A stretch of DNA of 64,000 nt from Pelodictyon luteolum DSM 273 (GTDB lineage Bacteria > Bacteroidota > Chlorobiia > Chlorobiales > Chlorobiaceae). The position numbers were made by a program, and so were the translations under genes. The DNA lies in NCBI RefSeq assembly GCF_000012485.1, contig NC_007512.1, positions 745,001 to 809,000 of the forward strand, given 5' to 3'. Below, piece by piece: positions 1 through 64,000 of the stretch. Numbering within the stretch: position 1 is the stretch's first letter; each line of letters begins with the position of its first letter. Under the pieces are notes generated by a model, which did no database searches, had not been told where the DNA came from, and worked only from the letters and a program-made list of their open reading frames with translations.

Positions 1-177
1 GAAAGCAGTCTCTGCGTGGTCTCGATCACGTTCCTCGTGATGAATCTGGATCGGCTGCTCGCCGCTCCTTTTTTGCGCCTGTTCGAATGGCTCCTTTTGG
101 AGCTTGACGTAATCAGAAATTTGTTCAAGTGGTCATCTTCCCGAGCGGCGATTGAGTGCCGCTCGGCGATGACTTGA
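1..177 (+). CDS. Transposase, C-terminal end only (cut by window edge)
   Basis: Reading frame 1 is open from the first base to a TGA at 175-177 and encodes 58 residues, including the stretch SITFLVMNLDRLL, which looks to me like the C-terminus of a DDE-type insertion-sequence transposase. The stop is embedded next to a perfect 9-bp inverted repeat (CCGAGCGGC at 141-149 against GCCGCTCGG at 158-166), a plausible end-of-gene hairpin. The family assignment comes from memory of similar tails. It fits the fragment-rich neighbourhood but cannot be proved from the visible part. Confidence 0.4.
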   Translation, partial: ESSLCVVSITFLVMNLDRLLAAPFLRLFEWLLLELDVIRNLFKWSSSRAAIECRSAMT

Positions 178-196
178 ATTCTTCAGCAAACCCAAA

Positions 197-290
197 TTAG
201 ACGGTATTGATCACACCCTTGCTGGTCCCGGCAGGCAGGTCCGGCACGACAAAGGCGGTGTCGAAGTGCTGTTCCAGCAGTTGGGCAGCC
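197..290 (-). pseudogene. Orphan C-terminal fragment after rhuM
   Basis: On the minus strand, just after the rhuM stop codon, a frame without a start codon reads about 30 residues (AQLLEQHFDTAFVVPDL and onward) to a TAA at 197-199. A stop lies directly upstream in the same frame, so this is a stub left after loss of the 5' part. I do not recognise the parent gene. Given the RhuM and HsdM remnants nearby, a type I restriction-modification subunit is possible, but this is inference. Confidence 0.3.
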
Positions 291-293
291 TAC

Positions 294-1352
294 CTATTCA
301 TCGCCGCCCTCCGGTTTCTGAATGGCCTCGATCTGTTTCAGCATCCGGTCGAAGTCGCTCTCAAACAGCCGGTCCTGGACGATGCGGTATTTCTCGAACT
401 CGCTTTCAGAATGGGCCCTGGCGATCTCGGCCGTGACCTTGCCTGCATCCTGCAAAATTTTACGATCGGTGGCTTCAATAAACTTGTCCAGACGGATTTC
501 CCAGTCCTGCATGGTCATGGGTATCCTGCGCAGGGCCATGTCCTCGGCCACATCCAGATAGGCGTTGACCAGCCGGGACAGTTGCGTCATCTCATCTTCG
601 GTCAGGTAGTTCTTGGCCACGCTGACATCGAACTTCTGGCTTTTCCCTTTCGGGGCATCCGTCCAGGTGGTCAGCCCCATGTGCTGCTTCTCGGCGTCGG
701 CGCGGTTGACGATGACCTCCGCCGCCGTCTGGCCGTGGATGGCCCAATGGAGTTTGTTCTGCACGGTGGCGAAGAAGCGCTTGGTGGCCTGGGCGGTGAC
801 GTCGTAGTCGATGGCGGTGGCGTAGATGTCAGTGATCTTCTGATAGAACTTGCGCTCGGAGAGACGAATCTCGCGGACGCGCTGCAACTGCTCTTCAAAA
901 TATTGTTTCGTCAGGATGGAGCCTCCGGCCTTGATGCGCTCGTCGTCCATCACGTAGGCCTTAATGGTGTACTCGTCGATGATGGTCGTAGCCCACTTGC
1001 GGAACTGCACGGCGCGCTCGGAGTTGACCTTGTAGCCCACGGCGATGATGGCGGGAAGCTTGTAGTGCAGGGTGTTGTAGTTTTTGCCGTCTGCGGCAGT
1101 TATTCGAAAATTTCGAATAACTGAATCCTCCTGCAACTCACTGTCTGAAAACACCTTTTTCAGGTGGTAGTTGATAGTGTGGGTCTCAACATCGTAAAGC
1201 ACACCCATCATTTTCTGGGTCAGCCAGATGCTTTCGTCGGCATACACCGCTTCGACACCACCGCTGCCGCTGGCCGCGACAAAGGTCAGGTATTCCGCCG
1301 CCGAAGAGCGAACGATAGATACTTCCTTGCCGGTCTTTTTCTTCCTGCTCAA
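294..1352 (-). CDS. rhuM: RhuM family protein (virulence RhuM)
   Basis: A 352-residue protein, close to the normal length of the RhuM family. These proteins occur in genomic islands and are often found inside type I restriction-modification operons; their biochemical role is not settled. Family features are visible along the length: an N-terminal SAAEYLTFVA, then IWLTQKMMGVLYDVE, then IIAVGYKVNSERAVQFRKWA, with a basic, coiled C-terminal half. Translation appears to start at TTG, which overlaps the stop of a small upstream gene (TTGA), so the two are likely translationally coupled. It is intact, unlike the second rhuM copy at 2990-3424. Flanking fragments suggest that the operon it belonged to has been dismantled. 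Confidence 0.8.
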   Translation of the reverse strand: MSRKKKTGKEVSIVRSSAAEYLTFVAASGSGGVEAVYADESIWLTQKMMGVLYDVETHTINYHLKKVFSDSELQEDSVIRNFRITAADGKNYNTLHYKLPAIIAVGYKVNSERAVQFRKWATTIIDEYTIKAYVMDDERIKAGGSILTKQYFEEQLQRVREIRLSERKFYQKITDIYATAIDYDVTAQATKRFFATVQNKLHWAIHGQTAAEVIVNRADAEKQHMGLTTWTDAPKGKSQKFDVSVAKNYLTEDEMTQLSRLVNAYLDVAEDMALRRIPMTMQDWEIRLDKFIEATDRKILQDAGKVTAEIARAHSESEFEKYRIVQDRLFESDFDRMLKQIEAIQKPEGGDE

Positions 1353-1492
1353 GCCTTCCCCCCCAGGCAGGCCATCAACTCGGCCTTCAAGGCTGCCTGT
1401 GCCGCTTCGAGCTGGTGGACGACCTGCTGGTACTCAACCATCGGCCCTTCAGGGTCGCGGTGGTTGGAGCTGTAGCATTTCCTTTTGGTCAT
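1349..1492 (-). CDS. Small hypothetical protein coupled to rhuM
   Basis: A 47-codon reading frame starts with ATG at 1490-1492 and ends in a TGA that overlaps the TTG start of rhuM. The peptide begins MTKRKCYSSN and continues into a helical, alanine-rich segment (QLEAAQAALKAELM). The stop/start overlap supports real translation in an operon with rhuM. A TAA directly precedes the ATG in frame, and no strong ribosome binding site is seen. It may be a true small gene or the rewritten end of a longer one. Function unknown. Confidence 0.4.
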   Translation of the reverse strand: MTKRKCYSSNHRDPEGPMVEYQQVVHQLEAAQAALKAELMACLGGKA

Positions 1493-1540
1493 TTAATTGT
1501 TTCTTTTTTGAGCAAGTTACCAACTTAAACAGCTGTCTAA

Positions 1541-1726
1541 AAATCGGGGGCCACTATAGTTTCCAACTATGTCGATGGCAAGGATCCCCGTGAAGTGATT
1601 GATATTGCAAAGCTCAATGCTGAGCTGAAAACCACCGTCGCCAGGATTAACCAGCTGCGCTCGGACATTGATACCATTGTTTCAGAGATTGAAGGAGGTG
1701 ACGAAAATGATTCGTCGCGTCTTTAA
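1541..1726 (+). pseudogene. hsdM: Type I restriction-modification methylase (HsdM), C-terminal stub
   Basis: An open frame of 61 codons without a start runs from a TAA at 1538-1540 to a TAA at 1724-1726. It contains [20 protein letters not shown] followed by a coiled stretch ending in SEIEGGDE. This is the pattern at the C-terminus of HsdM DNA adenine methylases, which ends in a coiled coil that contacts HsdS. The catalytic domain (NPPF/NPPY motif) is absent, so this is a remnant. The start of the next small frame overlaps its tail, as in an intact hsd operon. Confidence 0.6.
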
Positions 1727-1796
1727 TCTAACGGAATCCAGTTACATGAATCCCGTCGAATTCAACGGGATTGGAAAACAGGTCGGAGGGCGGTAA
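1707..1796 (+). CDS. Small hypothetical ORF (29 aa) between hsdM stub and Bro-N gene
   Basis: An ATG at 1707 is preceded by a good ribosome binding site (GGAGG about 10 bases upstream) and opens a 29-residue frame ([10 protein letters not shown]...) ending at 1796. It overlaps the hsdM stub and is followed 3 bases later by the Bro-N gene start, whose own GGAGG lies in its 3' end. This spacing looks like a genuine operon relay. No family is recognised. Confidence 0.3.
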
Positions 1797-1799
1797 AAC

Positions 1800-2585
1800 A
1801 TGAGCAAAAAAGAGGCGATACAAGTTTTTGAAGACCGCAAGGTTCGTACCTTGTGGGATGATGATACGGAAGAATGGTATTTTCCCATTGTTGATGTGGT
1901 GGCCGTATTAACCGACAGCGTGAACCCGACTGCATATTGGCGTAAACTCAAAGAACGTCTGAAAAAAGAGGGAAATCAAACCGTGACAGATTGTCACGGT
2001 TTCAAAATGCAGGCGGCTGACGGCAAAATGCGAAAAACCGATTGTGCCGATACCGAGCAGCTTTTCCGCCTGATCCAATCCATTCCGTCACCCAAAGCGG
2101 AGCCGTTCAAGCTGTGGATGGCACAGGTCGCCAGCCAACGTATCGACCAGATTCAGGACCCGGAACTCTCGATTGAACAGGCAATGAAAGACTACAAACG
2201 CCTGGGCTATTCGGACAACTGGATCAACCAGCGTTTGAAATCCATTGAAATCCGCAAGGAACTCACGGACGAATGGAAAAAGCACGGTCTGGAGGAAGGG
2301 GTACAGTTCGCTGCACTCACTCCAGGTCTGATTCGCTCGAACGGCCTCTACTTTTTCTACTCGGTGTTGCCCACTGCGATTTCTGCTCGGGCGCTTCGTT
2401 CTCAAGTTCAGGCTCTGTTCGCGATAAATCCGACGCAGTCGCTTGTGATTGTCGGTAAAGCCTTCTCGTCTGAGTGTGAGCACAATCCGCTCAAACCCAA
2501 ACCTTATGCGGGTGTATGCGATTTCCCGCATACGCATCACAAGCAATGCTTCGTCCCGCTTGTGTGGCTTGTAATACAGCGCTGA
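1800..2585 (+). pseudogene. Bro-N phage antirepressor-like protein, truncated by IS fragment
   Basis: The first ~173 residues are a Bro-N type antirepressor domain (VRTLWDDDTEEWYFPIVDVV, then YWRKLKERL and FKLWMAQVASQRIDQIQDPE), a DNA-binding family found in phages and in prophage and defence islands. Homology stops at about base 2318 (GVQFAAL). Beyond this the frame runs antisense through an IS3-family orfB fragment and ends at a chance stop at 2585, so about 88 C-terminal residues are not native. The usual C-terminal part that follows this phrase in the family is missing. ATG at 1800 follows a GGAGGG box. Confidence 0.65.
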
Positions 2586-2690
2586 GCGATGCATCGGCAA
2601 TGCCGCGCAAGCTTTCTTGATCGACACCTGGTATGCCACCGTCATGTATTTGACCAGCTCTTTCTTGACGGCGGGCTTTACAGCTTTTTT
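2320..2690 (-). pseudogene. IS3-family transposase OrfB, N-terminal fragment
   Basis: In the -1 frame relative to orfA, an open frame reads VKKELVKYMTVAYQVSIKK, then ACAALPMHRSALYYK and RIRFGFERI, ending at RANQTWS. This is where the IS3 integrase core (usually continuing with the first catalytic Asp) should start. From about base 2320 onward the frame runs antisense to the Bro-N gene. No catalytic DDE residue survives, so this is a non-functional fragment. Confidence 0.7.
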
Positions 2691-2944
2691 TTTATGACGT
2701 CCTGAAGCATCTGCCGATCGAGGCTCAAGTCGGTAACAAGTTTCTTCAGGTGGGCGTTTTCCTGTTCCAGCAAGCGAAGGCGGCGCAGTTCGGTAACGCC
2801 CATGCCTCCGAACTTGGCTTTCCAGTTGTAAAACGTTGGCTCCGAGACTCCCAGTTGCCGGCAGACCTCTTTCACCTTTACTCCTGCTTCGGCTTGCCTG
2901 AGGGCGAAGGTGATCTGCTCTTCACTGAATCGTGACTTTTTCAT
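2678..2944 (-). CDS. IS3-family transposase OrfA (HTH subunit)
   Basis: 88 residues from ATG at 2942-2944 (MKKSRFSEEQITFALRQAE). The protein has the HTH_Tnp_1 fold of IS3 OrfA: VCRQLGVSEPTFYNWKAKF, then a leucine-rich coiled region (LRLLEQENAHLKKLV). An upstream TTG would add 11 residues, but the ATG matches the family start. The 3' end carries a run of nine A residues on the coding strand, the usual slippage site for the -1 frameshift that makes OrfAB. Function would be end recognition and dimerisation; here it is orphaned because orfB is truncated. Confidence 0.8.
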   Translation of the reverse strand: MKKSRFSEEQITFALRQAEAGVKVKEVCRQLGVSEPTFYNWKAKFGGMGVTELRRLRLLEQENAHLKKLVTDLSLDRQMLQDVIKKKL

Positions 2945-2989
2945 GGCAATGGCTCCTGTTTGATTCAAGATACTCATTGCCGGAATTCT

Positions 2990-3424
2990 CTACTTTACAA
3001 GTGCCTGGTTTTCGGGGAAGGGGTCACCCCGGAGTGTATAGTCCCGTAAAACCCCCGTGGCCCACTGCCGGAAGGCCGTAGCGCGATTGGAGTTCACCCG
3101 GTAGCCAACCGCGATGATTGCATCCAGATTGTAGTGCAGGATATTGCGCTGAACCTGGCGTTTTCCTTCGGTTTGAACTGCTAAGAAATCCTTAGCAGTT
3201 GCATCCTCGGTCAGTTCGTGTTCGGTGTAAATGTTCTTCAGGTGCATCAACACGTTTTCCGGTGTCGTCTCAAAAAGAAGCCCCATGTTTTTCTGCGACA
3301 GCCAGATTGTGCCGTCCTGCACCCGCACCTCAACGCCGTCGCCGCCGGTCTGATAAGCAAAGGTCAAAAACTCCGCAGTGCTGTTACGAATACGCACGCT
3401 GTTCGGTGATTTCTTTTTCGGCAT
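2990..3424 (-). pseudogene. rhuM: RhuM family protein, truncated by IS fragment
   Basis: From ATG at 3424 the first ~132 residues match RhuM (STAEFLTFAYQTGGDGVEV, IWLSQKNMGLLFETTPENV, IIAVGYRVNSNRATAFRQWA, VLRDYTLRG). The frame then enters the IS end and terminates after 11 foreign residues (DPFPENQALVK). About 190 C-terminal residues of the family are missing. It is clearly different in sequence from the intact copy at 294-1352, so it is an independent acquisition rather than a duplicate. Confidence 0.7.
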
Positions 3425-3471
3425 GGGCAGTCCCTCTCTATGGCTTCAATTTCAGAATTTGCTCGATGGGC

Positions 3472-3966
3472 TTACTCATCTAAAAGGCTCCCTTGGATTT
3501 CCATCGGGCGAATCATGCTATTGATGAACTTGATTTCATCTTCCATGATGCCGTATTTCTCGTAGAGCATTTCATCGGTCCATGGATTAAAAAAATCCTG
3601 CATAGGCACAAACGTGTACGGTTCACGGGTCGTCGACTGAGATTTGCGCTTGATGAAATCCGCTTTGACCATATCACAGATAATTCCTGGTCGGGAATGC
3701 TCCGTTACAACCTGAAAGGCCTGAGGGCGTTGATGGGCAGCGCCATAGAACTCACCAGCAGAAAGGAGCCCAGTATAATAGGGCTCTTTCAGATACTGCA
3801 TCAAAGCAGGAATAAACCGGCTCGCCGGCAGGCATCCCATCTGTCGATATTCAGGGGAAACAATCACATAAAAGCCACGTACGGGCATGGCGAGCTCGCC
3901 TTTATGAAACACGCAGCTGAGATCGGAGTAAAGTACAGGCGGCAAGCATACTATAATCCACTGCAT
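3472..3966 (-). pseudogene. Chimeric remnant: AbiEi-type antitoxin middle fused to an adenine methylase C-terminus
   Basis: Two unrelated pieces share one open frame. Residues ~22-107 resemble the AbiEi antitoxin of type IV AbiE systems (KGELAMPVRGFYVIVSPEY, YYTGLLSAGEFYGAAHQRP, FQVVTEHSRPGI). From about residue 108 (base ~3643) the sequence changes to the end of an Eco57I/TaqI-like N6-adenine methylase (MQDFFNPWTDEMLYEKYG, then EIKFINSMIRPME). The AbiEi N-terminal winged helix is missing, and the upstream residues (MQWIIVCLPP) do not look native. No AbiEii toxin gene is present. I interpret this as a deletion scar between two defence genes, not a designed fusion. Confidence 0.5.
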
Positions 3967-4228
3967 TCAGACTGGTTATTGCAACATAGGGTCACGGGGA
4001 GCGCCGCCACCCCGTAGGCGGCAGCCGCGGCAACGGCGAAGTGGCCGTTCGGACCGGAGATCGCCCTGGTGGCGATCGTGCTCGATATCGGAGGGATGTG
4101 AAGCGCGCCGAAGAGAGCATCCTCCGATCGGGTATACTGCAGCAGCGGCGCACACGCCATTAAGGACATCACCATCACCATTGGCGAAAGTATTTGCTAT
4201 ACTGCAAAAACAAGCCACAGGAGAGACG

Positions 4229-5017
4229 ATGCGCCTGAGAATCATGTCCGACATCCACAACGAGTTCCACCGCGAGAGTTACGGAGAGGACTACCGGGTG
4301 CCGGAGCTTCCCGAAGACGGAGAGTCCGTACTCATCCTTGCCGGCGACATCGGCCAGCTCAACAGGACGCAGACGTGGCTCGGATTCGTCGGGGAGTGCG
4401 CCGCGCGGTTCAGGAGCGTGTTCCTCGTCGAAGGCAACCACGAGTGGTACCACGGCAACATCGAGAAGCACTCCTGCCGGAACGCTGCCCGTGAACACAG
4501 GCTCGAGAACGTCCATACCGACAGGCTGATCATCGAGGAGGAGAAGATCGCCATCGTCGGCACGACCCTCTGGACCGACTATTTCGGCGCCAACCCGATC
4601 GCCATGTTCGACGTCGGCCAGGGGCTGAACGACTATCGCCTGATCAGGGTGGGAGCCGACTACCGTCGGCTGAGGCCGGAATACCTGCTCTCCCTGCACT
4701 ACCGCCAGAAACAGCAGCTGTTCGAGGATGTCGACGCGTACGCGAAGCTCGGCTACACGGTGGCGGTGGTGACCCACCACCACCCCTCGCTGCAGGGAAT
4801 AGCGCCCATGTACAGGAACGATCCGCTCAATGCGGCCTATGTCTCCGATCTCGAAAAGGAGATACTGGAGCGCAGGATCTCCTGCTGGATCTGCGGCCAC
4901 TGCCATACCGCCATGGAGTACCGCGTCGGCCAGACCAGGGTGGTCTGCAACCCGAAAGGCTATCCCCATGAATCGGGCAACGGGTTCGACCCCCTTAAAA
5001 CGCTCTGTCTGCCGTAA
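4229..5017 (+). CDS. Calcineurin-like metallophosphoesterase
   Basis: 262 residues from ATG at 4229, chosen because an AGGAGA box lies 4-9 bases upstream and the conserved domain starts at once. All metal-binding motifs of the family are visible in order: SDIHNEF (residues ~7-13), LAGDIG (~37), GNHEWYH (~73), VTHHHPS (~190) and CGHCHTAME (~228). These ligate the dinuclear metal centre of phosphomonoesterases and phosphodiesterases. No signal peptide is seen, so the protein is probably cytosolic. The substrate is unknown. It is the only intact non-mobile gene in the first 5 kb and is convergent with the toxin-antitoxin pair. Confidence 0.85.
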   Translation: MRLRIMSDIHNEFHRESYGEDYRVPELPEDGESVLILAGDIGQLNRTQTWLGFVGECAARFRSVFLVEGNHEWYHGNIEKHSCRNAAREHRLENVHTDRLIIEEEKIAIVGTTLWTDYFGANPIAMFDVGQGLNDYRLIRVGADYRRLRPEYLLSLHYRQKQQLFEDVDAYAKLGYTVAVVTHHHPSLQGIAPMYRNDPLNAAYVSDLEKEILERRISCWICGHCHTAMEYRVGQTRVVCNPKGYPHESGNGFDPLKTLCLP

Positions 5018-5389
5018 GCCCGAACCGAAACAAAAAAAACACGGCGGCGTGCGCTGAAACCCATCGGCATGGGCCGGCATGGATTTGCCCCTGGAAGCGC
5101 TCAGGTCATGGGCCTGATCATGGGCCGCACCCGATTCAATCGGGCCATAGAGAGTCATCTGGATTAAACCGCCGGCAAGAGCTGCCAACCAAGACTGTGT
5201 TCCCCTTTTCGACAGGGCGTCCCGGGCCTTCGGCGACACGATCAATGCTCATGCATGATGGAATGATATATCATGCATTACAATCACTTCCAGCACATAA
5301 TGACTGATTATTCAAATACTGAATAGGGCTTTGCTGTAATGAGAGAGGAGAGGTATGGTTGCCAGCCCTGTTTCAAGGCTGGCGGCCAT
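5018..5389. other. Intergenic region with a 28-bp inverted repeat
   Basis: No convincing gene. The minus-strand frame that crosses it is mainly antisense to the metallophosphoesterase. It contains a perfect inverted repeat, ATGCATGAT (5251-5259) against ATCATGCAT (5270-5278), with an AT-rich spacer. It lies between the 3' ends of two convergent genes, so a promoter operator is unlikely for either; a terminator is also doubtful because there is no T-run. Confidence 0.35.
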
Positions 5390-5683
5390 TCAATGAATGA
5401 GGAGGTCAAGTTTCTTGCCAAGCGCTTCGGCGTAGTTGACGAGGGTGGAGAGCTTGACGTCTTCGGCATGGTTCTCTATGCGGGATATTGCCGACTTGTG
5501 GGTTTTCAGCCTCTCTGCCACCTCGACCTGTGACATGCCGGTATTGAGTCGGGCCTGTTTGAGCATGACGCCGATGCGGAAATTCCGGTACCCCTCGTCA
5601 TAGCCTTCGGCGAAGCCGGGGCGGGTGGCTTTTTGTTCATCGATGAACGCCTGCAGTTCATCCCTTTTCCTGTCGCTTCTCAT
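5390..5683 (-). CDS. higA: HigA-like XRE antitoxin
   Basis: 97 residues with an XRE helix-turn-helix in the second half ([19 protein letters not shown], then [20 protein letters not shown]). It overlaps the upstream toxin gene by 26 bases, the toxin-first order typical of HigBA and Gp49/HTH modules. The antitoxin would bind the toxin and repress the operon. The N-terminal extension ([18 protein letters not shown]) resembles the toxin-binding arm seen in such antitoxins. Whether the module is active depends on the toxin start, which is unusual. Confidence 0.75.
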
Positions 5684-6044
5684 AATCTTTTTTTCTCTGT
5701 TCGGCCAGCGCGATCTCCTGCGCCGGTGTCTTTTGTGATTTCTTGGAAAAACCGTTGGTCAGGACGACGAGGTTGCCTTCGTGCATGAATCCTAACAGCC
5801 TGACCGCATTGCCTCCATGCGAGGAGCGCACCTCCCAGATGCCTTCTGTGCTCTGCAGTTTCTTGAAGTACTCCTTCGGAACAATCTGAAAATCCCTGAT
5901 AAGTGTCAGCACCCAGGCAACCTTCTGTCTATCCTTGTCCGGGAGGCTGGTCAGGTAATCCTTTACCGGGCACTGACCCGATGGCGTTGTATAAAAATGA
6001 TTGAGCGCATGGCCAAAGTTAACATCTATATCAACTCTCTGCAA
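5658..6044 (-). CDS. higB: HigB/RelE-superfamily toxin (phage Gp49-like)
   Basis: The family body is clear: [58 protein letters not shown], then [20 protein letters not shown] and a basic tail. Such toxins are ribosome-dependent mRNA interferases. In this frame there is no ATG upstream of the domain; the best candidate is a TTG at 6042-6044, giving 128 residues with ~16 extra N-terminal residues and no good ribosome binding site. The native start may have been lost, which would silence the toxin. It lies directly before and overlaps the antitoxin gene. Confidence 0.65.
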
Positions 6045-6568
6045 GAAAGAAAGGTTTCATCCCGATGGTGGTATGGGCGTTGGGTTTCGTTGGCCCGCCT
6101 TCTCAGCCAAACGGTTTGGTCATGAAGTGCGCCCTTCCGTTTTCCTCCTGCAATCGGGATGGCCTCAAGCTTATGCAGAGTGTCCACTTTCCCGGATTCT
6201 TGATTGGTTCGACTGCATTGCATTGCACCAACGCACGTGCAGGCTGCCATAGGCGGCTGCCCTGGTCTACTGAATCAGTCGCCAGGGATACGACGTTTCT
6301 GGAATATCCGGGAGTGATGTCCTGACCTCGTGCAGCGCATTATCCTGCTTTTGTACTGAAGAGCCGATCCCGTCCGCCGTTCAATACCATGCAACGTCCT
6401 GCCAGCTGAAAGATAATGCCTGGACAATGCTCAATCCGGGATGAAAACTTTTACAGCCGAAGAGCGTGATCGTATCCTGTACGTAACAGGTGCGGACCCG
6501 CATACCGGGTGGATAGGGAATGGTCAGTCAAGCTGGCCACCCCCTGTCCATGTTCTGTTTGCTGGAAG
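6045..6568. other. Intergenic region, no supported gene
   Basis: About 520 bases between the toxin start and the 3' end of the split outer-membrane gene. Short frames exist on both strands, but none has a recognisable domain or a ribosome binding site. A small stem-loop (GGTCAG...CTGGCC, around 6522-6538) lies just after the outer-membrane gene on its strand but lacks a T-run. Confidence 0.4.
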
Positions 6569-6833
6569 TCAGAACGTATGGCGGAACCCGGCCAGGATAT
6601 TGTGGCTCCCGATATTCAGCTCAATGCCCGGCTGTATCTCGATGTCGGTTGTGGCGAAATACCGGTACCCGATATCGATGGTGACATTGTCGCTGACGGG
6701 GATGCCGATTCCGGCACCGAGCTGGTAGGCGAATGCCGAGTTGTTTTTGTCCAGTTCATAACCGGGCTCGGAATAGTTGACGCCCACGTTGGCATATCCA
6801 ATGCCGAGCGTCACATATGGCAGCACGTTTTCC
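6569..6833 (-). CDS. Outer-membrane beta-barrel protein, exon 2 (C-terminal half)
   Basis: Encodes the last 88 residues of a small opacity/OmpW-like beta-barrel protein: ENVLPYVTLGIGYANVGVNY, AYQLGAGIGIPVSDNVTID, GYRYFATTDIEI, and a terminal GFRHTF that ends in the C-terminal phenylalanine used for outer-membrane assembly. The exon begins exactly after the predicted 3' end of the group II intron at 6834. Joined to exon 1 (8996-9351), it gives one frame of 207 codons including the stop. A start inside this piece is unlikely, so expression of the intact protein depends on splicing. Confidence 0.7.
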
Positions 6834-6877
6834 ATAATCGGGTAACAGCGGCGCATTACTGCGCCACCGTCCCCTAA

Positions 6878-6911
6878 GAACCGTGCGTGCGACTTTCACC
6901 GCACACGGCTC
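6878..6911 (-). ncRNA. Group II intron domain V (catalytic hairpin)
   Basis: A 34-nucleotide hairpin on the minus strand begins GAGCCGTGTGCGG, has a GAAA apical loop and ends CGCACGGTTC; this is the most conserved ribozyme domain, containing the catalytic triad region. The reverse-transcriptase stop codon TGA overlaps its first bases, as in many compact bacterial introns. Domain VI follows directly downstream and ends at 6834. Confidence 0.9.
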
Positions 6912-8397
6912 AAGCCTCGAATAAGGCGCCGTAAGGCACCCGGCAACTCAATGGTGTCGCTTTCCACATCTGTGTTCTACGGGCGCTGAAGTACTCCCTC
7001 CACACTGGATCGTGCGGGTTTGCCTTCGTTCTGATTTTGACGTGTCGCTGGATTGGCATGCTGGCTTCCAGAAAGAGCCGTCGTTCTTTCTTTCGGTCCG
7101 CCTCTTCGGCGACGAACACCCATTTCCTGCCTCCTCTGGCATGAAAGTATTTGTCCATGATCCATCGAAGGCCTTTATTTGGGTGTCGTCGTTTCGCCCA
7201 TTTCCAGAGCATTGACCAGACCTCGTGGTCGTTGCGAGCGAAGACGTCTTTGGCGACACTGTGCCGGTGGTAGTTCGCCCATCCCCGCAGGACGGGGTTG
7301 AGGAGACCGATGAGATCCACCTGCTTGATCGTCTTTTTCGCCTTGATGATTCCCCGCACCTTGGTGAGGTGGGCCTTGATGTTCGCTTTCGAGGGCTTGA
7401 TAAGTAGCTTGCCGTCGTACTTGCGCATGTTCCAGCCGAGGAAATCAAATCCTTCCGTAATGTGCGTTACCCTGGTCTTTTCCTCTGAGAGCCAGAGCCC
7501 TCGTTTTTTAAGGAAGTCGACCACTACCGGCATGATCTCATGTTCCAGCCACTCTTTCGAGTTTCCAGTGATGATGAAGTCGTCAGCGTAGCGCACCATA
7601 TGCATTTTCAGTCCTCGTCTTCGCGCTTGCGGAAATGCTGTTGCAAGCGCTTGCTCGAGGCCGTCAAGGCTCATGTTTGCCAGTCCCGGACTGATGATGC
7701 CGCCTTGCGGCGTGCCCGAGGCTGTGGGAAAGAGCTCGTTGTTGAACACGAAGCCTGCCTTCAGCCATTTGCGGAGGATCGGCGTATCCATGGGGATGTT
7801 GTCGACCAGCCATTGGTGGCTGATAGCATCGAAGCACCCGGCAATATCGGCCTCAAGTATCCATTGTGCGGAATCGCGTCTTGCGAGGCAGATGAAACAC
7901 TGTTCTGCCACGTCGGCTGTTGACCGCCATGGTCGGAACCCGTACGAGTTGCCGTCCGCGGTGGTTTCCGCTACAGGCTCCAGTGCAAGCCAGTAGAGCG
8001 CTTGCATGGCCCTGTCTTTCATGGTTGGGATGCCGAGAGGTCGTTGCTTACCGTTCTTCTTCGGAATGTAGGTCCTTCGAAGGGGAAGGGGCTTGTAGCC
8101 TCTTCGTCTCAGCGATGCTGCGGCATTGGCCTTTGCTTTTGATGTTTTCCAGACGTCTCCGTCGACTCCCGGGGTGTTTTTCCCCCGGTTTTCCGTCACC
8201 CGTTTGACGGCAAGAACCTTGCCGCTGTGCGAGTGGGTCAGCAGCCACTGCAAGGCTTTCACCCTGCCATGACGGCCTTCCTTTGTTGCCTTTGCAATAC
8301 GTGCCTGAAGCCTCCTGACCTGTCGCTTGATCCGGGACCAGTTGATCCCTTGCCAGTCGAGGCCGGAAGGTGCACACACAGGGTTATCCGTGTTCAT
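6910..8397 (-). CDS. ltrA: Group II intron reverse transcriptase/maturase
   Basis: 495 residues. Reverse-transcriptase motifs are intact: an N-terminal RT0-like part, GYKPLPLRRTYIPKKNGKQR (palm start), SYGFRPWRS, then the catalytic YADDFIITG near residue 270, and a maturase (X) domain with GFDFLGWNMRK and LNPVLRGWANYHR. It helps fold the intron RNA for splicing and copies it for retrohoming. The C-terminus stops shortly after PHDPVWREYFSARRTQMWK. The CxxC/HNH endonuclease segment that follows this phrase in many relatives is absent, so the protein should lack second-strand cleavage activity. The ORF ends in domain V. Confidence 0.92.
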   Translation of the reverse strand: MNTDNPVCAPSGLDWQGINWSRIKRQVRRLQARIAKATKEGRHGRVKALQWLLTHSHSGKVLAVKRVTENRGKNTPGVDGDVWKTSKAKANAAASLRRRGYKPLPLRRTYIPKKNGKQRPLGIPTMKDRAMQALYWLALEPVAETTADGNSYGFRPWRSTADVAEQCFICLARRDSAQWILEADIAGCFDAISHQWLVDNIPMDTPILRKWLKAGFVFNNELFPTASGTPQGGIISPGLANMSLDGLEQALATAFPQARRRGLKMHMVRYADDFIITGNSKEWLEHEIMPVVVDFLKKRGLWLSEEKTRVTHITEGFDFLGWNMRKYDGKLLIKPSKANIKAHLTKVRGIIKAKKTIKQVDLIGLLNPVLRGWANYHRHSVAKDVFARNDHEVWSMLWKWAKRRHPNKGLRWIMDKYFHARGGRKWVFVAEEADRKKERRLFLEASMPIQRHVKIRTKANPHDPVWREYFSARRTQMWKATPLSCRVPYGALFEA

Positions 8398-8995
8398 TTG
8401 CGTTCCTTCTGCATGGGAGGTTCTTCAAGTTATCTTGCAAATCGAGACCATGAGGACGTCAGCCCGTTTTCACGTGGGGTGATGTTGCAACCCCTATCCG
8501 CCCGATTACAGGACGGCGTTCGCTTCTTCCCCACTCTCATACCCGCACTTTCATGGTCCTTCCTTACAGTCGGATTGCCCGGCATGGCCGGGCGGAAGTA
8601 CGGGGTTTCCGTGTTCCGCGTATAGAACATGCGGATGGGTTAGGTTCCGTCTCTCCACCGGCGGGATTTGTTGGCCGTGTGTGCTCCACATGGAAGGGAG
8701 CATACCTGCCCGCGTACCTTTTGGTCCAAGCGTTGTCAGTGAGCTTTCGCTTGCTTATTATAACGATGGTTGTGACGATTCACCTGCGTTAACCATACCA
8801 TCCTCCCCCTTGCCCCTCTCCGCCTGCTACTGGCAGATTCAGCTTCTCCTCACGGGTCGGCCTACGGTTTCCCGCGGGTACGTTTCCGGTAGCTTCACAC
8901 AGGGCGATTGCTCATCCTGCATGTGCCGGTGGGGGCAGTTGACGGCACAACTGGTTCTGCAAAGAACAGTTCAAATACGCGACTTCACGTCGCAC

Positions 8996-9351
8996 TCCAT
9001 GTCATAATAGCCGTTGTACATGACCGAGAGAATATCCCCATCGCCTTTGATGACGCCGTTGGCTTCGATAGATCCGATTTTATCCACATCGTTTGCCTGA
9101 TAGCCTGCGGCAAGTTCAAGTCTGAAGTCGTTTTTCCTGAGGCCGTATGCAACATTGATTGCGTAGCCCGGTTCATACTTGACCGCATCCTGGAGGGTGT
9201 ATGAGAAGCCGGAGAGGGTTCCCGACAGGTCGGAGTCTCCCATCATGGTCATTCCGCCGGAGATGCTGAGATACGAATCGGTCGAGGCCTCTGCCGGAGA
9301 GGGTGCTGCACAGATGGCGGCCAGAAGAAACGCGAGTACTGATTTTTTCAT
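8996..9351 (-). CDS. Outer-membrane beta-barrel protein, exon 1 (N-terminal half)
   Basis: ATG at 9349-9351 starts a signal peptide (MKKSVLAFLLAAICAAPSPA, with likely cleavage after AEA), followed by beta-strand-like segments (YLSISGGMTMMGDSDL, AVKYEPGYAINVAYGLRK, FRLELAAGYQANDV). The exon stops after ATG-GA at 8996, where the group II intron begins with GTGCG. Without splicing the frame reads only a few more residues (CDVKSRI) to a TGA. Spliced to exon 2, the product is 206 residues, a normal size for OmpA-like or OmpW-like 8-strand barrels. It is adjacent to the Tad operon on the same strand but 115 bases beyond its last gene. Confidence 0.7.
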
Positions 9352-9466
9352 GATATCGTGGTTGTATGGTTGTGGTAAAAGCTGAAAAGGCGTTTTCAGT
9401 GACAGGGAAGGTGCCGGCAGTTGTTTCAATGCCGGCCGGTTTAACGGGTTGCAATGGATGAACGGT

Positions 9467-10207
9467 TCAGAGTGTTCCGGATGCATACGTTCCGAGAATG
9501 CTCCATCCCAGCGCCGCAATTACAATTGCGGGACCGAAGGGCCATTCGGCTTCCGGACTGAAGTTTTTGAACTGGCGCCACACCGCGTACCAGAGTACGG
9601 TGATGATGCCGGAGGCAATCACGATGTAGAGTACACCCTGCATGCCCCACCATGCGGCCAGAGCCGCAAGCAGCTTAAGGTCTCCGCCCCCCATGCCCCT
9701 AACGCCCTTGACTTGTTGGTACACCCACCCGAGCCCGCCGAGCATTACAAGCATTATGGTAGCGGATGCTGCACTGGCGATAAGGCTCTGATGGGTAAGC
9801 CCCGCGTAACTGGCGCCAAGCCCTGCCAGCCCCAGCGGCAGGACCACCCGGTCCGGAAGCATGGTGGTGTCCCAGTCCGCGAGGGCGAGGAGCAGCAGCG
9901 TGCTTGCAAGGCATGCCAAGATCAGCGCACCCCAGATGGCCTCCCCGGTGGCGGTGTTTGCAGCATAGATCCAGATGCCTGCGTTGAGGGCCGGTACCCA
10001 CAGCCGCCGGCCGGCCGGAACGGGTAGCTTGAGCCCGCCGCCCGGGCCCTGCCATTCATCGATGGGAGCCTCGGCCTCCTCGAGCACCTGCTCGGGAATG
10101 ATGCGGGCCAGGGTCACCAGCCGGTCACCTACCCATGCACCACCGAGCAGCCACGGCAGGTATGCCGAGTATGACGGGAGGGATTGCAGGATGTCGTTGG
10201 TGTTCAT
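9467..10207 (-). CDS. tadV: Type IV prepilin peptidase (A24 family), CpaA/TadV-like
   Basis: 246 residues, strongly hydrophobic with about six membrane segments. The two catalytic aspartates of the aspartyl prepilin peptidases are visible: LADWDTTMLPDRVVLPLG (first Asp near residue 110) and the GxGD-type GVRGMGGGDLKLL (near residue 170). It would remove the leader of the Flp prepilin and of the TadE/TadG pseudopilins at the inner membrane. It is the last gene of the Tad operon, 7 bases after tadC. The N-terminal ~80 residues are longer than in minimal CpaA proteins and lack the zinc-binding cysteines of PilD-type methylating enzymes. Confidence 0.85.
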   Translation of the reverse strand: MNTNDILQSLPSYSAYLPWLLGGAWVGDRLVTLARIIPEQVLEEAEAPIDEWQGPGGGLKLPVPAGRRLWVPALNAGIWIYAANTATGEAIWGALILACLASTLLLLALADWDTTMLPDRVVLPLGLAGLGASYAGLTHQSLIASAASATIMLVMLGGLGWVYQQVKGVRGMGGGDLKLLAALAAWWGMQGVLYIVIASGIITVLWYAVWRQFKNFSPEAEWPFGPAIVIAALGWSILGTYASGTL

Positions 10208-10214
10208 GGTTGGC

Positions 10215-11156
10215 TTACTTTGAGAAAACTTCCATTATCTGTATGATGGCAGGTCCCAACAGCACCATCAGGAGCGTGGGGAAAATGAACAGAACGAGCG
10301 GAATGGTCATTTTGACCGGAATCTTTGCCGCCATCTCTTCAGCACGCTGGGTACGGCGTGAACGCAGCATGTCGGACTGCACCCGGAGCGACTCAGCCAT
10401 GCCGGTGCCGAATTTGTCGGCCTGCACGAACATGGTGACGAGGTCGTTCATGTCTTTAAGATTCGTGCGGAGCGCCAGATTGCGCAGGGCTTCGATGCGG
10501 GTTGCTCCGGCTCGTATTTCAAGGACCGAGAGGTAAAACTCCTGGGCCAGATCGGGGTTGCCGCGGGCCATTTCCCGGGATATGCGGGCAATGGCCGAAT
10601 CGATGCCCATGCCTGACTCGGTGCAGACGACCATGAGATCAATCATGTCCGGCAGGCTGTTGCGCATGCGTTCATGGCGCTGTTGGGTAATGAAGCGCAG
10701 CGCAAGTTCGGGGATGTAGTAGCCGGCCGCGGCTGTAGAGAGCACCAGCAGCAGGGACTGGGTGAGGGGGACGCCGGGCCGGAAGAAATACAGAAACAGC
10801 CCGAGTGCCGCCGGAAGCACCACGGTGAGGAGGGTTTTTACGGCAAAGTAGTAGCGGGGCGCATTTTTGCTGCGGATGCCGGCCTGCAGGAACTTGAGCT
10901 GGACTGCGGAGCTCTGCCACCCTTCTTCCGGGAGCGAAAGCCTGGAGAGGATGTTGATGACGTTTCCCACTGTTGCGGAATTGGCCGCCTTGGTCCCGGC
11001 CGATACGGCAGGGGTCCGGGCCGTGTCCTTGCCGGCAATTCCGCTGATGCGCTTGTTAAGGGCGTAGGCGGCTGCCCAGTCGTACAGGACGTAGACAAGG
11101 GCTACTGCGGCGGCTCCCGAGAGCACGATGGCAAGCAGTTCCAGAATGGTTTGCAT
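10215..11156 (-). CDS. tadC: Tad pilus inner-membrane platform protein TadC
   Basis: 313 residues of the T2SSF/GspF family. N-terminal membrane segment (ILLELLAIVLSGAAAVALVY-like hydrophobic start), two central membrane helices, then the cytoplasmic helical domain LPDMIDLMVVCTESGMGIDS and RTNLKDMNDLVTMFVQADKF, then IPVKMTIPLVLFIFPTLLMV at the end. TadB and TadC form the inner-membrane base through which the TadA ATPase powers Flp pilus assembly. It starts 18 bases after tadB. Confidence 0.9.
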   Translation of the reverse strand: MQTILELLAIVLSGAAAVALVYVLYDWAAAYALNKRISGIAGKDTARTPAVSAGTKAANSATVGNVINILSRLSLPEEGWQSSAVQLKFLQAGIRSKNAPRYYFAVKTLLTVVLPAALGLFLYFFRPGVPLTQSLLLVLSTAAAGYYIPELALRFITQQRHERMRNSLPDMIDLMVVCTESGMGIDSAIARISREMARGNPDLAQEFYLSVLEIRAGATRIEALRNLALRTNLKDMNDLVTMFVQADKFGTGMAESLRVQSDMLRSRRTQRAEEMAAKIPVKMTIPLVLFIFPTLLMVLLGPAIIQIMEVFSK

Positions 11157-11174
11157 GGTGGTGGTGTCTAAGGG

Positions 11175-12143
11175 TTAAACCTTGATCTGGACGATGCGTT
11201 TGAGCACCACGAATCCTACGGACATGAGCCCTGCGCCGATGAGCATGAGATTGTTGCCCCGGGACGTGGTCCAGAGCAGCGAGATATATTCAGGGTTGAT
11301 GAGCGAGAGGACCATCATGAGCACAAACGGCATGCTTCCGAGTACCCAGCCCGATGCCCGCCCTTCGGATGAAAGGGTGCGGATCTTTCCGCGCAGCTTG
11401 ATGCGGTGCCGTATCGTTCTGGCCAGCCCGTCGAACAGCTCGGTGAGGTTTCCTCCGGTCTCATGCTGGATCGTGAGCGAGATGACGAAGAAGTTGAGAT
11501 CGGTGCTCTGCATCCGCTCGGCGAGACGGCCGATGGCCTCTTTGAAGGGAATGCCGAAACCGATTTCATCAAAGACAATCTTGAACTCGTAGCCTATCGG
11601 TTCCCCGAACTCCTGGCCAACCATGCCCATGGCCGGAGCGAGGCTGTGGCCTGCACGCAGTGCGCGTGAGATATGGTCAAGCGCTTCGGGCAGCTTGTCC
11701 TCGAAAGCCCGGAGGCGTCGGTCGGCCAGTTGCATCAGCCATAGGACCGGCATGCCGGCGACGGCTGCGGCAACCACCAGCGTGAGCAGGGGGTGGGTAT
11801 GGCGGAGAAGGCCCAACGCCATCACCCCCGTAAACAGGGTGCTCATGAGGATCATGATGCGACGGGTAGTGAGAGGACCATGAGCTCGCAGTACAAGGTT
11901 TTCAAGCTGAACGTATGCTTTGAAGCGCCCACGCAGCCATTTTTCAATTGCGCTGTCTTTCTGGGCATTCTGCATGCCGCCGCTCCGTTTTCCATCGCTG
12001 TGAACAGCGTCTCGGACAGTCTGCAGGCGCTGCTTTTTCGTCTTGCTGCCGGCGCTTAAGTACCGGGCCCATGCCCAGTAGAGCAGGAGCGTCAGGAGCA
12101 GTGCGGCCTCGAATGCAAGGAAGGGGATCAGGTACTGTGCCAT
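11175..12143 (-). CDS. tadB: Tad pilus inner-membrane platform protein TadB
   Basis: 322 residues, GspF-family. It has an N-terminal membrane helix, a basic linker, a central pair of helices (LVVAAAVAGMPVLWLMQLAD), and the conserved LPEALDHISRALRAGHSLAP and TDLNFFVISLTIQHETGGNL signatures of TadB, with a C-terminal membrane helix. Partner of TadC in the inner-membrane platform. It lies 11 bases after the ATPase gene in the same operon, which supports the assignment over generic type II secretion. Confidence 0.92.
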   Translation of the reverse strand: MAQYLIPFLAFEAALLLTLLLYWAWARYLSAGSKTKKQRLQTVRDAVHSDGKRSGGMQNAQKDSAIEKWLRGRFKAYVQLENLVLRAHGPLTTRRIMILMSTLFTGVMALGLLRHTHPLLTLVVAAAVAGMPVLWLMQLADRRLRAFEDKLPEALDHISRALRAGHSLAPAMGMVGQEFGEPIGYEFKIVFDEIGFGIPFKEAIGRLAERMQSTDLNFFVISLTIQHETGGNLTELFDGLARTIRHRIKLRGKIRTLSSEGRASGWVLGSMPFVLMMVLSLINPEYISLLWTTSRGNNLMLIGAGLMSVGFVVLKRIVQIKV

Positions 12144-12154
12144 GATGAGTGGGG

Positions 12155-13594
12155 TTAATCGTTGGCGTCAGGATCGAAGAGTCCCTCGCTGAGCTGGATG
12201 CCGTAGGTGAGTATCTTCTCGTACACTTTGGGGCGCACACCCGTTGCCCTGAAGAGGCCTTCCACCGTTCCGTCCGGTTTCGTGCCGGTGCGTGTGTAGC
12301 TGAAGATTTCCTGGGTAGTGATCATTTCACCCTCCATGCCGGTGATTTCCTGGATGCTCGTGATCTTGCGGCTGCCGTCACTCTGCCGTGAGATCTGGAT
12401 GATGAAGTGGATCGACGAGATGATGAGCTGGCGCAGCGCTTTTGTCGGCAGGCTGATGCCGGCCATTCCTACCAGATTTTCGAGGCGGCCGAGCGCATCC
12501 CGGGAGCTGTTGGCATGAATGGTGGTAAGGGAGCCGTCATGGCCGGTGTTCATGGCCTGCAGCATATCGATCACCTCGCTGCTCCGGACCTCGCCGAGCA
12601 CGATGCGGTCAGGCCGCATGCGCAGCGTGTTTTTCACAAGGGCGCGCATGGTGATTTCACCTTTGCCTTCGATGTTCGGCGGGCGGGTTTCCAGATGAAT
12701 GACGTGGTCGTGCTGGAACTGCAGCTCGGCAGTGTCTTCAATGGTGACGATGCGTTCATCGGCCGGGATATAGCCCGAGAGGATGTTGAGCAGCGTGGTC
12801 TTGCCCGAACCGGTGCCACCTGAAATGATGATGTTGCACTTGACCTTGACGAGTGCCGCGAGTAGTTCTGCAACGGCAGGCGTGAGGGTCTCTTTTTGCA
12901 CGATGTCATCCATCTGCAGCGGCACCACCGAAAAGCGCCGGATGGTGAGGATCGGGCCGTCGAGAGCGAGCGGCGGAATGATGGCGTTGACGCGCGATCC
13001 GTCGGGGAGGCGGGCATCGACCATAGGGCTGGATTCATCGATGCGTCGTCCCACACGGGAGACGATCTTGTCGATGATCTTCATGAGGTGCGCGTCGTCG
13101 TTGAAGCGCACATCGGTCAGTTCGATCTTCCCCTTCTTTTCGATATAGACATTATGATAGCCGTTGACCATGATTTCAGAAATGGCCGGGTCGGCAAGGA
13201 GGGGCTCCAAGGGGCCGAGACCCATGATCTCGTTTTTGAGGTCGGCAATCAGTCGTGTTCGCTCCTGATCGTTCAGGGGAATGGCTTCTTCTTCGATGAG
13301 TTCCAGAAGGAGTGTTCCGAGCTGTGTGCGCAGCTGCTCGGGGCTCAGGCTCTCGATGGAGTTGAGGTCGATTCTGGTAAGGAGCTTCTGGTGCAGCTTC
13401 CTTTTGGTCGCATAAAAGTCCAGTCCCGGGGCGGCTTTGGCTTTTGCCGCCGGTGCGGGTGCCGGTGAAGTCTTCTGCTGGGCACCGGTTGGATTTGGCG
13501 GTGCCTCAACGGCCGGAACCGCCGGTGTTGAGGGAGCCACAACCCGTTTCGAGGTGAGACTCCAGCGGGCTACCTGATCTTTAAGCGTTGCCAT
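12155..13594 (-). CDS. cpaF: Tad pilus assembly ATPase CpaF/TadA
   Basis: 479 residues of the secretion ATPase (GspE/VirB11-like) family. A proline/alanine-rich N-terminal linker (~residues 20-55) precedes the N-terminal domain ([20 protein letters not shown]) and the ATPase core: Walker [10 protein letters not shown], Asp box [20 protein letters not shown] (Walker B region) and the His box [13 protein letters not shown]. It energises Flp pilin polymerisation at the cytoplasmic face. The gene start overlaps the cpaE end by 25 bases, implying translational coupling. Confidence 0.95.
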
Positions 13595-14715
13595 AGCGAG
13601 TGTTTTTGGTTACTGCTGCCTGTAATCTCAGAGCTCCATTCAGTGAAGGCTTTCGAGAGTTTTGATTTCGGTGCCACCTGCATGAGCGGCTTGCCGACGA
13701 GGAGTGACTCCTCAAGGGCGTCGCTGTCGGAAGGGATGCGCCTGTTGATTGGTATCCCGATGACTTTCTCCATTTCGGTGCCGGAGAGACGCACGCTGCC
13801 CTCGGCACGGTTGAGGATGATTTCAATCCGTGAAACGGGCTTGTCGAAGTCTTTGGAGAGCTTGAGCAGCTGCCCCGCCCGGCGGAGCGAGGGCAGGGAC
13901 GGGGAGGTGACGACCGCCAGATCGTCAAGGTGTTCGAGCGCCCATATCCCTACCTGGTCGAGGCATGAACCGAAGTCAAGCAGAATGTAGTCGTAACAGG
14001 TTGCGGCAATCCGGATGAGTTCGCTCACGCGCTCGGGTTCGATGTGCACGGTTTTTTCGAACGAAGCGGGTGATGGGATGAGCCGGAGCGTCGGGCTGAT
14101 ATGCTGCACCATGCTTTCGATGAGCGAACGGTCGAGCCGCTCGGTTTCAGCGGAAATGTCCGCCAGATCCTGCGGATGGTTGACTCCGGTGAGGTACATG
14201 TCGAGGTCCCCGAAGGGCAGGGAGATATCGATGGCCAGCACGCGGGTTCCGGGCTCCTGAGATAGCGCAACGGCCAGATTGGCCGCCAGGCACGAACCGC
14301 CATCTCCCCCCTTTGCAGAGACAAATCCCATGACCCGCCCCCTGCTGGAGGCTTTGCCGTTGCTGCGCAGACCTGCGCGCTCAATGACGCGCTGCAGTGT
14401 TTCCGGGGCGCTGTCGACTATGACCTCCCGCACACCGGCGCGCATCAGCGCCAGCAGCTGTTCGGGCTGGGACTCTGGGTGCAGGGCAATGACGGCGGCC
14501 TCTGGCAGGGCGAGGCAGAGCTTTTCAACTTCCAGGGTGTAGGGTGACTCGATTGGTTCAAAGCCTACGAGAAACACGAGGTCCGGCTGCGCTGCCGTGA
14601 GCCGGCGCACCATGTCACCCGGCTCGCCAACCAGCCTGGTCAGCTGATGCTGGCCTGTGGCAAGGAGGGTATCGGGGACCTCCCATGGCCGGGGCGAGTA
14701 CACAACAATCTTCAT
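13570..14715 (-). CDS. cpaE: Tad pilus localisation protein CpaE/TadZ (ParA/MinD-like)
   Basis: 381 residues: an N-terminal atypical receiver domain (~1-115) and a MinD-like ATPase domain. Its P-loop is deviant: FVSAKGGDGGSCLAANLAVA has Gly where the canonical sequence GKST/GKT has the lysine. Atypical P-loops are known in TadZ/CpaE, which place the pilus machine at the pole rather than act as strong ATPases. The DxSLPFGD switch (AIDISLPFGDLDMYL) and YDYILLDFG segment are present. It overlaps cpaF. Confidence 0.88.
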   Translation of the reverse strand: MKIVVYSPRPWEVPDTLLATGQHQLTRLVGEPGDMVRRLTAAQPDLVFLVGFEPIESPYTLEVEKLCLALPEAAVIALHPESQPEQLLALMRAGVREVIVDSAPETLQRVIERAGLRSNGKASSRGRVMGFVSAKGGDGGSCLAANLAVALSQEPGTRVLAIDISLPFGDLDMYLTGVNHPQDLADISAETERLDRSLIESMVQHISPTLRLIPSPASFEKTVHIEPERVSELIRIAATCYDYILLDFGSCLDQVGIWALEHLDDLAVVTSPSLPSLRRAGQLLKLSKDFDKPVSRIEIILNRAEGSVRLSGTEMEKVIGIPINRRIPSDSDALEESLLVGKPLMQVAPKSKLSKAFTEWSSEITGSSNQKHSLWQRLKIR

Positions 14716-14721
14716 GGCTGT

Positions 14722-15792
14722 TTATTTGACCAGTATGGGAGGAGTGTAGGCACCGTATGCTATCCCGTTTCCAGTTCCCGGGGTTGTTCCAGGGATGAGA
14801 GCGGTGTTTACGAAATGGCCGGAGATATATTTCCCATCTCTTCCTTGCTTGCCGGCGTGATCAATATGAAATGCGGCGATTGCTACGATAGGCTGAGAAG
14901 AGTTTGCTTTAATGTTGTCAACAACGAATATGCCTACATCTTTATCCTCGGGTACGAAATCGAATCCATGAGCTTTGGTCCCAGGCTGTATATAGGTGTT
15001 GTCACCGATGTATAATGCGGTGTCGTTGCCGTTGGTAGTGAGGTCCTTGAGTAGATCCCACAGGAATCGGCCGCTCGGATTTCCGTCCTCAGTCTGAAAG
15101 GTGGTCCATTCGCCCGACAACACGCCATCATCGCTATCTTCGAAGTGGTAGATGGAGCCAAGCTTAATGGTCGGGGCGACACCATTTTCCAGCACAGGGG
15201 AGTTTGTATCCCGGTCCCAGTAATGATCAAGCATTGGAGTTGCAATGACAAAGGGGAACATACCTGTTCCACCGGAGGGTGGAGCTATCACGGCAATAGC
15301 GCTGGCCTGGATGCTTCTTTCAGTAATGCCCAGAATTGGCGCGAAGAGGAGCTGCAGGGGGCCGTTGTTCTGGGTCGCGGAGATGGCTGTTGTGACGCGA
15401 ACTGCGGGGACATCACCTGTTGCGGGTACGCCGGGTGTGCCGGCAGGGCGCATGCCGAGTGCCGGGTTCAGGATGTTCCAGTAGCCCGTTTCAATGGCAG
15501 CATCCTGAATCTGCCCGCCATTGGCGACGTTGCTTCGTGCTACATCCAGTGCCTTGATGGATGCCGCTGACCAGTTGTAGGGCTGGCCCCCGGGGTCGCT
15601 CAGCGAGCGGGCACCGCCGAGTGATGCGGCGTCGGCCGCATTCTGCAGCTCGACTTTGACCAGGTGGATGCGGGCCAGGTCAACCGCCAAGGCGGCAAAA
15701 CCCAGCAGTACCGGCAGGACAATGGCGAACAGGATGGCCGTGCCGCCACGCTGGCTTTGCAGTCGCCTGGAGCTGTGGTGTTTGTGTTCCAT
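14722..15792 (-). CDS. tadG: TadG-like pseudopilin / Flp-associated protein
   Basis: 356 residues. The start MEHKHHSSRRLQSQRGGTAI followed by a hydrophobic helix (LFAIVLPVLLGFAALAVDLA) is the TadG/TadE-type N-terminus, and VKVELQNAADAASLGGARSL is the DUF2134/TadG signature. The rest is a periplasmic beta-rich domain of unknown structure. TadE and TadG are pseudopilins or anchoring proteins needed for Tad pilus assembly. It ends 7 bases before cpaE and begins 2 bases after tadE. Confidence 0.82.
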   Translation of the reverse strand: MEHKHHSSRRLQSQRGGTAILFAIVLPVLLGFAALAVDLARIHLVKVELQNAADAASLGGARSLSDPGGQPYNWSAASIKALDVARSNVANGGQIQDAAIETGYWNILNPALGMRPAGTPGVPATGDVPAVRVTTAISATQNNGPLQLLFAPILGITERSIQASAIAVIAPPSGGTGMFPFVIATPMLDHYWDRDTNSPVLENGVAPTIKLGSIYHFEDSDDGVLSGEWTTFQTEDGNPSGRFLWDLLKDLTTNGNDTALYIGDNTYIQPGTKAHGFDFVPEDKDVGIFVVDNIKANSSQPIVAIAAFHIDHAGKQGRDGKYISGHFVNTALIPGTTPGTGNGIAYGAYTPPILVK

Positions 15793-15794
15793 GG

Positions 15795-16217
15795 CTATTC
15801 AAGTCTCATGCTGGTTTGGGCCGAGGTTGTGAGGCCCGAAAAAATGTAGAACCCGGTGTAATTGCCGCTGGCCGTGACGGTGAGAATGTCGCCCGAAACG
15901 CTGGCCTGGGGCACGGGGGTGGCGTCGGAGCCGAATGAGATGACGCTGCTGCAGAGCGGCAGGGCTGCATTGACGGCATTGGCGGTGTTGTTTCCGTCCG
16001 CGTCATACAGCACTCCTGCACGTGCCCCTTCCCGGGTTGCCATGGTGAGCACGGTTTTGTTGTAGAGCGCGACGGAAAAGTAGACTACCCCGAAAAGCAG
16101 CATGAGCAGCACGGGCAGGATGAAGGCGAACTCGACCAGTACGCTGCCTTTCTGGTCCCGCGCCTGTCCATGTGAGGGCGCCGGGAGCACAAGCGCCTGC
16201 CTTTCCCGGGTGTTCAT
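15795..16217 (-). CDS. tadE: TadE-like pseudopilin
   Basis: 140 residues. After a polar leader, KGSVLVEFAFILPVLLMLLF followed by GVVYFSVALYNKTVLTMATRE and GARAG matches the TadE domain: a Gly-x-x-x-x-E prepilin-like cleavage motif and a hydrophobic stalk. It would be processed by the prepilin peptidase at the end of the operon. The start ATG overlaps the secretin stop (ATGA type), showing coupling. Confidence 0.88.
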   Translation of the reverse strand: MNTRERQALVLPAPSHGQARDQKGSVLVEFAFILPVLLMLLFGVVYFSVALYNKTVLTMATREGARAGVLYDADGNNTANAVNAALPLCSSVISFGSDATPVPQASVSGDILTVTASGNYTGFYIFSGLTTSAQTSMRLE

Positions 16218-17641
16218 TTTGACCCCCGTGAGCTCTGCAGCTTGCCTTCGATGAAGAGTTCGCTTGAGCTAGGCGGAACGAACCTGTCGGTCGGAAGTTC
16301 CGGCGCCTTGTCACTGGCTTTGATGAGGGTCGGGCGGATGATCACCATAAGCTCGGTCGTTTCGGAACTCTTCTCCGTGTGCCGGAACAGCGAACCGAGA
16401 ATGGGGATGTCTGCGAGCAGCGGTACGGCGCGTACGACTTCGGTGAGGTTATCGCGGAGCAGGCCGCCGATCACAAGGTTTTCTCCCTCCCTCATCTGGA
16501 CGGTGGAGGATGCGAAGCTTGTTTTGAAACCGGGCAGCGGACCGGAAGTTCCTGCCGTGACGGCTTCCTTCAGTGGCTCGGAGACTTCGGGTGCGACTTT
16601 CAGCGAAATGCGTCCCGAATCGAGCACTACGGGTGTGAAGCGCAGCCCTACGCCGTATGTGCGTTCGACATAGTCGACAGCTCCGTTGGTGCTGAGGGTC
16701 GGTGTATAGACTTTGCCGCCAACAAGGAAGTACCCTTCCTGTCCGCTCATGGCGACCATTGTGGGCTCGGCCAGGATTTTGATCAGACCCTCTTTGCGCT
16801 CTGCATCCATATCCAGCCTGTTGCCCGGATTGGATTTGGTCTGCAGGAGAAGGTTGAGGGTTGCATTGCTGACAAACCCGGTCATGAGGCTGCCCTGGGT
16901 ATTGCCAACGCCCTGTGTCCATCCGAGGCCAAGTGTTTCGATGTAGGACTTTGACACTTCGGCGATGCGGACTTCGAGCCGGACCTGCTGGGTATCGCGG
17001 ACTGTAAGGAGGTTGACAAGACCGGACATGCCGGCAGGTGCGGTCGACGCGCTGGTGGCAATGACCGGGGCAGCATATGAGCTGTTCTGGGTGCCGGACA
17101 TGCTTGCGGGTGCCGCAGAGCCGGATCCGCTGTTGGACAGGCTTGATTCGGGGTTGACGCCGGGAACCGTGCCACCCAGATACGCCTTTACCAGTCGGTA
17201 GGCGCTTTCTGCAGCCAGACTGTTGGATGCCGAGCCGGCCAGTACCAATGCCGGTCCCGAGGCGAAGATCTGGATGTCGGTCTCTTTCGGAAGGGCGGTT
17301 TTCAGCAGCTTTTTAATAGGATAGACGTTGCGGCTGACCTGCAGCAGCGTGGATGTGCAGTTTCCTTTCTGGTCCCAGAGGATAAGGTTGGTTGCCCCTG
17401 TTTTTTTTCCCAGCAGGTAGAGCTCCGAGGAGTTGAGCATGATATAATCAGCCACCTCGGGGTTGCCGACAGCAACGCGCTTGATGGGCTGCTCGAGCCG
17501 GTAGACCCTGGACTCGCCGACAGGCACAAGGTAGGTTGAGGGAGCGGCCAGGCCGGAAAAGGGTGCGATGCTGGCAAGGAGTGCGGCAAGAGCACTCATC
17601 CTGCAGCCCGAACGCATTACGTATGAAATGTTCATGTGCAT
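16214..17641 (-). CDS. rcpA: Tad pilus outer-membrane secretin CpaC/RcpA
   Basis: 475 residues. A signal sequence (ALAALLASIAPFSGLAAPST) is followed by a pilus/secretin N-terminal domain (KRVAVGNPEVADYIMLNSSE), a BON-like/low-complexity region rich in Ser, Ala and Gly (~165-200), and the C-terminal secretin domain with YGVGLRFTPVVLDSGRISLK and AVPLLADIPILGSLFRHTEK, the hallmark near the secretin end. It forms the outer-membrane pore for the Flp fibre. It is located directly after cpaB, as in other tad loci. Confidence 0.93.
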   Translation of the reverse strand: MHMNISYVMRSGCRMSALAALLASIAPFSGLAAPSTYLVPVGESRVYRLEQPIKRVAVGNPEVADYIMLNSSELYLLGKKTGATNLILWDQKGNCTSTLLQVSRNVYPIKKLLKTALPKETDIQIFASGPALVLAGSASNSLAAESAYRLVKAYLGGTVPGVNPESSLSNSGSGSAAPASMSGTQNSSYAAPVIATSASTAPAGMSGLVNLLTVRDTQQVRLEVRIAEVSKSYIETLGLGWTQGVGNTQGSLMTGFVSNATLNLLLQTKSNPGNRLDMDAERKEGLIKILAEPTMVAMSGQEGYFLVGGKVYTPTLSTNGAVDYVERTYGVGLRFTPVVLDSGRISLKVAPEVSEPLKEAVTAGTSGPLPGFKTSFASSTVQMREGENLVIGGLLRDNLTEVVRAVPLLADIPILGSLFRHTEKSSETTELMVIIRPTLIKASDKAPELPTDRFVPPSSSELFIEGKLQSSRGSK

Positions 17642-17646
17642 GTTGG

Positions 17647-18435
17647 CTAGGGTGTTGCAACACTTTGGCGGCTGGTGCCGCGGATTTCTTCGGGGCCACG
17701 ATACTGACGCGAAGCTGGCGCATGTGCAGTCGTTGAAGACGAGGTTCCACTGGTGGACTGTGCATACATGAGATCGCTCATGCGAACGCCCGCAGAGTTT
17801 TCTTCCCCGGTATCGAGTTCATTGCGCAGGACCAGGGAAAGCGATCCGATGCTGCGGGCAAGGTCGAGCTTTTCGGATTCGTGCGGTGTGAGCTCAAGGG
17901 TAACGGCATTGACCACTTTCGGCTTGTCTGGCTCGGCAGTGGTTTCCTGGGCTATGGCAAGAACTTTGACCCGGTTGAGCACGGTACGTGCAAATGGCTG
18001 ATGGCTGGCGTCTTTTCCGCTGACCAGAACATCCACGTAACTTCCCGGCAGGGCGAATCCTGCGACCGCAATCACTTCGTTCACTTTGACGGTAATGGCT
18101 CTCTTCCCATCAGGGATGATCGATGCCAACCCGCCTGTGGCTCCTTTCGGGGCCAGTTTCCCCGGCAGGACAGGCTCTCCCGGCATCATGGAAACCCGGG
18201 CAATCCGGCTTACCACATCTGCGGTGTTGGCATAAGCCCCCTGTGGGGCATCTGTACCCGGCCAGTTGACTGCCTTGATCTGTTCGGCCGTAATGGCTTT
18301 GCCGAGTTCTATCGGCAGTGCCACGATGACGACCTTGGGCCCTGTGTGCTGGGCAACGTTCACCCAGCGGGCGGCGGTAAATGCCGCCATCGCACCGAGA
18401 ATGAGTGCGATGGCAGCGATGATTGGTTTTTTCAC
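17647..18435 (-). CDS. cpaB: Tad pilus assembly protein CpaB/RcpC
   Basis: 262 residues. An N-terminal membrane anchor (KKPIIAAIALILGAMAAFTA) precedes an SAF domain (IELGKAITAEQIKAVNWPG) and the CpaB/RcpC C-terminal domain (ITVKVNEVIAVAGFALPGSYVD-type phrase, then VLAIAQETTAE). The protein is periplasmic and associates with the secretin. It is the first gene after the pilin, separated by 37 bases, and ends 6 bases before the secretin gene start. Confidence 0.92.
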   Translation of the reverse strand: MKKPIIAAIALILGAMAAFTAARWVNVAQHTGPKVVIVALPIELGKAITAEQIKAVNWPGTDAPQGAYANTADVVSRIARVSMMPGEPVLPGKLAPKGATGGLASIIPDGKRAITVKVNEVIAVAGFALPGSYVDVLVSGKDASHQPFARTVLNRVKVLAIAQETTAEPDKPKVVNAVTLELTPHESEKLDLARSIGSLSLVLRNELDTGEENSAGVRMSDLMYAQSTSGTSSSTTAHAPASRQYRGPEEIRGTSRQSVATP

Positions 18436-18472
18436 TGTTTGGGAGGTAAAAGTGTTGTCCCTAGGTGTGGGC

Positions 18473-18688
18473 TTACGCTGGTACTACAATTTTTGCTGTG
18501 ATTGCGATGAAAGCAGCCTGAATAGCTGGTCCAAGACCCGTAAGGCCTCCTATTGCAATAAGAGCAATCAAAGATCCCAGCAATGCATACTCGATCATGG
18601 TGACGCCTTTCTGTGATTTGACTGCGAGTAGTTTGCTCTGCAGCATGACAGGTAGATCAAAGCTGAGCGATTTGAGTGCGTTTTTCAT
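18473..18688 (-). CDS. flp: Flp/Fap type IVb pilin
   Basis: 71 residues. A leader ending KSQKG is followed by the Flp signature VTMIEYALLGSLIALIAIG, with the conserved Glu at mature position 4-5 and the adjacent Tyr of type IVb pilins; the short C-terminus (QAAFIAITAKIVVPA) is typical. This is the pilus subunit, processed after the Gly. It opens the operon, and a 5' GGAGACAA-like sequence (GAAGGAGACAAC on the coding strand) acts as ribosome binding site, unusually clear for this genome, consistent with high expression. Confidence 0.93.
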   Translation of the reverse strand: MKNALKSLSFDLPVMLQSKLLAVKSQKGVTMIEYALLGSLIALIAIGGLTGLGPAIQAAFIAITAKIVVPA

Positions 18689-19237
18689 TGTTGTCTCCTT
18701 TGTAGTTTGTTTTATATGAGCAGTCAGTGTACTGATCAGAATGATGGCAGATCATTACAGTGTTAGGATTGCAACAAGTGTGCCAGTAGTTGAGGTGTTG
18801 ATGCTAAGTGTTTATCTTTATTTGTGATAAAGTTTGCCGGAATACTTTAGTCAACTGCAGACAATATTTTTCTCCGATGTTGTTCTCTGGTATCTGTGTC
18901 AAATAGGTTGTTGCGAATTGAATGGTTTGTGTCATAATGCAGCAGTCTGGACCCTCTCGCTTCCCCTTATCCGGATACGAGGTCATGAGGGTGTTTTTAT
19001 GGACAATTCTGCGAGAATGATGCTGATGTTTTTCTTCTGCCCGCACTCATGCAAAAGCGCGTTGATCCCCATGTTGTTGATGGGGCCGGCTTGTGTTATT
19101 TTGTATAGGACATGTGCCGGCCCCGGGTGTTCGTTTGACGGAGCCTGTTGTAACCCGCATTACGGGGGCGCCCATGAGTTTGGCTCGCCTGCGCATTTCC
19201 TCCAGAGTACTGCCCCTATCCTCCATTGACTTCACCG
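18689..19237. other. Intergenic region upstream of the Tad operon
   Basis: About 550 bases between flp (leftward) and the metalloprotease gene (rightward), so it should carry both promoters. It is more AT-rich than its neighbours next to flp. Small frames (for example minus-strand 19047-19235) have no domain, start context or composition to support them. No recognisable operator or RNA motif was found. Confidence 0.4.
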
Positions 19238-19969
19238 ATGCATAAACCCTCTACAGACCCCATCCCCTATACGCTGAAGGTCAGCCGTCGTGCCCGCAGC
19301 GCACGGCTCAGGATGATGCCGCATGAGGGGCTTGTGGTGGTGATCCCGATGGGGTTCGACCGGCGGGAGGTTCCCGCCCTTGTCGAGCGCCACCGGGAGT
19401 GGATTGAGCGCACATCGCTGAAGCTCGACAGGCAGCGGCCTGAAGCGCAGCCGGAGCTGGAGAACGGCCTTCCATGCATGGTGAAGCTCAGTGCTGTCAC
19501 GGAAGAGTGGCAGGTGTCGTATGAGGGGAATCGGCGCCGACGGCTTGAGGATCTCTGCACCCTGCCCTTCGGCCTTGCCCTTCCAGCTGATGCTTCGGAT
19601 CCTGATACCGCCATCGCCGTGCTGCAGATGTGGATCAAAAAGAAAGCGGGGGAGAGCCTCCTGCCCATGCTTGCATCTACTGCTTCAAGCCTGGGGTTCA
19701 GCTTTGTGACTTCTGGCGTCAGGATCCAGCACTCCCGCTGGGGGAGCTGTTCATCCAGAGGGCGCATCACCCTCAACACCAAGCTCATCTTTCTCCCTCC
19801 GGAACTGGTCCGTTACATCATCGTGCATGAGCTCTGCCACACGGTGCACATGAACCATTCAAAAGCATTCTGGGAGCTCGTGGCCCGCCACGACCCCGAT
19901 TTCCGGGAACACGACCTGGCGATGCGCCACGCATGGAAATACGTGCCGGCCTGGGTCGGGGTGAAGTGA
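19238..19969 (+). CDS. YgjP-like (M48/DUF45) metallopeptidase
   Basis: 243 residues from ATG at 19238; a TTG four codons upstream is an alternative. The DUF45 pattern is clear: an N-terminal RRARSARLRMMPHEGLVVVI segment, IQHSRWGSCSSRGRITLN, then the zinc site IIVHELCHTVHMNHSKAFWE (HExxH replaced by HELCH, with the third His in NHSKAFW). Proteins of this group are predicted cytosolic metallopeptidases of unknown substrate. It is a single gene, divergent from the Tad operon. Confidence 0.85.
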   Translation: MHKPSTDPIPYTLKVSRRARSARLRMMPHEGLVVVIPMGFDRREVPALVERHREWIERTSLKLDRQRPEAQPELENGLPCMVKLSAVTEEWQVSYEGNRRRRLEDLCTLPFGLALPADASDPDTAIAVLQMWIKKKAGESLLPMLASTASSLGFSFVTSGVRIQHSRWGSCSSRGRITLNTKLIFLPPELVRYIIVHELCHTVHMNHSKAFWELVARHDPDFREHDLAMRHAWKYVPAWVGVK

Positions 19970-19996
19970 AGTCTGAGGGGTAAGATCGGAGGGTCT

Positions 19997-20281
19997 TCAG
20001 TAGCGTTTTTTCGTCAGGTCCCCGAGCCCGGCGAAAAAGATGGCTATGAGGGCCGCTATGACACCCCATACTGCCGAAATTACAATGACAGCGGCCGCAG
20101 CAGCGGGTCCCGCCAATACGGCCGAAGCACCGATGGATGCGAGCGTCAGCAGTATCGAGGGTATGAGGGTCCGGGGGCGGAAGCTTCTAAGGATGGAGGG
20201 GAGCGAGACGCCGAGGATGGCGGCTCCGAGAGCCAGCCACCAGGGGAGCTCAAGCATGAACTGCGGGATCGGTGGCGGCAT
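19997..20281 (-). CDS. Small membrane protein, function unknown
   Basis: 94 residues from an ATG at 20279-20281 (MPPPIPQFMLELPWWL). It contains three hydrophobic stretches: WWLALGAAILGVSL, LIPSILLTLASIGASAVLAG plus AAAAAVIVISAVWGVIAALI, and a C-terminal FFAGLGDLTKKRY. The frame is open further upstream, but that part is antisense to the alanine dehydrogenase gene. No family is recognised. It sits between convergent/divergent neighbours with no operon partner. Confidence 0.5.
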   Translation of the reverse strand: MPPPIPQFMLELPWWLALGAAILGVSLPSILRSFRPRTLIPSILLTLASIGASAVLAGPAAAAAVIVISAVWGVIAALIAIFFAGLGDLTKKRY

Positions 20282-20429
20282 TGGCGCAGGGTTATGGAGT
20301 GCATGCTCCGGTTGACTGTTTTTCCAATGTAGTGAAAATCCGGATTCGGGTGTTGTGGCGGCTGAATCCGTATATTGAAGGATAACGACGGAAACCGGGG
20401 TTGTTGCACCCGATAAACGGAGCGGCGGC

Positions 20430-21533
20430 ATGAAGATCGGCATTCCATTGGAAATCAAAACGGCTGAAACGAGGGTTGCCTGCACGCCGGCCGGCGTGCG
20501 CCACCTTGTGGCGGGCGGCCACCGGGTGGTGGTGCAGTCCGGTGCAGGTGCAAAGAGCGGCTTTACGGATGACAAGTACCGCAGGGCCGGAGCCATGGTG
20601 AGTGCTTCTGCTGACAAGGTGTGGCGGTGCGATCTCCTGGTGAAGGTAAAGGAACCGGTGGAGGAGGAGTACCAGTATTTCCGCAAGGGGCTTGTGCTTT
20701 TCACCTATCTGCACCTTGCCGGCAACCCGGAGCTGGCCCGGCGGCTGCTTGAGGCGGAGGTGACCGCCATTGCCTACGAGACGGTGCAGGAGAACGGCCG
20801 CCTGCCGCTTCTATCTCCCATGAGTGAAATTGCGGGGAAAATGAGTGTCCTGATGGGCGGCTATTTCCTCAGCAGCCGGTTTGGCGGAGAGGGCAGGCTG
20901 CTTGGCGGGGTGCCGGGTGTGCTTCCGGCCAGTGTAGTGGTGCTTGGCGGTGGTTCGGCCGGCATGCATGCCGCCAAAGTCGCAGCCGGTCTCGGCTCTT
21001 CGGTGACCCTGCTTGAACTCGAACAGGAGCGGATGCGGTTCCTCGAATCCGCTCTTCCTGCCCAGGTCCATACCCTCTATTCAACCCGCCAGCATATCGA
21101 AGAACAGCTGGCTTCCGCCGATCTGGTCATAGGCGCGGTGCTGGTGCCGGGTGCCGCAGCGCCGAAACTGGTCCTGCGTTCAATGCTCCGGAGCATGAAG
21201 CGTGGGTCGGTGCTGGTCGACATCGCCATCGATCAGGGAGGATGCTTCGAGTCGTCCCGGCCGACAACCCATGAAGACCCTGTGTTCATAGAAGAGGGGG
21301 TGCTCCACTACTGCGTGACCAACATGCCGGCCGCCTACCCGCAGACTTCGACTGAAGCCCTTACGGGCGTGACCCTTCCCTATATCCGGAGAATGGCGGA
21401 TCTCGGTCTCGAGAGCGCCATGGTGATGATGCCGGGTCTGGTGGCGGGGCTCAACACCTGGCAGGGAAGGGTGGTCCATCCTGCCATCGCCGAATCCCTT
21501 TCGCTGCAGGTGCACCTGAACCCTTTCGCCTGA
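20430..21533 (+). CDS. ald: Alanine dehydrogenase
   Basis: 367 residues, the usual length. It catalyses the reversible NAD-dependent deamination of L-alanine to pyruvate and ammonia in the cytosol. Signatures seen: MKIGIPLEIKTAETRVACTP at the N-terminus, GAGAKSGFTDDKYRRAG, the substrate-site VKVKEP, the Rossmann motif VVVLGGGSAGMHAAKVAAGL (~residues 170-190), VDIAIDQGGCFESSRPTTH, and CVTNMPAAYPQTSTEALT near the C-terminus. It is a single-gene unit followed by a convergent stem-loop. Confidence 0.95.
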   Translation: MKIGIPLEIKTAETRVACTPAGVRHLVAGGHRVVVQSGAGAKSGFTDDKYRRAGAMVSASADKVWRCDLLVKVKEPVEEEYQYFRKGLVLFTYLHLAGNPELARRLLEAEVTAIAYETVQENGRLPLLSPMSEIAGKMSVLMGGYFLSSRFGGEGRLLGGVPGVLPASVVVLGGGSAGMHAAKVAAGLGSSVTLLELEQERMRFLESALPAQVHTLYSTRQHIEEQLASADLVIGAVLVPGAAAPKLVLRSMLRSMKRGSVLVDIAIDQGGCFESSRPTTHEDPVFIEEGVLHYCVTNMPAAYPQTSTEALTGVTLPYIRRMADLGLESAMVMMPGLVAGLNTWQGRVVHPAIAESLSLQVHLNPFA

Positions 21534-21571
21534 CGAGGCCAGGGGTATCGCTCTCTGTTTCTCTCTTCTTT

Positions 21572-21600
21572 CCCTGAGTGCTCCGCGGAGGTGCTCAGGG
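21572..21600. terminator. Convergent stem-loop between ald and the PPC-domain gene
   Basis: CCCTGAG at 21572-21578 pairs with CTCAGGG at 21594-21600, with an inner CTCC/GGAG stem around a GC loop. It sits between two convergent genes and overlaps the last codons of the leftward one. A pyrimidine-rich stretch precedes it on the plus strand (A/G-rich after it on the minus strand), so it is a plausible but weak bidirectional terminator. Confidence 0.4.
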
Positions 21601-22038
21601 TTCCAGCAGCTCGAAGCCCGTCACAGGGTCAACCATGCGCCGGGCTTCGGTGTCGAGGAGTTCCGTGAGCACCACCTCCATCACATGCCATACCTTCACT
21701 CCTGCCCGGGCGCACCCTGTAACGGAGTTTTCCTCCCGTCCGCAGGCCATGTGCATGTGCAGGATGGGTTTGCCGCTGCTGTCGGGGAACAGGGTGCCGG
21801 TACCGGTGATTTCGTGGGCGTCGTAGAGCTCGAGCGTCATCGGCTTCGGCGGGTTTTCCCTGCTTTCCTCCGGCCCGACGACGAGGCGGCTGCCCTTGTC
21901 GGCCGCTCCCACGGCAATGAGCGAGGCTCGCGTGATGCTCTCTCTTTCAGCAAAGGCTTCAAGTTGTTCATGGAGAATTTCGCCATCTTCAAGGCGGATG
22001 ACGAAGGTTCTTCCGGGTCGGGCTTCTGCATGTTTCAT
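21595..22038 (-). CDS. PPC/DUF296 domain protein
   Basis: 147 residues from ATG at 22036-22038; a TTG at 22084-22086 would add 16 residues but with a poor sequence context. The PCC/DUF296 fold is indicated by FVIRLEDGEILHEQLEAFAE, ASLIAVGAADKGSRLVVGP, HEITGTGTLFPDSSGKPILH, MHMACGREENSVTGCARAG and VWHVMEVVLTEL. Bacterial members are predicted DNA-binding or metal-binding trimers; their role is not established. It follows the tspO gene closely and probably shares its transcript. Confidence 0.8.
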   Translation of the reverse strand: MKHAEARPGRTFVIRLEDGEILHEQLEAFAERESITRASLIAVGAADKGSRLVVGPEESRENPPKPMTLELYDAHEITGTGTLFPDSSGKPILHMHMACGREENSVTGCARAGVKVWHVMEVVLTELLDTEARRMVDPVTGFELLEP

Positions 22039-22099
22039 GACGGGGTGTCGGGTGGTTTTTAAGGCTCTTTTCAAGGAATCTAGCAAACCCCACGGTTCT

Positions 22100-22507
22100 T
22101 CAAGCGCTTCGGGGAGGAGATTTTCTGTTGAGCCGCCAGAAGCCGAGGTTCAGGTAGGTGGCCAGAAGCGACCAGAGGAGATAGGGGAGAAGGAGCCATG
22201 CGGAAAGAGGGTTCACCGGGAGGAAGAGCAGGATGATGGCGATGAGGGTGATGTCCATAAGCACGATGTCCGCCAAAGCCGGCAGTATCTGTTTCCGCCC
22301 GAAGAACAGGCTGGTCCAGCTGAACCCTGCCGTGAAATGGACGATGAGAACGATGGTGGTCAAGGTGAACTGCGGTTTTGCGGGCGTCAGGAAGTAGAGA
22401 ATGAGGGATGTGAATATCAGGATGTAGAGCACCGCCCATACCGGGCCGAACACCTGTTTGGGAGGAGTAAGGGGCGGCTTGATGAGGCTGTCGTACCAGG
22501 TTGACAT
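22100..22507 (-). CDS. tspO: TspO/MBR family protein lacking the first helix
   Basis: 135 residues. The TspO signature WYDSLIKPPLTPPKQVFGPV is at the extreme N-terminus, followed by four hydrophobic segments (VLYILIFTSLILYFL, TTIVLIVHFTAGFSWTSLFF, IVLMDITLIAIILLFLPVN, LLLPYLLWSLLATYLNLGFW with the conserved WxxxATYLN-type end). TspO proteins are membrane tryptophan-rich sensors that bind tetrapyrroles, a natural link to bacteriochlorophyll metabolism. Typical members have a helix before the WYxxLxKP motif; here the ATG lies right before it, so the protein has four instead of five predicted helices. Confidence 0.85.
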   Translation of the reverse strand: MSTWYDSLIKPPLTPPKQVFGPVWAVLYILIFTSLILYFLTPAKPQFTLTTIVLIVHFTAGFSWTSLFFGRKQILPALADIVLMDITLIAIILLFLPVNPLSAWLLLPYLLWSLLATYLNLGFWRLNRKSPPRSA

Positions 22508-22550
22508 GGCTCAGAGGTTGTCTTGAAATGCATAGACACTGTAAAATAAA

Positions 22551-22593
22551 AAACCGGCCGGCCGGGGCAAATGGTTCCCCTGCCGGCCGGTTT
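22551..22593 (-). terminator. Strong rho-independent terminator
   Basis: A near-perfect stem of 12 bp (AAACCGGCCGGC at 22551-22562 against GCCGGCCGGTTT at 22582-22593) with an inner GGGG/CCCC extension. On the minus strand it is followed by a T-rich tract (TTTTTTATTTTAC), so it terminates the small gene at 22635-22943 before tspO. Confidence 0.85.
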
Positions 22594-22634
22594 ATAGAGA
22601 GCCGGAGCGCTGCTTCGTTTGATGGTCGCAGCCC

Positions 22635-22943
22635 TCAGTGGTCGAAAAATTCAACCTGCATGGTTTCGTCATCCTGTCCTGTCAGCTTGTAGGCGCCTTT
22701 GCGGGTAATTGAAATCCCTTTGCGGTCGGCGGCGGGTATGATGCTCTGCTCGATGTGCTCGATGGTCTGTTTCGGGCACTCATGGTTGAAGAACAGGTTG
22801 AGCGACGGCCCCGTGCTGCCGAACTGGAGCAGGAACTCGTTGTTGTTGATGAAGACGAGGTCATCGTAGGCGTAGGTCACTTCATGTCCGAGCTCCAGAA
22901 GGAGCTGCATGACGGGGCCAAGCGGGCGGAATGGTATGTTCAT
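22635..22943 (-). CDS. Conserved hypothetical protein (102 aa)
   Basis: 102 residues starting MNIPFRPLGPVMQLLLELGH; soluble, acidic, no signal peptide. It contains FINNNEFLLQFGSTGPSLNL and ends DDETMQVEFFDH. Codon use is like its neighbours, and it has a strong terminator of its own downstream, so it looks like a real monocistronic gene. I do not recognise a family; I suspect a protein specific to green sulfur bacteria, which is inference. Confidence 0.7.
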   Translation of the reverse strand: MNIPFRPLGPVMQLLLELGHEVTYAYDDLVFINNNEFLLQFGSTGPSLNLFFNHECPKQTIEHIEQSIIPAADRKGISITRKGAYKLTGQDDETMQVEFFDH

Positions 22944-23082
22944 GGTGATATGCTCCTGCAGTTTGGTTGTTGTTTTTGGCTTTATTCCGGGTATTCGGAG
23001 TTTTCGTATGAAATAATTTACTTAAAAGCTATTAAAGCATTAATAATTTAATGTAAAATCTATTCGTTCCGGAATAAATAAA

Positions 23083-23111
23083 AAAAGACCGCTTTTCAGG
23101 GCGGTCTTTTT
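23083..23111 (-). terminator. Rho-independent terminator of the sulP gene
   Basis: AAAAAGACCGC and GCGGTCTTTTT form a stem with a TTTTCAGG loop, about 30 bases after the sulP stop codon on the minus strand. The minus strand continues with a T-run (CTTTTTTTTATTTATT), a textbook intrinsic terminator. Confidence 0.9.
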
Positions 23112-23141
23112 ATGGGTGCGTTTCTTATTTCGGGAGAGGCG

Positions 23142-24854
23142 TCAGTCTTCCTGTTTCTCCCGCTGCACTGAGGGCACGAAGTCGCGTTTCCGGCCCTCTT
23201 TGGGAAGCCCGAGAATTTCGCGTGAGCGGTCAAGTGCATCGTCGATGTTGCCGAAGATGTTCTCTTCGCCGATCTGGTCATGGAGCTCATACTGCTGCAG
23301 CGCAAACATCGGCTGGGCATGGACGCCCGAAAGGACGAGGGTTGTGCCGCTCTTTCGGCAGTCGGCCAGCATGTCCTTCACCATGTTGAGGCCTGTTGCG
23401 TCAATCGAATAGACCTGGCGCATCCTGACGATGCGTACTTTGGGAGCTTTTTCGATGATGTGCATGGCGTCGCGGAACTTCGAGACGGCACCAAAGAAGA
23501 ACGGGCCGTTGATTTCAAACACCTCGACCCCTTCGGGGACGCTGCGGGTGACGATGGTGTTGGGATCGTCCTCTTCGTCCCGGTCCTTGAGTTCCCGGGT
23601 GATGACGCCGACGTTGGTGAGTTCGGCCATGCGGCGCATGAAGAGGATGACGGCAAGAAGCATGCCGATTTCAATGGCGACGGTGAGGTCGAAGAGCACG
23701 GTGAGGCTGAAGGTGGTCAGAAGGACGATGACGTCGCTTTTGGGGCTTTTCAGGAGCTGGCGGAAGACATGGTATTCGCTCATGTTCCAGGCAACGACGA
23801 TGAGGATTGCTGCAAGCGTCGGCATGGGAATGAGTTTTGCCCATTGGCCGAAGAGCAGCATGATGGCCAGCAGCGTCAGGGCATGGACGATGCCGGCAAT
23901 CGGGGTCCTCCCTCCGTTCTTGATGTTGGTGGCGGTTCTGGCTATGGCGCCTGTGACGGGGATGCCGCCGAAGAGCGGGGTGACGATGTTGGCCACGCCC
24001 TGTGCAATCAGCTCCATGTTCGACTTGTGCCGGCTGCCGATCATGCCGTCGGCCACGACTGCCGAGAGCAGCGCTTCAATGGCGCCGAGCAGGGCGATGG
24101 TCGTTGCCGGCATGATGAGGTTGCGGATTGTCTCAAAGTCGAAAAAAGGAAGGGAGGGTGCGGGGAGGCTGGAGGGGATCTCTCCGAACCGGCTTTCAAT
24201 GGTGGCGACGTCGAGCTGCAGCACCTGGACGAGGACGGTGGTGACGAGGAGCGCGATGATGGAGCCCGGGATTTTCCTGGAGACTTTCGGCCAGAAGACG
24301 ATGATGAGGAGGGCGAGGGCGCCGGTGAGGGTTGTGGCCGGATCAAAGGAGGTGAGATGGGTGGCGTAGGCATGCCATTTCTCGATGAACTCCGCCGGGA
24401 CGGTTGGCATGTCGAGGCCGAGGAGGTCCTTGATCTGGGTAGAGAAGATGATGACGGCGATGCCGGTGGTGAAGCCGACGATGACCGGGTAGGGGATGAA
24501 CTTGATGAGGGAGCCGAACTGCGCAACGCCCATCAGGATGAGGATGACACCGGCCATGAGGGTGGCGAGCATGAGGCCGTTGACGCCGTACTGCTGGACG
24601 ATGCCGTACAGAATGACGATGAACGCCCCGGTTGGTCCGCCTATCTGCACCCGGCTGCCGCCGAGGAACGAGACGATGAACCCGCCGATGACGGCGGTGA
24701 TAAGGCCTTTTTCGGGAGAGACCCCCGAAGCGATGGCGAATGCGATGGCGAGCGGCAGGGCGACGATGCCGACCAGAATGCCCGAGACGACGTCTTTGGC
24801 AATCTGCTCCTTCGTGAGCCCGGGAAGAACGGTAAAGAACTTGGGTTTGAACAT
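23142..24854 (-). CDS. SulP-family anion permease with STAS domain
   Basis: 570 residues from ATG at 24852-24854 ([20 protein letters not shown]). About 12-14 membrane helices; SulP signatures [40 protein letters not shown] and [20 protein letters not shown] are present. A cytosolic STAS domain occupies roughly residues 440-560 ([39 protein letters not shown]). These proteins transport sulfate, bicarbonate or other anions; which one cannot be told here. It is divergent from the Kef-type antiporter. Confidence 0.92.
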
Positions 24855-25130
24855 GGTTGTGCGCCGGAAAAATGGAAATGAACAGCTCCACCGGCCCACA
24901 AAGGCCGACGGGAGGATTTCTATATAACGCTTTTGCGTGTTTTATCAATATCACGGCGCCCTGCAGTGCAATTTCTTTCTGCTTCAGTTCCCCCTGGTGG
25001 TTCTGTGTGCCCGTATGCTGCCAAAGGGCTGAAAGTTGTTGGTATTTCACTGCGGAAACAGTACCTATTAGTACGGGCGAACGCTACCATTGAGCGGAGC
25101 CCCCTCCCTCTCGATAAAGCACTTCCTCTT

Positions 25131-26885
25131 ATGCACGAATTCGATTTTCTCGGCGAACTGGTCCTGATCGGCGCGATGGCCGTCGCCATCATTCTGGTGT
25201 TCCAGCGGCTGAAGATTCCGCCCGTCATCGGTCTCATCTTTACCGGTATTCTCCTTGGCCCTTCGGGCATCGGGGTCGTGTATGACGAAAAACTCATCTC
25301 CACCCTCGCCGAGCTCGGCGTGGTGCTCCTGCTCTTCACCATCGGACTTGAGTTCTCACTCGACGACCTCAAACGGCTCCGGCGGATCGTGCTCGTCGGC
25401 GGGGTGGTGCAGATTGTCTTTACCGGCCTGGCCATAAGCTTTCTGGCCTACTGGCTGATGCTGGCCATCGGCCGTGAGATCAGCACATCAGCCGCCATTT
25501 TCCTCGGCTTCGCCTTTTCAGTCAGCAGCACGGCGATCTGCCTGAAGATCCTCAGCGACCGCGATGAGCTGGAACTTCCGCACGGCCGCATCGCGCTCGG
25601 CATCCTGATTTTTCAGGACCTTGCCATCGTGCCGCTCATCATCGGCATCAGTTTCCTCAACCCAGAGGCGGTGCCTTCGCTGGAAACCGTGCTGCGCAAG
25701 ATCGGCTTCATTGTGCTGTTTGCGTCGGGGATCTTTCTGGGGTTCCGGATCTTCATGCCCAAAATGGTGCGCATCATCGCCTCCCTGCATGCCCGTGAGG
25801 TGCTTGTCATCGGTGCGCTCGTCATCTGTTTCGGCGCGGCCTACCTGACCTCTCTTGCCGGTCTTTCGCTCGCACTCGGTTCGTTCGTTGCCGGCATGGT
25901 CATTGCCAGTACCGACGAAAGCCACCAGATCAGCGTAACGATCGATCCTTTCCGTGAAGCGTTCACCAGCATCTTTTTCATCTCGGTCGGTCTGCTTCTC
26001 GACGTGCAGATGATCAATCTTCCGCTCTTTGCCGCAATGGCTCTAGGGGTGCTTCTCGTCAAGGGGCTTCTGGTGACCATCGTGTCGGTTTTCCTCGGCA
26101 ATTCGATACGGGTGAGCCTGATGGCCGGCATGGCGCTTGCGCAGATCGGAGAGTTCTCGTTCGTGCTTGCCGATAGCGGACTTGCCAACGGCGTCATCAA
26201 CCAGGAGGTGTTCCAGGCGATGCTGGCCATCATCGTGGTGACGATGATCGTCACTCCCGCCATGATTGCCCTGGCTCCCCGTATTGCCGACCAGGTCGCC
26301 CCTGCCCTCGGCTTCATTCCCCTGGTCTCCCGCGACGCACCGCTCTCTACTGTACGCCCTGCCGACAGCACGATCATCTGTGCCGGTGAAATCCACGCAG
26401 CCATCGTCGGATTCGGCGTCAACGGCCAGAACGTGGCCGCGGTGCTGCACGCCACGAACATCTCCTATTCCGTGCTTGAAATCGATCGTGAGCTCGTCAG
26501 GACCATGCGCCGCAAAGGTGAACCGATATACTACGGCGACTGCACCGAGCAGAAGTCGCTGCTCCGTGCCGGCATCGACCACGCCCGCGCCGTGGTGCTC
26601 GGCATTTCCGACATGACGGCCGTTCGGCGCAGCATCGGCATGATCCGCCAGATCAACCCGAAAGCGTTCATCATCGTCCGCTCGCGCACCCTTCACCGGA
26701 TCGATGAGCTCTATGCCGCCGGGGCCGATGTGGTGGTGACGGAGAAATTCGAGACATCGATCCAGATCTTCTCGCAGCTGCTCAACCATTTTACGGTCGA
26801 TCCCGAGCTCATCCTGCAGCAGCAGGAGATCATCCGCCGCGAGTGCGAAAAGATTTTCCGTCATTCACCCGGGATGCTGAAATAA
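25131..26885 (+). CDS. Kef-type potassium/proton antiporter with TrkA-N domain
   Basis: 584 residues from ATG at 25131 (MHEFDFLGELVLIGAMAVAI); the frame is open upstream, but the hydrophobic domain starts here. It has about 12 membrane helices of the CPA2 Na+/H+ exchanger type (PPVIGLIFTGILLGPSGIGV, LGVVLLLFTIGLEFSLDDLK, FVAGMVIASTDESHQISVTI). The cytosolic RCK/TrkA-N domain follows from about residue 420: HAAIVGFGVNGQNVAAVLHA, then YYGDCTEQKSLLRAGIDHAR. Such proteins exchange K+ or Na+ for protons under nucleotide or glutathione control. Confidence 0.92.
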   Translation: MHEFDFLGELVLIGAMAVAIILVFQRLKIPPVIGLIFTGILLGPSGIGVVYDEKLISTLAELGVVLLLFTIGLEFSLDDLKRLRRIVLVGGVVQIVFTGLAISFLAYWLMLAIGREISTSAAIFLGFAFSVSSTAICLKILSDRDELELPHGRIALGILIFQDLAIVPLIIGISFLNPEAVPSLETVLRKIGFIVLFASGIFLGFRIFMPKMVRIIASLHAREVLVIGALVICFGAAYLTSLAGLSLALGSFVAGMVIASTDESHQISVTIDPFREAFTSIFFISVGLLLDVQMINLPLFAAMALGVLLVKGLLVTIVSVFLGNSIRVSLMAGMALAQIGEFSFVLADSGLANGVINQEVFQAMLAIIVVTMIVTPAMIALAPRIADQVAPALGFIPLVSRDAPLSTVRPADSTIICAGEIHAAIVGFGVNGQNVAAVLHATNISYSVLEIDRELVRTMRRKGEPIYYGDCTEQKSLLRAGIDHARAVVLGISDMTAVRRSIGMIRQINPKAFIIVRSRTLHRIDELYAAGADVVVTEKFETSIQIFSQLLNHFTVDPELILQQQEIIRRECEKIFRHSPGMLK

Positions 26886-26974
26886 AGCGGTGGCGAAGTA
26901 TTTCGTCATTCGGTACGCTTCCCCTATATTGTATTGTTGCGGCAGTCGACTTGTTCACCAGACACGACGTCACT

Positions 26975-27937
26975 ATGGCACCCCTTCCCCCATCGGTAAC
27001 CCCGACTGAAAAATTCATTGCATACTGCGACCGTCTTCGTCGCGATGCGGCTTCCGATGACCGGGACGCAGCCCGGCGGGCGACCTATGAGCTGGAGCTG
27101 GCGGAGGGCAGCCGCTTTGTCGAGGTCAACGGCATTGTCCTCCACTACCATGTTTCAGGGCCCGAGGATGCCAAAGAGACCATGGTGCTGATTCACGGAT
27201 GGGACTGCTGGTGGATGTGGTGGCACCATGTGGTGCATACGCTGAACCAGGCGGGAGTGCGTACCATCGCCTACGACATGCGCGGCCACGGCTGGTCGGC
27301 AAACGACCCGACGAACCACTACCACATCAACTCGTTCGCCCATGACCTGGACGGGCTCCAGAAGGCCCTCGGAATCGAGCGGTTCCATCTGGCGGCTTTT
27401 TCCTTCGGTGCGCTTGTTGCGCTCGACTACGCGCGCCACCACTCGGACAGGGTTCGTTCCATGACCTTCTTCAACTTCGGCTACCTGCCGAACAGCGAAT
27501 TCATTGCAAGCTTTGCGCCCGGCACCATCAATTTCGTCTTCAACATCATGCTCCGCAAGCTCACCTGGTGGTTTCCCGCCTATGTGTTCGCGCGTCTGGT
27601 GCTTGCCCGCAACACCGTGATGCAGCATGATATCCTGATCGGCTTCCAGAGCCTCGGCCTCTGCGCCCCCGAAGCCATCGAGCAGACCACCGGCCAGATC
27701 ACCGCACAGGAAACCACCGATGCGGTGCCCGACATGGTAAGGGCTGTCACTGCCCCCATTCTTTTCGTGGCAGGGGAGGGTGACGGGATCATGACTGCCG
27801 AAAACACCCGGAAGCTGCAGGAGATGACCGGAAAAGGACGGTATGTGGGGGTTCCGGATTGCGGACATCTCATCACGCTCGAGCTGCCCGATACGGCTTC
27901 CGAACTGATTCTGGAGCAGATGCGCTCCGTCGGCTGA
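26975..27937 (+). CDS. Alpha/beta hydrolase
   Basis: 320 residues from ATG at 26975. The alpha/beta hydrolase fold is evident: oxyanion motif VLIHGWDCWWMWWHHVVHTL, DMRGHGWSANDP, nucleophile elbow LAAFSFGALVALDYA (A-F-S-F-G, a variant of GxSxG, Ser near residue 148), acid region VAGEGDGIMTAENT and base GVPDCGHLITLELP near the C-terminus. It is probably cytosolic or peripherally membrane-bound. In green sulfur bacteria such genes often sit near bacteriochlorophyll genes, but nothing here identifies the substrate. It ends 3 bases from the convergent trpF stop. Confidence 0.88.
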   Translation: MAPLPPSVTPTEKFIAYCDRLRRDAASDDRDAARRATYELELAEGSRFVEVNGIVLHYHVSGPEDAKETMVLIHGWDCWWMWWHHVVHTLNQAGVRTIAYDMRGHGWSANDPTNHYHINSFAHDLDGLQKALGIERFHLAAFSFGALVALDYARHHSDRVRSMTFFNFGYLPNSEFIASFAPGTINFVFNIMLRKLTWWFPAYVFARLVLARNTVMQHDILIGFQSLGLCAPEAIEQTTGQITAQETTDAVPDMVRAVTAPILFVAGEGDGIMTAENTRKLQEMTGKGRYVGVPDCGHLITLELPDTASELILEQMRSVG

Positions 27938-27940
27938 CCC

Positions 27941-28594
27941 TCAGCGCTCTCCAGCCGCCCGAACCGCCTGAACGAATGCCTGCATCTTTTCGTGGCTCTT
28001 GATGCCGGGCGACTCTTCGACACCGCTCGCCGTGTCGAGTGCGTAGGGGCGGAGCGACTGCACGGCCTCTCTGACGTTGCCGGGGTTCAGCCCCCCGGCC
28101 AGAACCCCGTAGCATCCCTCAGGCAGCCCGCTGAAGATCCTCTCCGCCAGAGAGCCTTCCATCTGCTCTCCGGTTCCGCCCTCCATGCCCGGACGGTAGG
28201 TGTCGAAGAGAAATGCGCTGACGCCGGTGGCTTCCCGAAAGCGTAGGACTGCGGCGGGAGTGAAGTCCGTTTCCGGCCGGAACACCTTCAGCACCCGTAC
28301 CCCCTCCAGAACCAGCTTCGTCTCTTCCTCGCTGTACCGGCTTCCGTGCAGCTGCGCCACACTGAGCCCGCAGTAGCGGCAGATCTCGATAATCTCCCGG
28401 GGATCCTGTTCAACGAATACGCCGACGCCCTCGATAAACGGAGGCAGTGCGCAAACCATCGTGCGGGCAGCATCCTTTGTGACGCAGCGGGGGCTTTCCG
28501 GGCTGAAGTTGAACCCCAGTGCATCGGCGCCGAAGAGTGCGGCAGCCCGGGCGTCCTCCATTCTGGTGATTCCGCAGATCTTGATTCTGGTCAT
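27941..28594 (-). CDS. trpF: Phosphoribosylanthranilate isomerase
   Basis: 217 residues, a normal TrpF length. It isomerises N-(5'-phosphoribosyl)anthranilate to the carboxyphenylamino-deoxyribulose phosphate in tryptophan synthesis. Motifs: MTRIKICGITRMEDARAAAL with the catalytic Cys at residue 7, GADALGFNFSPESPRCV, VAQLHGSRYSEEE, AFLFDTYRPGMEGGTG with the catalytic Asp, and LAGGLNPGNV with the C-terminal ALDTASGVEESPGIKSHEKM phosphate site. It is a single gene, not in a trp operon here. Confidence 0.95.
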   Translation of the reverse strand: MTRIKICGITRMEDARAAALFGADALGFNFSPESPRCVTKDAARTMVCALPPFIEGVGVFVEQDPREIIEICRYCGLSVAQLHGSRYSEEETKLVLEGVRVLKVFRPETDFTPAAVLRFREATGVSAFLFDTYRPGMEGGTGEQMEGSLAERIFSGLPEGCYGVLAGGLNPGNVREAVQSLRPYALDTASGVEESPGIKSHEKMQAFVQAVRAAGER

Positions 28595-28758
28595 CGGGGG
28601 TCGTGGTTTAGCGGTGGCTTTCTACTGCGGGGGAGTGCTGTTCCGCCGCTTTTTTTCGGAAAGATACAGGAAAAGTGCCGAACGCCAATGCCACCCTGAC
28701 GGGGGCAGTCCCAAGGTTGGGAATTTCGGTGAATATGCGTATACTGGAACCCTTCTTT

Positions 28759-28829
28759 TGGGGCGTCGCCAAGTGGTAAGGCATCGGCCTTTGGAGCCGA
28801 CATCCGCAGGTTCGAATCCTGCCGCCCCA
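28759..28829 (+). tRNA. tRNA-Gln (anticodon TTG)
   Basis: A 71-nt cloverleaf: acceptor TGGGGCG/CGCCCCA, D arm GCCAAGTGGTAAGGC, anticodon stem TCGGC/GCCGA with loop CTTTGGA (anticodon TTG, Gln), and T arm GCAGGTTCGAATCCTGC. The CCA end is not encoded. All four helices pair fully. Confidence 0.97.
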
Positions 28830-28894
28830 GCCCTTCCGGACACCTACCCTAGGACGTGTCTTTCTATCCTCTCTGAGTTTTCCCCTGAAAACAG

Positions 28895-28923
28895 AAAAGG
28901 CGGCCCGAAAGCCGCCTTTTTCC
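28895..28923 (-). terminator. Rho-independent terminator of the metK-ahcY operon
   Basis: GGCGGC and GCCGCC pair around a CCGAAA/TTTCGG loop, with AAAA and TTTT flanks, about 30 bases after the ahcY stop on the minus strand. The same hairpin could also terminate the rightward tRNA-Gln transcript because a TTTTT run follows on the plus strand. Confidence 0.85.
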
Positions 28924-28955
28924 GTGTCCCGCTGGAGGGACTGCTGTCATGCAAA

Positions 28956-30371
28956 TCAGTAGCGGTAGTGCTCGGGCTTGTAAGGGCCTGTTACCGGAAC
29001 GCCGATGTACTCGGCCTGTTCCTTTGACAGGGTGGTCAGCTTGACGCCGATCTGCTCGAGGTGCAGGCGTGCAACCTCTTCGTCGAGCGCTTTGGGCAGA
29101 CGGTAGACATCAACCTTGTAGTCGTTCTTCCAGAGCTCGATCTGGGCCAGGGTCTGGTTGGTGAAGGAGTTGCTCATGACGAACGACGGGTGGCCGGTGG
29201 CGCATCCGAGGTTCACCAGGCGTCCTTCTGCCAGAAGGTAGATGCAGTGGCCGTCTTCGAAGGTGTACTTGTCTACCTGCGGCTTGATGTTGAGCTTTGT
29301 GGCGCCCTTGTACTCGTTGAGCGGTTCTACCTGGATTTCGTTGTCGAAGTGGCCGATGTTGCAGACAATCGCCTCGTCGGGCATCTGCTTCATATGCTCA
29401 AGGGTGACGACATCCTTGTTTCCGGTAGTGGTGACGAAGATGTTGCCCTCTTTGACTGCCTTGTCCATGGTTGTGACTTCAAAGCCCTCCATTGCGGCCT
29501 GGAGTGCGCAGATGGGATCGATCTCGGTGACGATCACGCGGGCACCGTAGGAGCGCATGGAATGAGCACAGCCCTTTCCGACATCGCCGTAACCGAGGAC
29601 GACGGCGACCTTGCCGGCGATCATCACATCGGTTGCGCGCTTGATGCCGTCGGCAAGCGATTCACGGCAGCCGTAAAGGTTGTCGAACTTCGACTTGGTG
29701 ACGGAGTCGTTCACGTTGATGGCGGGGAAAAGCAGTTCGCCCTTTTCCATCATCTGGTACAGACGGTGGACACCGGTCGTGGTCTCTTCCGACACACCCT
29801 TCATCTCTTTTGCGACCTTGTGCCAGCGGTTGCTGTCCTCTTCGTAGATGGCCTTCAGCTGTCCGAACAGTGCGCGCTCTTCAGCGTTGCCGCCGGCGTT
29901 CTGGAGCATCGAGGGGTTGTTCTCGATCTTGTAGCCGAGGATGATCATGAGGGTAGCGTCGCCGCCATCGTCGACGATCAGGTTCGGGCCCTGGCCGTCG
30001 CCGAAGTCGAGGATCTGGCGGGTGCACCACCAGTAGTCTTCAAGGGTCTCGCCCTTCCAGGCGAAGACCGGTACGCCGGTTGCGGCGATGGCTGCGGCAG
30101 CATGGTCCTGGGTGGAGAAGATGTTGCAGCTGGCCCACCGGACATCGGCACCGAGGTCAACGAGGGTCTCGATGAGGACTGCGGTCTGGATGGTCATGTG
30201 GAGGGAGCCTGCGACACGGGCACCTTTCAGGGGTTTCTGGCCGGCATATTTCTTGCGGATGGCCATCAGGCCGGGCATCTCTTTTTCAGCGATATCAATC
30301 TCTTTGCGGCCCCATTCTGCAAGGGAGATGTCGGCTACCTTGTAGGCAAGCGCAGTGGCTTCGATAGTCAT
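28956..30371 (-). CDS. ahcY: Adenosylhomocysteinase (S-adenosylhomocysteine hydrolase)
   Basis: 471 residues. It hydrolyses S-adenosylhomocysteine to adenosine and homocysteine, recycling the by-product of methyl transfer. Seen: [38 protein letters not shown], the NAD-binding loop [59 protein letters not shown] and the C-terminal YKPEHYRY that closes the cofactor site. It is transcribed with metK (gap 107 bases), so SAM synthesis and SAH removal share one leader. Bacteriochlorophyll c/d synthesis consumes SAM heavily. Confidence 0.97.
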
Positions 30372-30431
30372 TTGGATAGTTCCTCAGTGGTTTATGGATG
30401 TTGTCTCTCTCTCTCTCCGCTGCTCCATAAC

Positions 30432-30462
30432 AGGAGGGACCCGTTTATGGCGGGTCCCTCCT
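30432..30462 (-). promoter_or_regulatory. Perfect intercistronic hairpin between metK and ahcY
   Basis: AGGAGGGACCCG (30432-30443) and CGGGTCCCTCCT (30451-30462) form a perfect 12-bp stem with a TTTATGG loop, 17 bases after the metK stop. No T-run follows on the minus strand. It may therefore be an RNA-processing or stability element, or a partial terminator that lowers ahcY expression relative to metK. Confidence 0.55.
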
Positions 30463-30478
30463 GATGGGTGACGGGGTC

Positions 30479-31693
<1,215 letters not shown>

Positions 31694-31787
31694 GTTTGCA
31701 ATGAGATTATGGTTAAACGAACAACAGGAACAACAGAAAAATCGGTACGGGAGGTTTTTCGGACGGGCGGACAGAGATGGGCCGACT

Positions 31788-31861
31788 GGACACGGAAAAC
31801 CTTTCCGGCAGGTCACTTGGAAACTGAATTCCAGAGGGAGTGAGCCTGCGGCACCGTGTCC
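31788..31861 (-). ncRNA. SAM-Chlorobi type leader RNA (candidate SAM riboswitch)
   Basis: In the metK 5' leader, on the minus strand, GGACACGG (31854-31861) pairs with CCGTGTCC (31788-31795) to close a structured element. Inside it, GCAGG-C-TCAC pairs with GTGACCTGC, leaving one bulged C, and TGGAA pairs with TTCCA. From the literature, the SAM-Chlorobi motif occurs only in Chlorobi and always upstream of metK-ahcY operons, and it is proposed to bind SAM. Position, phylum and three nested helices fit. I matched this by memory of the motif's context rather than by a covariance model, and a downstream expression platform was not identified. Confidence 0.6.
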
Positions 31862-31967
31862 ATAGGTAATGGGGATGCCTTTAGATAAAACAGTTTTAAA
31901 TGTAAGCATTCAGGGCGATGTATGCAAAATTCTCTTTTCCGTGCATCGCCCCGTTCGCCGGAGAGAC

Positions 31968-32945
31968 TCAGCCGACGCGTATTTCGGAGTAGTCACCGAT
32001 GTTGATTTCGTGCGGGTTGCCCGAAATCGAGGCGTTGTTGCCGACAATCGAGCTGTTGATCATGATGTGGGCCACCTTTGCGCTTGTGCCGATGATGGAG
32101 TCCCGTACGATGGCATCGGTAATGACTGCCTGTTCGCCGATGGTGGTGTTTGGTCCGATGATGGCGTTCTCGATGCGCGCGCTGTCGGCAATGAACACCG
32201 GCTCGTTGATGATGCAGCCGGGGTATGGTTTTGCGGGGATTGCTTTCCTGAGAAGGATCTCGTTGGTGGAAAGCAGGGTTTCGGGTTTGCCGCAGTCGTA
32301 CCAGCCGTGGACGGGGAAGACCGAGAACGGTTCTCCGCCTTCGATCATCAGCTGCAGGGCGTCGGTGAGCTGGTACTCGCCCTTGGTCTTGATCTCATGG
32401 TTGATGAGATGTTCGATGGCGCTGAAAAGCGGAGCGGCTTTCTGCAGGTAGTAGAGGCCCACGATGGCGAGGTTGCTGACCGGAGTATCGGGTTTTTCGA
32501 CCAGCTTCCTGATGCGGCCTCCTTCGGTGACTGCAACGCCGAATCGGCGGGGATCGTCCACCTCCCTGACTCCGAGGGTGGAGACGGGGCTCTCTATGAC
32601 GGGCTGAAGATCGACGTCGAAGATGGTGTCGCCGAGGATGATGAGCAGCGGGTCCTCTTCTTCGATGAAGGGCTGGCACATCCAGATGGCGTGGGCGAGG
32701 CCGAGCCGTTCGGGCTGGTTGACGAAGGTGAACTTGATGTCATAGTGTTTTTTCAGCCACTCCTCGACCATGTCGCCGAGATAGCCGACGATGACGATGG
32801 CCTCATCGATTCCTGCTGCGATGAGCTTGTCCATGATATGGCCGATAATGGGCTTGCCCGCGACGTTGAGCAGCACTTTCGGGTGGGAGAAGGTATGCGG
32901 GCGGAGGCGTGAGCCGACGCCTGCAACAGGAATGATCGCTTTCAT
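31968..32945 (-). CDS. Sugar-1-phosphate nucleotidyltransferase (NDP-sugar synthase)
   Basis: 325 residues. An N-terminal nucleotidyltransferase domain with MKAIIPVAGVGSRLRPHT and PKVLLNVAGKP (nucleotide loop), PERLGLAHAIWMCQPF, LGDTIFDVDL (metal Asp), EYQLTDALQLMIEGG and the sugar-site GWYDCGKPETLLSTN. A C-terminal left-handed beta-helix follows (ENAIIGPNTTIGEQAVITDA and further hexapeptides). It resembles long glucose-1-phosphate thymidylyl/uridylyltransferases; the exact nucleotide and sugar are undetermined. It would supply activated sugars for envelope polysaccharide. Confidence 0.88.
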   Translation of the reverse strand: MKAIIPVAGVGSRLRPHTFSHPKVLLNVAGKPIIGHIMDKLIAAGIDEAIVIVGYLGDMVEEWLKKHYDIKFTFVNQPERLGLAHAIWMCQPFIEEEDPLLIILGDTIFDVDLQPVIESPVSTLGVREVDDPRRFGVAVTEGGRIRKLVEKPDTPVSNLAIVGLYYLQKAAPLFSAIEHLINHEIKTKGEYQLTDALQLMIEGGEPFSVFPVHGWYDCGKPETLLSTNEILLRKAIPAKPYPGCIINEPVFIADSARIENAIIGPNTTIGEQAVITDAIVRDSIIGTSAKVAHIMINSSIVGNNASISGNPHEINIGDYSEIRVG

Positions 32946-33176
32946 GGGTTTGCTCTTTAGCGTGGTTCATTGTTCGGCCGGCAGAAGTTGCCTGCATTGC
33001 TTCTGCATGTTACTAAAAAGGGGCGTAAAACTGAACTGCTATGATTATATGGTGGAGCTTTCGGGCGGGGGAGTACGGGGTGCTGCATCGTAGCAGTGAA
33101 TTCGATTCATAGTATGAGGCATAGGTGTGCTTTGTTTTTTTTGTCAACAAGATACGATACTCAGGAAGCGGCATAT
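32946..33176. other. Intergenic region, nothing recognised
   Basis: About 230 bases upstream of the nucleotidyltransferase gene and downstream of the Sel1-like ORF. It should contain the leftward promoter. No hairpin, repeat or domain-coding frame was found. Confidence 0.3.
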
Positions 33177-34025
33177 TTAGGGGGTGCTGAAGAATGCACG
33201 CCATCGTCCAGCGGAACTAAGGCAGTTCTGGATATTGCTCTGCATGTCATTTTTTCGCTCACGGGAATCTTCGACTGGATTCATGCAACCCGGCGCAAAA
33301 AAAGAGTGGCAGGCAGCCGGCCCATATTCACTCTCAGGAAGGTTATGGGGAGCACACTTAGATTGCTGTTCAACCAGTATCTGCATCTTCTTGGCATTCC
33401 TCTGTTCATCCGTCGAATGGCGTTTCAGGAGTTCCTTGTTAGCAAGAAACTGAGCTCCAAACCCCTCGGCTTGCAGGTCCTGATAGGATGGGCATCCTTG
33501 CTGTACGCTGTTTTCAGCTACCTTCCTGAGGCACTTCTTCGCGGCTGAGCAGTCCCGTGTCGTGCCCATGCCCCGGACATATGCTACGCCACGGTTGAAC
33601 GGTGCCGGGCCATATTCTTGTCCGGCAGCGAACCGGTTCCATTTCATGGCCGCTGCGTGGTTTTCAGGAACACCTTTTCCTCTCTCGTAAAGAAAGCCAA
33701 GGAAGAACACTGTTTTGGCGTGGTTCTGGTCAGCTGAAAGGCGGTGCCGTCTGGTGGTGTCATCATGATTGTGAGGTCCCAATCGACCGAGCTCATACCG
33801 TATCCCTGGCTGGCATTGCATCTCGCTGTCAGCAAGACTGGCGTCTGAGTTTTGGATGGATATACGCTCGGGTGCAGGAGTCGGTTTACTTGATGCAACC
33901 GCCACAGGCGCGGAGTCCCTTTTTTTTTGTTCTCCCCGGACGATCATGGGCTGATCGGGCATGCCCACCGTTCTCTTTTCAAGCAAAGAAGGAATCGCAA
34001 CACCAGCATATCGCCCGATAAGCAA
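33177..34025 (-). pseudogene. Sel1-repeat (SLR) protein, probably decaying
   Basis: One open frame of up to 282 residues contains two to three Sel1-like repeats (FLGFLYERGKGVPENHAAAM, FNRGVAYVRGMGTTRDCSAA, with a weaker YELGRLGPHNHDDTTRR). Sel1 proteins are helical solenoids for protein-protein contacts. Several consensus positions are damaged (for example KWNRFAAGQEYGPAP where KWYRLAAEQGYAPAQ is usual), the only upstream start is TTG at 34025 with ATG MPDQPM further in, and there is no signal peptide or ribosome binding site. I judge it a gene in decay, although a diverged functional protein is possible. Confidence 0.45.
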
Positions 34026-34174
34026 TTACAATTCCCGCATCAAGGACGTAATTGCAAGACATCAAGCTGCACAATACCGTGTCATTGACTTTAGGCAGGT
34101 CACGCCACGTCAGGCATTCGCGCAAAGGATGCCTGAACTGTTCGGGTGTGGATGGTTGCCGGAGCCTTCTCTTG

Positions 34175-34831
34175 TCAAGCCGATTCCAGGGATATGATGT
34201 TTACGGTGCCGATGATGATCTGCACATACTCCCAGTAACCGCGCAACAGCTTCGTTTCAGCCATGATGCGTATTTTGTTTTCCGTCATGAGCGGAACCCT
34301 GCATACAGAGAGAAATCCGGTTAAGATATTTATCAAGTTTAACCGGACTTCCTGAATACACTCCGGGGCATAGATCGCCGTAATATGTCTGCCAGACATA
34401 ACCTCTGCCGTATACCCCATCAGTTTGGTGAATGCCGGGTTTACATGAACAACCTTTCCTTGCATATCAAAGATGAAAACCGGCTTTGGTTCCATTGCGA
34501 ACGTATTTGCGTCGACAAACACAAACTCATCGGTTTTGTCTTCGAACAAGCTGCAGGTGTCCTCTTGATTTCCATTGCCGGATCCCACGTGTAGATCATC
34601 CAGCCCTGAAAGCAATTCACAGATGTTGAGCCCCAGTGCCCTGGCGAATTTGTTGTAGCTCTGCAAAGTTACACTCTGTGCGCCTCGCTCAACCGTTCCG
34701 ATATATGTGCGATGAAAGCCGGCTTTTTCAGCGAATGCCTCCTGTGATAGCCCCCTGCGAACTCTTTCTCTCCGGATTCTTTTTCCGATAAATGATAAAA
34801 GCTCATGCTCAGTCATGTTTTTCCTTGCCAT
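34175..34831 (-). CDS. HTH-PAS transcriptional regulator (XRE type)
   Basis: 218 residues from ATG at 34831 (alternative ATG five codons in). An XRE helix-turn-helix (IGKRIRRERVRRGLSQEAF, HRTYIGTVERGAQSVTLQSY, FARALGLNICELL) covers ~residues 12-78. After an acidic linker, a PAS domain follows (~100-200): PKPVFIFDMQGKVVHVNPAF, TKLMGYTAEVMSGRHITAIY. The C-terminus is short. A ligand- or redox-sensing PAS fused to an XRE DNA-binding domain is unusual in size. Its HTH resembles the small regulators at 50566, 58620 and 60748. It faces away from the giant gene across a 1.6-kb non-coding region. Confidence 0.8.
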   Translation of the reverse strand: MARKNMTEHELLSFIGKRIRRERVRRGLSQEAFAEKAGFHRTYIGTVERGAQSVTLQSYNKFARALGLNICELLSGLDDLHVGSGNGNQEDTCSLFEDKTDEFVFVDANTFAMEPKPVFIFDMQGKVVHVNPAFTKLMGYTAEVMSGRHITAIYAPECIQEVRLNLINILTGFLSVCRVPLMTENKIRIMAETKLLRGYWEYVQIIIGTVNIISLESA

Positions 34832-36423
34832 GGCGCCGCTGTTTTTTTGTAAGTCGTGGTTAGTTCGGTGGAACCTCCCTGTCTTTCCCTACAGAACAGC
34901 TATAAAGGAAATAGCACTGGAGCGCCAGTGGCGCTTACCGGTGCATGGTCGATAACCATGTTCCGGGCTGCTTGGCAGGGCCCGTTCTGTTTCCTTCTTT
35001 CGGGGATTTGGGGAGCCACTTCACAGAGGAACTATCCCGATAACGAACGCCTGATGTATACGCCCATAGCGAACGGCTGCACCTGTTTGTCCGTGCATCG
35101 GTGTCGCCATCCGGCTGCGTATCCGAAAAAAAACTCCATATCCGGTCGGCCTGACGATCGGGGGTGCATGAGGGTGAAGATTCTCATGACCATGCCCTGA
35201 TGGTTGCTGCTTGGTTCCTCTCTAAACGGACAGACACATATGATGGCTCTTGAAATACAGTATGCAAAACGTAGATCTCACCTGGAGGTTCCGGATCAGG
35301 TCGGATGTATCGGGCCTGTTCAATCTGGTTCTATGTGCAGGCCGGTCAGGACAGGAGTCCGGGTGCGGATGTTTCCTTCATGTTTGAGGTGAAGCTGAGG
35401 AGCCATTGTAATCGGGGTTAGATGGCTCATGAACCGGGCGATTTATCATGATGATGCAAGAGAGAGTGATGTGCTCGTTGAGCTGACAGCCTGATGAACC
35501 TTCTTGGATGTTGACACACTGCTTCATAGCTGTTCTGCCCGTTCTTTTGTGGATTGCCATTTGTCGAGAGACAGGCTCTATCATCCCCCTCCCCCCACAC
35601 ACGGCGTGATTTCCCTCAGCAATAATGGATACGGAATCAATGCGCATTTATTTGCCTATGACGGTATATGTCTGAGAGACCGGCGTATTGTGTTGCATTG
35701 CCCGAGCTCGACAGCGTATGGCTCATGCCTCGTGCTCCAGCTGGACTCGATCCCCCTTGTTTGGACTCTTGTGCCTGTCAATCTGGCTCTGGGCTGATGG
35801 TCGGTTAATGGGGTGAATACTATAGTAGCTATAGTAATGATTATAGTTGATATTGATATGCTTTCTGAGTAAAATTCAGAGGTAATGGTTGTATATCGGA
35901 CCATTTTGGTGTGCTAATGCGCCTCATTCTGTGCATCGTAGCCCGCGTTGGTCTCATAGAGAGGTTATTCTTGCTCTTGGTTTGTTCATACTTCCGAGTT
36001 GTCTTCTATAGTGATCAAACGTATTAAAGTGTGGCTACTATAGTAATCGTACTGTCTGTTATGGTTGATATATTGGTGGTTAATGGATACTCTCATTGTA
36101 AGTATCGGTAGGCCATGATTGTTTCAGTATGTGAATAGCCGTGATTTTATGCCGATTTCCCGCTGTAGCCCTCATTTCATCTTCAGTGCAGTGGGTTATG
36201 TGTTGAACCCTATCAGCAATTAGCAACAGATGTGTTCGATTTCGAGTGCAGAGGGAGTGTTTGTGTTCCTGTGGTTTTTCAGCCCGTAGTGGCAACCATG
36301 ACCTTTGCTGTATTTCCGTTTGTCTCCGGTCAATCCTTTCCTGGGCGAAGTATTCCTGCTCTGGATCGGTGCCGGAATAGTATGAATTTGTTTTCTACCC
36401 CAAAACCTAAATAGGAGAACCCA
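34832..36423. other. Long non-coding region upstream of the giant gene
   Basis: About 1.6 kb, more AT-rich toward the giant gene, with no supported protein. Five TATAGT boxes lie in it: ACTATAGT 35819-35826, CTATAGT 35829-35835, ATTATAGT 35840-35847, CTATAGT 36006-36012 and ACTATAGT 36037-36044. The region presumably holds the promoters of the HTH-PAS gene and of the giant gene, with a long leader. A clear AGGAGA ribosome binding site (36413-36418) precedes the giant gene's ATG. Confidence 0.5.
35819..35847 (+). promoter_or_regulatory. Triple TATAGT box (C-box-like operator candidate)
   Basis: Three TATAG cores within 29 bases: ACTATAGT, CTATAGT and ATTATAGT, with core starts 9 and 12 bases apart. 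Two further boxes lie at 36006 and 36037. TATAGTC half-sites in pairs are known operators of restriction-modification controller (C) proteins, a family close to the small XRE regulators in this window. No binding is shown; the link is inference. Confidence 0.4.
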
Positions 36424-39400
36424 ATGTCTATCACTCTCAATGAAGATTACAGCGCGCTCAGCCTTAGTTTTCTTGTAAGTTTGCTTGGTGATGATTCTAC
36501 CATACTTACGCTGTCAGTGTCCGCCGGCCATCTTATTCTGACCGATGGTGGCGCAAGTCCGGATGTGACGATTGAAGGTAGCGGTACCGATAGTGTTACT
36601 GTTACTGCCAGTTCAAAAGCTGATCTTGCTGACTGGCTCGCTGATATGGTGAATAATAGCTCAATCTATATCACTGCCTTCAATTCTCTGGAGCCTGTTA
36701 CGCTTGACTATGTTATTGATAATGGGACGAGTGACGATATCACGGGCACTGAGCAGCTTGTGTTTACTCCTGTTAATGACCCGGCATGCCTTGACATGAA
36801 CGGTTCCGATGAGGTCGGCTGCACATATGTCACGAAGTGGATTGTTGGCTCAGTAGATCCGATTTCCATTCTTGATAAAGATTGGGTATCGGGAGATCCT
36901 GATGGAGTGAGCATGATTACAAGCGCCATCATTACCTTGAGTGGGCGGTTGGATGTGATTGCTTCTGAGTTTCTGTCGACGTCATTGGAGGGTGCTACGA
37001 CGTATGAGGGTGAGTCAGGAACTATCACGATTTACGGAGACTCGACTAGGAGCATTATCCTTAGCGGGGATGCCAGTCTTGCGGATTATATGGCTGTAAT
37101 CAGCGGCATCGTCTATCAGAATACGTTACCGAATACATCAAAGACTGGGGATAGGGTCGTTACGATTTCAATGACCGATGTGGACGGGATTGCGGCAAAT
37201 TCTTCAGCTATATCGTTACTTACTCCCATTGATGTGACTCTGGTGAATGAGGGTGACCGGATTTTCATTGATACTGGTGACGGGATGGTTGATAGCGGCC
37301 TGACGGTGCTGATGGTAAAGGATGCAACCCATGTCATAGCTTCAGGTGAGTTGCCGATATTTGATAGCGCGTTTGCTGATGGTCATTATTTTCTCAATTT
37401 TCTTGCGCCGACTGCCGATCCCGATGCCGAAGAGTGGAGCACTGATGAGTTAGAAGGTGTACCGACTGTGCTCACTACGACCATTGTCGTTGCAAAAGTG
37501 CCAATTGTTGACCTTAATGGAGCGGCAGTCGGATCTGATGGCACGCTTGCGTATCTCGAAGGCGACTCATCTGCGTTCATAGCGCCCGTAGGTACTATTA
37601 CGAGTCTCGAGGCAACCATGGCGTCTCTGGTTATAACATTATCCGGAGTATTGGATGATGCTCATGAGAGCTTGTCTTTTACCGGCACTCTTCCTACCGG
37701 GGTTACTTCTTCAGTCTCGTCTTCTGATGGTACGTATGTTCTGACTCTCTCCGGGTCAAAGGCCATTGCGGACTACCAGGCGCTTCTCCGGACAATTATC
37801 TATACCAATACATCTGAAAGCCCTGATGTAACGGATGTCAGAACAATTACTGTTTATGCCACCAATACTGGTGGTGTTGAAGGTATTTCTCAGGAGGTAG
37901 CTGTAACTGTTGCTGGTGTCAATGATGCTCCAGTCATCACTCCGGTTGTCGTTACTGGAACGGTGGTTGAGGATGTGGTTTTTTCTGCAAGCGGGTCAAT
38001 GACCTATGCGGATGTTGATGTGAACACTGACACGATGACTGTTACGATTTCTGAGTCGACAGTGACATCGTTCGATCAAGAATTGACAGCCGAACAGATA
38101 GCTGCCATCAAGAGTGCTTTTTCAATTGTTCCAGAGAGCGGTACCACGGGGGTCACTCCAGCCGGCAGTGTCTCCTGGACCTATGTTGTAGGTGCTCATG
38201 AGCTTGATTTCCTTGCCTATAATGTAACAGTGGCCGCTGTGTTTACGATTTCTGTGGACGACGGCCATGGAGGGATCGACGCCCAGAGTGTTACAATCTC
38301 AATTACGGGTACCGATGATGCTCCGGTGATTACTGTGGCTGAGGGTGATGCATCAATAGGCATCGTATCGGAGGACGTTGCTGTAGTTGTCGATAATCCG
38401 AATACGGTTGATGTAGAAAACGGCGGATATATTGTGGCAAGCGGGATGCTTTCATACAGTGATGCTGATGCTGCCGACGAACTGAGCATCGTGTCTTACG
38501 CGCAGCAGGGTGGTGCCACCTCCAGTGAGGGTGTTGTTGTCACATCGGCGCTTGCAGTAGCCCTGTCCTCTGCTCTTGTGGTGGGTTCGATTTCCGGGAA
38601 TAGCGGTGACTTTGACTGGAGCTTCGCCCTAGATAATTCCCTCGTACAGTACCTCGGCGCAGGGGATTCTGTGACAGTCAACTATCTGATTACGATTGCC
38701 GACAACAGTGGCGCTGCTGATAACGCAGCTCAGCTCCTTAGCATTACTGTCAACGGGACTAATGATACGCCGGTGATTAGCTTTGCTTTGGGCAATGATG
38801 CCGGAGCTGTTGCCGAGGATGGTGCTGAAAGCCTTACCGCTGGTGGGACTGTCTCCTTTTCTGAAGTTGATGCGTATGACGAATTGTCATCCAGCGTCGA
38901 CTTGACTTCAATCGAGTGGAGTGCTACAGATGCTGGCGGTGCGCATATCCCGTTGCCGGATTCTTTCGCCACTGCACTTGAAGGTGCAATGTCGATTGTA
39001 CAGAGCGGAATAAATGATGGATCAATTGGATGGAACTTTGAGTTAGAGAACAATCTGACGCAGTTCCTGGCAAAGGATGAGGTCGTAACAGCCGTGTTCA
39101 CCATCACGGTGGATGACGCCAAGGGTGGCACAGACACCCAGGACGTGACCATCACGCTGACAGGCTCCAACGACGCACCGGTAATCACGGTGGGTGAAGA
39201 CGGGAGCATAGCTGACTTACTCACTGAAGCTGACGGCGCACTGAAAGCCGATGGTACGCTGAGTGTCGAGGATCTCGACACCACCAACTCGGTTGCAGTG
39301 AGCGTAGACTCGGTAGCTGCCTCTCAGCTAGACGGTTCCGGTGTAGCCATGGCCAGAGACAGCAGTGAACCGGCCAGTGCAGACTTGCTTGCAATGCTGA

Positions 39401-42400
39401 CGGCCACAGCGGACCCGATTGACGGCACAGTAACGACCGGGGATATTGCCTGGGCATTCAACAGCGGTAGCGAAGCCTTCAACTACCTTGCAGCCGGAGA
39501 GAAACTGGTGTTGACCTACACGCTGACAGCCAGCGATGGAACAGCCAGCGACGACCAGACTGTGACGATAACGATCACTGGCACGAACGACATTCCAAGT
39601 GTTGACGTGACGGATGTTAAGCCCATTTTGGAGTCCACTGATGCCCATGCACAGGTTCTTGCGGATAGCGGTACAGTGACCTTCAATGATATTGATAGCA
39701 CTGACCTGATAGACGTCACATGTGCCTATAATGAAGATATTGTATGGAGCGGAGGTACAATCAATGGAGCTCTTGCAGTTGCACTTGTTGACGGGTTCAG
39801 TGTCGATACCGGAGACAATCTCGAAGCTCCGGGGAACACAGCTTGGAATTATAGTGTAGCTGGTGTTGATCTTGACTTCCTTTCCGAGGGGGAGACAATC
39901 ACTTTTAGTTATACAGTGACGGCAACGGATACACAAAGTGCAAGCAGCACCGACACCGTAGAAATCACGATCAGCGGCACGAACGATGTGCCGGTGGTAA
40001 CCAACGAAGCAGAAGCGCTTGCAGGAGAAGTCGTTGAAGCCGGTAACCTGGATGACGGAGAAGTAAGCGCCGGTACGGTAAGTGCTACAGGAACGCTGAG
40101 CTCGAGTGATGTTGATGCCAGTGCCACCGCCACCTGGAGCCTGCTGGGCACCCCGAGTACCACATACGGCACAATGGCCATCGACAGCGCCAGCGGCTTC
40201 TGGACCTACAGCCTGGACAACAGCCTTGAGGCAACGAAGGCACTGGATGAAGGCGAGAGTGCAACCCAGACCTACACCGCCCGGGTCACGGACGACAAGG
40301 GAGCCTATGTTGACCAGACCATCACGATCACGATCAGCGGCACGAACGATGTGCCGGTGGTAACCAACGAAGCAGAAGCGCTTGCAGGAGAAGTCGTTGA
40401 AGCCGGTAACCTGGATGACGGAGAAGTAAGCGCCGGTACGGTAAGTGCTACAGGAACGCTGAGCTCGAGTGATGTTGATGCCAGTGCCACCGCCACCTGG
40501 AGCCTGCTGGGCACCCCGAGTACCACATACGGCACAATGGCCATCGACAGCGCCAGCGGCTTCTGGACCTACAGCCTGGACAACAGCCTTGAGGCAACGA
40601 AGGCACTGGATGAAGGCGAGAGTGCAACCCAGACCTACACCGCCCGGGTCACGGACGACAAGGGAGCCTATGTTGACCAGACCATCACGATCACGATCAG
40701 CGGCACGAACGATGTGCCGGTGGTAACCAACGAAGCAGAAGCGCTTGCAGGAGAAGTCGTTGAAGCCGGTAACCTGGATGACGGAGAAGTAAGCGCCGGT
40801 ACGGTAAGTGCTACAGGAACGCTGAGCTCGAGTGATGTTGATGCCAGTGCCACCGCCACCTGGAGCCTGCTGGGCACCCCGAGTACCACATACGGCACAA
40901 TGGCCATCGACAGCGCCAGCGGCTTCTGGACCTACAGCCTGGACAACAGCCTTGAGGCAACGAAGGCACTGGATGAAGGCGAGAGTGCAACCCAGACCTA
41001 CACCGCCCGGGTCACGGACGACAAGGGAGCCTATGTTGACCAGACCATCACGATCACGATCAGCGGCACGAACGATGTGCCGGTGGTAACCAACGAAGCA
41101 GAAGCGCTTGCAGGAGAAGTCGTTGAAGCCGGTAACCTGGATGACGGAGAAGTAAGCGCCGGTACGGTAAGTGCTACAGGAACGCTGAGCTCGAGTGATG
41201 TTGATGCCAGTGCCACCGCCACCTGGAGCCTGCTGGGCACCCCGAGTACCACATACGGCACAATGGCCATCGACAGCGCCAGCGGCTTCTGGACCTACAG
41301 CCTGGACAACAGCCTTGAGGCAACGAAGGCACTGGATGAAGGCGAGAGTGCAACCCAGACCTACACCGCCCGGGTCACGGACGACAAGGGAGCCTATGTT
41401 GACCAGACCATCACGATCACGATCAGCGGCACGAACGATGTGCCGGTGGTAACCAACGAAGCAGAAGCGCTTGCAGGAGAAGTCGTTGAAGCCGGTAACC
41501 TGGATGACGGAGAAGTAAGCGCCGGTACGGTAAGTGCTACAGGAACGCTGAGCTCGAGTGATGTTGATGCCAGTGCCACCGCCACCTGGAGCCTGCTGGG
41601 CACCCCGAGTACCACATACGGCACAATGGCCATCGACAGCGCCAGCGGCTTCTGGACCTACAGCCTGGACAACAGCCTTGAGGCAACGAAGGCACTGGAT
41701 GAAGGCGAGAGTGCAACCCAGACCTACACCGCCCGGGTCACGGACGACAAGGGAGCCTATGTTGACCAGACCATCACGATCACGATCAGCGGCACGAACG
41801 ATGTGCCGGTGGTAACCAACGAAGCAGAAGCGCTTGCAGGAGAAGTCGTTGAAGCCGGTAACCTGGATGACGGAGAAGTAAGCGCCGGTACGGTAAGTGC
41901 TACAGGAACGCTGAGCTCGAGTGATGTTGATGCCAGTGCCACCGCCACCTGGAGCCTGCTGGGCACCCCGAGTACCACATACGGCACAATGGCCATCGAC
42001 AGCGCCAGCGGCTTCTGGACCTACAGCCTGGACAACAGCCTTGAGGCAACGAAGGCACTGGATGAAGGCGAGAGTGCAACCCAGACCTACACCGCCCGGG
42101 TCACGGACGACAAGGGAGCCTATGTTGACCAGACCATCACGATCACGATCAGCGGCACGAACGATGTGCCGGTGGTAACCAACGAAGCAGAAGCGCTTGC
42201 AGGAGAAGTCGTTGAAGCCGGTAACCTGGATGACGGAGAAGTAAGCGCCGGTACGGTAAGTGCTACAGGAACGCTGAGCTCGAGTGATGTTGATGCCAGT
42301 GCCACCGCCACCTGGAGCCTGCTGGGCACCCCGAGTACCACATACGGCACAATGGCCATCGACAGCGCCAGCGGCTTCTGGACCTACAGCCTGGACAACA

Positions 42401-45400
42401 GCCTTGAGGCAACGAAGGCACTGGATGAAGGCGAGAGTGCAACCCAGACCTACACCGCCCGGGTCACGGACGACAAGGGAGCCTATGTTGACCAGACCAT
42501 CACGATCACGATCAGCGGCACGAACGATGTGCCGGTGGTAACCAACGAAGCAGAAGCGCTTGCAGGAGAAGTCGTTGAAGCCGGTAACCTGGATGACGGA
42601 GAAGTAAGCGCCGGTACGGTAAGTGCTACAGGAACGCTGAGCTCGAGTGATGTTGATGCCAGTGCCACCGCCACCTGGAGCCTGCTGGGCACCCCGAGTA
42701 CCACATACGGCACAATGGCCATCGACAGCGCCAGCGGCTTCTGGACCTACAGCCTGGACAACAGCCTTGAGGCAACGAAGGCACTGGATGAAGGCGAGAG
42801 TGCAACCCAGACCTACACCGCCCGGGTCACGGACGACAAGGGAGCCTATGTTGACCAGACCATCACGATCACGATCAGCGGCACGAACGATGTGCCGGTG
42901 GTAACCAACGAAGCAGAAGCGCTTGCAGGAGAAGTCGTTGAAGCCGGTAACCTGGATGACGGAGAAGTAAGCGCCGGTACGGTAAGTGCTACAGGAACGC
43001 TGAGCTCGAGTGATGTTGATGCCAGTGCCACCGCCACCTGGAGCCTGCTGGGCACCCCGAGTACCACATACGGCACAATGGCCATCGACAGCGCCAGCGG
43101 CTTCTGGACCTACAGCCTGGACAACAGCCTTGAGGCAACGAAGGCACTGGATGAAGGCGAGAGTGCAACCCAGACCTACACCGCCCGGGTCACGGACGAC
43201 AAGGGAGCCTATGTTGACCAGACCATCACGATCACGATCAGCGGCACGAACGATGTGCCGGTGGTAACCAACGAAGCAGAAGCGCTTGCAGGAGAAGTCG
43301 TTGAAGCCGGTAACCTGGATGACGGAGAAGTAAGCGCCGGTACGGTAAGTGCTACAGGAACGCTGAGCTCGAGTGATGTTGATGCCAGTGCCACCGCCAC
43401 CTGGAGCCTGCTGGGCACCCCGAGTACCACATACGGCACAATGGCCATCGACAGCGCCAGCGGCTTCTGGACCTACAGCCTGGACAACAGCCTTGAGGCA
43501 ACGAAGGCACTGGATGAAGGCGAGAGTGCAACCCAGACCTACACCGCCCGGGTCACGGACGACAAGGGAGCCTATGTTGACCAGACCATCACGATCACGA
43601 TCAGCGGCACGAACGATGTGCCGGTGGTAACCAACGAAGCAGAAGCGCTTGCAGGAGAAGTCGTTGAAGCCGGTAACCTGGATGACGGAGAAGTAAGCGC
43701 CGGTACGGTAAGTGCTACAGGAACGCTGAGCTCGAGTGATGTTGATGCCAGTGCCACCGCCACCTGGAGCCTGCTGGGCACCCCGAGTACCACATACGGC
43801 ACAATGGCCATCGACAGCGCCAGCGGCTTCTGGACCTACAGCCTGGACAACAGCCTTGAGGCAACGAAGGCACTGGATGAAGGCGAGAGTGCAACCCAGA
43901 CCTACACCGCCCGGGTCACGGACGACAAGGGAGCCTATGTTGACCAGACCATCACGATCACGATCAGCGGCACGAACGATGTGCCGGTGGTAACCAACGA
44001 AGCAGAAGCGCTTGCAGGAGAAGTCGTTGAAGCCGGTAACCTGGATGACGGAGAAGTAAGCGCCGGTACGGTAAGTGCTACAGGAACGCTGAGCTCGAGT
44101 GATGTTGATGCCAGTGCCACCGCCACCTGGAGCCTGCTGGGCACCCCGAGTACCACATACGGCACAATGGCCATCGACAGCGCCAGCGGCTTCTGGACCT
44201 ACAGCCTGGACAACAGCCTTGAGGCAACGAAGGCACTGGATGAAGGCGAGAGTGCAACCCAGACCTACACCGCCCGGGTCACGGACGACAAGGGAGCCTA
44301 TGTTGACCAGACCATCACGATCACGATCAGCGGCACGAACGATGTGCCGGTGGTAACCAACGAAGCAGAAGCGCTTGCAGGAGAAGTCGTTGAAGCCGGT
44401 AACCTGGATGACGGAGAAGTAAGCGCCGGTACGGTAAGTGCTACAGGAACGCTGAGCTCGAGTGATGTTGATGCCAGTGCCACCGCCACCTGGAGCCTGC
44501 TGGGCACCCCGAGTACCACATACGGCACAATGGCCATCGACAGCGCCAGCGGCTTCTGGACCTACAGCCTGGACAACAGCCTTGAGGCAACGAAGGCACT
44601 GGATGAAGGCGAGAGTGCAACCCAGACCTACACCGCCCGGGTCACGGACGACAAGGGAGCCTATGTTGACCAGACCATCACGATCACGATCAGCGGCACG
44701 AACGATGTGCCGGTGGTAACCAACGAAGCAGAAGCGCTTGCAGGAGAAGTCGTTGAAGCCGGTAACCTGGATGACGGAGAAGTAAGCGCCGGTACGGTAA
44801 GTGCTACAGGAACGCTGAGCTCGAGTGATGTTGATGCCAGTGCCACCGCCACCTGGAGCCTGCTGGGCACCCCGAGTACCACATACGGCACAATGGCCAT
44901 CGACAGCGCCAGCGGCTTCTGGACCTACAGCCTGGACAACAGCCTTGAGGCAACGAAGGCACTGGATGAAGGCGAGAGTGCAACCCAGACCTACACCGCC
45001 CGGGTCACGGACGACAAGGGAGCCTATGTTGACCAGACCATCACGATCACGATCAGCGGCACGAACGATGTGCCGGTGGTAACCAACGAAGCAGAAGCGC
45101 TTGCAGGAGAAGTCGTTGAAGCCGGTAACCTGGATGACGGAGAAGTAAGCGCCGGTACGGTAAGTGCTACAGGAACGCTGAGCTCGAGTGATGTTGATGC
45201 CAGTGCCACCGCCACCTGGAGCCTGCTGGGCACCCCGAGTACCACATACGGCACAATGGCCATCGACAGCGCCAGCGGCTTCTGGACCTACAGCCTGGAC
45301 AACAGCCTTGAGGCAACGAAGGCACTGGATGAAGGCGAGAGTGCAACCCAGACCTACACCGCCCGGGTCACGGACGACAAGGGAGCCTATGTTGACCAGA

Positions 45401-48400
45401 CCATCACGATCACGATCAGCGGCACGAACGATGTGCCGGTGGTAACCAACGAAGCAGAAGCGCTTGCAGGAGAAGTCGTTGAAGCCGGTAACCTGGATGA
45501 CGGAGAAGTAAGCGCCGGTACGGTAAGTGCTACAGGAACGCTGAGCTCGAGTGATGTTGATGCCAGTGCCACCGCCACCTGGAGCCTGCTGGGCACCCCG
45601 AGTACCACATACGGCACAATGGCCATCGACAGCGCCAGCGGCTTCTGGACCTACAGCCTGGACAACAGCCTTGAGGCAACGAAGGCACTGGATGAAGGCG
45701 AGAGTGCAACCCAGACCTACACCGCCCGGGTCACGGACGACAAGGGAGCCTATGTTGACCAGACCATCACGATCACGATCAGCGGCACGAACGATGTGCC
45801 GGTGGTAACCAACGAAGCAGAAGCGCTTGCAGGAGAAGTCGTTGAAGCCGGTAACCTGGATGACGGAGAAGTAAGCGCCGGTACGGTAAGTGCTACAGGA
45901 ACGCTGAGCTCGAGTGATGTTGATGCCAGTGCCACCGCCACCTGGAGCCTGCTGGGCACCCCGAGTACCACATACGGCACAATGGCCATCGACAGCGCCA
46001 GCGGCTTCTGGACCTACAGCCTGGACAACAGCCTTGAGGCAACGAAGGCACTGGATGAAGGCGAGAGTGCAACCCAGACCTACACCGCCCGGGTCACGGA
46101 CGACAAGGGAGCCTATGTTGACCAGACCATCACGATCACGATCAGCGGCACGAACGATGTGCCGGTGGTAACCAACGAAGCAGAAGCGCTTGCAGGAGAA
46201 GTCGTTGAAGCCGGTAACCTGGATGACGGAGAAGTAAGCGCCGGTACGGTAAGTGCTACAGGAACGCTGAGCTCGAGTGATGTTGATGCCAGTGCCACCG
46301 CCACCTGGAGCCTGCTGGGCACCCCGAGTACCACATACGGCACAATGGCCATCGACAGCGCCAGCGGCTTCTGGACCTACAGCCTGGACAACAGCCTTGA
46401 GGCAACGAAGGCACTGGATGAAGGCGAGAGTGCAACCCAGACCTACACCGCCCGGGTCACGGACGACAAGGGAGCCTATGTTGACCAGACCATCACGATC
46501 ACGATCAGCGGCACGAACGATGTGCCGGTGGTAACCAACGAAGCAGAAGCGCTTGCAGGAGAAGTCGTTGAAGCCGGTAACCTGGATGACGGAGAAGTAA
46601 GCGCCGGTACGGTAAGTGCTACAGGAACGCTGAGCTCGAGTGATGTTGATGCCAGTGCCACCGCCACCTGGAGCCTGCTGGGCACCCCGAGTACCACATA
46701 CGGCACAATGGCCATCGACAGCGCCAGCGGCTTCTGGACCTACAGCCTGGACAACAGCCTTGAGGCAACGAAGGCACTGGATGAAGGCGAGAGTGCAACC
46801 CAGACCTACACCGCCCGGGTCACGGACGACAAGGGAGCCTATGTTGACCAGACCATCACGATCACGATCAGCGGCACGAACGATGTGCCGGTGGTAACCA
46901 ACGAAGCAGAAGCGCTTGCAGGAGAAGTCGTTGAAGCCGGTAACCTGGATGACGGAGAAGTAAGCGCCGGTACGGTAAGTGCTACAGGAACGCTGAGCTC
47001 GAGTGATGTTGATGCCAGTGCCACCGCCACCTGGAGCCTGCTGGGCACCCCGAGTACCACATACGGCACAATGGCCATCGACAGCGCCAGCGGCTTCTGG
47101 ACCTACAGCCTGGACAACAGCCTTGAGGCAACGAAGGCACTGGATGAAGGCGAGAGTGCAACCCAGACCTACACCGCCCGGGTCACGGACGACAAGGGAG
47201 CCTATGTTGACCAGACCATCACGATCACGATCAGCGGCACGAACGATGTGCCGGTGGTAACCAACGAAGCAGAAGCGCTTGCAGGAGAAGTCGTTGAAGC
47301 CGGTAACCTGGATGACGGAGAAGTAAGCGCCGGTACGGTAAGTGCTACAGGAACGCTGAGCTCGAGTGATGTTGATGCCAGTGCCACCGCCACCTGGAGC
47401 CTGCTGGGCACCCCGAGTACCACATACGGCACAATGGCCATCGACAGCGCCAGCGGCTTCTGGACCTACAGCCTGGACAACAGCCTTGAGGCAACGAAGG
47501 CACTGGATGAAGGCGAGAGTGCAACCCAGACCTACACCGCCCGGGTCACGGACGACAAGGGAGCCTATGTTGACCAGACCATCACGATCACGATCAGCGG
47601 CACGAACGATGTGCCGGTGGTAACCAACGAAGCAGAAGCGCTTGCAGGAGAAGTCGTTGAAGCCGGTAACCTGGATGACGGAGAAGTAAGCGCCGGTACG
47701 GTAAGTGCTACAGGAACGCTGAGCTCGAGTGATGTTGATGCCAGTGCCACCGCCACCTGGAGCCTGCTGGGCACCCCGAGTACCACATACGGCACAATGG
47801 CCATCGACAGCGCCAGCGGCTTCTGGACCTACAGCCTGGACAACAGCCTTGAGGCAACGAAGGCACTGGATGAAGGCGAGAGTGCAACCCAGACCTACAC
47901 CGCCCGGGTCACGGACGACAAGGGAGCCTATGTTGACCAGACCATCACGATCACGATCAGCGGCACGAACGATGTGCCGGTGGTAACCAACGAAGCAGAA
48001 GCGCTTGCAGGAGAAGTCGTTGAAGCCGGTAACCTGGATGACGGAGAAGTAAGCGCCGGTACGGTAAGTGCTACAGGAACGCTGAGCTCGAGTGATGTTG
48101 ATGCCAGTGCCACCGCCACCTGGAGCCTGCTGGGCACCCCGAGTACCACATACGGCACAATGGCCATCGACAGCGCCAGCGGCTTCTGGACCTACAGCCT
48201 GGACAACAGCCTTGAGGCAACGAAGGCACTGGATGAAGGCGAGAGTGCAACCCAGACCTACACCGCCCGGGTCACGGACGACAAGGGAGCCTATGTTGAC
48301 CAGACCATCACGATCACGATCAGCGGCACGAACGATGTGCCGGTGGTAACCAACGAAGCAGAAGCGCTTGCAGGAGAAGTCGTTGAAGCCGGTAACCTGG

Positions 48401-50409
48401 ATGACGGAGAAGTAAGCGCCGGTACGGTAAGTGCTACAGGAACGCTGAGCTCGAGTGATGTTGATGCCAGTGCCACCGCCACCTGGAGCCTGCTGGGCAC
48501 CCCGAGTACCACATACGGCACAATGGCCATCGACAGCGCCAGCGGCTTCTGGACCTACAGCCTGGACAACAGCCTTGAGGCAACGAAGGCACTGGATGAA
48601 GGCGAGAGTGCAACCCAGACCTACACCGCCCGGGTCACGGACGACAAGGGAGCCTATGTTGACCAGACCATCACGATCACGATCAGCGGCACGAACGATG
48701 TGCCGGTGGTAACCAACGAAGCAGAAGCGCTTGCAGGAGAAGTCGTTGAAGCCGGTAACCTGGATGACGGAGAAGTAAGCGCCGGTACGGTAAGTGCTAC
48801 AGGAACGCTGAGCTCGAGTGATGTTGATGCCAGTGCCACCGCCACCTGGAGCCTGCTGGGCACCCCGAGTACCACATACGGCACAATGGCCATCGACAGC
48901 GCCAGCGGCTTCTGGACCTACAGCCTGGACAACAGCCTTGAGGCAACGAAGGCACTGGATGAAGGCGAGAGTGCAACCCAGACCTACACCGCCCGGGTCA
49001 CGGACGACAAGGGAGCCTATGTTGACCAGACCATCACGATCACGATCAGCGGCACGAACGATGTGCCGGTGGTAACCAACGAAGCAGAAGCGCTTGCAGG
49101 AGAAGTCGTTGAAGCCGGTAACCTGGATGACGGAGAAGTAAGCGCCGGTACGGTAAGTGCTACAGGAACGCTGAGCTCGAGTGATGTTGATGCCAGTGCC
49201 ACCGCCACCTGGAGCCTGCTGGGCACCCCGAGTACCACATACGGCACAATGGCCATCGACAGCGCCAGCGGCTTCTGGACCTACAGCCTGGACAACAGCC
49301 TTGAGGCAACGAAGGCACTGGATGAAGGCGAGAGTGCAACCCAGACCTACACCGCCCGGGTCACGGACGACAAGGGAGCCTATGTTGACCAGACCATCAC
49401 GATCACGATCAGCGGCACACTGGATAGGTATACGCCGACAACCCATGTGACATTCTGGAAGGATAATACCGCTGATGACGGTTATAACCCTCTCGCACTT
49501 GAGGGCGTCACGACCGGTTATGTGCCTGATGTCACTTCCAGTACTGAGGACACTATCGAGTTCAGGGACATGTCCGTTGCACTCAATGACGCTGGCGCCT
49601 ATAGGGACTATACCATGGATGTGTGGAAGGCAAACAAGGTTGAGGATGTCAACACGTTTACGCTGAAATTCGATCTCCCCACAGGTACGACCTATGAATG
49701 GGACGCAGCGGATGTGTTTACTACTGGATGGAACATCTCTGAATACCAGAATGATCAGACGGTAACCATCGTCGGGTATTCATTGACTGAAACAATCGAC
49801 GACGCTGCTGTTCAGTTGGGCACGCTGACATTCAGTGGCAACCTCAACACCGATACCCTCAACCTTACAGGCGGGGTGCTCACTGCGGTTAATCTAACCG
49901 ACTTTAGTGAAGACAGTACAGCAACAGGCACGATTGTGCTGGATCCTGTGATGACGGATACTGATGCCACTGGTGCAGACGCGTTGGAAGCAGCAATTGA
50001 CCAGGGTGGGTACAGCTTGTTGTCCTCTGCGAGTATCGCAATTGCAGATGGTACGGTATCGAACATCGACATGGTGATTGCGGCGATGATTGTGGCTGCC
50101 GATGACAGTGCTGAAGACTCAAATCTTATTGGCAACTACACTCTCGCGCAGTTGTATGCGGCAGATGTTGACCACAGCGGTACGGTTGATGCAACAGATG
50201 TTGCATTGATCGGGCAGATGTCTGCTGGCGTGACGGAGGCTCCGGCCAATGAGTGGATTTTCGTGGCGGCTGATGTTGCTGATGATGCCGCTACGGGTAC
50301 AAGCGTTGACTGGACTAAAACCCTTACCGAGATTGATCTGCAGAGTAATGCAACGGTCGAGCTGGTCGGTATCGTCAAGGGTGATGTGAACGGCAGCTGG
50401 GTAGGTTAA
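36424..50409 (+). CDS. Giant VCBS-repeat surface protein (4,661 aa), type I secretion substrate
   Basis: No signal peptide, a very acidic, Asp/Thr/Ser-rich composition and near-absence of Cys, as in type I secreted adhesins. N-terminal ~500 residues: cadherin/Ig-like blocks with no close repeat. Residues ~510-1180: about five divergent VCBS-type repeats, each ending in a phrase like TITLTGSNDAPVI. Residues ~1181-4331: 26 identical 121-residue VCBS repeats (each contains GTNDVPVV, TYGTMAIDSASGFWTYSLDN and ARVTDDKGAYVDQTITITIS). C-terminal ~330 residues: a unique domain, then a dockerin/EF-hand-like calcium loop (ADVDHSGTVDATDVALIGQM) and a second GDVNG loop near the end. A dual-ABC type I exporter follows. 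Likely a cell-surface adhesin or structural filament; the function is not proven. Confidence 0.9.
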   Translation: MSITLNEDYSALSLSFLVSLLGDDSTILTLSVSAGHLILTDGGASPDVTIEGSGTDSVTVTASSKADLADWLADMVNNSSIYITAFNSLEPVTLDYVIDNGTSDDITGTEQLVFTPVNDPACLDMNGSDEVGCTYVTKWIVGSVDPISILDKDWVSGDPDGVSMITSAIITLSGRLDVIASEFLSTSLEGATTYEGESGTITIYGDSTRSIILSGDASLADYMAVISGIVYQNTLPNTSKTGDRVVTISMTDVDGIAANSSAISLLTPIDVTLVNEGDRIFIDTGDGMVDSGLTVLMVKDATHVIASGELPIFDSAFADGHYFLNFLAPTADPDAEEWSTDELEGVPTVLTTTIVVAKVPIVDLNGAAVGSDGTLAYLEGDSSAFIAPVGTITSLEATMASLVITLSGVLDDAHESLSFTGTLPTGVTSSVSSSDGTYVLTLSGSKAIADYQALLRTIIYTNTSESPDVTDVRTITVYATNTGGVEGISQEVAVTVAGVNDAPVITPVVVTGTVVEDVVFSASGSMTYADVDVNTDTMTVTISESTVTSFDQELTAEQIAAIKSAFSIVPESGTTGVTPAGSVSWTYVVGAHELDFLAYNVTVAAVFTISVDDGHGGIDAQSVTISITGTDDAPVITVAEGDASIGIVSEDVAVVVDNPNTVDVENGGYIVASGMLSYSDADAADELSIVSYAQQGGATSSEGVVVTSALAVALSSALVVGSISGNSGDFDWSFALDNSLVQYLGAGDSVTVNYLITIADNSGAADNAAQLLSITVNGTNDTPVISFALGNDAGAVAEDGAESLTAGGTVSFSEVDAYDELSSSVDLTSIEWSATDAGGAHIPLPDSFATALEGAMSIVQSGINDGSIGWNFELENNLTQFLAKDEVVTAVFTITVDDAKGGTDTQDVTITLTGSNDAPVITVGEDGSIADLLTEADGALKADGTLSVEDLDTTNSVAVSVDSVAASQLDGSGVAMARDSSEPASADLLAMLTATADPIDGTVTTGDIAWAFNSGSEAFNYLAAGEKLVLTYTLTASDGTASDDQTVTITITGTNDIPSVDVTDVKPILESTDAHAQVLADSGTVTFNDIDSTDLIDVTCAYNEDIVWSGGTINGALAVALVDGFSVDTGDNLEAPGNTAWNYSVAGVDLDFLSEGETITFSYTVTATDTQSASSTDTVEITISGTNDVPVVTNEAEALAGEVVEAGNLDDGEVSAGTVSATGTLSSSDVDASATATWSLLGTPSTTYGTMAIDSASGFWTYSLDNSLEATKALDEGESATQTYTARVTDDKGAYVDQTITITISGTNDVPVVTNEAEALAGEVVEAGNLDDGEVSAGTVSATGTLSSSDVDASATATWSLLGTPSTTYGTMAIDSASGFWTYSLDNSLEATKALDEGESATQTYTARVTDDKGAYVDQTITITISGTNDVPVVTNEAEALAGEVVEAGNLDDGEVSAGTVSATGTLSSSDVDASATATWSLLGTPSTTYGTMAIDSASGFWTYSLDNSLEATKALDEGESATQTYTARVTDDKGAYVDQTITITISGTNDVPVVTNEAEALAGEVVEAGNLDDGEVSAGTVSATGTLSSSDVDASATATWSLLGTPSTTYGTMAIDSASGFWTYSLDNSLEATKALDEGESATQTYTARVTDDKGAYVDQTITITISGTNDVPVVTNEAEALAGEVVEAGNLDDGEVSAGTVSATGTLSSSDVDASATATWSLLGTPSTTYGTMAIDSASGFWTYSLDNSLEATKALDEGESATQTYTARVTDDKGAYVDQTITITISGTNDVPVVTNEAEALAGEVVEAGNLDDGEVSAGTVSATGTLSSSDVDASATATWSLLGTPSTTYGTMAIDSASGFWTYSLDNSLEATKALDEGESATQTYTARVTDDKGAYVDQTITITISGTNDVPVVTNEAEALAGEVVEAGNLDDGEVSAGTVSATGTLSSSDVDASATATWSLLGTPSTTYGTMAIDSASGFWTYSLDNSLEATKALDEGESATQTYTARVTDDKGAYVDQTITITISGTNDVPVVTNEAEALAGEVVEAGNLDDGEVSAGTVSATGTLSSSDVDASATATWSLLGTPSTTYGTMAIDSASGFWTYSLDNSLEATKALDEGESATQTYTARVTDDKGAYVDQTITITISGTNDVPVVTNEAEALAGEVVEAGNLDDGEVSAGTVSATGTLSSSDVDASATATWSLLGTPSTTYGTMAIDSASGFWTYSLDNSLEATKALDEGESATQTYTARVTDDKGAYVDQTITITISGTNDVPVVTNEAEALAGEVVEAGNLDDGEVSAGTVSATGTLSSSDVDASATATWSLLGTPSTTYGTMAIDSASGFWTYSLDNSLEATKALDEGESATQTYTARVTDDKGAYVDQTITITISGTNDVPVVTNEAEALAGEVVEAGNLDDGEVSAGTVSATGTLSSSDVDASATATWSLLGTPSTTYGTMAIDSASGFWTYSLDNSLEATKALDEGESATQTYTARVTDDKGAYVDQTITITISGTNDVPVVTNEAEALAGEVVEAGNLDDGEVSAGTVSATGTLSSSDVDASATATWSLLGTPSTTYGTMAIDSASGFWTYSLDNSLEATKALDEGESATQTYTARVTDDKGAYVDQTITITISGTNDVPVVTNEAEALAGEVVEAGNLDDGEVSAGTVSATGTLSSSDVDASATATWSLLGTPSTTYGTMAIDSASGFWTYSLDNSLEATKALDEGESATQTYTARVTDDKGAYVDQTITITISGTNDVPVVTNEAEALAGEVVEAGNLDDGEVSAGTVSATGTLSSSDVDASATATWSLLGTPSTTYGTMAIDSASGFWTYSLDNSLEATKALDEGESATQTYTARVTDDKGAYVDQTITITISGTNDVPVVTNEAEALAGEVVEAGNLDDGEVSAGTVSATGTLSSSDVDASATATWSLLGTPSTTYGTMAIDSASGFWTYSLDNSLEATKALDEGESATQTYTARVTDDKGAYVDQTITITISGTNDVPVVTNEAEALAGEVVEAGNLDDGEVSAGTVSATGTLSSSDVDASATATWSLLGTPSTTYGTMAIDSASGFWTYSLDNSLEATKALDEGESATQTYTARVTDDKGAYVDQTITITISGTNDVPVVTNEAEALAGEVVEAGNLDDGEVSAGTVSATGTLSSSDVDASATATWSLLGTPSTTYGTMAIDSASGFWTYSLDNSLEATKALDEGESATQTYTARVTDDKGAYVDQTITITISGTNDVPVVTNEAEALAGEVVEAGNLDDGEVSAGTVSATGTLSSSDVDASATATWSLLGTPSTTYGTMAIDSASGFWTYSLDNSLEATKALDEGESATQTYTARVTDDKGAYVDQTITITISGTNDVPVVTNEAEALAGEVVEAGNLDDGEVSAGTVSATGTLSSSDVDASATATWSLLGTPSTTYGTMAIDSASGFWTYSLDNSLEATKALDEGESATQTYTARVTDDKGAYVDQTITITISGTNDVPVVTNEAEALAGEVVEAGNLDDGEVSAGTVSATGTLSSSDVDASATATWSLLGTPSTTYGTMAIDSASGFWTYSLDNSLEATKALDEGESATQTYTARVTDDKGAYVDQTITITISGTNDVPVVTNEAEALAGEVVEAGNLDDGEVSAGTVSATGTLSSSDVDASATATWSLLGTPSTTYGTMAIDSASGFWTYSLDNSLEATKALDEGESATQTYTARVTDDKGAYVDQTITITISGTNDVPVVTNEAEALAGEVVEAGNLDDGEVSAGTVSATGTLSSSDVDASATATWSLLGTPSTTYGTMAIDSASGFWTYSLDNSLEATKALDEGESATQTYTARVTDDKGAYVDQTITITISGTNDVPVVTNEAEALAGEVVEAGNLDDGEVSAGTVSATGTLSSSDVDASATATWSLLGTPSTTYGTMAIDSASGFWTYSLDNSLEATKALDEGESATQTYTARVTDDKGAYVDQTITITISGTNDVPVVTNEAEALAGEVVEAGNLDDGEVSAGTVSATGTLSSSDVDASATATWSLLGTPSTTYGTMAIDSASGFWTYSLDNSLEATKALDEGESATQTYTARVTDDKGAYVDQTITITISGTNDVPVVTNEAEALAGEVVEAGNLDDGEVSAGTVSATGTLSSSDVDASATATWSLLGTPSTTYGTMAIDSASGFWTYSLDNSLEATKALDEGESATQTYTARVTDDKGAYVDQTITITISGTNDVPVVTNEAEALAGEVVEAGNLDDGEVSAGTVSATGTLSSSDVDASATATWSLLGTPSTTYGTMAIDSASGFWTYSLDNSLEATKALDEGESATQTYTARVTDDKGAYVDQTITITISGTLDRYTPTTHVTFWKDNTADDGYNPLALEGVTTGYVPDVTSSTEDTIEFRDMSVALNDAGAYRDYTMDVWKANKVEDVNTFTLKFDLPTGTTYEWDAADVFTTGWNISEYQNDQTVTIVGYSLTETIDDAAVQLGTLTFSGNLNTDTLNLTGGVLTAVNLTDFSEDSTATGTIVLDPVMTDTDATGADALEAAIDQGGYSLLSSASIAIADGTVSNIDMVIAAMIVAADDSAEDSNLIGNYTLAQLYAADVDHSGTVDATDVALIGQMSAGVTEAPANEWIFVAADVADDAATGTSVDWTKTLTEIDLQSNATVELVGIVKGDVNGSWVG
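39964..49418 (+). repeat. 26 identical tandem 363-bp repeats
   Basis: 9,455 bases made of a 363-base unit (121 codons) repeated 26 times without visible substitution. Landmarks recur at exact 363-base steps, for example from 40106 to 49181 (25 steps), and every frame gives identical peptides in all copies. The first copy joins divergent sequence at 39964 and the last diverges after 49418. Because unit length is a multiple of three, copy number can change without breaking the frame. Confidence 0.97.
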
Positions 50410-50470
50410 CTGTGGCGGTATGACTGCTGGTAGCTGTTGAGCTGCTACAAGGTAAAGGACGGTAAAGGAC

Positions 50471-50500
50471 CCTGCACATGGTTTATGGACCGTGTGCAGG
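50471..50500 (+). terminator. Stem-loop after the giant gene
   Basis: CCTGCACA-T-GGT pairs with ACC-G-TGTGCAGG around a TTATGG loop, about 60 bases downstream of the giant gene's stop. There is no T-run, so it may act as a partial terminator or as a 3' stabiliser that lets lower transcription continue into the secretion genes. Confidence 0.45.
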
Positions 50501-50565
50501 AGCCTGGTTGGTAGAGCAGGTTATGCCCGCATGGGCCTATAAATGCTAGTGATTAAGGAGATGCA

Positions 50566-50823
50566 ATGAAAAAACAAGTGGAAATGTGTCTTGGAGACCA
50601 AATCCGCAGTGAGCGGTATCGGAAAAATCTTTCGCAGTTAAGCCTCTCGCAACAATGCGGTCTGCATAGGTCCTATATCGGGTTGATTGAAAGAGGTGAA
50701 AAAAACATCACTGTTATCAACTGTATGAAAGTCGCGAATGCGTTGGGGATTTCATTATCTGAACTGATTGCAAGGGTGGAATCGTCACTGATTTCACGGG
50801 ACTGTTTAGCCGAAGTGTCATGA
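50566..50823 (+). CDS. Small XRE-family regulator (controller-protein-like)
   Basis: 85 residues, ATG at 50566 with an AAGGAG box 4-9 bases upstream. Almost the whole protein is an XRE HTH: LGDQIRSERYRKNLSQLSLS, then HRSYIGLIERGEKNITVINC and VANALGISLSELI. Size and motif are like those of restriction-modification C proteins and related dimeric repressors. First gene after the giant protein gene and upstream of the secretion genes, so it may control this transcript. Related regulators are at 34175, 58620 and 60748. Confidence 0.82.
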   Translation: MKKQVEMCLGDQIRSERYRKNLSQLSLSQQCGLHRSYIGLIERGEKNITVINCMKVANALGISLSELIARVESSLISRDCLAEVS

Positions 50824-50896
50824 TGATGACCGTTTTTGTGTGTAAGAGTTGCGGGATCAGTCTTGCCCGGAAGCCGTATAGGGGAGTGGATTTCAT

Positions 50897-51679
50897 ATGA
50901 GAACCGCATTCATTGGTTCAGGCATGATGGATTATGCTTGGATAGATGCGTTCGGATTTTCGCGCTCCTTTGCACGTCTCGGTCAAAGGACTCTTTTGGT
51001 ATGGCTTGTTGATGAGGAACCACCGTTGCAGTATGCAGTGCATGATGGTGGAGATGGGTTGGGGAAAAAGGGATTTCCCTTTGGGCTGCAGTCGGATGAG
51101 GATGTGCAGGACGCCATCAGGCCCTGCACAGAACCGAATCTTGATGTTATGTGGTTCAGGAAGAGACCAGCCCAGCTTGATATGGCGCTTTCCTGCATGC
51201 ATGATATGTCCTCATTCCTGAGTGATAAACTCAACGCTGTGTCTGATGGGTATGTGCATGTGATTCTAGCGGGCTATGAAGAACAATACAGGCATTTGAG
51301 CATAAGCATGCTTATGGCTGCTGACTCACTGGTCCTGTCCGTTGATGTAGCACAGTATTCGCTTGATGACATCGTCCGATTGCTCGTGAATATCGGCACG
51401 GTTAGCTACCAGTCGAAACAAAGACTCAGTGTTGAGGCAGTGTGCCTCCGCGGCTACGATGCAAGACTGCAGAGCAGTCAGCTGGTGCGCAATGAATTGA
51501 TGATGATTTTCAATGCCAAAGTGCTTGACAGTGCATTGCCCTCTATGCGTCATTCCTCACCACCGTCTTCGGTATGGGTCACGAACGGTAATGAGCTCGC
51601 GTATCAACGACTGGCCAATGAGATTTCACCCCGGATGAGTCGAACTGCATCTGCAATAAAACGAAGACAGCGGGCGTAA
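50897..51679 (+). CDS. ParA/MinD-like protein without a P-loop
   Basis: 260 residues. The C-terminal half resembles ParA/Soj ATPases: ADSLVLSVDVAQYSLDDIVR, LSVEAVCLRGYDARLQSSQL and the terminal NELAYQRLANEI. At the N-terminus, however, the position of the KGGVGKT P-loop reads FIGSGMMDYAWIDAFGFS, with no Walker lysine and no GKT/GKS. It may therefore bind no nucleotide and act as a scaffold or localiser. It sits between the small XRE regulator and the ABC exporter genes, so a role in placing the secretion complex is reasonable but inferred. Alternative: a decayed ParA. Confidence 0.6.
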   Translation: MRTAFIGSGMMDYAWIDAFGFSRSFARLGQRTLLVWLVDEEPPLQYAVHDGGDGLGKKGFPFGLQSDEDVQDAIRPCTEPNLDVMWFRKRPAQLDMALSCMHDMSSFLSDKLNAVSDGYVHVILAGYEEQYRHLSISMLMAADSLVLSVDVAQYSLDDIVRLLVNIGTVSYQSKQRLSVEAVCLRGYDARLQSSQLVRNELMMIFNAKVLDSALPSMRHSSPPSSVWVTNGNELAYQRLANEISPRMSRTASAIKRRQRA

Positions 51680-51733
51680 GCTGTTGTTCATGGAAAAGGA
51701 CGAGAAAAGTGGGAAGAAAACTATGCTGTTTCA

Positions 51734-53452
51734 ATGATAAAACTGACTGAACAAGATGTGATGAAGGAGCTGAAGGCGGCGCTGACGCCGTATGTGTTGC
51801 GTTCCTTCCTCATCAGTATCGTTACCAGTCTCCTGGTGCTGACCCCGAGCCTCTATATGCTTGAAGTGTACGGGCGGGTTCTCAACAGCCGGAGCTATAT
51901 GACGCTTTTGATGCTGACGGTGCTGGTCATCGGGTTGTATATGTTGCTGGAGGTACTCGAATGGGTCCGGTCTGTCCATATGCAGGAGGGGGCAGCCGAA
52001 CTTGATGTTTCGCTTCGAAAACGGGTGTTTTCCGCTGTGTTCGATGCAAGGTTGCGAAGAACTCCCGCTGGCTCGATACAGGCATTCAATGACGTAAAGA
52101 TCATCCGCGATATTCTCCCCTCTGTTGCATTTCTCTCACTCCTTGACGCCCCCCTCGCACTCATTACACTTGTGCTGCTCTTTATCATCAATCCGCTTAT
52201 CGGCTGGTTTGCTGTTGGCGGTTTTATTCTGCAGCTCCTTATCGCCGTTCTCAATGAGCAGAGTACTCACGAAGATTTGAGTGAGGCCTCGCGCAATGCA
52301 ATGGCATCGCGTCAGTATGCTGACGGAGCCGTCAGAAACGCGCAGGTCATTGAGTCCATGGCCATGTTTCAGGGTATCCATGACCGCTGGCATTCGATCC
52401 ATCAGGATTTTTTGCGCCAGCAGGCAGTTGCTTCCGATCATGCCTCTTCATACAGCGTGCTTTCAAAGATGGTGCAGATGGTGGTGGGCGCACTGCTTCT
52501 CGGGGTCGGCGGCTGGCTGGCCATTCACGGCTATATCAGCGGCGGGCTTGTGATTGTGGGCTCGATACTCGGCACGCGCGTCCTTGCTCCTCTGGTACAG
52601 CTTATTTCCGGCTGGCGCTCTCTGGAGGCCGGCAATACTTCGTTGCATCGTCTTGCATCCCTGCTTGCGGAATTTCCTGAAAGGGTTCCTTCGATGCCTC
52701 TTCCGGCACCCGGAGGGCGGCTTAGCGTCGATGGCCTTGTTGCTGCGCCTCCGGGATGGAGTGTTCCGTTGATCAAGGGGATCAGCTTTCTGGTTCCTGA
52801 GGGCGGATCCCTTGCCATCGTCGGCCCGACAGCTGTCGGCAAGAGTACACTCTTGCGGATACTTGTCGGGGTACAGTCTTTTCTGCAGGGGAGCGTCAGG
52901 CTAGACGGTGTTGATCTTCATGCATGGAACAAAGATGAACTCGGGCCGTATGTCGGCTACCTGCCGCAGGAAGTCGAACTGTTTGAGGGAACACTCGGCG
53001 AAAACATCGCACGCTTTGGCGATATGGATCGGGAAAAGCTGTCGGAAGCCTGCCGCAGGGTTGGGCTTGTTTCGATGATCGAAGAACTGCCGGATGGGTT
53101 CGATACCCAGATCGGGCCTGACGGGCTGTTTCTTTCCGGTGGGGTCCGTCAGCGGGTCGGCCTTGCCAGAGCAATCTATGGTTCCCCCCGGTTCGTTGTG
53201 CTTGACGAGCCGGATTCCAGCCTTGATGGCGCAGGAGATATGTTTCTTGCAAAGCTCATTGCACAACTGAGTATGGAGGAGGTGACGCTTGTTGTCGTCT
53301 CTCAAAGGAAAAGCATCATTGACCAGATGGACCGGGTGATGATCATGGATCGCGGCATGGTAAAGATGATTTCGCCGCACGCTGATGCAGAGGCGGTTCC
53401 GGGAACGGGTGTACCCGGTCCCGGGCAGGTAGATAAGGGGGTAACATCATGA
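51734..53452 (+). CDS. Type I secretion ABC transporter 1 (degenerate ATP site)
   Basis: 572 residues of the PrtD-like type I permease/ATPase family. N-terminal six-helix membrane domain (~20-300; [20 protein letters not shown]), no C39 peptidase domain. ATPase domain from ~330: Walker [11 protein letters not shown]-loop [11 protein letters not shown], signature [14 protein letters not shown] (V replaces the usual Q), Walker [11 protein letters not shown]. The H-loop reads [10 protein letters not shown] where ITHR is normal, so the switch histidine is missing. The stop overlaps the start of the second transporter (ATGA). Together they look like a heterodimer with one weak ATP site. Confidence 0.88.
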
Positions 53453-55140
53453 AGTGGACCGATATTGAACAATTTCGTGTCGGCAAGGTTCTCCTGATGC
53501 TGAAGAAGGAGTTTCTCTGGGTCGGGGTATTCAGTCTTGTTGCCAATGTCCTGATGTTGACTCCGACGCTCTACATGCTGCAGATCTACGACAGGGTGAT
53601 GAAAAGCGGGAGTGAACTGACGCTTTTCGTCCTGACCGGTATCGTTCTTTTCCTTTTTGCGGTTATGGGTATTGCCGAGTGGCTTCGTTCACGACTGCTG
53701 GTGCGCATCGGAGTCCGGCTTGATGAAGAACTCAACTCACTGTTGTTCCATGCGGGCTTTTCGGCGTTTCTGCGCAACGAGTCCCATAATACAGTGCAGA
53801 TGTTCAATGATTTGACCAACATCCGGCAGTTTCTCACCGGGGTTGGCGTAATCGCTTTCTTTGACATGCCATGGACACCGGTCTATATCCTGGTCATGTT
53901 CATGCTTCACCCCGTTCTCGGACTCATCGGGCTCGTCTTTGCCGCGGTACAGGTCATGAGTGCATGGAAGAAGCGTTCGGCGCTTGCCGAGCGGATAGAA
54001 GGCGCTTCAGACGCGCATGTCAATGCAACCGGGTATGTCCAGGGTAAACTGGGTAATATCGATGCAGTCTACGCAATGGGTATGCTTGAACCGCTTCGGG
54101 AGCGTTGGCTTGTACGCCATGAAGCATCCGTGCTTGCGGCGGAGGAGTTCCAGAAACTGCAGCAGCGGGAGCAGTCGTATGCCAAATTCACCCGTTATCT
54201 CATGCAGTCCTTTACCCTGGCGGCCGGTGCTGTTCTCGTGCTTCGCGGTGAGGCGAGTTCCGGCGTCATGATTGCCGGCAATGTGTTGATGGCCAGGGCC
54301 CTTGCGCCGCTTGACATGATGGTGTCGACGGCCAAACAGTATGCCCAGGCATTTGACGGATTTCGCCGCATCGAGACCCTTCTCGACGGATTTGCAGTCC
54401 CGGAGCAGACATTGCAGTCCCAGGACTTGAGAGGTGTGGTCCGTATTGACGGACTTGTGGCAACAGCCCGTCAGGGAACTGTACCGATCCTTAATGCAAT
54501 CACCGCGGAATTCCGGCCCGGAGAAATTGTGGCGATTCTCGGCCCGAGCGGATCGGGAAAGTCCACCCTTGCCCGATGCTGCATCGGGGTCTGGCCGGAA
54601 TCTAACGGCAATGTGCTTATCGACGGGATTCCTGTCGGAGAGTGGGACCGGTCGATTCTCGGTCCACATATCGGGTACCTCCCGCAGGATGTAGAGCTCT
54701 TCGAAGGGAGCGTTGCTGAAAATATTGCACGCTTCGGAGAAGTGGATCCGGAAAAGGTCGTTGCGGCAGCGACAAAGGCCGGTATTCATGACATGGTCCT
54801 TTCATTTTCCAAAGGCTATGATACCGCAATCAGTTTCGGCGGAAAGGAGCTATCAGGGGGCCAGCGCCAACGCCTTGCCTTCGCCCGAGCCCTCTATGAC
54901 AACGCATCGATTCTGGTGCTTGATGAACCTGACGCAAATCTCGATGAAGCGGGTGAAGGAAGCCTCAAGCGTGCGCTCAGAAAGGCTGCCGACGAGGGCA
55001 GGACAGTCTGTGTCATAACCCATCGTCCAGGCGTGGTCGCTCTGGCTGACCGTGTCATGGTAATGAGCGCTGGGCGGATATTGCATGATGGCAGCCGCGA
55101 TGATGTGTCTCGGGAATTGATGAAGAGTAAATCGAAATAA
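53449..55140 (+). CDS. Type I secretion ABC transporter 2 (canonical ATP site)
   Basis: 563 residues, same family as the preceding gene, with which it overlaps by 4 bases. Membrane domain ~20-300 ([40 protein letters not shown]). ATPase motifs are complete: Walker [11 protein letters not shown]-loop [11 protein letters not shown], signature [14 protein letters not shown], Walker [14 protein letters not shown]-loop VCVITHRPG. It would pair with transporter 1 and drive export of the giant repeat protein across both membranes with the adaptor and TolC-type channel downstream. Confidence 0.92.
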
Positions 55141-55160
55141 ACGCAGGAGAGTTCACCCTC

Positions 55161-56342
55161 ATGAAGAACAAAGAGAATATTCGGCCGGTGACCGGCGAAG
55201 ACATAACGGAACGGAAACGGAAAGCGTTCGAGCGCTTCAAGTATAGCGGCAATGTCATCCGCCTTGGAGTGATTGTCCTTCTGATAGGATTCGGCGGGTT
55301 CCTGCTCTGGTCGGCACTTGCTCCGCTTGATGAGGGCGTGCCGTGCAACGGTTCGGTTACCGTATCGACGAAAAGCAAGGTGGTAGAGCATCTCCACGGT
55401 GGTATCGTACAGGCGGTCCATGTCCATGAAGGAGAAATGGTGGATGAGGGTGCGCTGCTGCTTACCCTTACCGATGAAGACGCGCTTGCCCGGTATCGTG
55501 AGGTGTATGAACGCTATCTTGTTCTTCGGGCCACAGAGGGCCGGCTTGATGCTGAAGAGCGGGGTGCCGGGCGGATTATATTCCACAGGGATGTCGTCGG
55601 TTCACCCGACGTGCAGCTTGCGGCATCCATCATGGAGAACCAGCGGGCATTGTTTGCTGCCCGAGTTGATGTGGTTCATGCATTGCGTCAGCGTCTGATT
55701 GGTGTCAAGGCTATGGTGGCTGACGGGTATATGACCATGTACCAGCAGCTGGAACTTGAAGAACGGCTTGCCGACCTGGACTCCCAGCGTGCCTCGGAGC
55801 GGGCGGATATCCAGATGCAGGTGGATGCTTTCGCAAAAAAGACTCTGGCGATGCGAGATGAGCTGAAGCGCAGAGAGCTTCGCTCACCGGCTTCCGGTCA
55901 GGTGGTCGGCCTGAAGGTGCAGACGGTCGGCGCCGTCATTACTCCGGGGGAGACGGTTATGGAGATTGTACCGCTCGATGAATCCCTGATGCTCGAGGTC
56001 CATGTTGATCCACAGCTTATTGACCGCATCTCGACAGGTCTTCCTGCCGATGTGCGTTTTTACAGCTTTGCCCATTCTCCAATGATGATGGTTGATGGCG
56101 TTGTGGAGTCGGTTTCTCACGATCTGCTGTTCGATCAGTCACGCGATCCGCGTATGCCTGGAGCCTCATACTACCTAGCCCGCATTTCTCTTACCCGCGA
56201 AGGGATGCAGTCGCTGGGAACCCATCGTCTTCAGGCAGGAATGCCGGTTCAGGTGGTCATCAAAACGGGTGAACGCTCGCTTCTTACCTATCTGCTGCAT
56301 CCACTGATGCAGCGGATGTCGGCATCGCTTAAGGAGGAGTGA
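55161..56342 (+). CDS. HlyD-family membrane fusion protein of type I secretion
   Basis: 393 residues. A single N-terminal membrane helix ([20 protein letters not shown]), a biotinyl-lipoyl-like motif ([20 protein letters not shown]), a periplasmic helical hairpin (~residues 100-240) and a C-terminal beta domain ([20 protein letters not shown], then [20 protein letters not shown]), ending in the HlyD-type PLxxRMxxSLKEE. It bridges the ABC transporters to the outer-membrane channel. An AGGAGA box precedes the ATG, 20 bases after the previous stop. Confidence 0.93.
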
Positions 56343-56343
56343 G

Positions 56344-57675
56344 ATGATGAGAGCCCGAACTGTAATCATGATGCTTTTCCTGCTGCCGGTGATGAACGAT
56401 GCAGAGGGGAGCGGACGGCAGCTGGACCTGCGGCAGGCATGGACGATGGCATCTTCCTACGATGCGCGCTATCGTGTAGCTCAAGCTGATTACCAGATGC
56501 AGCGGAAGGAGGTCCCAAAAGCCTTATCAGGCTACCTGCCTAACATATATGTTCAGGCCTCTAGGGGCAGGCGGGGTACTATCAGGGAGTTGACGGACCC
56601 TAATGACCGCAAGTTCTATTCGTCGAAATCATATGGAGTGTATCTCAGTCAGTCGGTAGTTGATATTCAGACCATTGCCGCGTATAAAGGTGCTGTTGCT
56701 CTGGAGGGAAAAAGCGCAATGGTTCTGGAGAACGAAAAGGGCAACTTGATGGCCAGAACCATCGAAGCCTATTGCAACGCGCTGTTCAGCCAGGAGGCTA
56801 TCTCGGTGAGCCGGTCGCTTGTCGCATTGAGCCAGGAAGAAGTGGCAAGGGCGGTGAAAGCTTCGGAGCAGGGAGTGGGTACCGTTATTGCAATTGATGA
56901 AGCAAGGGCTAAATATGAGGCTTCTCTTGCCGAGGAGCAGAAAGGCCTGAACAGCCATGAGCACAATCTTCGCGAACTCGAGAAACTCACCGGTGTCTAT
57001 GCCGGCAAGCTTGCCCCCCTGTCCCCGGTTCTTGATCAGAAACCCATAGCCCTGAAAACTGAAGATGAGTGGATTGCTGCAGCTCTGAAGATGAGCCCGG
57101 AGATGGGGGCGGTGAAAAAGGATCTTGATATGGCCCGCTGGCAGACGGCAAAGACCAGAGCCGGTGGGTACCCGACGCTTGATCTTGTGGCCTCCTGGAG
57201 TTATTCAGCGAACGATACCGATTACAATCTCAACGAAATCTATGACACCTATGCCGTCAGTCTGCAGCTGAAGGTTCCTATTTATTCAGGTGGATATGTG
57301 ATGTCTTCTGTGAGCCAGTCGAAGATGGGGCAGCTCAAGGCACAGGAAAACTTTAGTTGGAAAGAGCGGCAGATCGTTTCTGATGTCCGCAAGTATTACC
57401 GGGGCCTGCAGTCGTTATCCATGTTGATCAATGCCAATAAACGGACCGTGGATGCCAGGAATACATTGCTGAAAAGCAAACAGAAGGGTCTGTTGTCCGG
57501 AGTCGCTACCAGAATGGATGTGCTTGATGCCCGTCAGCAGTTACGGACGTCTGAACTGGAGCTTTCAAAGAGCCGGTTCCAGTACATCCTTAATCTTGTC
57601 ATGCTGGAAAAGACTGCAGGGATGCTGGGCTCCGATGATATCGTTTGTCTGGCATCGGGGCGAACCTCCCGCTGA
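56344..57675 (+). CDS. TolC-family outer-membrane channel of type I secretion
   Basis: 443 residues. A signal peptide (VIMMLFLLPVMNDAEGSG) is followed by the two OEP repeats: LRQAWTMASSYDARYRVAQA with GYLPNIYVQASRGR, and GAVKKDLDMARWQTAKTRAG with YAVSLQLKVPIYSGGYVMSS, ending in GVATRMDVLDARQQL. A normal length for TolC/PrtF channels. It starts one base after the adaptor's stop codon, so the four secretion genes form one operon. Confidence 0.93.
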   Translation: MMRARTVIMMLFLLPVMNDAEGSGRQLDLRQAWTMASSYDARYRVAQADYQMQRKEVPKALSGYLPNIYVQASRGRRGTIRELTDPNDRKFYSSKSYGVYLSQSVVDIQTIAAYKGAVALEGKSAMVLENEKGNLMARTIEAYCNALFSQEAISVSRSLVALSQEEVARAVKASEQGVGTVIAIDEARAKYEASLAEEQKGLNSHEHNLRELEKLTGVYAGKLAPLSPVLDQKPIALKTEDEWIAAALKMSPEMGAVKKDLDMARWQTAKTRAGGYPTLDLVASWSYSANDTDYNLNEIYDTYAVSLQLKVPIYSGGYVMSSVSQSKMGQLKAQENFSWKERQIVSDVRKYYRGLQSLSMLINANKRTVDARNTLLKSKQKGLLSGVATRMDVLDARQQLRTSELELSKSRFQYILNLVMLEKTAGMLGSDDIVCLASGRTSR

Positions 57676-57818
57676 GCTGGTTGCATCATGTGTCTATGGC
57701 GTGCACTTGTCGTCAGACAGTCCAGCGCCAGCTTTCGCCCCGTTGGTAATAGTGCATATTTACTCATTTGTCCGGACCTGCAGACTTTATCCGTCAACTT
57801 TATTGCCCATGTGCCCCT

Positions 57819-58328
57819 ATGGATGTAATGACTGAACAGGCTTTGCTGGAAGCGCGAGCGAGCGCATTAGAGGATGAATTAAAACGGGTGAACCGGAATT
57901 CCGCAAGCCATTATAAACATCTTATTGTCCTCTATGAGCAGGTCGATGCCGCCGAAATCTCTGTGAAACAGAAGAACCCCATCAAGAAGTCTCTTCGCCA
58001 GATCATCGATCATACGCGGCTTGAGGAGCGAACAGGATTGTTGCTGAGCCTTATGGATTATGACTTTCTGAAAAAATTAGAAGCAATACACCCGAATCTC
58101 AATCAGCGGGAATACAAGATATGCCTTTTTGTCAAGCTCGGCTATGATACCCGGTCAATTGCGCGTATGATGGGTATTTCAACTCGGGGGCTGGAAAGCG
58201 TTCGATACCGGCTCCACAGAAAGCTTGGCCGGGGTAAGCATCAGGCCCTGAAAAATTACTTATCGATGATACAGATGGATGCCTCGCAGGGAGAGATGCT
58301 TCAGACTGGTTTTGGATATGCCATGTAG
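57819..58328 (+). CDS. Coiled-coil LuxR-type HTH protein
   Basis: 169 residues from ATG at 57819 (MDVMTEQALLEARASALEDE). An N-terminal coiled coil (~5-45), a linker, then a C-terminal LuxR/GerE-type HTH: LNQREYKICLFVKLGYDTR, then SIARMMGISTRGLESVRYRL, HRKLGRG. There is no sensor domain. It follows the TolC gene by 143 bases on the same strand and may regulate this locus. The HTH resembles those at the C-termini of Bacteroidetes/Chlorobi TPR-LuxR regulators. Confidence 0.75.
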   Translation: MDVMTEQALLEARASALEDELKRVNRNSASHYKHLIVLYEQVDAAEISVKQKNPIKKSLRQIIDHTRLEERTGLLLSLMDYDFLKKLEAIHPNLNQREYKICLFVKLGYDTRSIARMMGISTRGLESVRYRLHRKLGRGKHQALKNYLSMIQMDASQGEMLQTGFGYAM

Positions 58329-58619
58329 CGTTGAACTTTCCCCGTGGGCTCGGTCCATGATGATTAGCGTTAGGAAAGGGCTAAGCTTTTTCACTTAATG
58401 CAGTAAGAGTTTTTTTTGGGGGTTCCCTCTGTGATGTGGAAATAGCCGGTCTACTCACAAGAAACTCTTTCGCCTGCACTTGGTGGTACTCTAGATGGTT
58501 CGTCTATGGCCAGGTGCGACTCGTTGATATAATTCTGTTTCTCTTGCTGTTCATTAGTGTGTCATTGCCTCAGCGAGCCCTGAGCTGCAGAAAACATGCA
58601 GTCTTGCTTCAGCTGCGAT
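58329..58619. other. Intergenic region, nothing recognised
   Basis: About 290 bases between the convergent LuxR-type and XRE genes. It contains a TTTTTTTT run at about 58412-58420 but no clear stem before it. No gene supported. Confidence 0.3.
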
Positions 58620-58919
58620 TTAGCAATTACGGCATTCATGCTTGCAATATGTTTTTTCTGAGTCAAATACTCCATCGAGCAGGTCACCGATTGTGATGTC
58701 GAGCGCTTTGGCCAACTTATGGCAGTTGAGTATGGTGATGTTTTTCTCGCCACGCTCAATCATGCCAATATATGCCATCGATAACCCGCTACGGACTGCA
58801 AGCTTTTCCTGGGTGTAACTTGCCATAATTCTTGCGATGCGAATCTTCAGCCCCAGTTTTTCTGCAGGGCTTTTATTTTGTTGGTGGTTCAGTGCATGGG
58901 TGCATTGCGTTGGGTCCAT
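58620..58919 (-). CDS. Small XRE-family regulator with C-terminal cysteines
   Basis: 99 residues from ATG at 58917-58919. HTH at ~25-80: LGLKIRIARIMASYTQEKLA, then MAYIGMIERGEKNITILNCH and LAKALDITIGDLLDGVF. The tail YCKHECRNC has three cysteines, which could bind a metal or sense redox state. Most similar by eye to the regulator at 60748, which also has a Cys tail. It reads away from the gas-vesicle genes. Confidence 0.8.
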   Translation of the reverse strand: MDPTQCTHALNHQQNKSPAEKLGLKIRIARIMASYTQEKLAVRSGLSMAYIGMIERGEKNITILNCHKLAKALDITIGDLLDGVFDSEKTYCKHECRNC

Positions 58920-59654
58920 TGTCAACAGTCTTTAATTGGATGTTTTTGTCAGTTAGGACAGATATTACATGTTTTTTTGTTGAAATACTTGAAATCTCTG
59001 CGGACCAGGGAGTGCTTCTTGTGTGTTATGTGTTCTGCCAGCTGCTGCATTGAGTAGTAATCCCTCCTGTTTTGCGTGGGATTTAGTACTTAACATTGGC
59101 AGGTCGTGTGTCGTTCTCCCAGGGGCCCTCTTTTTTTGCCCTCTATACAGGTATCCCGGCGATTTCTGGCACGGTTTTCGCTCATTCCTTGGGCTCCCGG
59201 CCTATCCGCGTGATGCTTCGAGATAAAATCTGATCGGGGTGATTGTCGATGAATCGCTGCCTTTCGAAAACAGGGCATTGCGTGCAGATGATGTCTTGAT
59301 CGTGTGTATGCCGATTCTTCATGAATGCAAGAATATCCCATCCTTGTATCGGTCAGTTGCGGCACTATAGGGCCGTGCTGATGCCTGTGTAATACCGGCC
59401 GATACCCCGATGGGCGCATGCTCCATGCTTCATATGTCCTTCTGTGGATTTCGATGAGTGTATCCTATAGTGTATATTATTATTACTATAATTTTTTCAT
59501 TATGAACTATAGTGGTAATATTTAGGCGATGTATTATCTTTCTTTGACGATGCCCATGCTTAGGATGGTTCTGTTGCGTCTGAGATATCTGAATGAGTGA
59601 GTATCGGCCGGTTACGAGGTGAGGCCTGCGCTACAGAGTTCATCAAGGACGTAG
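58920..59654. other. Non-coding region with TATAGT boxes before the gvpA pseudogene
   Basis: About 735 bases, AT-rich from 59460 on, without a supported gene. Boxes: CTATAGT 59465-59471, ACTATAAT 59485-59492, ACTATAGT 59506-59513, and an isolated CTATAG near 59366. It would carry the promoter of the leftward XRE gene and the old promoter of the gvpA pseudogene. Confidence 0.4.
59465..59513 (+). promoter_or_regulatory. TATAGT-box cluster in the gas-vesicle region
   Basis: Three boxes (CTATAGT, ACTATAAT, ACTATAGT) within 49 bases in an AT-rich stretch about 140 bases upstream of the gvpA-like pseudogene. Same core as the cluster upstream of the giant protein gene. Operator function is inferred from the repeated pattern and from the nearby XRE regulators. 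Confidence 0.35.
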
Positions 59655-59868
59655 AAAAAAACCATCGCTTCATCGAGTCTTGTTGAGGTCATCGACCCTA
59701 CCTGACCTCGACTAGGGATTCGTGGTTGATGAGTTGGTTCTTGTGTCGCTTTGGGTATCAAGCTTCCTGCAATCGAGGCAAGGTTCGTGGTCGCATCGAT
59801 CGAGACATACCTGAAGTATGCAGAAGCTGTCGGACTGACATGCGAAAGACACGTAATCAAGAATAAGC
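59655..59868 (+). pseudogene. gvpA: gvpA pseudogene (gas vesicle protein A)
   Basis: The plus strand keeps clear nucleotide similarity to the three intact gvpA genes: GTAGAAAAAACCATCG at the 5' end, CATCGAGTCTTGTTGAGGTC, then GAGGCAAGGTTCGTGGTCGC and CTGAAGTATGCAGAAGCTGT at the 3' end. The ATG is gone, a stop (TGA) appears near 59703, and the middle (59695-59735) is scrambled. It is a dead copy. Confidence 0.8.
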
Positions 59869-60319
59869 GGGGCGTGAGGTTTGCGTGGTTTAGCGAAGTC
59901 ATACCAGCCGTTGAGGGTGGGGGTGATGTATGACAGTTGTGCGTATGGGGCGTATATGTAAGATGTATGTTGTCTTGTTCCTATAATGTTTAAAATGCCG
60001 AAAAAAAGACGGCAGGGTGCGGATTTAATGGATCTTTTATATATTAAGTGTATAAGCGGTTGCGCTTTCCCCCAATTATCAGTCAGTATAATGCGCTCCT
60101 CCGGTACAGTTCCCTTGCAGGACATACGTCCATCGTTGATATCCGTTTTCTGTTATTCTCATTATTTCCGCCGGCAGTCCGCTCTCCCGGATTTTCAGCA
60201 GCATAGAGCGTGCCTGATTGTACCGGTGCGTCCAATGTGATGATGCGGGTATCGTCATATGATGCTTTGTCCTGTCAGGGGGCTGCAGTTTTCGAGTACA
60301 GCAAACAAAGGAGATCCTT
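59869..60319. other. Intergenic region upstream of gvpA1
   Basis: About 450 bases between the gvpA pseudogene and gvpA1. It should carry the gvpA1 promoter; AT-rich DNA around 60025-60095 includes TATAAT-like sequence at 60089, but I cannot define a start site. Ends with the leader AGCAAACAAAGGAGATCC, whose AAAGGAGA is the ribosome binding site. Confidence 0.35.
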
Positions 60320-60526
60320 ATGGCAGTAGAAAAAACCATCGGTTCATCGAGCCTCGTTGAGGTCATCGACCGTATCCTCGACAAGGGTGTTGTCGTTGAC
60401 GCATGGGTCCGCATGTCGCTTGTCGGCATCGAGCTCCTTGCCATCGAGGCAAGGGTCGTGGTCGCATCGGTCGAGACCTATCTGAAGTATGCAGAGGCTA
60501 TCGGGTTGACGGCGAAGGCTGCGTAA
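60320..60526 (+). CDS. gvpA: Gas vesicle structural protein GvpA (copy 1)
   Basis: 68 residues, the size and sequence of Gvp[61 protein letters not shown]. GvpA polymerises into the ribs of the gas-filled protein shell. A strong AAAGGAGA site precedes the ATG, unusual here and consistent with very high expression. It differs from copies 2 and 3 at one residue (Met for Val after WVR). Followed by a large hairpin at 60652. Confidence 0.97.
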
Positions 60527-60651
60527 GCCAGGAATGAGGAGGCCCGAGGGGTCCAGGCTTCAAGGCCAAGGGTAGAAGATGGGCGCGCTCTGTTGTTTCG
60601 GTGCTCTGAGGCGTGCACGTTTGGTTCGGGAATGGGCGAAGAAAGTGAACG

Positions 60652-60691
60652 GGCATACACCAGGGAGCATGAGTGCTTCCGGGTGTATGCC
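60652..60691 (+). terminator. Long perfect hairpin after gvpA1
   Basis: GGCATACACC (60652-60661) pairs fully with GGTGTATGCC (60682-60691), and inside it GGGAGCA pairs with TGCTTCC around a TGAG loop, 17 bp in all with one A/G mismatch. No T-run follows. It may stop or attenuate transcription, or protect the 3' end of the abundant gvpA message. Confidence 0.5.
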
Positions 60692-60747
60692 GCAGTCAGG
60701 ATGCCCTTTGAGATCAGAGACTTGGGTGAGATGAGCCCCGTCGGGTG

Positions 60748-61077
60748 CTAATGTTCCTTTGATTCACATTCCCCGGTCTTATTGAAAAGAATGCAGCCGG
60801 ATGGACACGTAGTATTTCGGGCCTCATTTGTTGAGTGAAATACACCTTCAAGCAGTTTATCGATGCTTGTACTGAGGGCGCAGGCAAGGCGCTGGCAGTT
60901 TATGATGGTGATGTTTTTCATGCCTCTCTCAATGATGCCGATATAGTTCGTCGACAGTCCGCTGAGTTCCGAAAGTTTTTCTCTGGAATAGCCGGCTTTG
61001 ACTCTTGCGGCGCGAATATTTCTTCCAAGCCTCAGCGCGGCCTGGGCGCGCTTGATTTCTGTCAATTCATGTAGCAC
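60748..61077 (-). CDS. Small XRE-family regulator inside the gas-vesicle region
   Basis: 109 residues, starting at GTG (61075-61077). HTH at ~15-72: LGRNIRAARVKAGYSREKLS, then STNYIGIIERGMKNITIINC, QRLACALSTSIDKLLEGVF. A Cys-containing tail (CPSGCILFNKTGEC) follows. Lies on the opposite strand between gvpA1 and gvpA2. The strong likeness to the 58620 regulator suggests duplication. A role in gas-vesicle regulation is inferred from position only. Confidence 0.78.
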   Translation of the reverse strand: MLHELTEIKRAQAALRLGRNIRAARVKAGYSREKLSELSGLSTNYIGIIERGMKNITIINCQRLACALSTSIDKLLEGVFHSTNEARNTTCPSGCILFNKTGECESKEH

Positions 61078-61814
61078 GGAGTATGGGAATTTCAGTCAAT
61101 AAGGTTAAACCATCTGAAGCGCTTCCATGCAGAGAGTTATAAGATGCGGATGGTCTGGTTTTGGGGTGATTATACAAAAAAGACATCAATTTACGGCATC
61201 ACAATCTGGCTCCAGCTTAAAATAATGAAGTAATCTGAGTTTTGATAACACTTTTTTCCTCCTGCAAGACTACTGCGTGACTCCTGCCGGGACCTTGATG
61301 GCTCTATCTGGGGGAGCTTGTTGGGTAAGTGGGTGCCGTATTATCGCAACATTGGCTCGGATTCCGTTCTTCCTGAGCACTGCTGTGATTTTGATGAGTC
61401 CGTCATGGTGATGGCGGCTACCGTTTACTGGCGTTGAAGGCCTTGGCGAATCTGTTTGTGTGTGTTTTAGTCTTGCTGTTTGGATTGTATCTGAATGAGG
61501 TATATGGTTTATAGTGACTTTAAAAGTTTCTATAATGATAAATGTGTTCATTATGGTGTTGTTTTGCAGGTTTGTTTTGTATGTTTAGTAAAGGCATCCC
61601 CCCAATACAAAGTTCAGCCCCCAGCTGCTATGCCGTCCAATGACATCCGCTCCTTTTTTGGGAATATCCGGTTCCCCTTTTTGCCTTTATCAACCGCCTC
61701 TCTAGAGGAGGCGTTCAGTGTGGCGCAAGGTAGTATTGCGCCAGGCCGTGCCGTTCACTATATGCAGGCCGAAAGGTCTGTGTTTTCAAACAACAACAAA
61801 CAAAGGAGATCATC
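61078..61814. other. Regulatory/non-coding region upstream of gvpA2
   Basis: About 740 bases with no supported protein. A TTATAGTGACT box lies at 61508-61518 and a TATAAT-like sequence at ~61531. Two compact hairpins precede gvpA2: CGCCTC/GAGGCG at 61695-61713 and TGGCGCAA/TTGCGCCA at 61721-61743. The end is the 5' leader shared with gvpA3. Confidence 0.45.
61721..61743 (+). promoter_or_regulatory. Inverted repeats upstream of gvpA2
   Basis: TGGCGCAA (61721-61728) and TTGCGCCA (61736-61743) are perfect inverted copies with a 7-base spacer; a second inverted repeat (61695-61713) lies just before. Either could be an operator or form a leader hairpin about 70-100 bases upstream of gvpA2. Confidence 0.4.
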
Positions 61815-62021
61815 ATGGCAGTAGAAAAAACCATCGGTTCATCGAGCCTCGTTGAGGTTATCGACCGTATCCTTGACAAGGGTGTCGTCGTTGATGCATG
61901 GGTCCGCGTGTCGCTTGTCGGCATCGAGCTCCTCGCCATCGAGGCAAGGGTCGTGGTCGCATCGGTCGAGACCTACCTGAAGTATGCAGAGGCTATCGGA
62001 CTGACCGCAAAGGCTGCGTAA
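61815..62021 (+). CDS. gvpA: Gas vesicle structural protein GvpA (copy 2)
   Basis: 68 residues, identical in protein sequence to copy 3 ([20 protein letters not shown]). ATG is preceded by AAAGGAGA at 7-14 bases. Main rib protein of the gas vesicle. Upstream hairpins and the shared leader suggest that this copy has the primary promoter of the A2-A3 pair. Confidence 0.97.
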
Positions 62022-62083
62022 GCCAGCAATGAGCAGGCCGAAAGGTCTGTGTTTTCAAACAACAACAAACAAAGGAGATCATC

Positions 62084-62290
62084 ATGGCAGTAGAAAAAAC
62101 CATCGGTTCATCGAGCCTCGTTGAGGTCATCGACCGTATCCTCGACAAGGGTGTCGTCGTTGACGCATGGGTTCGCGTGTCGCTTGTCGGCATCGAGCTC
62201 CTCGCCATCGAGGCAAGGGTCGTGGTCGCATCGGTCGAGACCTACCTGAAGTATGCAGAGGCTATCGGACTGACCGCAAAGGCTGCGTAA
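62084..62290 (+). CDS. gvpA: Gas vesicle structural protein GvpA (copy 3)
   Basis: 68 residues, same protein as copy 2 and one residue different from copy 1. Lies 62 bases after copy 2 with the same leader and ribosome binding site. Multiple gvpA genes raise the dose of a protein needed in very large amounts. It is followed by a 186-base gap and two coiled-coil genes. Confidence 0.97.
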
Positions 62291-62476
62291 GCTCGTTCCG
62301 CTGAAGCAGATTGCTCCTGCTAAAGCATCCTTCCCGGGAAGTATGGCCGGGCAGCATGATTTACCAGGAACATTTTTTTACAGGCAATGAGCCGGGCTCG
62401 AAGCGGTCCGGAAAACCTGATTGGTTGAGCGCTTTATTGACTCGTATACCATAGAGTAGTACATATCCCCCCGTCG

Positions 62477-63082
62477 ATGAATAATTATCCTGATACCGTT
62501 ATGACGCCGCCTACACCAGAGGCCGCGAAAATTGCGGAAATTCAGTTCGCTTATGAGTGCGCTGAGGAGATCAATGATTCCTGCCGCAACCTTTTTGAAG
62601 CCATCCGGAATTCACTCGACCAGCTGAAAGAGAAGCGGACGGCTGCCAATGAGAGTCTTTGCGATGTGCTGGCCAAAAAGGGTTCCCTGAGGAAAAAAGA
62701 TTATGAAAGAATGATGGACGAGATCCATGCAATTCTTGACGAAAAGGAACAGGATGCCCGCGATGAGCTCTCGTCATTTCTCCGCGACCAGAGGGAGTTT
62801 GCCTTGATGCTCAAAGACCTCATCATCAATGCGATTGATTTTTCATCCCCTGATCTCGCCCGCAGAAGCAGGCAGCTGAGGGAAGAGCTTGCAGCGATCG
62901 CATCGGGACAGGAAGAGAGGAAGGCGGCTGTGGTGAAACGGCTGACTGATTTTCAGTCGGCACACTCCAAAATTGTTGCCCATCTGGAATCTCTTCTGCA
63001 TAAAAGGGAAGGAATAGGGGCTAAAGATATAAAGGACGTAAAGCATCTTGTCGATCGTGAATGGGGAATCAAATCAAATTAA
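62477..63082 (+). CDS. Coiled-coil protein of the gas-vesicle cluster, unknown family
   Basis: 201 residues, almost entirely charged and helical, no membrane segment or signal peptide. Heptad-like stretches run through AIRNSLDQLKEKRTAANESL, EQDARDELSSFLRDQREFAL and LREELAAIASGQEERKAAVV. ATG at 62477 has no strong ribosome binding site. The next gene starts 18 bases after its stop with a good site, so they are co-transcribed. Its position after gvpA suggests an accessory or vesicle-surface (GvpC-like) role, which I infer from context only. Confidence 0.7.
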   Translation: MNNYPDTVMTPPTPEAAKIAEIQFAYECAEEINDSCRNLFEAIRNSLDQLKEKRTAANESLCDVLAKKGSLRKKDYERMMDEIHAILDEKEQDARDELSSFLRDQREFALMLKDLIINAIDFSSPDLARRSRQLREELAAIASGQEERKAAVVKRLTDFQSAHSKIVAHLESLLHKREGIGAKDIKDVKHLVDREWGIKSN

Positions 63083-63100
63083 GAAGGGAGGATTCTAACA

Positions 63101-64000
63101 ATGGCATCAAAACAGGACATGAATACTATGCGAGAAGAAGCAATGAATTCGTTCAGGCGTCGTGACAAGGCCAACAGGGACCTTGTTGAAGAGGTCAACG
63201 CCATGATTCACCGGTTCCGCGAGGAGCACCGTGAGATGGCTGCGCGGCTGGCGTCGAACGCCGAACGCCTGCATGCATCCCTTTCAGTGGACGAGCAGGA
63301 CCGGATGAAAGACTACAGTGCGATGATGGGCAACATCCAGAAGGAACTGCATGCAGTCAGGGATACCGTCAGCTCATACCGCACGGAGGCTGCCTCCATG
63401 ATGCAGGGCTTTGCCGGCGATCGCTCGGCGATGAGCACGGAGCTGCATGCCATGCTCGACGATGCCACAGCATCGCGCATGGACAGTGAGCAGATTCGTC
63501 TCGGGGAGTTCGGCGAGATGATGGCCGGCATCAGGGAGTATAACAAAAGCCTGCAGATGGATGTGGTGGACATCTTCGCTTCAACCAATGCCATGCTCGA
63601 GCGCTTTGCCGGTGAGCACGAGCAGATGGCCGAGGAACTGAAGGACGGTCTTGAGAAGACGAGGCATGAGGGCTCCGAGTACACCAAAGAGCTGCTTGCC
63701 GGAATCCGGAAGCGGATGCTTGAAATCAGCAATGAGAACCTTGAGGCCGCCGAAGCGGTGCGGAAGGGGCTGGCCGGCAGCGAAGCTGTCAGGATGGATG
63801 AGTACAACAGCCTGTTCAGCAGGATTTCTTCCGAAGTCGAGGCGCTGAGGCAGTCGACATCTGCCATGCTGAAGCGATTCTCTGAAGAAAGGGCTGCGGA
63901 TTCGGCAGGATGGCCTGAACTTGAGGGTGTTGCAGTCTCCCCTCAGGAAGAGGTGGCTGCGGTTGCAGAGGTATTCCAGGATGCAGCTCCTCTGCAGGAA
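63101..64000 (+). CDS. Large coiled-coil protein, GvpC-like by position (runs off window)
   Basis: ATG at 63101 follows GGGAGG 9-14 bases upstream; the frame is open for exactly 300 codons to the window edge. Charged, helical, with degenerate repeats about 65-70 residues apart: DRMKDYSAMMGNIQ, IRLGEFGEMMAGIR and VRMDEYNSLFSRIS each open a block, and MMQGFAGDRSAM, MLERFAGEHEQM and MLKRFSEERAAD close them. This design resembles the repeated helical GvpC that strengthens the outside of gas vesicles, but the repeat is longer than the 33-residue cyanobacterial unit. The end visible here is acidic and Ala-rich (VAAVAEVFQDAAPLQE). Confidence 0.7.
   Translation, partial: MASKQDMNTMREEAMNSFRRRDKANRDLVEEVNAMIHRFREEHREMAARLASNAERLHASLSVDEQDRMKDYSAMMGNIQKELHAVRDTVSSYRTEAASMMQGFAGDRSAMSTELHAMLDDATASRMDSEQIRLGEFGEMMAGIREYNKSLQMDVVDIFASTNAMLERFAGEHEQMAEELKDGLEKTRHEGSEYTKELLAGIRKRMLEISNENLEAAEAVRKGLAGSEAVRMDEYNSLFSRISSEVEALRQSTSAMLKRFSEERAADSAGWPELEGVAVSPQEEVAAVAEVFQDAAPLQE

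Follow-up and report, generated by a model that had tools for sequence, protein, structure and literature searches.

A minus-strand group II intron splits an outer-membrane beta-barrel gene in the window, i.e. the whole stretch of 64,000 nucleotides of Pelodictyon luteolum DSM 273 that was analysed, with its 5′ end at 8995 (GUGCGACG). We assign a probability of roughly 0.8 to the reading that this is a recently arrived group IIB-type intron of an IS3-homing lineage, whose maturase-assisted excision would restore the 208-codon frame of the barrel gene. The gene and the intron comprise the following elements:

8996 to 9351, minus strand: 5′ exon, the initial 356 bases of the barrel gene, with a signal-peptide-like N-terminus, in frame with the 3′ exon
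6837 to 8995, minus strand: group II intron, 2159 nt, GUGCG...CCCGAU, from Rfam domain 1 and domain 5-6 matches, with ends set from copies at other sites
8812 to 8954, minus strand: part of intron domain 1 (Rfam RF02012, 99.5 bits, E 1.2e-19)
6910 to 8397, minus strand: reverse transcriptase/maturase, 495 aa (Pfam RVT_N, RVT_1, GIIM)
6837 to 6913, minus strand: intron domains 5 and 6, with a bulged A at 6843 (Rfam RF00029, 64.1 bits)
6569 to 6836, minus strand: 3′ exon, the final 268 bases of the barrel gene, stop codon included, at the corrected boundary, with an OMP_b-brl match

The original prediction of a group II intron starting at 8995 within an outer-membrane gene was confirmed by the Rfam matches to domain 1 (D1) and to domains 5 and 6 (D5-D6), together with the reverse transcriptase (RT)/maturase ORF. 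The comparison with group II models and the folding proposed along with it gave a concordant picture: RF02012 and RF00029 both match, and the D5-D6 region folds at -46.7 kcal/mol (z -6.6), with a single bulged A in D6. On this fold the bulged A, 7 nt from the 6837 end, is the putative branch point. Both terminal motifs are present, GUGYG at the 5′ end (GUGCG at 8995) and AY at the 3′ end (GAU to 6837). A YADD motif is visible in the RT translation, and no HNH or other endonuclease family was found by Pfam in the intron ORF. The RT stop codon falls in the first bases of D5 (6910-6913), an overlap seen also in several other introns of the wider group; in the Chlorobi intron clade the ORF continues straight into D5 without an HNH-like C-terminus, and HNH-like C-termini are present in several relatives from other phyla.

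The 3′ end of the intron had been placed at 6834, which is wrong by three bases, or one codon, the true end being 6837. In most full copies at other sites BLAST homology stops at intron position 2158 or 2159 (CCCGA or CCCGAY), and the bases 3′ of CCCGAY vary among insertion sites; two copies align on to 2162, where the next exon bases, CAT or TAT, match by chance. One tandem copy has CCCGAC immediately before the GTGCG of the next intron, and the Rfam D5-D6 match terminates at 6837. A few relatives carry variant 3′ ends, e.g. CCCGAG or CCCTAC. The codon gained by the correction (YYDMDMENV) improves the score of the joined protein against 16 of 19 uninterrupted homologues, with two ties and one worse, and raises its Pfam score from 67.4 to 69.4 bits. 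An end at 6834, giving 207 codons, would preserve the frame and is compatible with the exon sequences, but it is scarcely credible given that the copy comparison, the tandem junction, the Rfam end, the D6 geometry and the homologue scores all favour 6837. Both boundaries keep the frame because the three bases form one codon, so that the error was undetectable by frame restoration alone. What had been claimed about the frame is thus correct in that excision restores it, and a frameshift from precise ends, looked for with 8995 and 6837, did not appear; the count of 207 codons is not, since 356 + 268 nt make 208 codons with the stop (207 aa). The predicted exon junction after excision at 6837 is ...TATTATGACATGGA/TATGGAAAACGTG...

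Almost all of the joined product is covered by Pfam OMP_b-brl (E about 1e-18), which also matches the half encoded by the 3′ exon alone. The product aligns end to end with uninterrupted homologues, the flanking motifs being neither gapped nor broken. The barrel gene family occurs in all 61 of the 61 sampled genomes of the bacterial family, and two uninterrupted paralogues, 38% and 41% identical, are present in the same genome. An intronless orthologous barrel locus was sought and none was found; the closest homologue is 49% identical. A pilus or secretion cluster at 9467-13594, upstream of the barrel gene and on its strand, encodes a prepilin peptidase, two proteins of the T2SSF family and a T2SSE ATPase. 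Barrel homologues elsewhere showed no such prepilin peptidase beside them in the 1.5-kb flanks searched. Elsewhere in the window, a Gp49-like (HigB-type) protein lies beside a helix-turn-helix protein at 5390-6044 on the minus strand, a pair that looks like a toxin-antitoxin system, and a SAM-Chlorobi RNA (Rfam RF01724, 83.9 bits) lies at 31786-31880 on the minus strand.

Recognition of the exons was analysed in an alignment of 45 related introns, mostly from GTDB genomes, which defines the following pairing elements:

8688 to 8694, minus strand: EBS1 (UCCAUGU), exact complement of exon -7 to -1, with covariation in 45 introns
8996 to 9002, minus strand: IBS1 (ACATGGA), 7 of 7 Watson-Crick pairs with EBS1
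8756 to 8761, minus strand: EBS2 (AUAAUA), exact complement of IBS2, with covariation in 45 introns
9004 to 9009, minus strand: IBS2 (TATTAT), 6 of 6 pairs with EBS2
8653, minus strand: EBS3 (G), covarying with exon +1
6836, minus strand: IBS3 (T), forming only a G-U wobble with EBS3

The perfect pairing of EBS1 and EBS2 with the 5′ exon, already proposed, holds, every base of ACATGGA and TATTAT finding its complement. In the alignment the EBS1 columns are the best pairing partners of each exon position from -1 to -6, and the EBS2 columns those of -9 to -13. Exon +1 and intron position 343 form Watson-Crick pairs in 39 of the 45 introns and G-U pairs in two more, against 21 of 45 for the next-best column, counts that include related introns and hence non-independent events. 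This covariation identifies EBS3 as the G at 8653, and since exon +1 of the barrel gene is a T, the EBS3-IBS3 contact is only a wobble here. A one-column offset of this clade relative to the other introns at EBS1/EBS2 was judged to be an alignment effect in variable loops.

The same alignment bears on the class of the intron. Among the 45 introns exon +1 covaries with EBS3 in domain 1, and no better with any column beside EBS1, as expected for group IIB, in which EBS3 and not the base next to EBS1 reads exon +1. Group IIC introns insert behind terminator-like hairpins and have scant EBS2 pairing; an assignment to this group does not fit, as the EBS2 pairing covaries family-wide and the insertion site lies within a reading frame. 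These sequence features are best explained by a mobile intron of group IIB type that encodes its own reverse transcriptase/maturase. No earlier report of it was found in a literature search of partial coverage.

The two closest relatives (90.8% and 92.6% identical) each interrupt a transposase gene of the IS3 family at the motif YYAW, and both have a C at exon +1, matched by the EBS3 G. Joined across the same boundaries, their host genes give transposase frames of 321 and 318 codons, named from recognisable IS3 OrfB sequence. In the tree the barrel intron nests within these two IS3-site relatives (support 0.999 and 1.0). A second copy in the same genome, a single contig of 2,364,842 bases, lies at 2032501; it is identical to the barrel intron over 313 of the 313 nt compared (the 3′ part), and IS3 transposase sequence comes after it, at the position equivalent to that of the relatives. 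A 1756-aa reading frame containing this 313-nt piece was rejected as an artefact of a 5-kb run of N (contig 2027501-2032500), into which the 5′ part of this copy falls, EBS1 and EBS2 included.

The TATTATG shared by the two sites and an EBS3 that matches the IS3 site suggest that the intron probably moved only recently from an IS3 home into the barrel gene. In the reverse order, the intron would have entered the barrel gene first, selection for splicing would have tuned EBS1 and EBS2 to it, and the IS3 copy would be derived. This would account for the fit of EBS1 and EBS2 to the barrel without a wobble where the sister introns pair with their own IS3 sites through wobbles or a mismatch, but it is improbable, since both nearest relatives at the IS3 site bracket the barrel intron in the tree, EBS3 still matches the IS3 site, and the copies of this genome are identical over 313 nt, so that neither is old relative to the other. 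The direction from IS3 to barrel is therefore the one we infer from the sequence comparison.

Introns without an endonuclease, RmInt1 among them, prefer the template of the lagging strand, and replication-strand orientation was examined for this reason; with an origin near base 1 and a turn near 1.2-1.3 Mb by skew, the three insertions disagree and give no clear pattern. The introns found in this genome are one full copy, one partial-sequence copy, one ORF-less relative and one small remnant. The ORF-less relative (794 nt, minus strand, about 1577592-1578385; L047 4593-5386) has recognisable D1 and D5-D6, and G-U wobbles contribute to the pairing of its EBS1 with the 5′ exon at its own site; a maturase would have to act on it in trans, perhaps that of the barrel intron. 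In two Chlorobiaceae MAGs (L050 5785-9472; L051) twintrons were observed, in which a close relative of the barrel intron interrupts the RT gene of a sibling intron, at a conserved EGFDF/LGWN motif and in the same place in both genomes, and at L052 4289-6707 two related introns lie in direct tandem.

Taken together, the close lineage of the barrel intron would home into an IS3-family transposase gene, and this copy would recently have reached the barrel gene from that home because TATTATG-ACATGGA in the barrel resembles the home site. Once transcribed, the intron would bind the 5′ exon through EBS1 and EBS2 and the 3′ exon through EBS3; with help from the maturase, the RNA would cut at 8996/8995 and 6837/6836, and the joined exons would form the 208-codon reading frame. 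Splicing in the cell, like its efficiency, is inferred; in its favour, the barrel copy has kept every RNA domain examined, the maturase frame and both EBS1 and EBS2 intact. The argument that efficient splicing is the price of survival for a coding gene with an intron is not supported here. The 313-nt identity to the second copy makes the insertion probably too recent for exon intactness to be informative, and with uninterrupted paralogues at hand, intact exons are weak evidence for splicing.

It could be that the intron splices poorly or not at all and that the barrel gene is knocked out, yet undecayed. Recent insertion, paralogues that could cover the loss of the barrel and the EBS3 wobble are all in keeping with this, and a group II intron that does splice can still reduce the mRNA of its host gene (PMC6003770); we consider it unlikely, given the intact RNA domains, maturase frame and EBS1/EBS2. 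Very improbable is the idea that the barrel copy has adapted to the site it now occupies and that splicing, or pairing of the excised intron to mRNA, sets the level of the outer-membrane protein; a mobile intron would then be on its way to regulating a host surface gene. On the favoured reading of a recent, excisable insertion, the barrel gene offers a clean view, in nature, of a group II intron shortly after its move out of a transposase home and into a host gene. A likely donor in the same genome and sister species with the IS3-site version make the cost of an off-home insertion directly testable, and likewise the role of the EBS3 contact in splicing.

RmInt1 of Sinorhizobium meliloti homes into an insertion sequence, a likeness to the IS3-homing lineage described here, and Ll.LtrB of Lactococcus lactis belongs to group IIA, in which it differs from the barrel intron. 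RmInt1 is also alike in being a group IIB intron with EBS1/EBS2/EBS3 contacts and a G as EBS3, and in its intron protein without an endonuclease domain (PMC3123198, PMC8914252). In RmInt1 the EBS1-IBS1 pairing is required and sufficient for excision, and a change in IBS3 left splicing unimpaired (PMC3123198). It differs in lineage and host, one copy here being in a host outer-membrane gene. Ll.LtrB similarly interrupts a protein-coding gene, and its effect on the mRNA of that gene has been studied, but its host is a plasmid relaxase gene (PMC6003770). The TeI4/TeI3 introns of Thermosynechococcus elongatus spread by EBS divergence, into other mobile introns and insertion elements; they resemble the introns described here in this divergence, in insertion into mobile elements, in having ORF-less relatives and in their few insertions in genes (PMC2882425). 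About 28 copies are present in T. elongatus, compared with few here. By analogy, the proposed jump from IS3 to the barrel gene would follow the pattern described for the T. elongatus introns (PMC2882425), and the barrel-gene intron is a tidy but unexceptional instance of an element that is well known.

Follow-up and report, generated by a model that had tools for sequence, protein, structure and literature searches.

The stretch of DNA analyzed here (the window, 64,000 nucleotides) corresponds to positions 745001-809000 of the genome of Pelodictyon luteolum DSM 273 (C. luteolum; family Chlorobiaceae), a single contig of 2,364,842 bases that is 99.99% complete. A giant gene on the plus strand (36424-50409) encodes a candidate adhesin of 4661 aa (~475 kDa, pI ~4.05), in which 32 stretches matched the VCBS model TIGR01965 and 28 stretches matched Cadherin_4. 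The TIGR01965 score was 1607.8 bits against a curated cut-off of 15.5, which identifies the product as a VCBS-repeat protein. From its 5' end, the gene consists of an N-terminal region (36424-37902), five diverged VCBS/cadherin-like domains (37903-39963; starting at 37903, 38296, 38743, 39151, and 39568), 26 identical tandem 363-bp units (39964-49401), a 17-bp partial 27th copy (49402-49418), and a C-terminal module that begins with this partial copy (49402-50406). No close ortholog of the N-terminal region was found in 86 Chlorobiaceae genomes, the best non-self match showing 34% identity, and no ligand-binding domain was identified in the giant protein. GC3 was 0.67 in the repeat unit versus mostly 0.36-0.52 in 36424-39963 (~0.6 around 39100-39600), a contrast hinting at a mosaic gene. 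An origin of the array from a phage or plasmid was dropped, because no relative was found in viral contigs and the plasmid matches were two and distant.

A complete set of type 1 secretion system (T1SS) genes lies downstream of the giant gene on the same strand (51734-57675). It comprises two PrtD-type ABC transporters (51734-53452 and 53449-55140; TIGR01842, 571 and 603 bits, both above the cut-off), an HlyD-type periplasmic adaptor (55161-56342; TIGR01843, above the cut-off), and a TolC-type outer membrane channel (56344-57675; PF02321, E = 3.5e-43; TIGR01844, 223 bits, just below the cut-off of 225). Homologs of the second ABC protein were present in 58 of the 86 Chlorobiaceae genomes (E ≤ 1e-60), mostly as a tandem pair, and within its own genome this protein matched just the pair in the window at the same threshold. 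In several relatives, a large cadherin/VCBS- or RTX-type ORF lies directly upstream of the same T1SS (5484 aa in genome G078, 841 aa in G083, and 526 aa in G013), with some of these ORFs cut by the contig start; many other relatives have no giant ORF at this position. An adhesin/T1SS cluster with a like arrangement and contig breaks is described for Prosthecochloris (PMC7762298). We infer that the giant protein is the substrate of the adjacent T1SS.

Two further plus-strand ORFs separate the giant gene from the T1SS genes. The first (50566-50823, 85 aa) is a small HTH (Xre-like) ORF, named from sequence reading alone, which may be a local regulator; the second (50897-51679, 260 aa) encodes a ParA/MinD-like AAA_31 protein (PF13614, E = 1.8e-6) with only distant relatives within the family. 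The HTH ORF shares the motif YIGxIERGxKNIT with two other small Xre-like ORFs (58620-58925 and 60748-61077). All three lie near the adhesin and gas vesicle genes and, given the common motif, may be related local regulators. Also observed were three gvpA-like gas vesicle genes that are almost identical to one another (60320-60526, 61815-62021, and 62084-62290). A tandem duplication of 269 bp (98% matches) contains two of them, and a degenerate fourth is located near 59751.

TRF analysis of the array (39964-49418) gave a period of 363, 26.0 copies, 100% matches, and 0 indels. By direct comparison, the 26 full units were one single DNA string, the first and last full copies included, and the exact 363-bp period ran on for 17 bp into the 27th copy, which is the same as the unit start and encodes the start of an ITISGT motif. 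These results bear out the original prediction of 26 nucleotide-identical 363-bp repeats in one gene. The unit is exactly 121 codons and is in frame within the ORF, so the change in copy number without loss of frame that had also been proposed follows from the period. Copies would be gained or lost in frame, and the length of the stalk encoded by the array is therefore predicted to vary, perhaps between strains or cells as originally suggested. Recombination probably can make the stalk longer or shorter, a process already documented in other bacterial adhesins.

Both the copy number of 26 and the perfect identity rest on one assembly, and the accompanying caution that identical arrays assemble poorly was right. 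The DSM 273 genome was finished in the Sanger era, with the copy number probably settled by finishing rather than by single spanning reads. The identity, and perhaps also the number 26, could be partly a product of assembly or finishing, in which slightly different units were merged to a consensus and copied out. Zero differences even in the edge units would fit such an origin; the giant adhesin MpAFP of Marinomonas primoryensis resisted assembly for the same reason (PMC3492233), and database copy numbers for such repeats are often wrong (PMC7493085). However, MpAFP also demonstrates that a fully identical array exists in biology (100% DNA identity except one base; PMC3492233). Furthermore, two adjacent units of a 6686-aa paralog in the same genome, a young pair of its own, keep their differences (99.2% DNA identity), so near-identical neighbors were not always collapsed during assembly. 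We regard an assembly product as unlikely.

Each unit contains ~92 synonymous sites, and across ~2,400 such sites in the 26 units, 0 differences were found, giving a dS of zero within the array. Chance is excluded as the source of this identity. The nearest other units occur in the 6686-aa paralog (ORF 380629-400689; loci L056 and L191), which is without the C-terminal module of the giant adhesin. Its four units were 65-76% identical in protein to the array unit, with a DNA identity of 69-77% and a dS of 0.59-0.99. Ten homologous units in Limnohabitans were 70-93% identical among themselves. The divergence of the Limnohabitans units and the dS values of the paralog indicate that perfect identity belongs to the array and not to the domain family. 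The five domains just upstream, which had been described as strongly diverged in contrast to the array, were indeed only 27-37% identical among themselves and 36-44% identical to the unit. Within Chlorobiaceae, the closest named relative by unit search was Chlorobium phaeovibrioides BrKhr17; its unit (L057) was rejected as an ortholog and instead corresponds to the paralog unit L056_15815 (90.4% identity, dS 0.19).

The absence of differences over 26 × ~92 synonymous sites, compared with a dS of 0.6-1.0 to the paralog units, supports the proposal that the array was recently expanded or homogenized. Assuming independence of the copies since one burst and a mutation rate of 5e-10 per site per generation, zero changes at all synonymous sites bound the array age at ≤~6e5 generations at 95%. 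An old array could also be held identical by continual gene conversion or unequal crossing over, a variant of recent amplification in which timing alone differs. It would likewise give a dS near zero, and the high DNA similarity of Periscope Proteins has been tied to intragenic recombination (PMC8201768). Edge units usually escape homogenization, yet both edge copies are identical here, and homogenization is not seen in related arrays of other genomes; neither observation is decisive. Since both edge copies are identical, a burst is slightly favored over steady homogenization, which we consider possible but somewhat doubtful. The third source of synonymous identity considered was selection on the DNA or RNA, for example from an overlapping antisense gene, in place of recent copying. 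A 3372-aa antisense ORF does run through the array (39328-49446, minus strand), but synonymous sites vary freely among homologous units elsewhere, and one open antisense frame in a single unit explains the ORF, as every in-frame copy is then open. This ORF was rejected as a gene and should not be annotated as one, and selection of this type is highly improbable. Recent amplification, or frequent homogenization by recombination, is the preferred explanation of the array.

The 121-aa unit is modeled as a VCBS/cadherin-like beta-sandwich. An AlphaFold model of two units had a pLDDT of 91.3, and Foldseek ranked 6XI1 as its best PDB match (E = 2e-14; 33% of aligned columns identical), ahead of cadherins. 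This entry, a tetra-tandem extender from AhLap, an RTX adhesin of Aeromonas hydrophila, is the closest solved structure to the unit, and a profile built from unit relatives matched it at E = 1.2e-72. In AhLap, three calcium ions between domains stiffen the rod, and nine side-chain ligands of its calcium sites were considered (PMC7493085). Six of these (E37, D160, D162, D220, N128, and D129) align with E25, D49, D51, D110, N7, and D8 of the unit, and across 21 two-unit relatives each of the six positions is either invariant or conserved to at least 90%. The other three are replaced in the unit (D38 by A26, Q96 by K91, and E166 by T55). This pattern of aligned residues suggests that the stalk is likely a calcium-stiffened rod. 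A cadherin-like domain is ~4.5 nm long, and at this length per domain the array by itself would reach about 120 nm. Together with the adjoining type 1 secretion genes, the adhesin-extender fold makes it probable that the product, earlier read as a surface protein, is exposed on the surface or secreted.

The C-terminal module (335 aa) combines a cohesin-like beta-sandwich, a dockerin-like double EF-hand region, and an end reading ...IVKGDVNGSWVG. Matches to it occurred in 21 of 98 Chlorobiales genomes, two of which contained at least 22 apiece. Of the retrieved matches extending to the module end, almost all finished 0-5 residues short of a stop codon, and the members at loci L027-L055 are about 300-335 aa long and strictly C-terminal, with a near-invariant GIVKGDVDGSW end. 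Strong full-length matches were found in Chlorobiaceae alone, and weaker partial matches elsewhere in the phylum sample. Pfam and NCBIfam cover the module poorly. Its sequence profile reaches dockerins, and Dockerin_1 matches were obtained for 28 of 29 members; these were too weak (best E = 3e-4; E = 0.16 for the giant adhesin) for assignment as a plain Pfam dockerin, which was rejected. The AlphaFold model of the module was poor (pLDDT 57), and its first part matched cohesins best, a match that is only a lead. These results suggest that the module is likely the secretion/attachment end of the giant proteins. The cohesin-like and dockerin-like parts might even bind between molecules, cross-linking giant stalks, among them the present one with its predicted variable length, via a cellulosome-like, calcium-dependent plug. 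We view this as a long shot; if true, green sulfur bacteria would have in such an intermolecular plug a novel means of assembling a surface coat or cell-cell contacts.

We compared the array with known systems. MpAFP/MpIBP region II of M. primoryensis is likewise part of a giant adhesin with DNA-identical tandem repeats flanked by diverged copies (PMC3492233). Its repeats of 104 aa (312 bp) number about 120 and have 100% DNA identity, with one base changed in the last copy, and recent expansion by unequal recombination was proposed by its authors (PMC3492233). By contrast with the protein studied here, MpAFP has an RTX C-terminal region, a known ice-binding activity, and extenders of another beta-sandwich family (PMC3492233). 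AhLap has the same extender fold as that predicted for the unit, detectable sequence homology to it, and the six of nine calcium ligands noted above in common; however, its repeats number about 20, are 94-98% identical in the crystallized construct and not DNA-identical, and belong to the RTX adhesin class (PMC7493085). Periscope Proteins carry long arrays of highly identical domains, and recombination alters the number of these domains (PMC8201768, PMC9704523). With 121-aa units at 100% identity, the array falls within the sequence definition of this class (PMC8201768): it is a long array of highly identical domains in a single chain, for which recombination-driven change in number is expected. 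Individual folding of the repeats into a rod is predicted from the AlphaFold model and the 6XI1 match. Periscope Proteins differ in projecting a ligand-binding domain, which was not recognized here, and variation in repeat number is a prediction for the present array.

Two features of RTX adhesins are found at this locus, namely a tandem beta-sandwich extender (from prediction and homology) and type 1 secretion genes. The third, RTX nonapeptide repeats near the C-terminus, was not detected, as Pfam gave no HemolysinCabind match at E ≤ 0.1 in the giant protein; the cohesin/dockerin-like module stands there and presumably takes the place of the RTX repeats. The stalk would work like that of an RTX adhesin, but without these repeats the protein is not classed as one. 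Giant adhesin-like genes are already known from green sulfur bacteria, such as Cag_0614/0616 in Chl. chlorochromatii (PMC4053972); like the Prosthecochloris giants, they encode repetitive surface proteins in the same family, and contigs break at these genes (PMC4053972, PMC7762298). Perfect DNA identity of repeats is not reported in the available parts of these two papers, and no report of the present array in C. luteolum was found in the open-access literature searched.

Taken together, the locus probably encodes a giant type-1-secreted fibrillar adhesin, the stalk array of which was recently amplified or is kept uniform by recombination. A single unit flanked by the 17-bp direct repeat coding for ITISGT would have been duplicated first, and this repeat is a plausible site of that event. 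Unequal or slipped recombination would then have amplified the unit, so recently, or with such frequent homogenization, that no synonymous change is present. The 26 VCBS/cadherin-like domains would together make a stalk, stiffened by calcium and about 100 nm or more in length, that keeps the distal end of the protein at a distance from the cell. The array adds to a known phenomenon, that of Periscope-type and MpAFP-like adhesins, which is itself not new. With 26 units and zero differences, it nonetheless provides a clear and extreme case, from an environmental phototroph, of a phenomenon studied mostly in pathogens. Such genes may be broken or shortened in draft Chlorobiaceae genomes, and this gene offers a tractable locus for the rate of stalk-length change without immune pressure.
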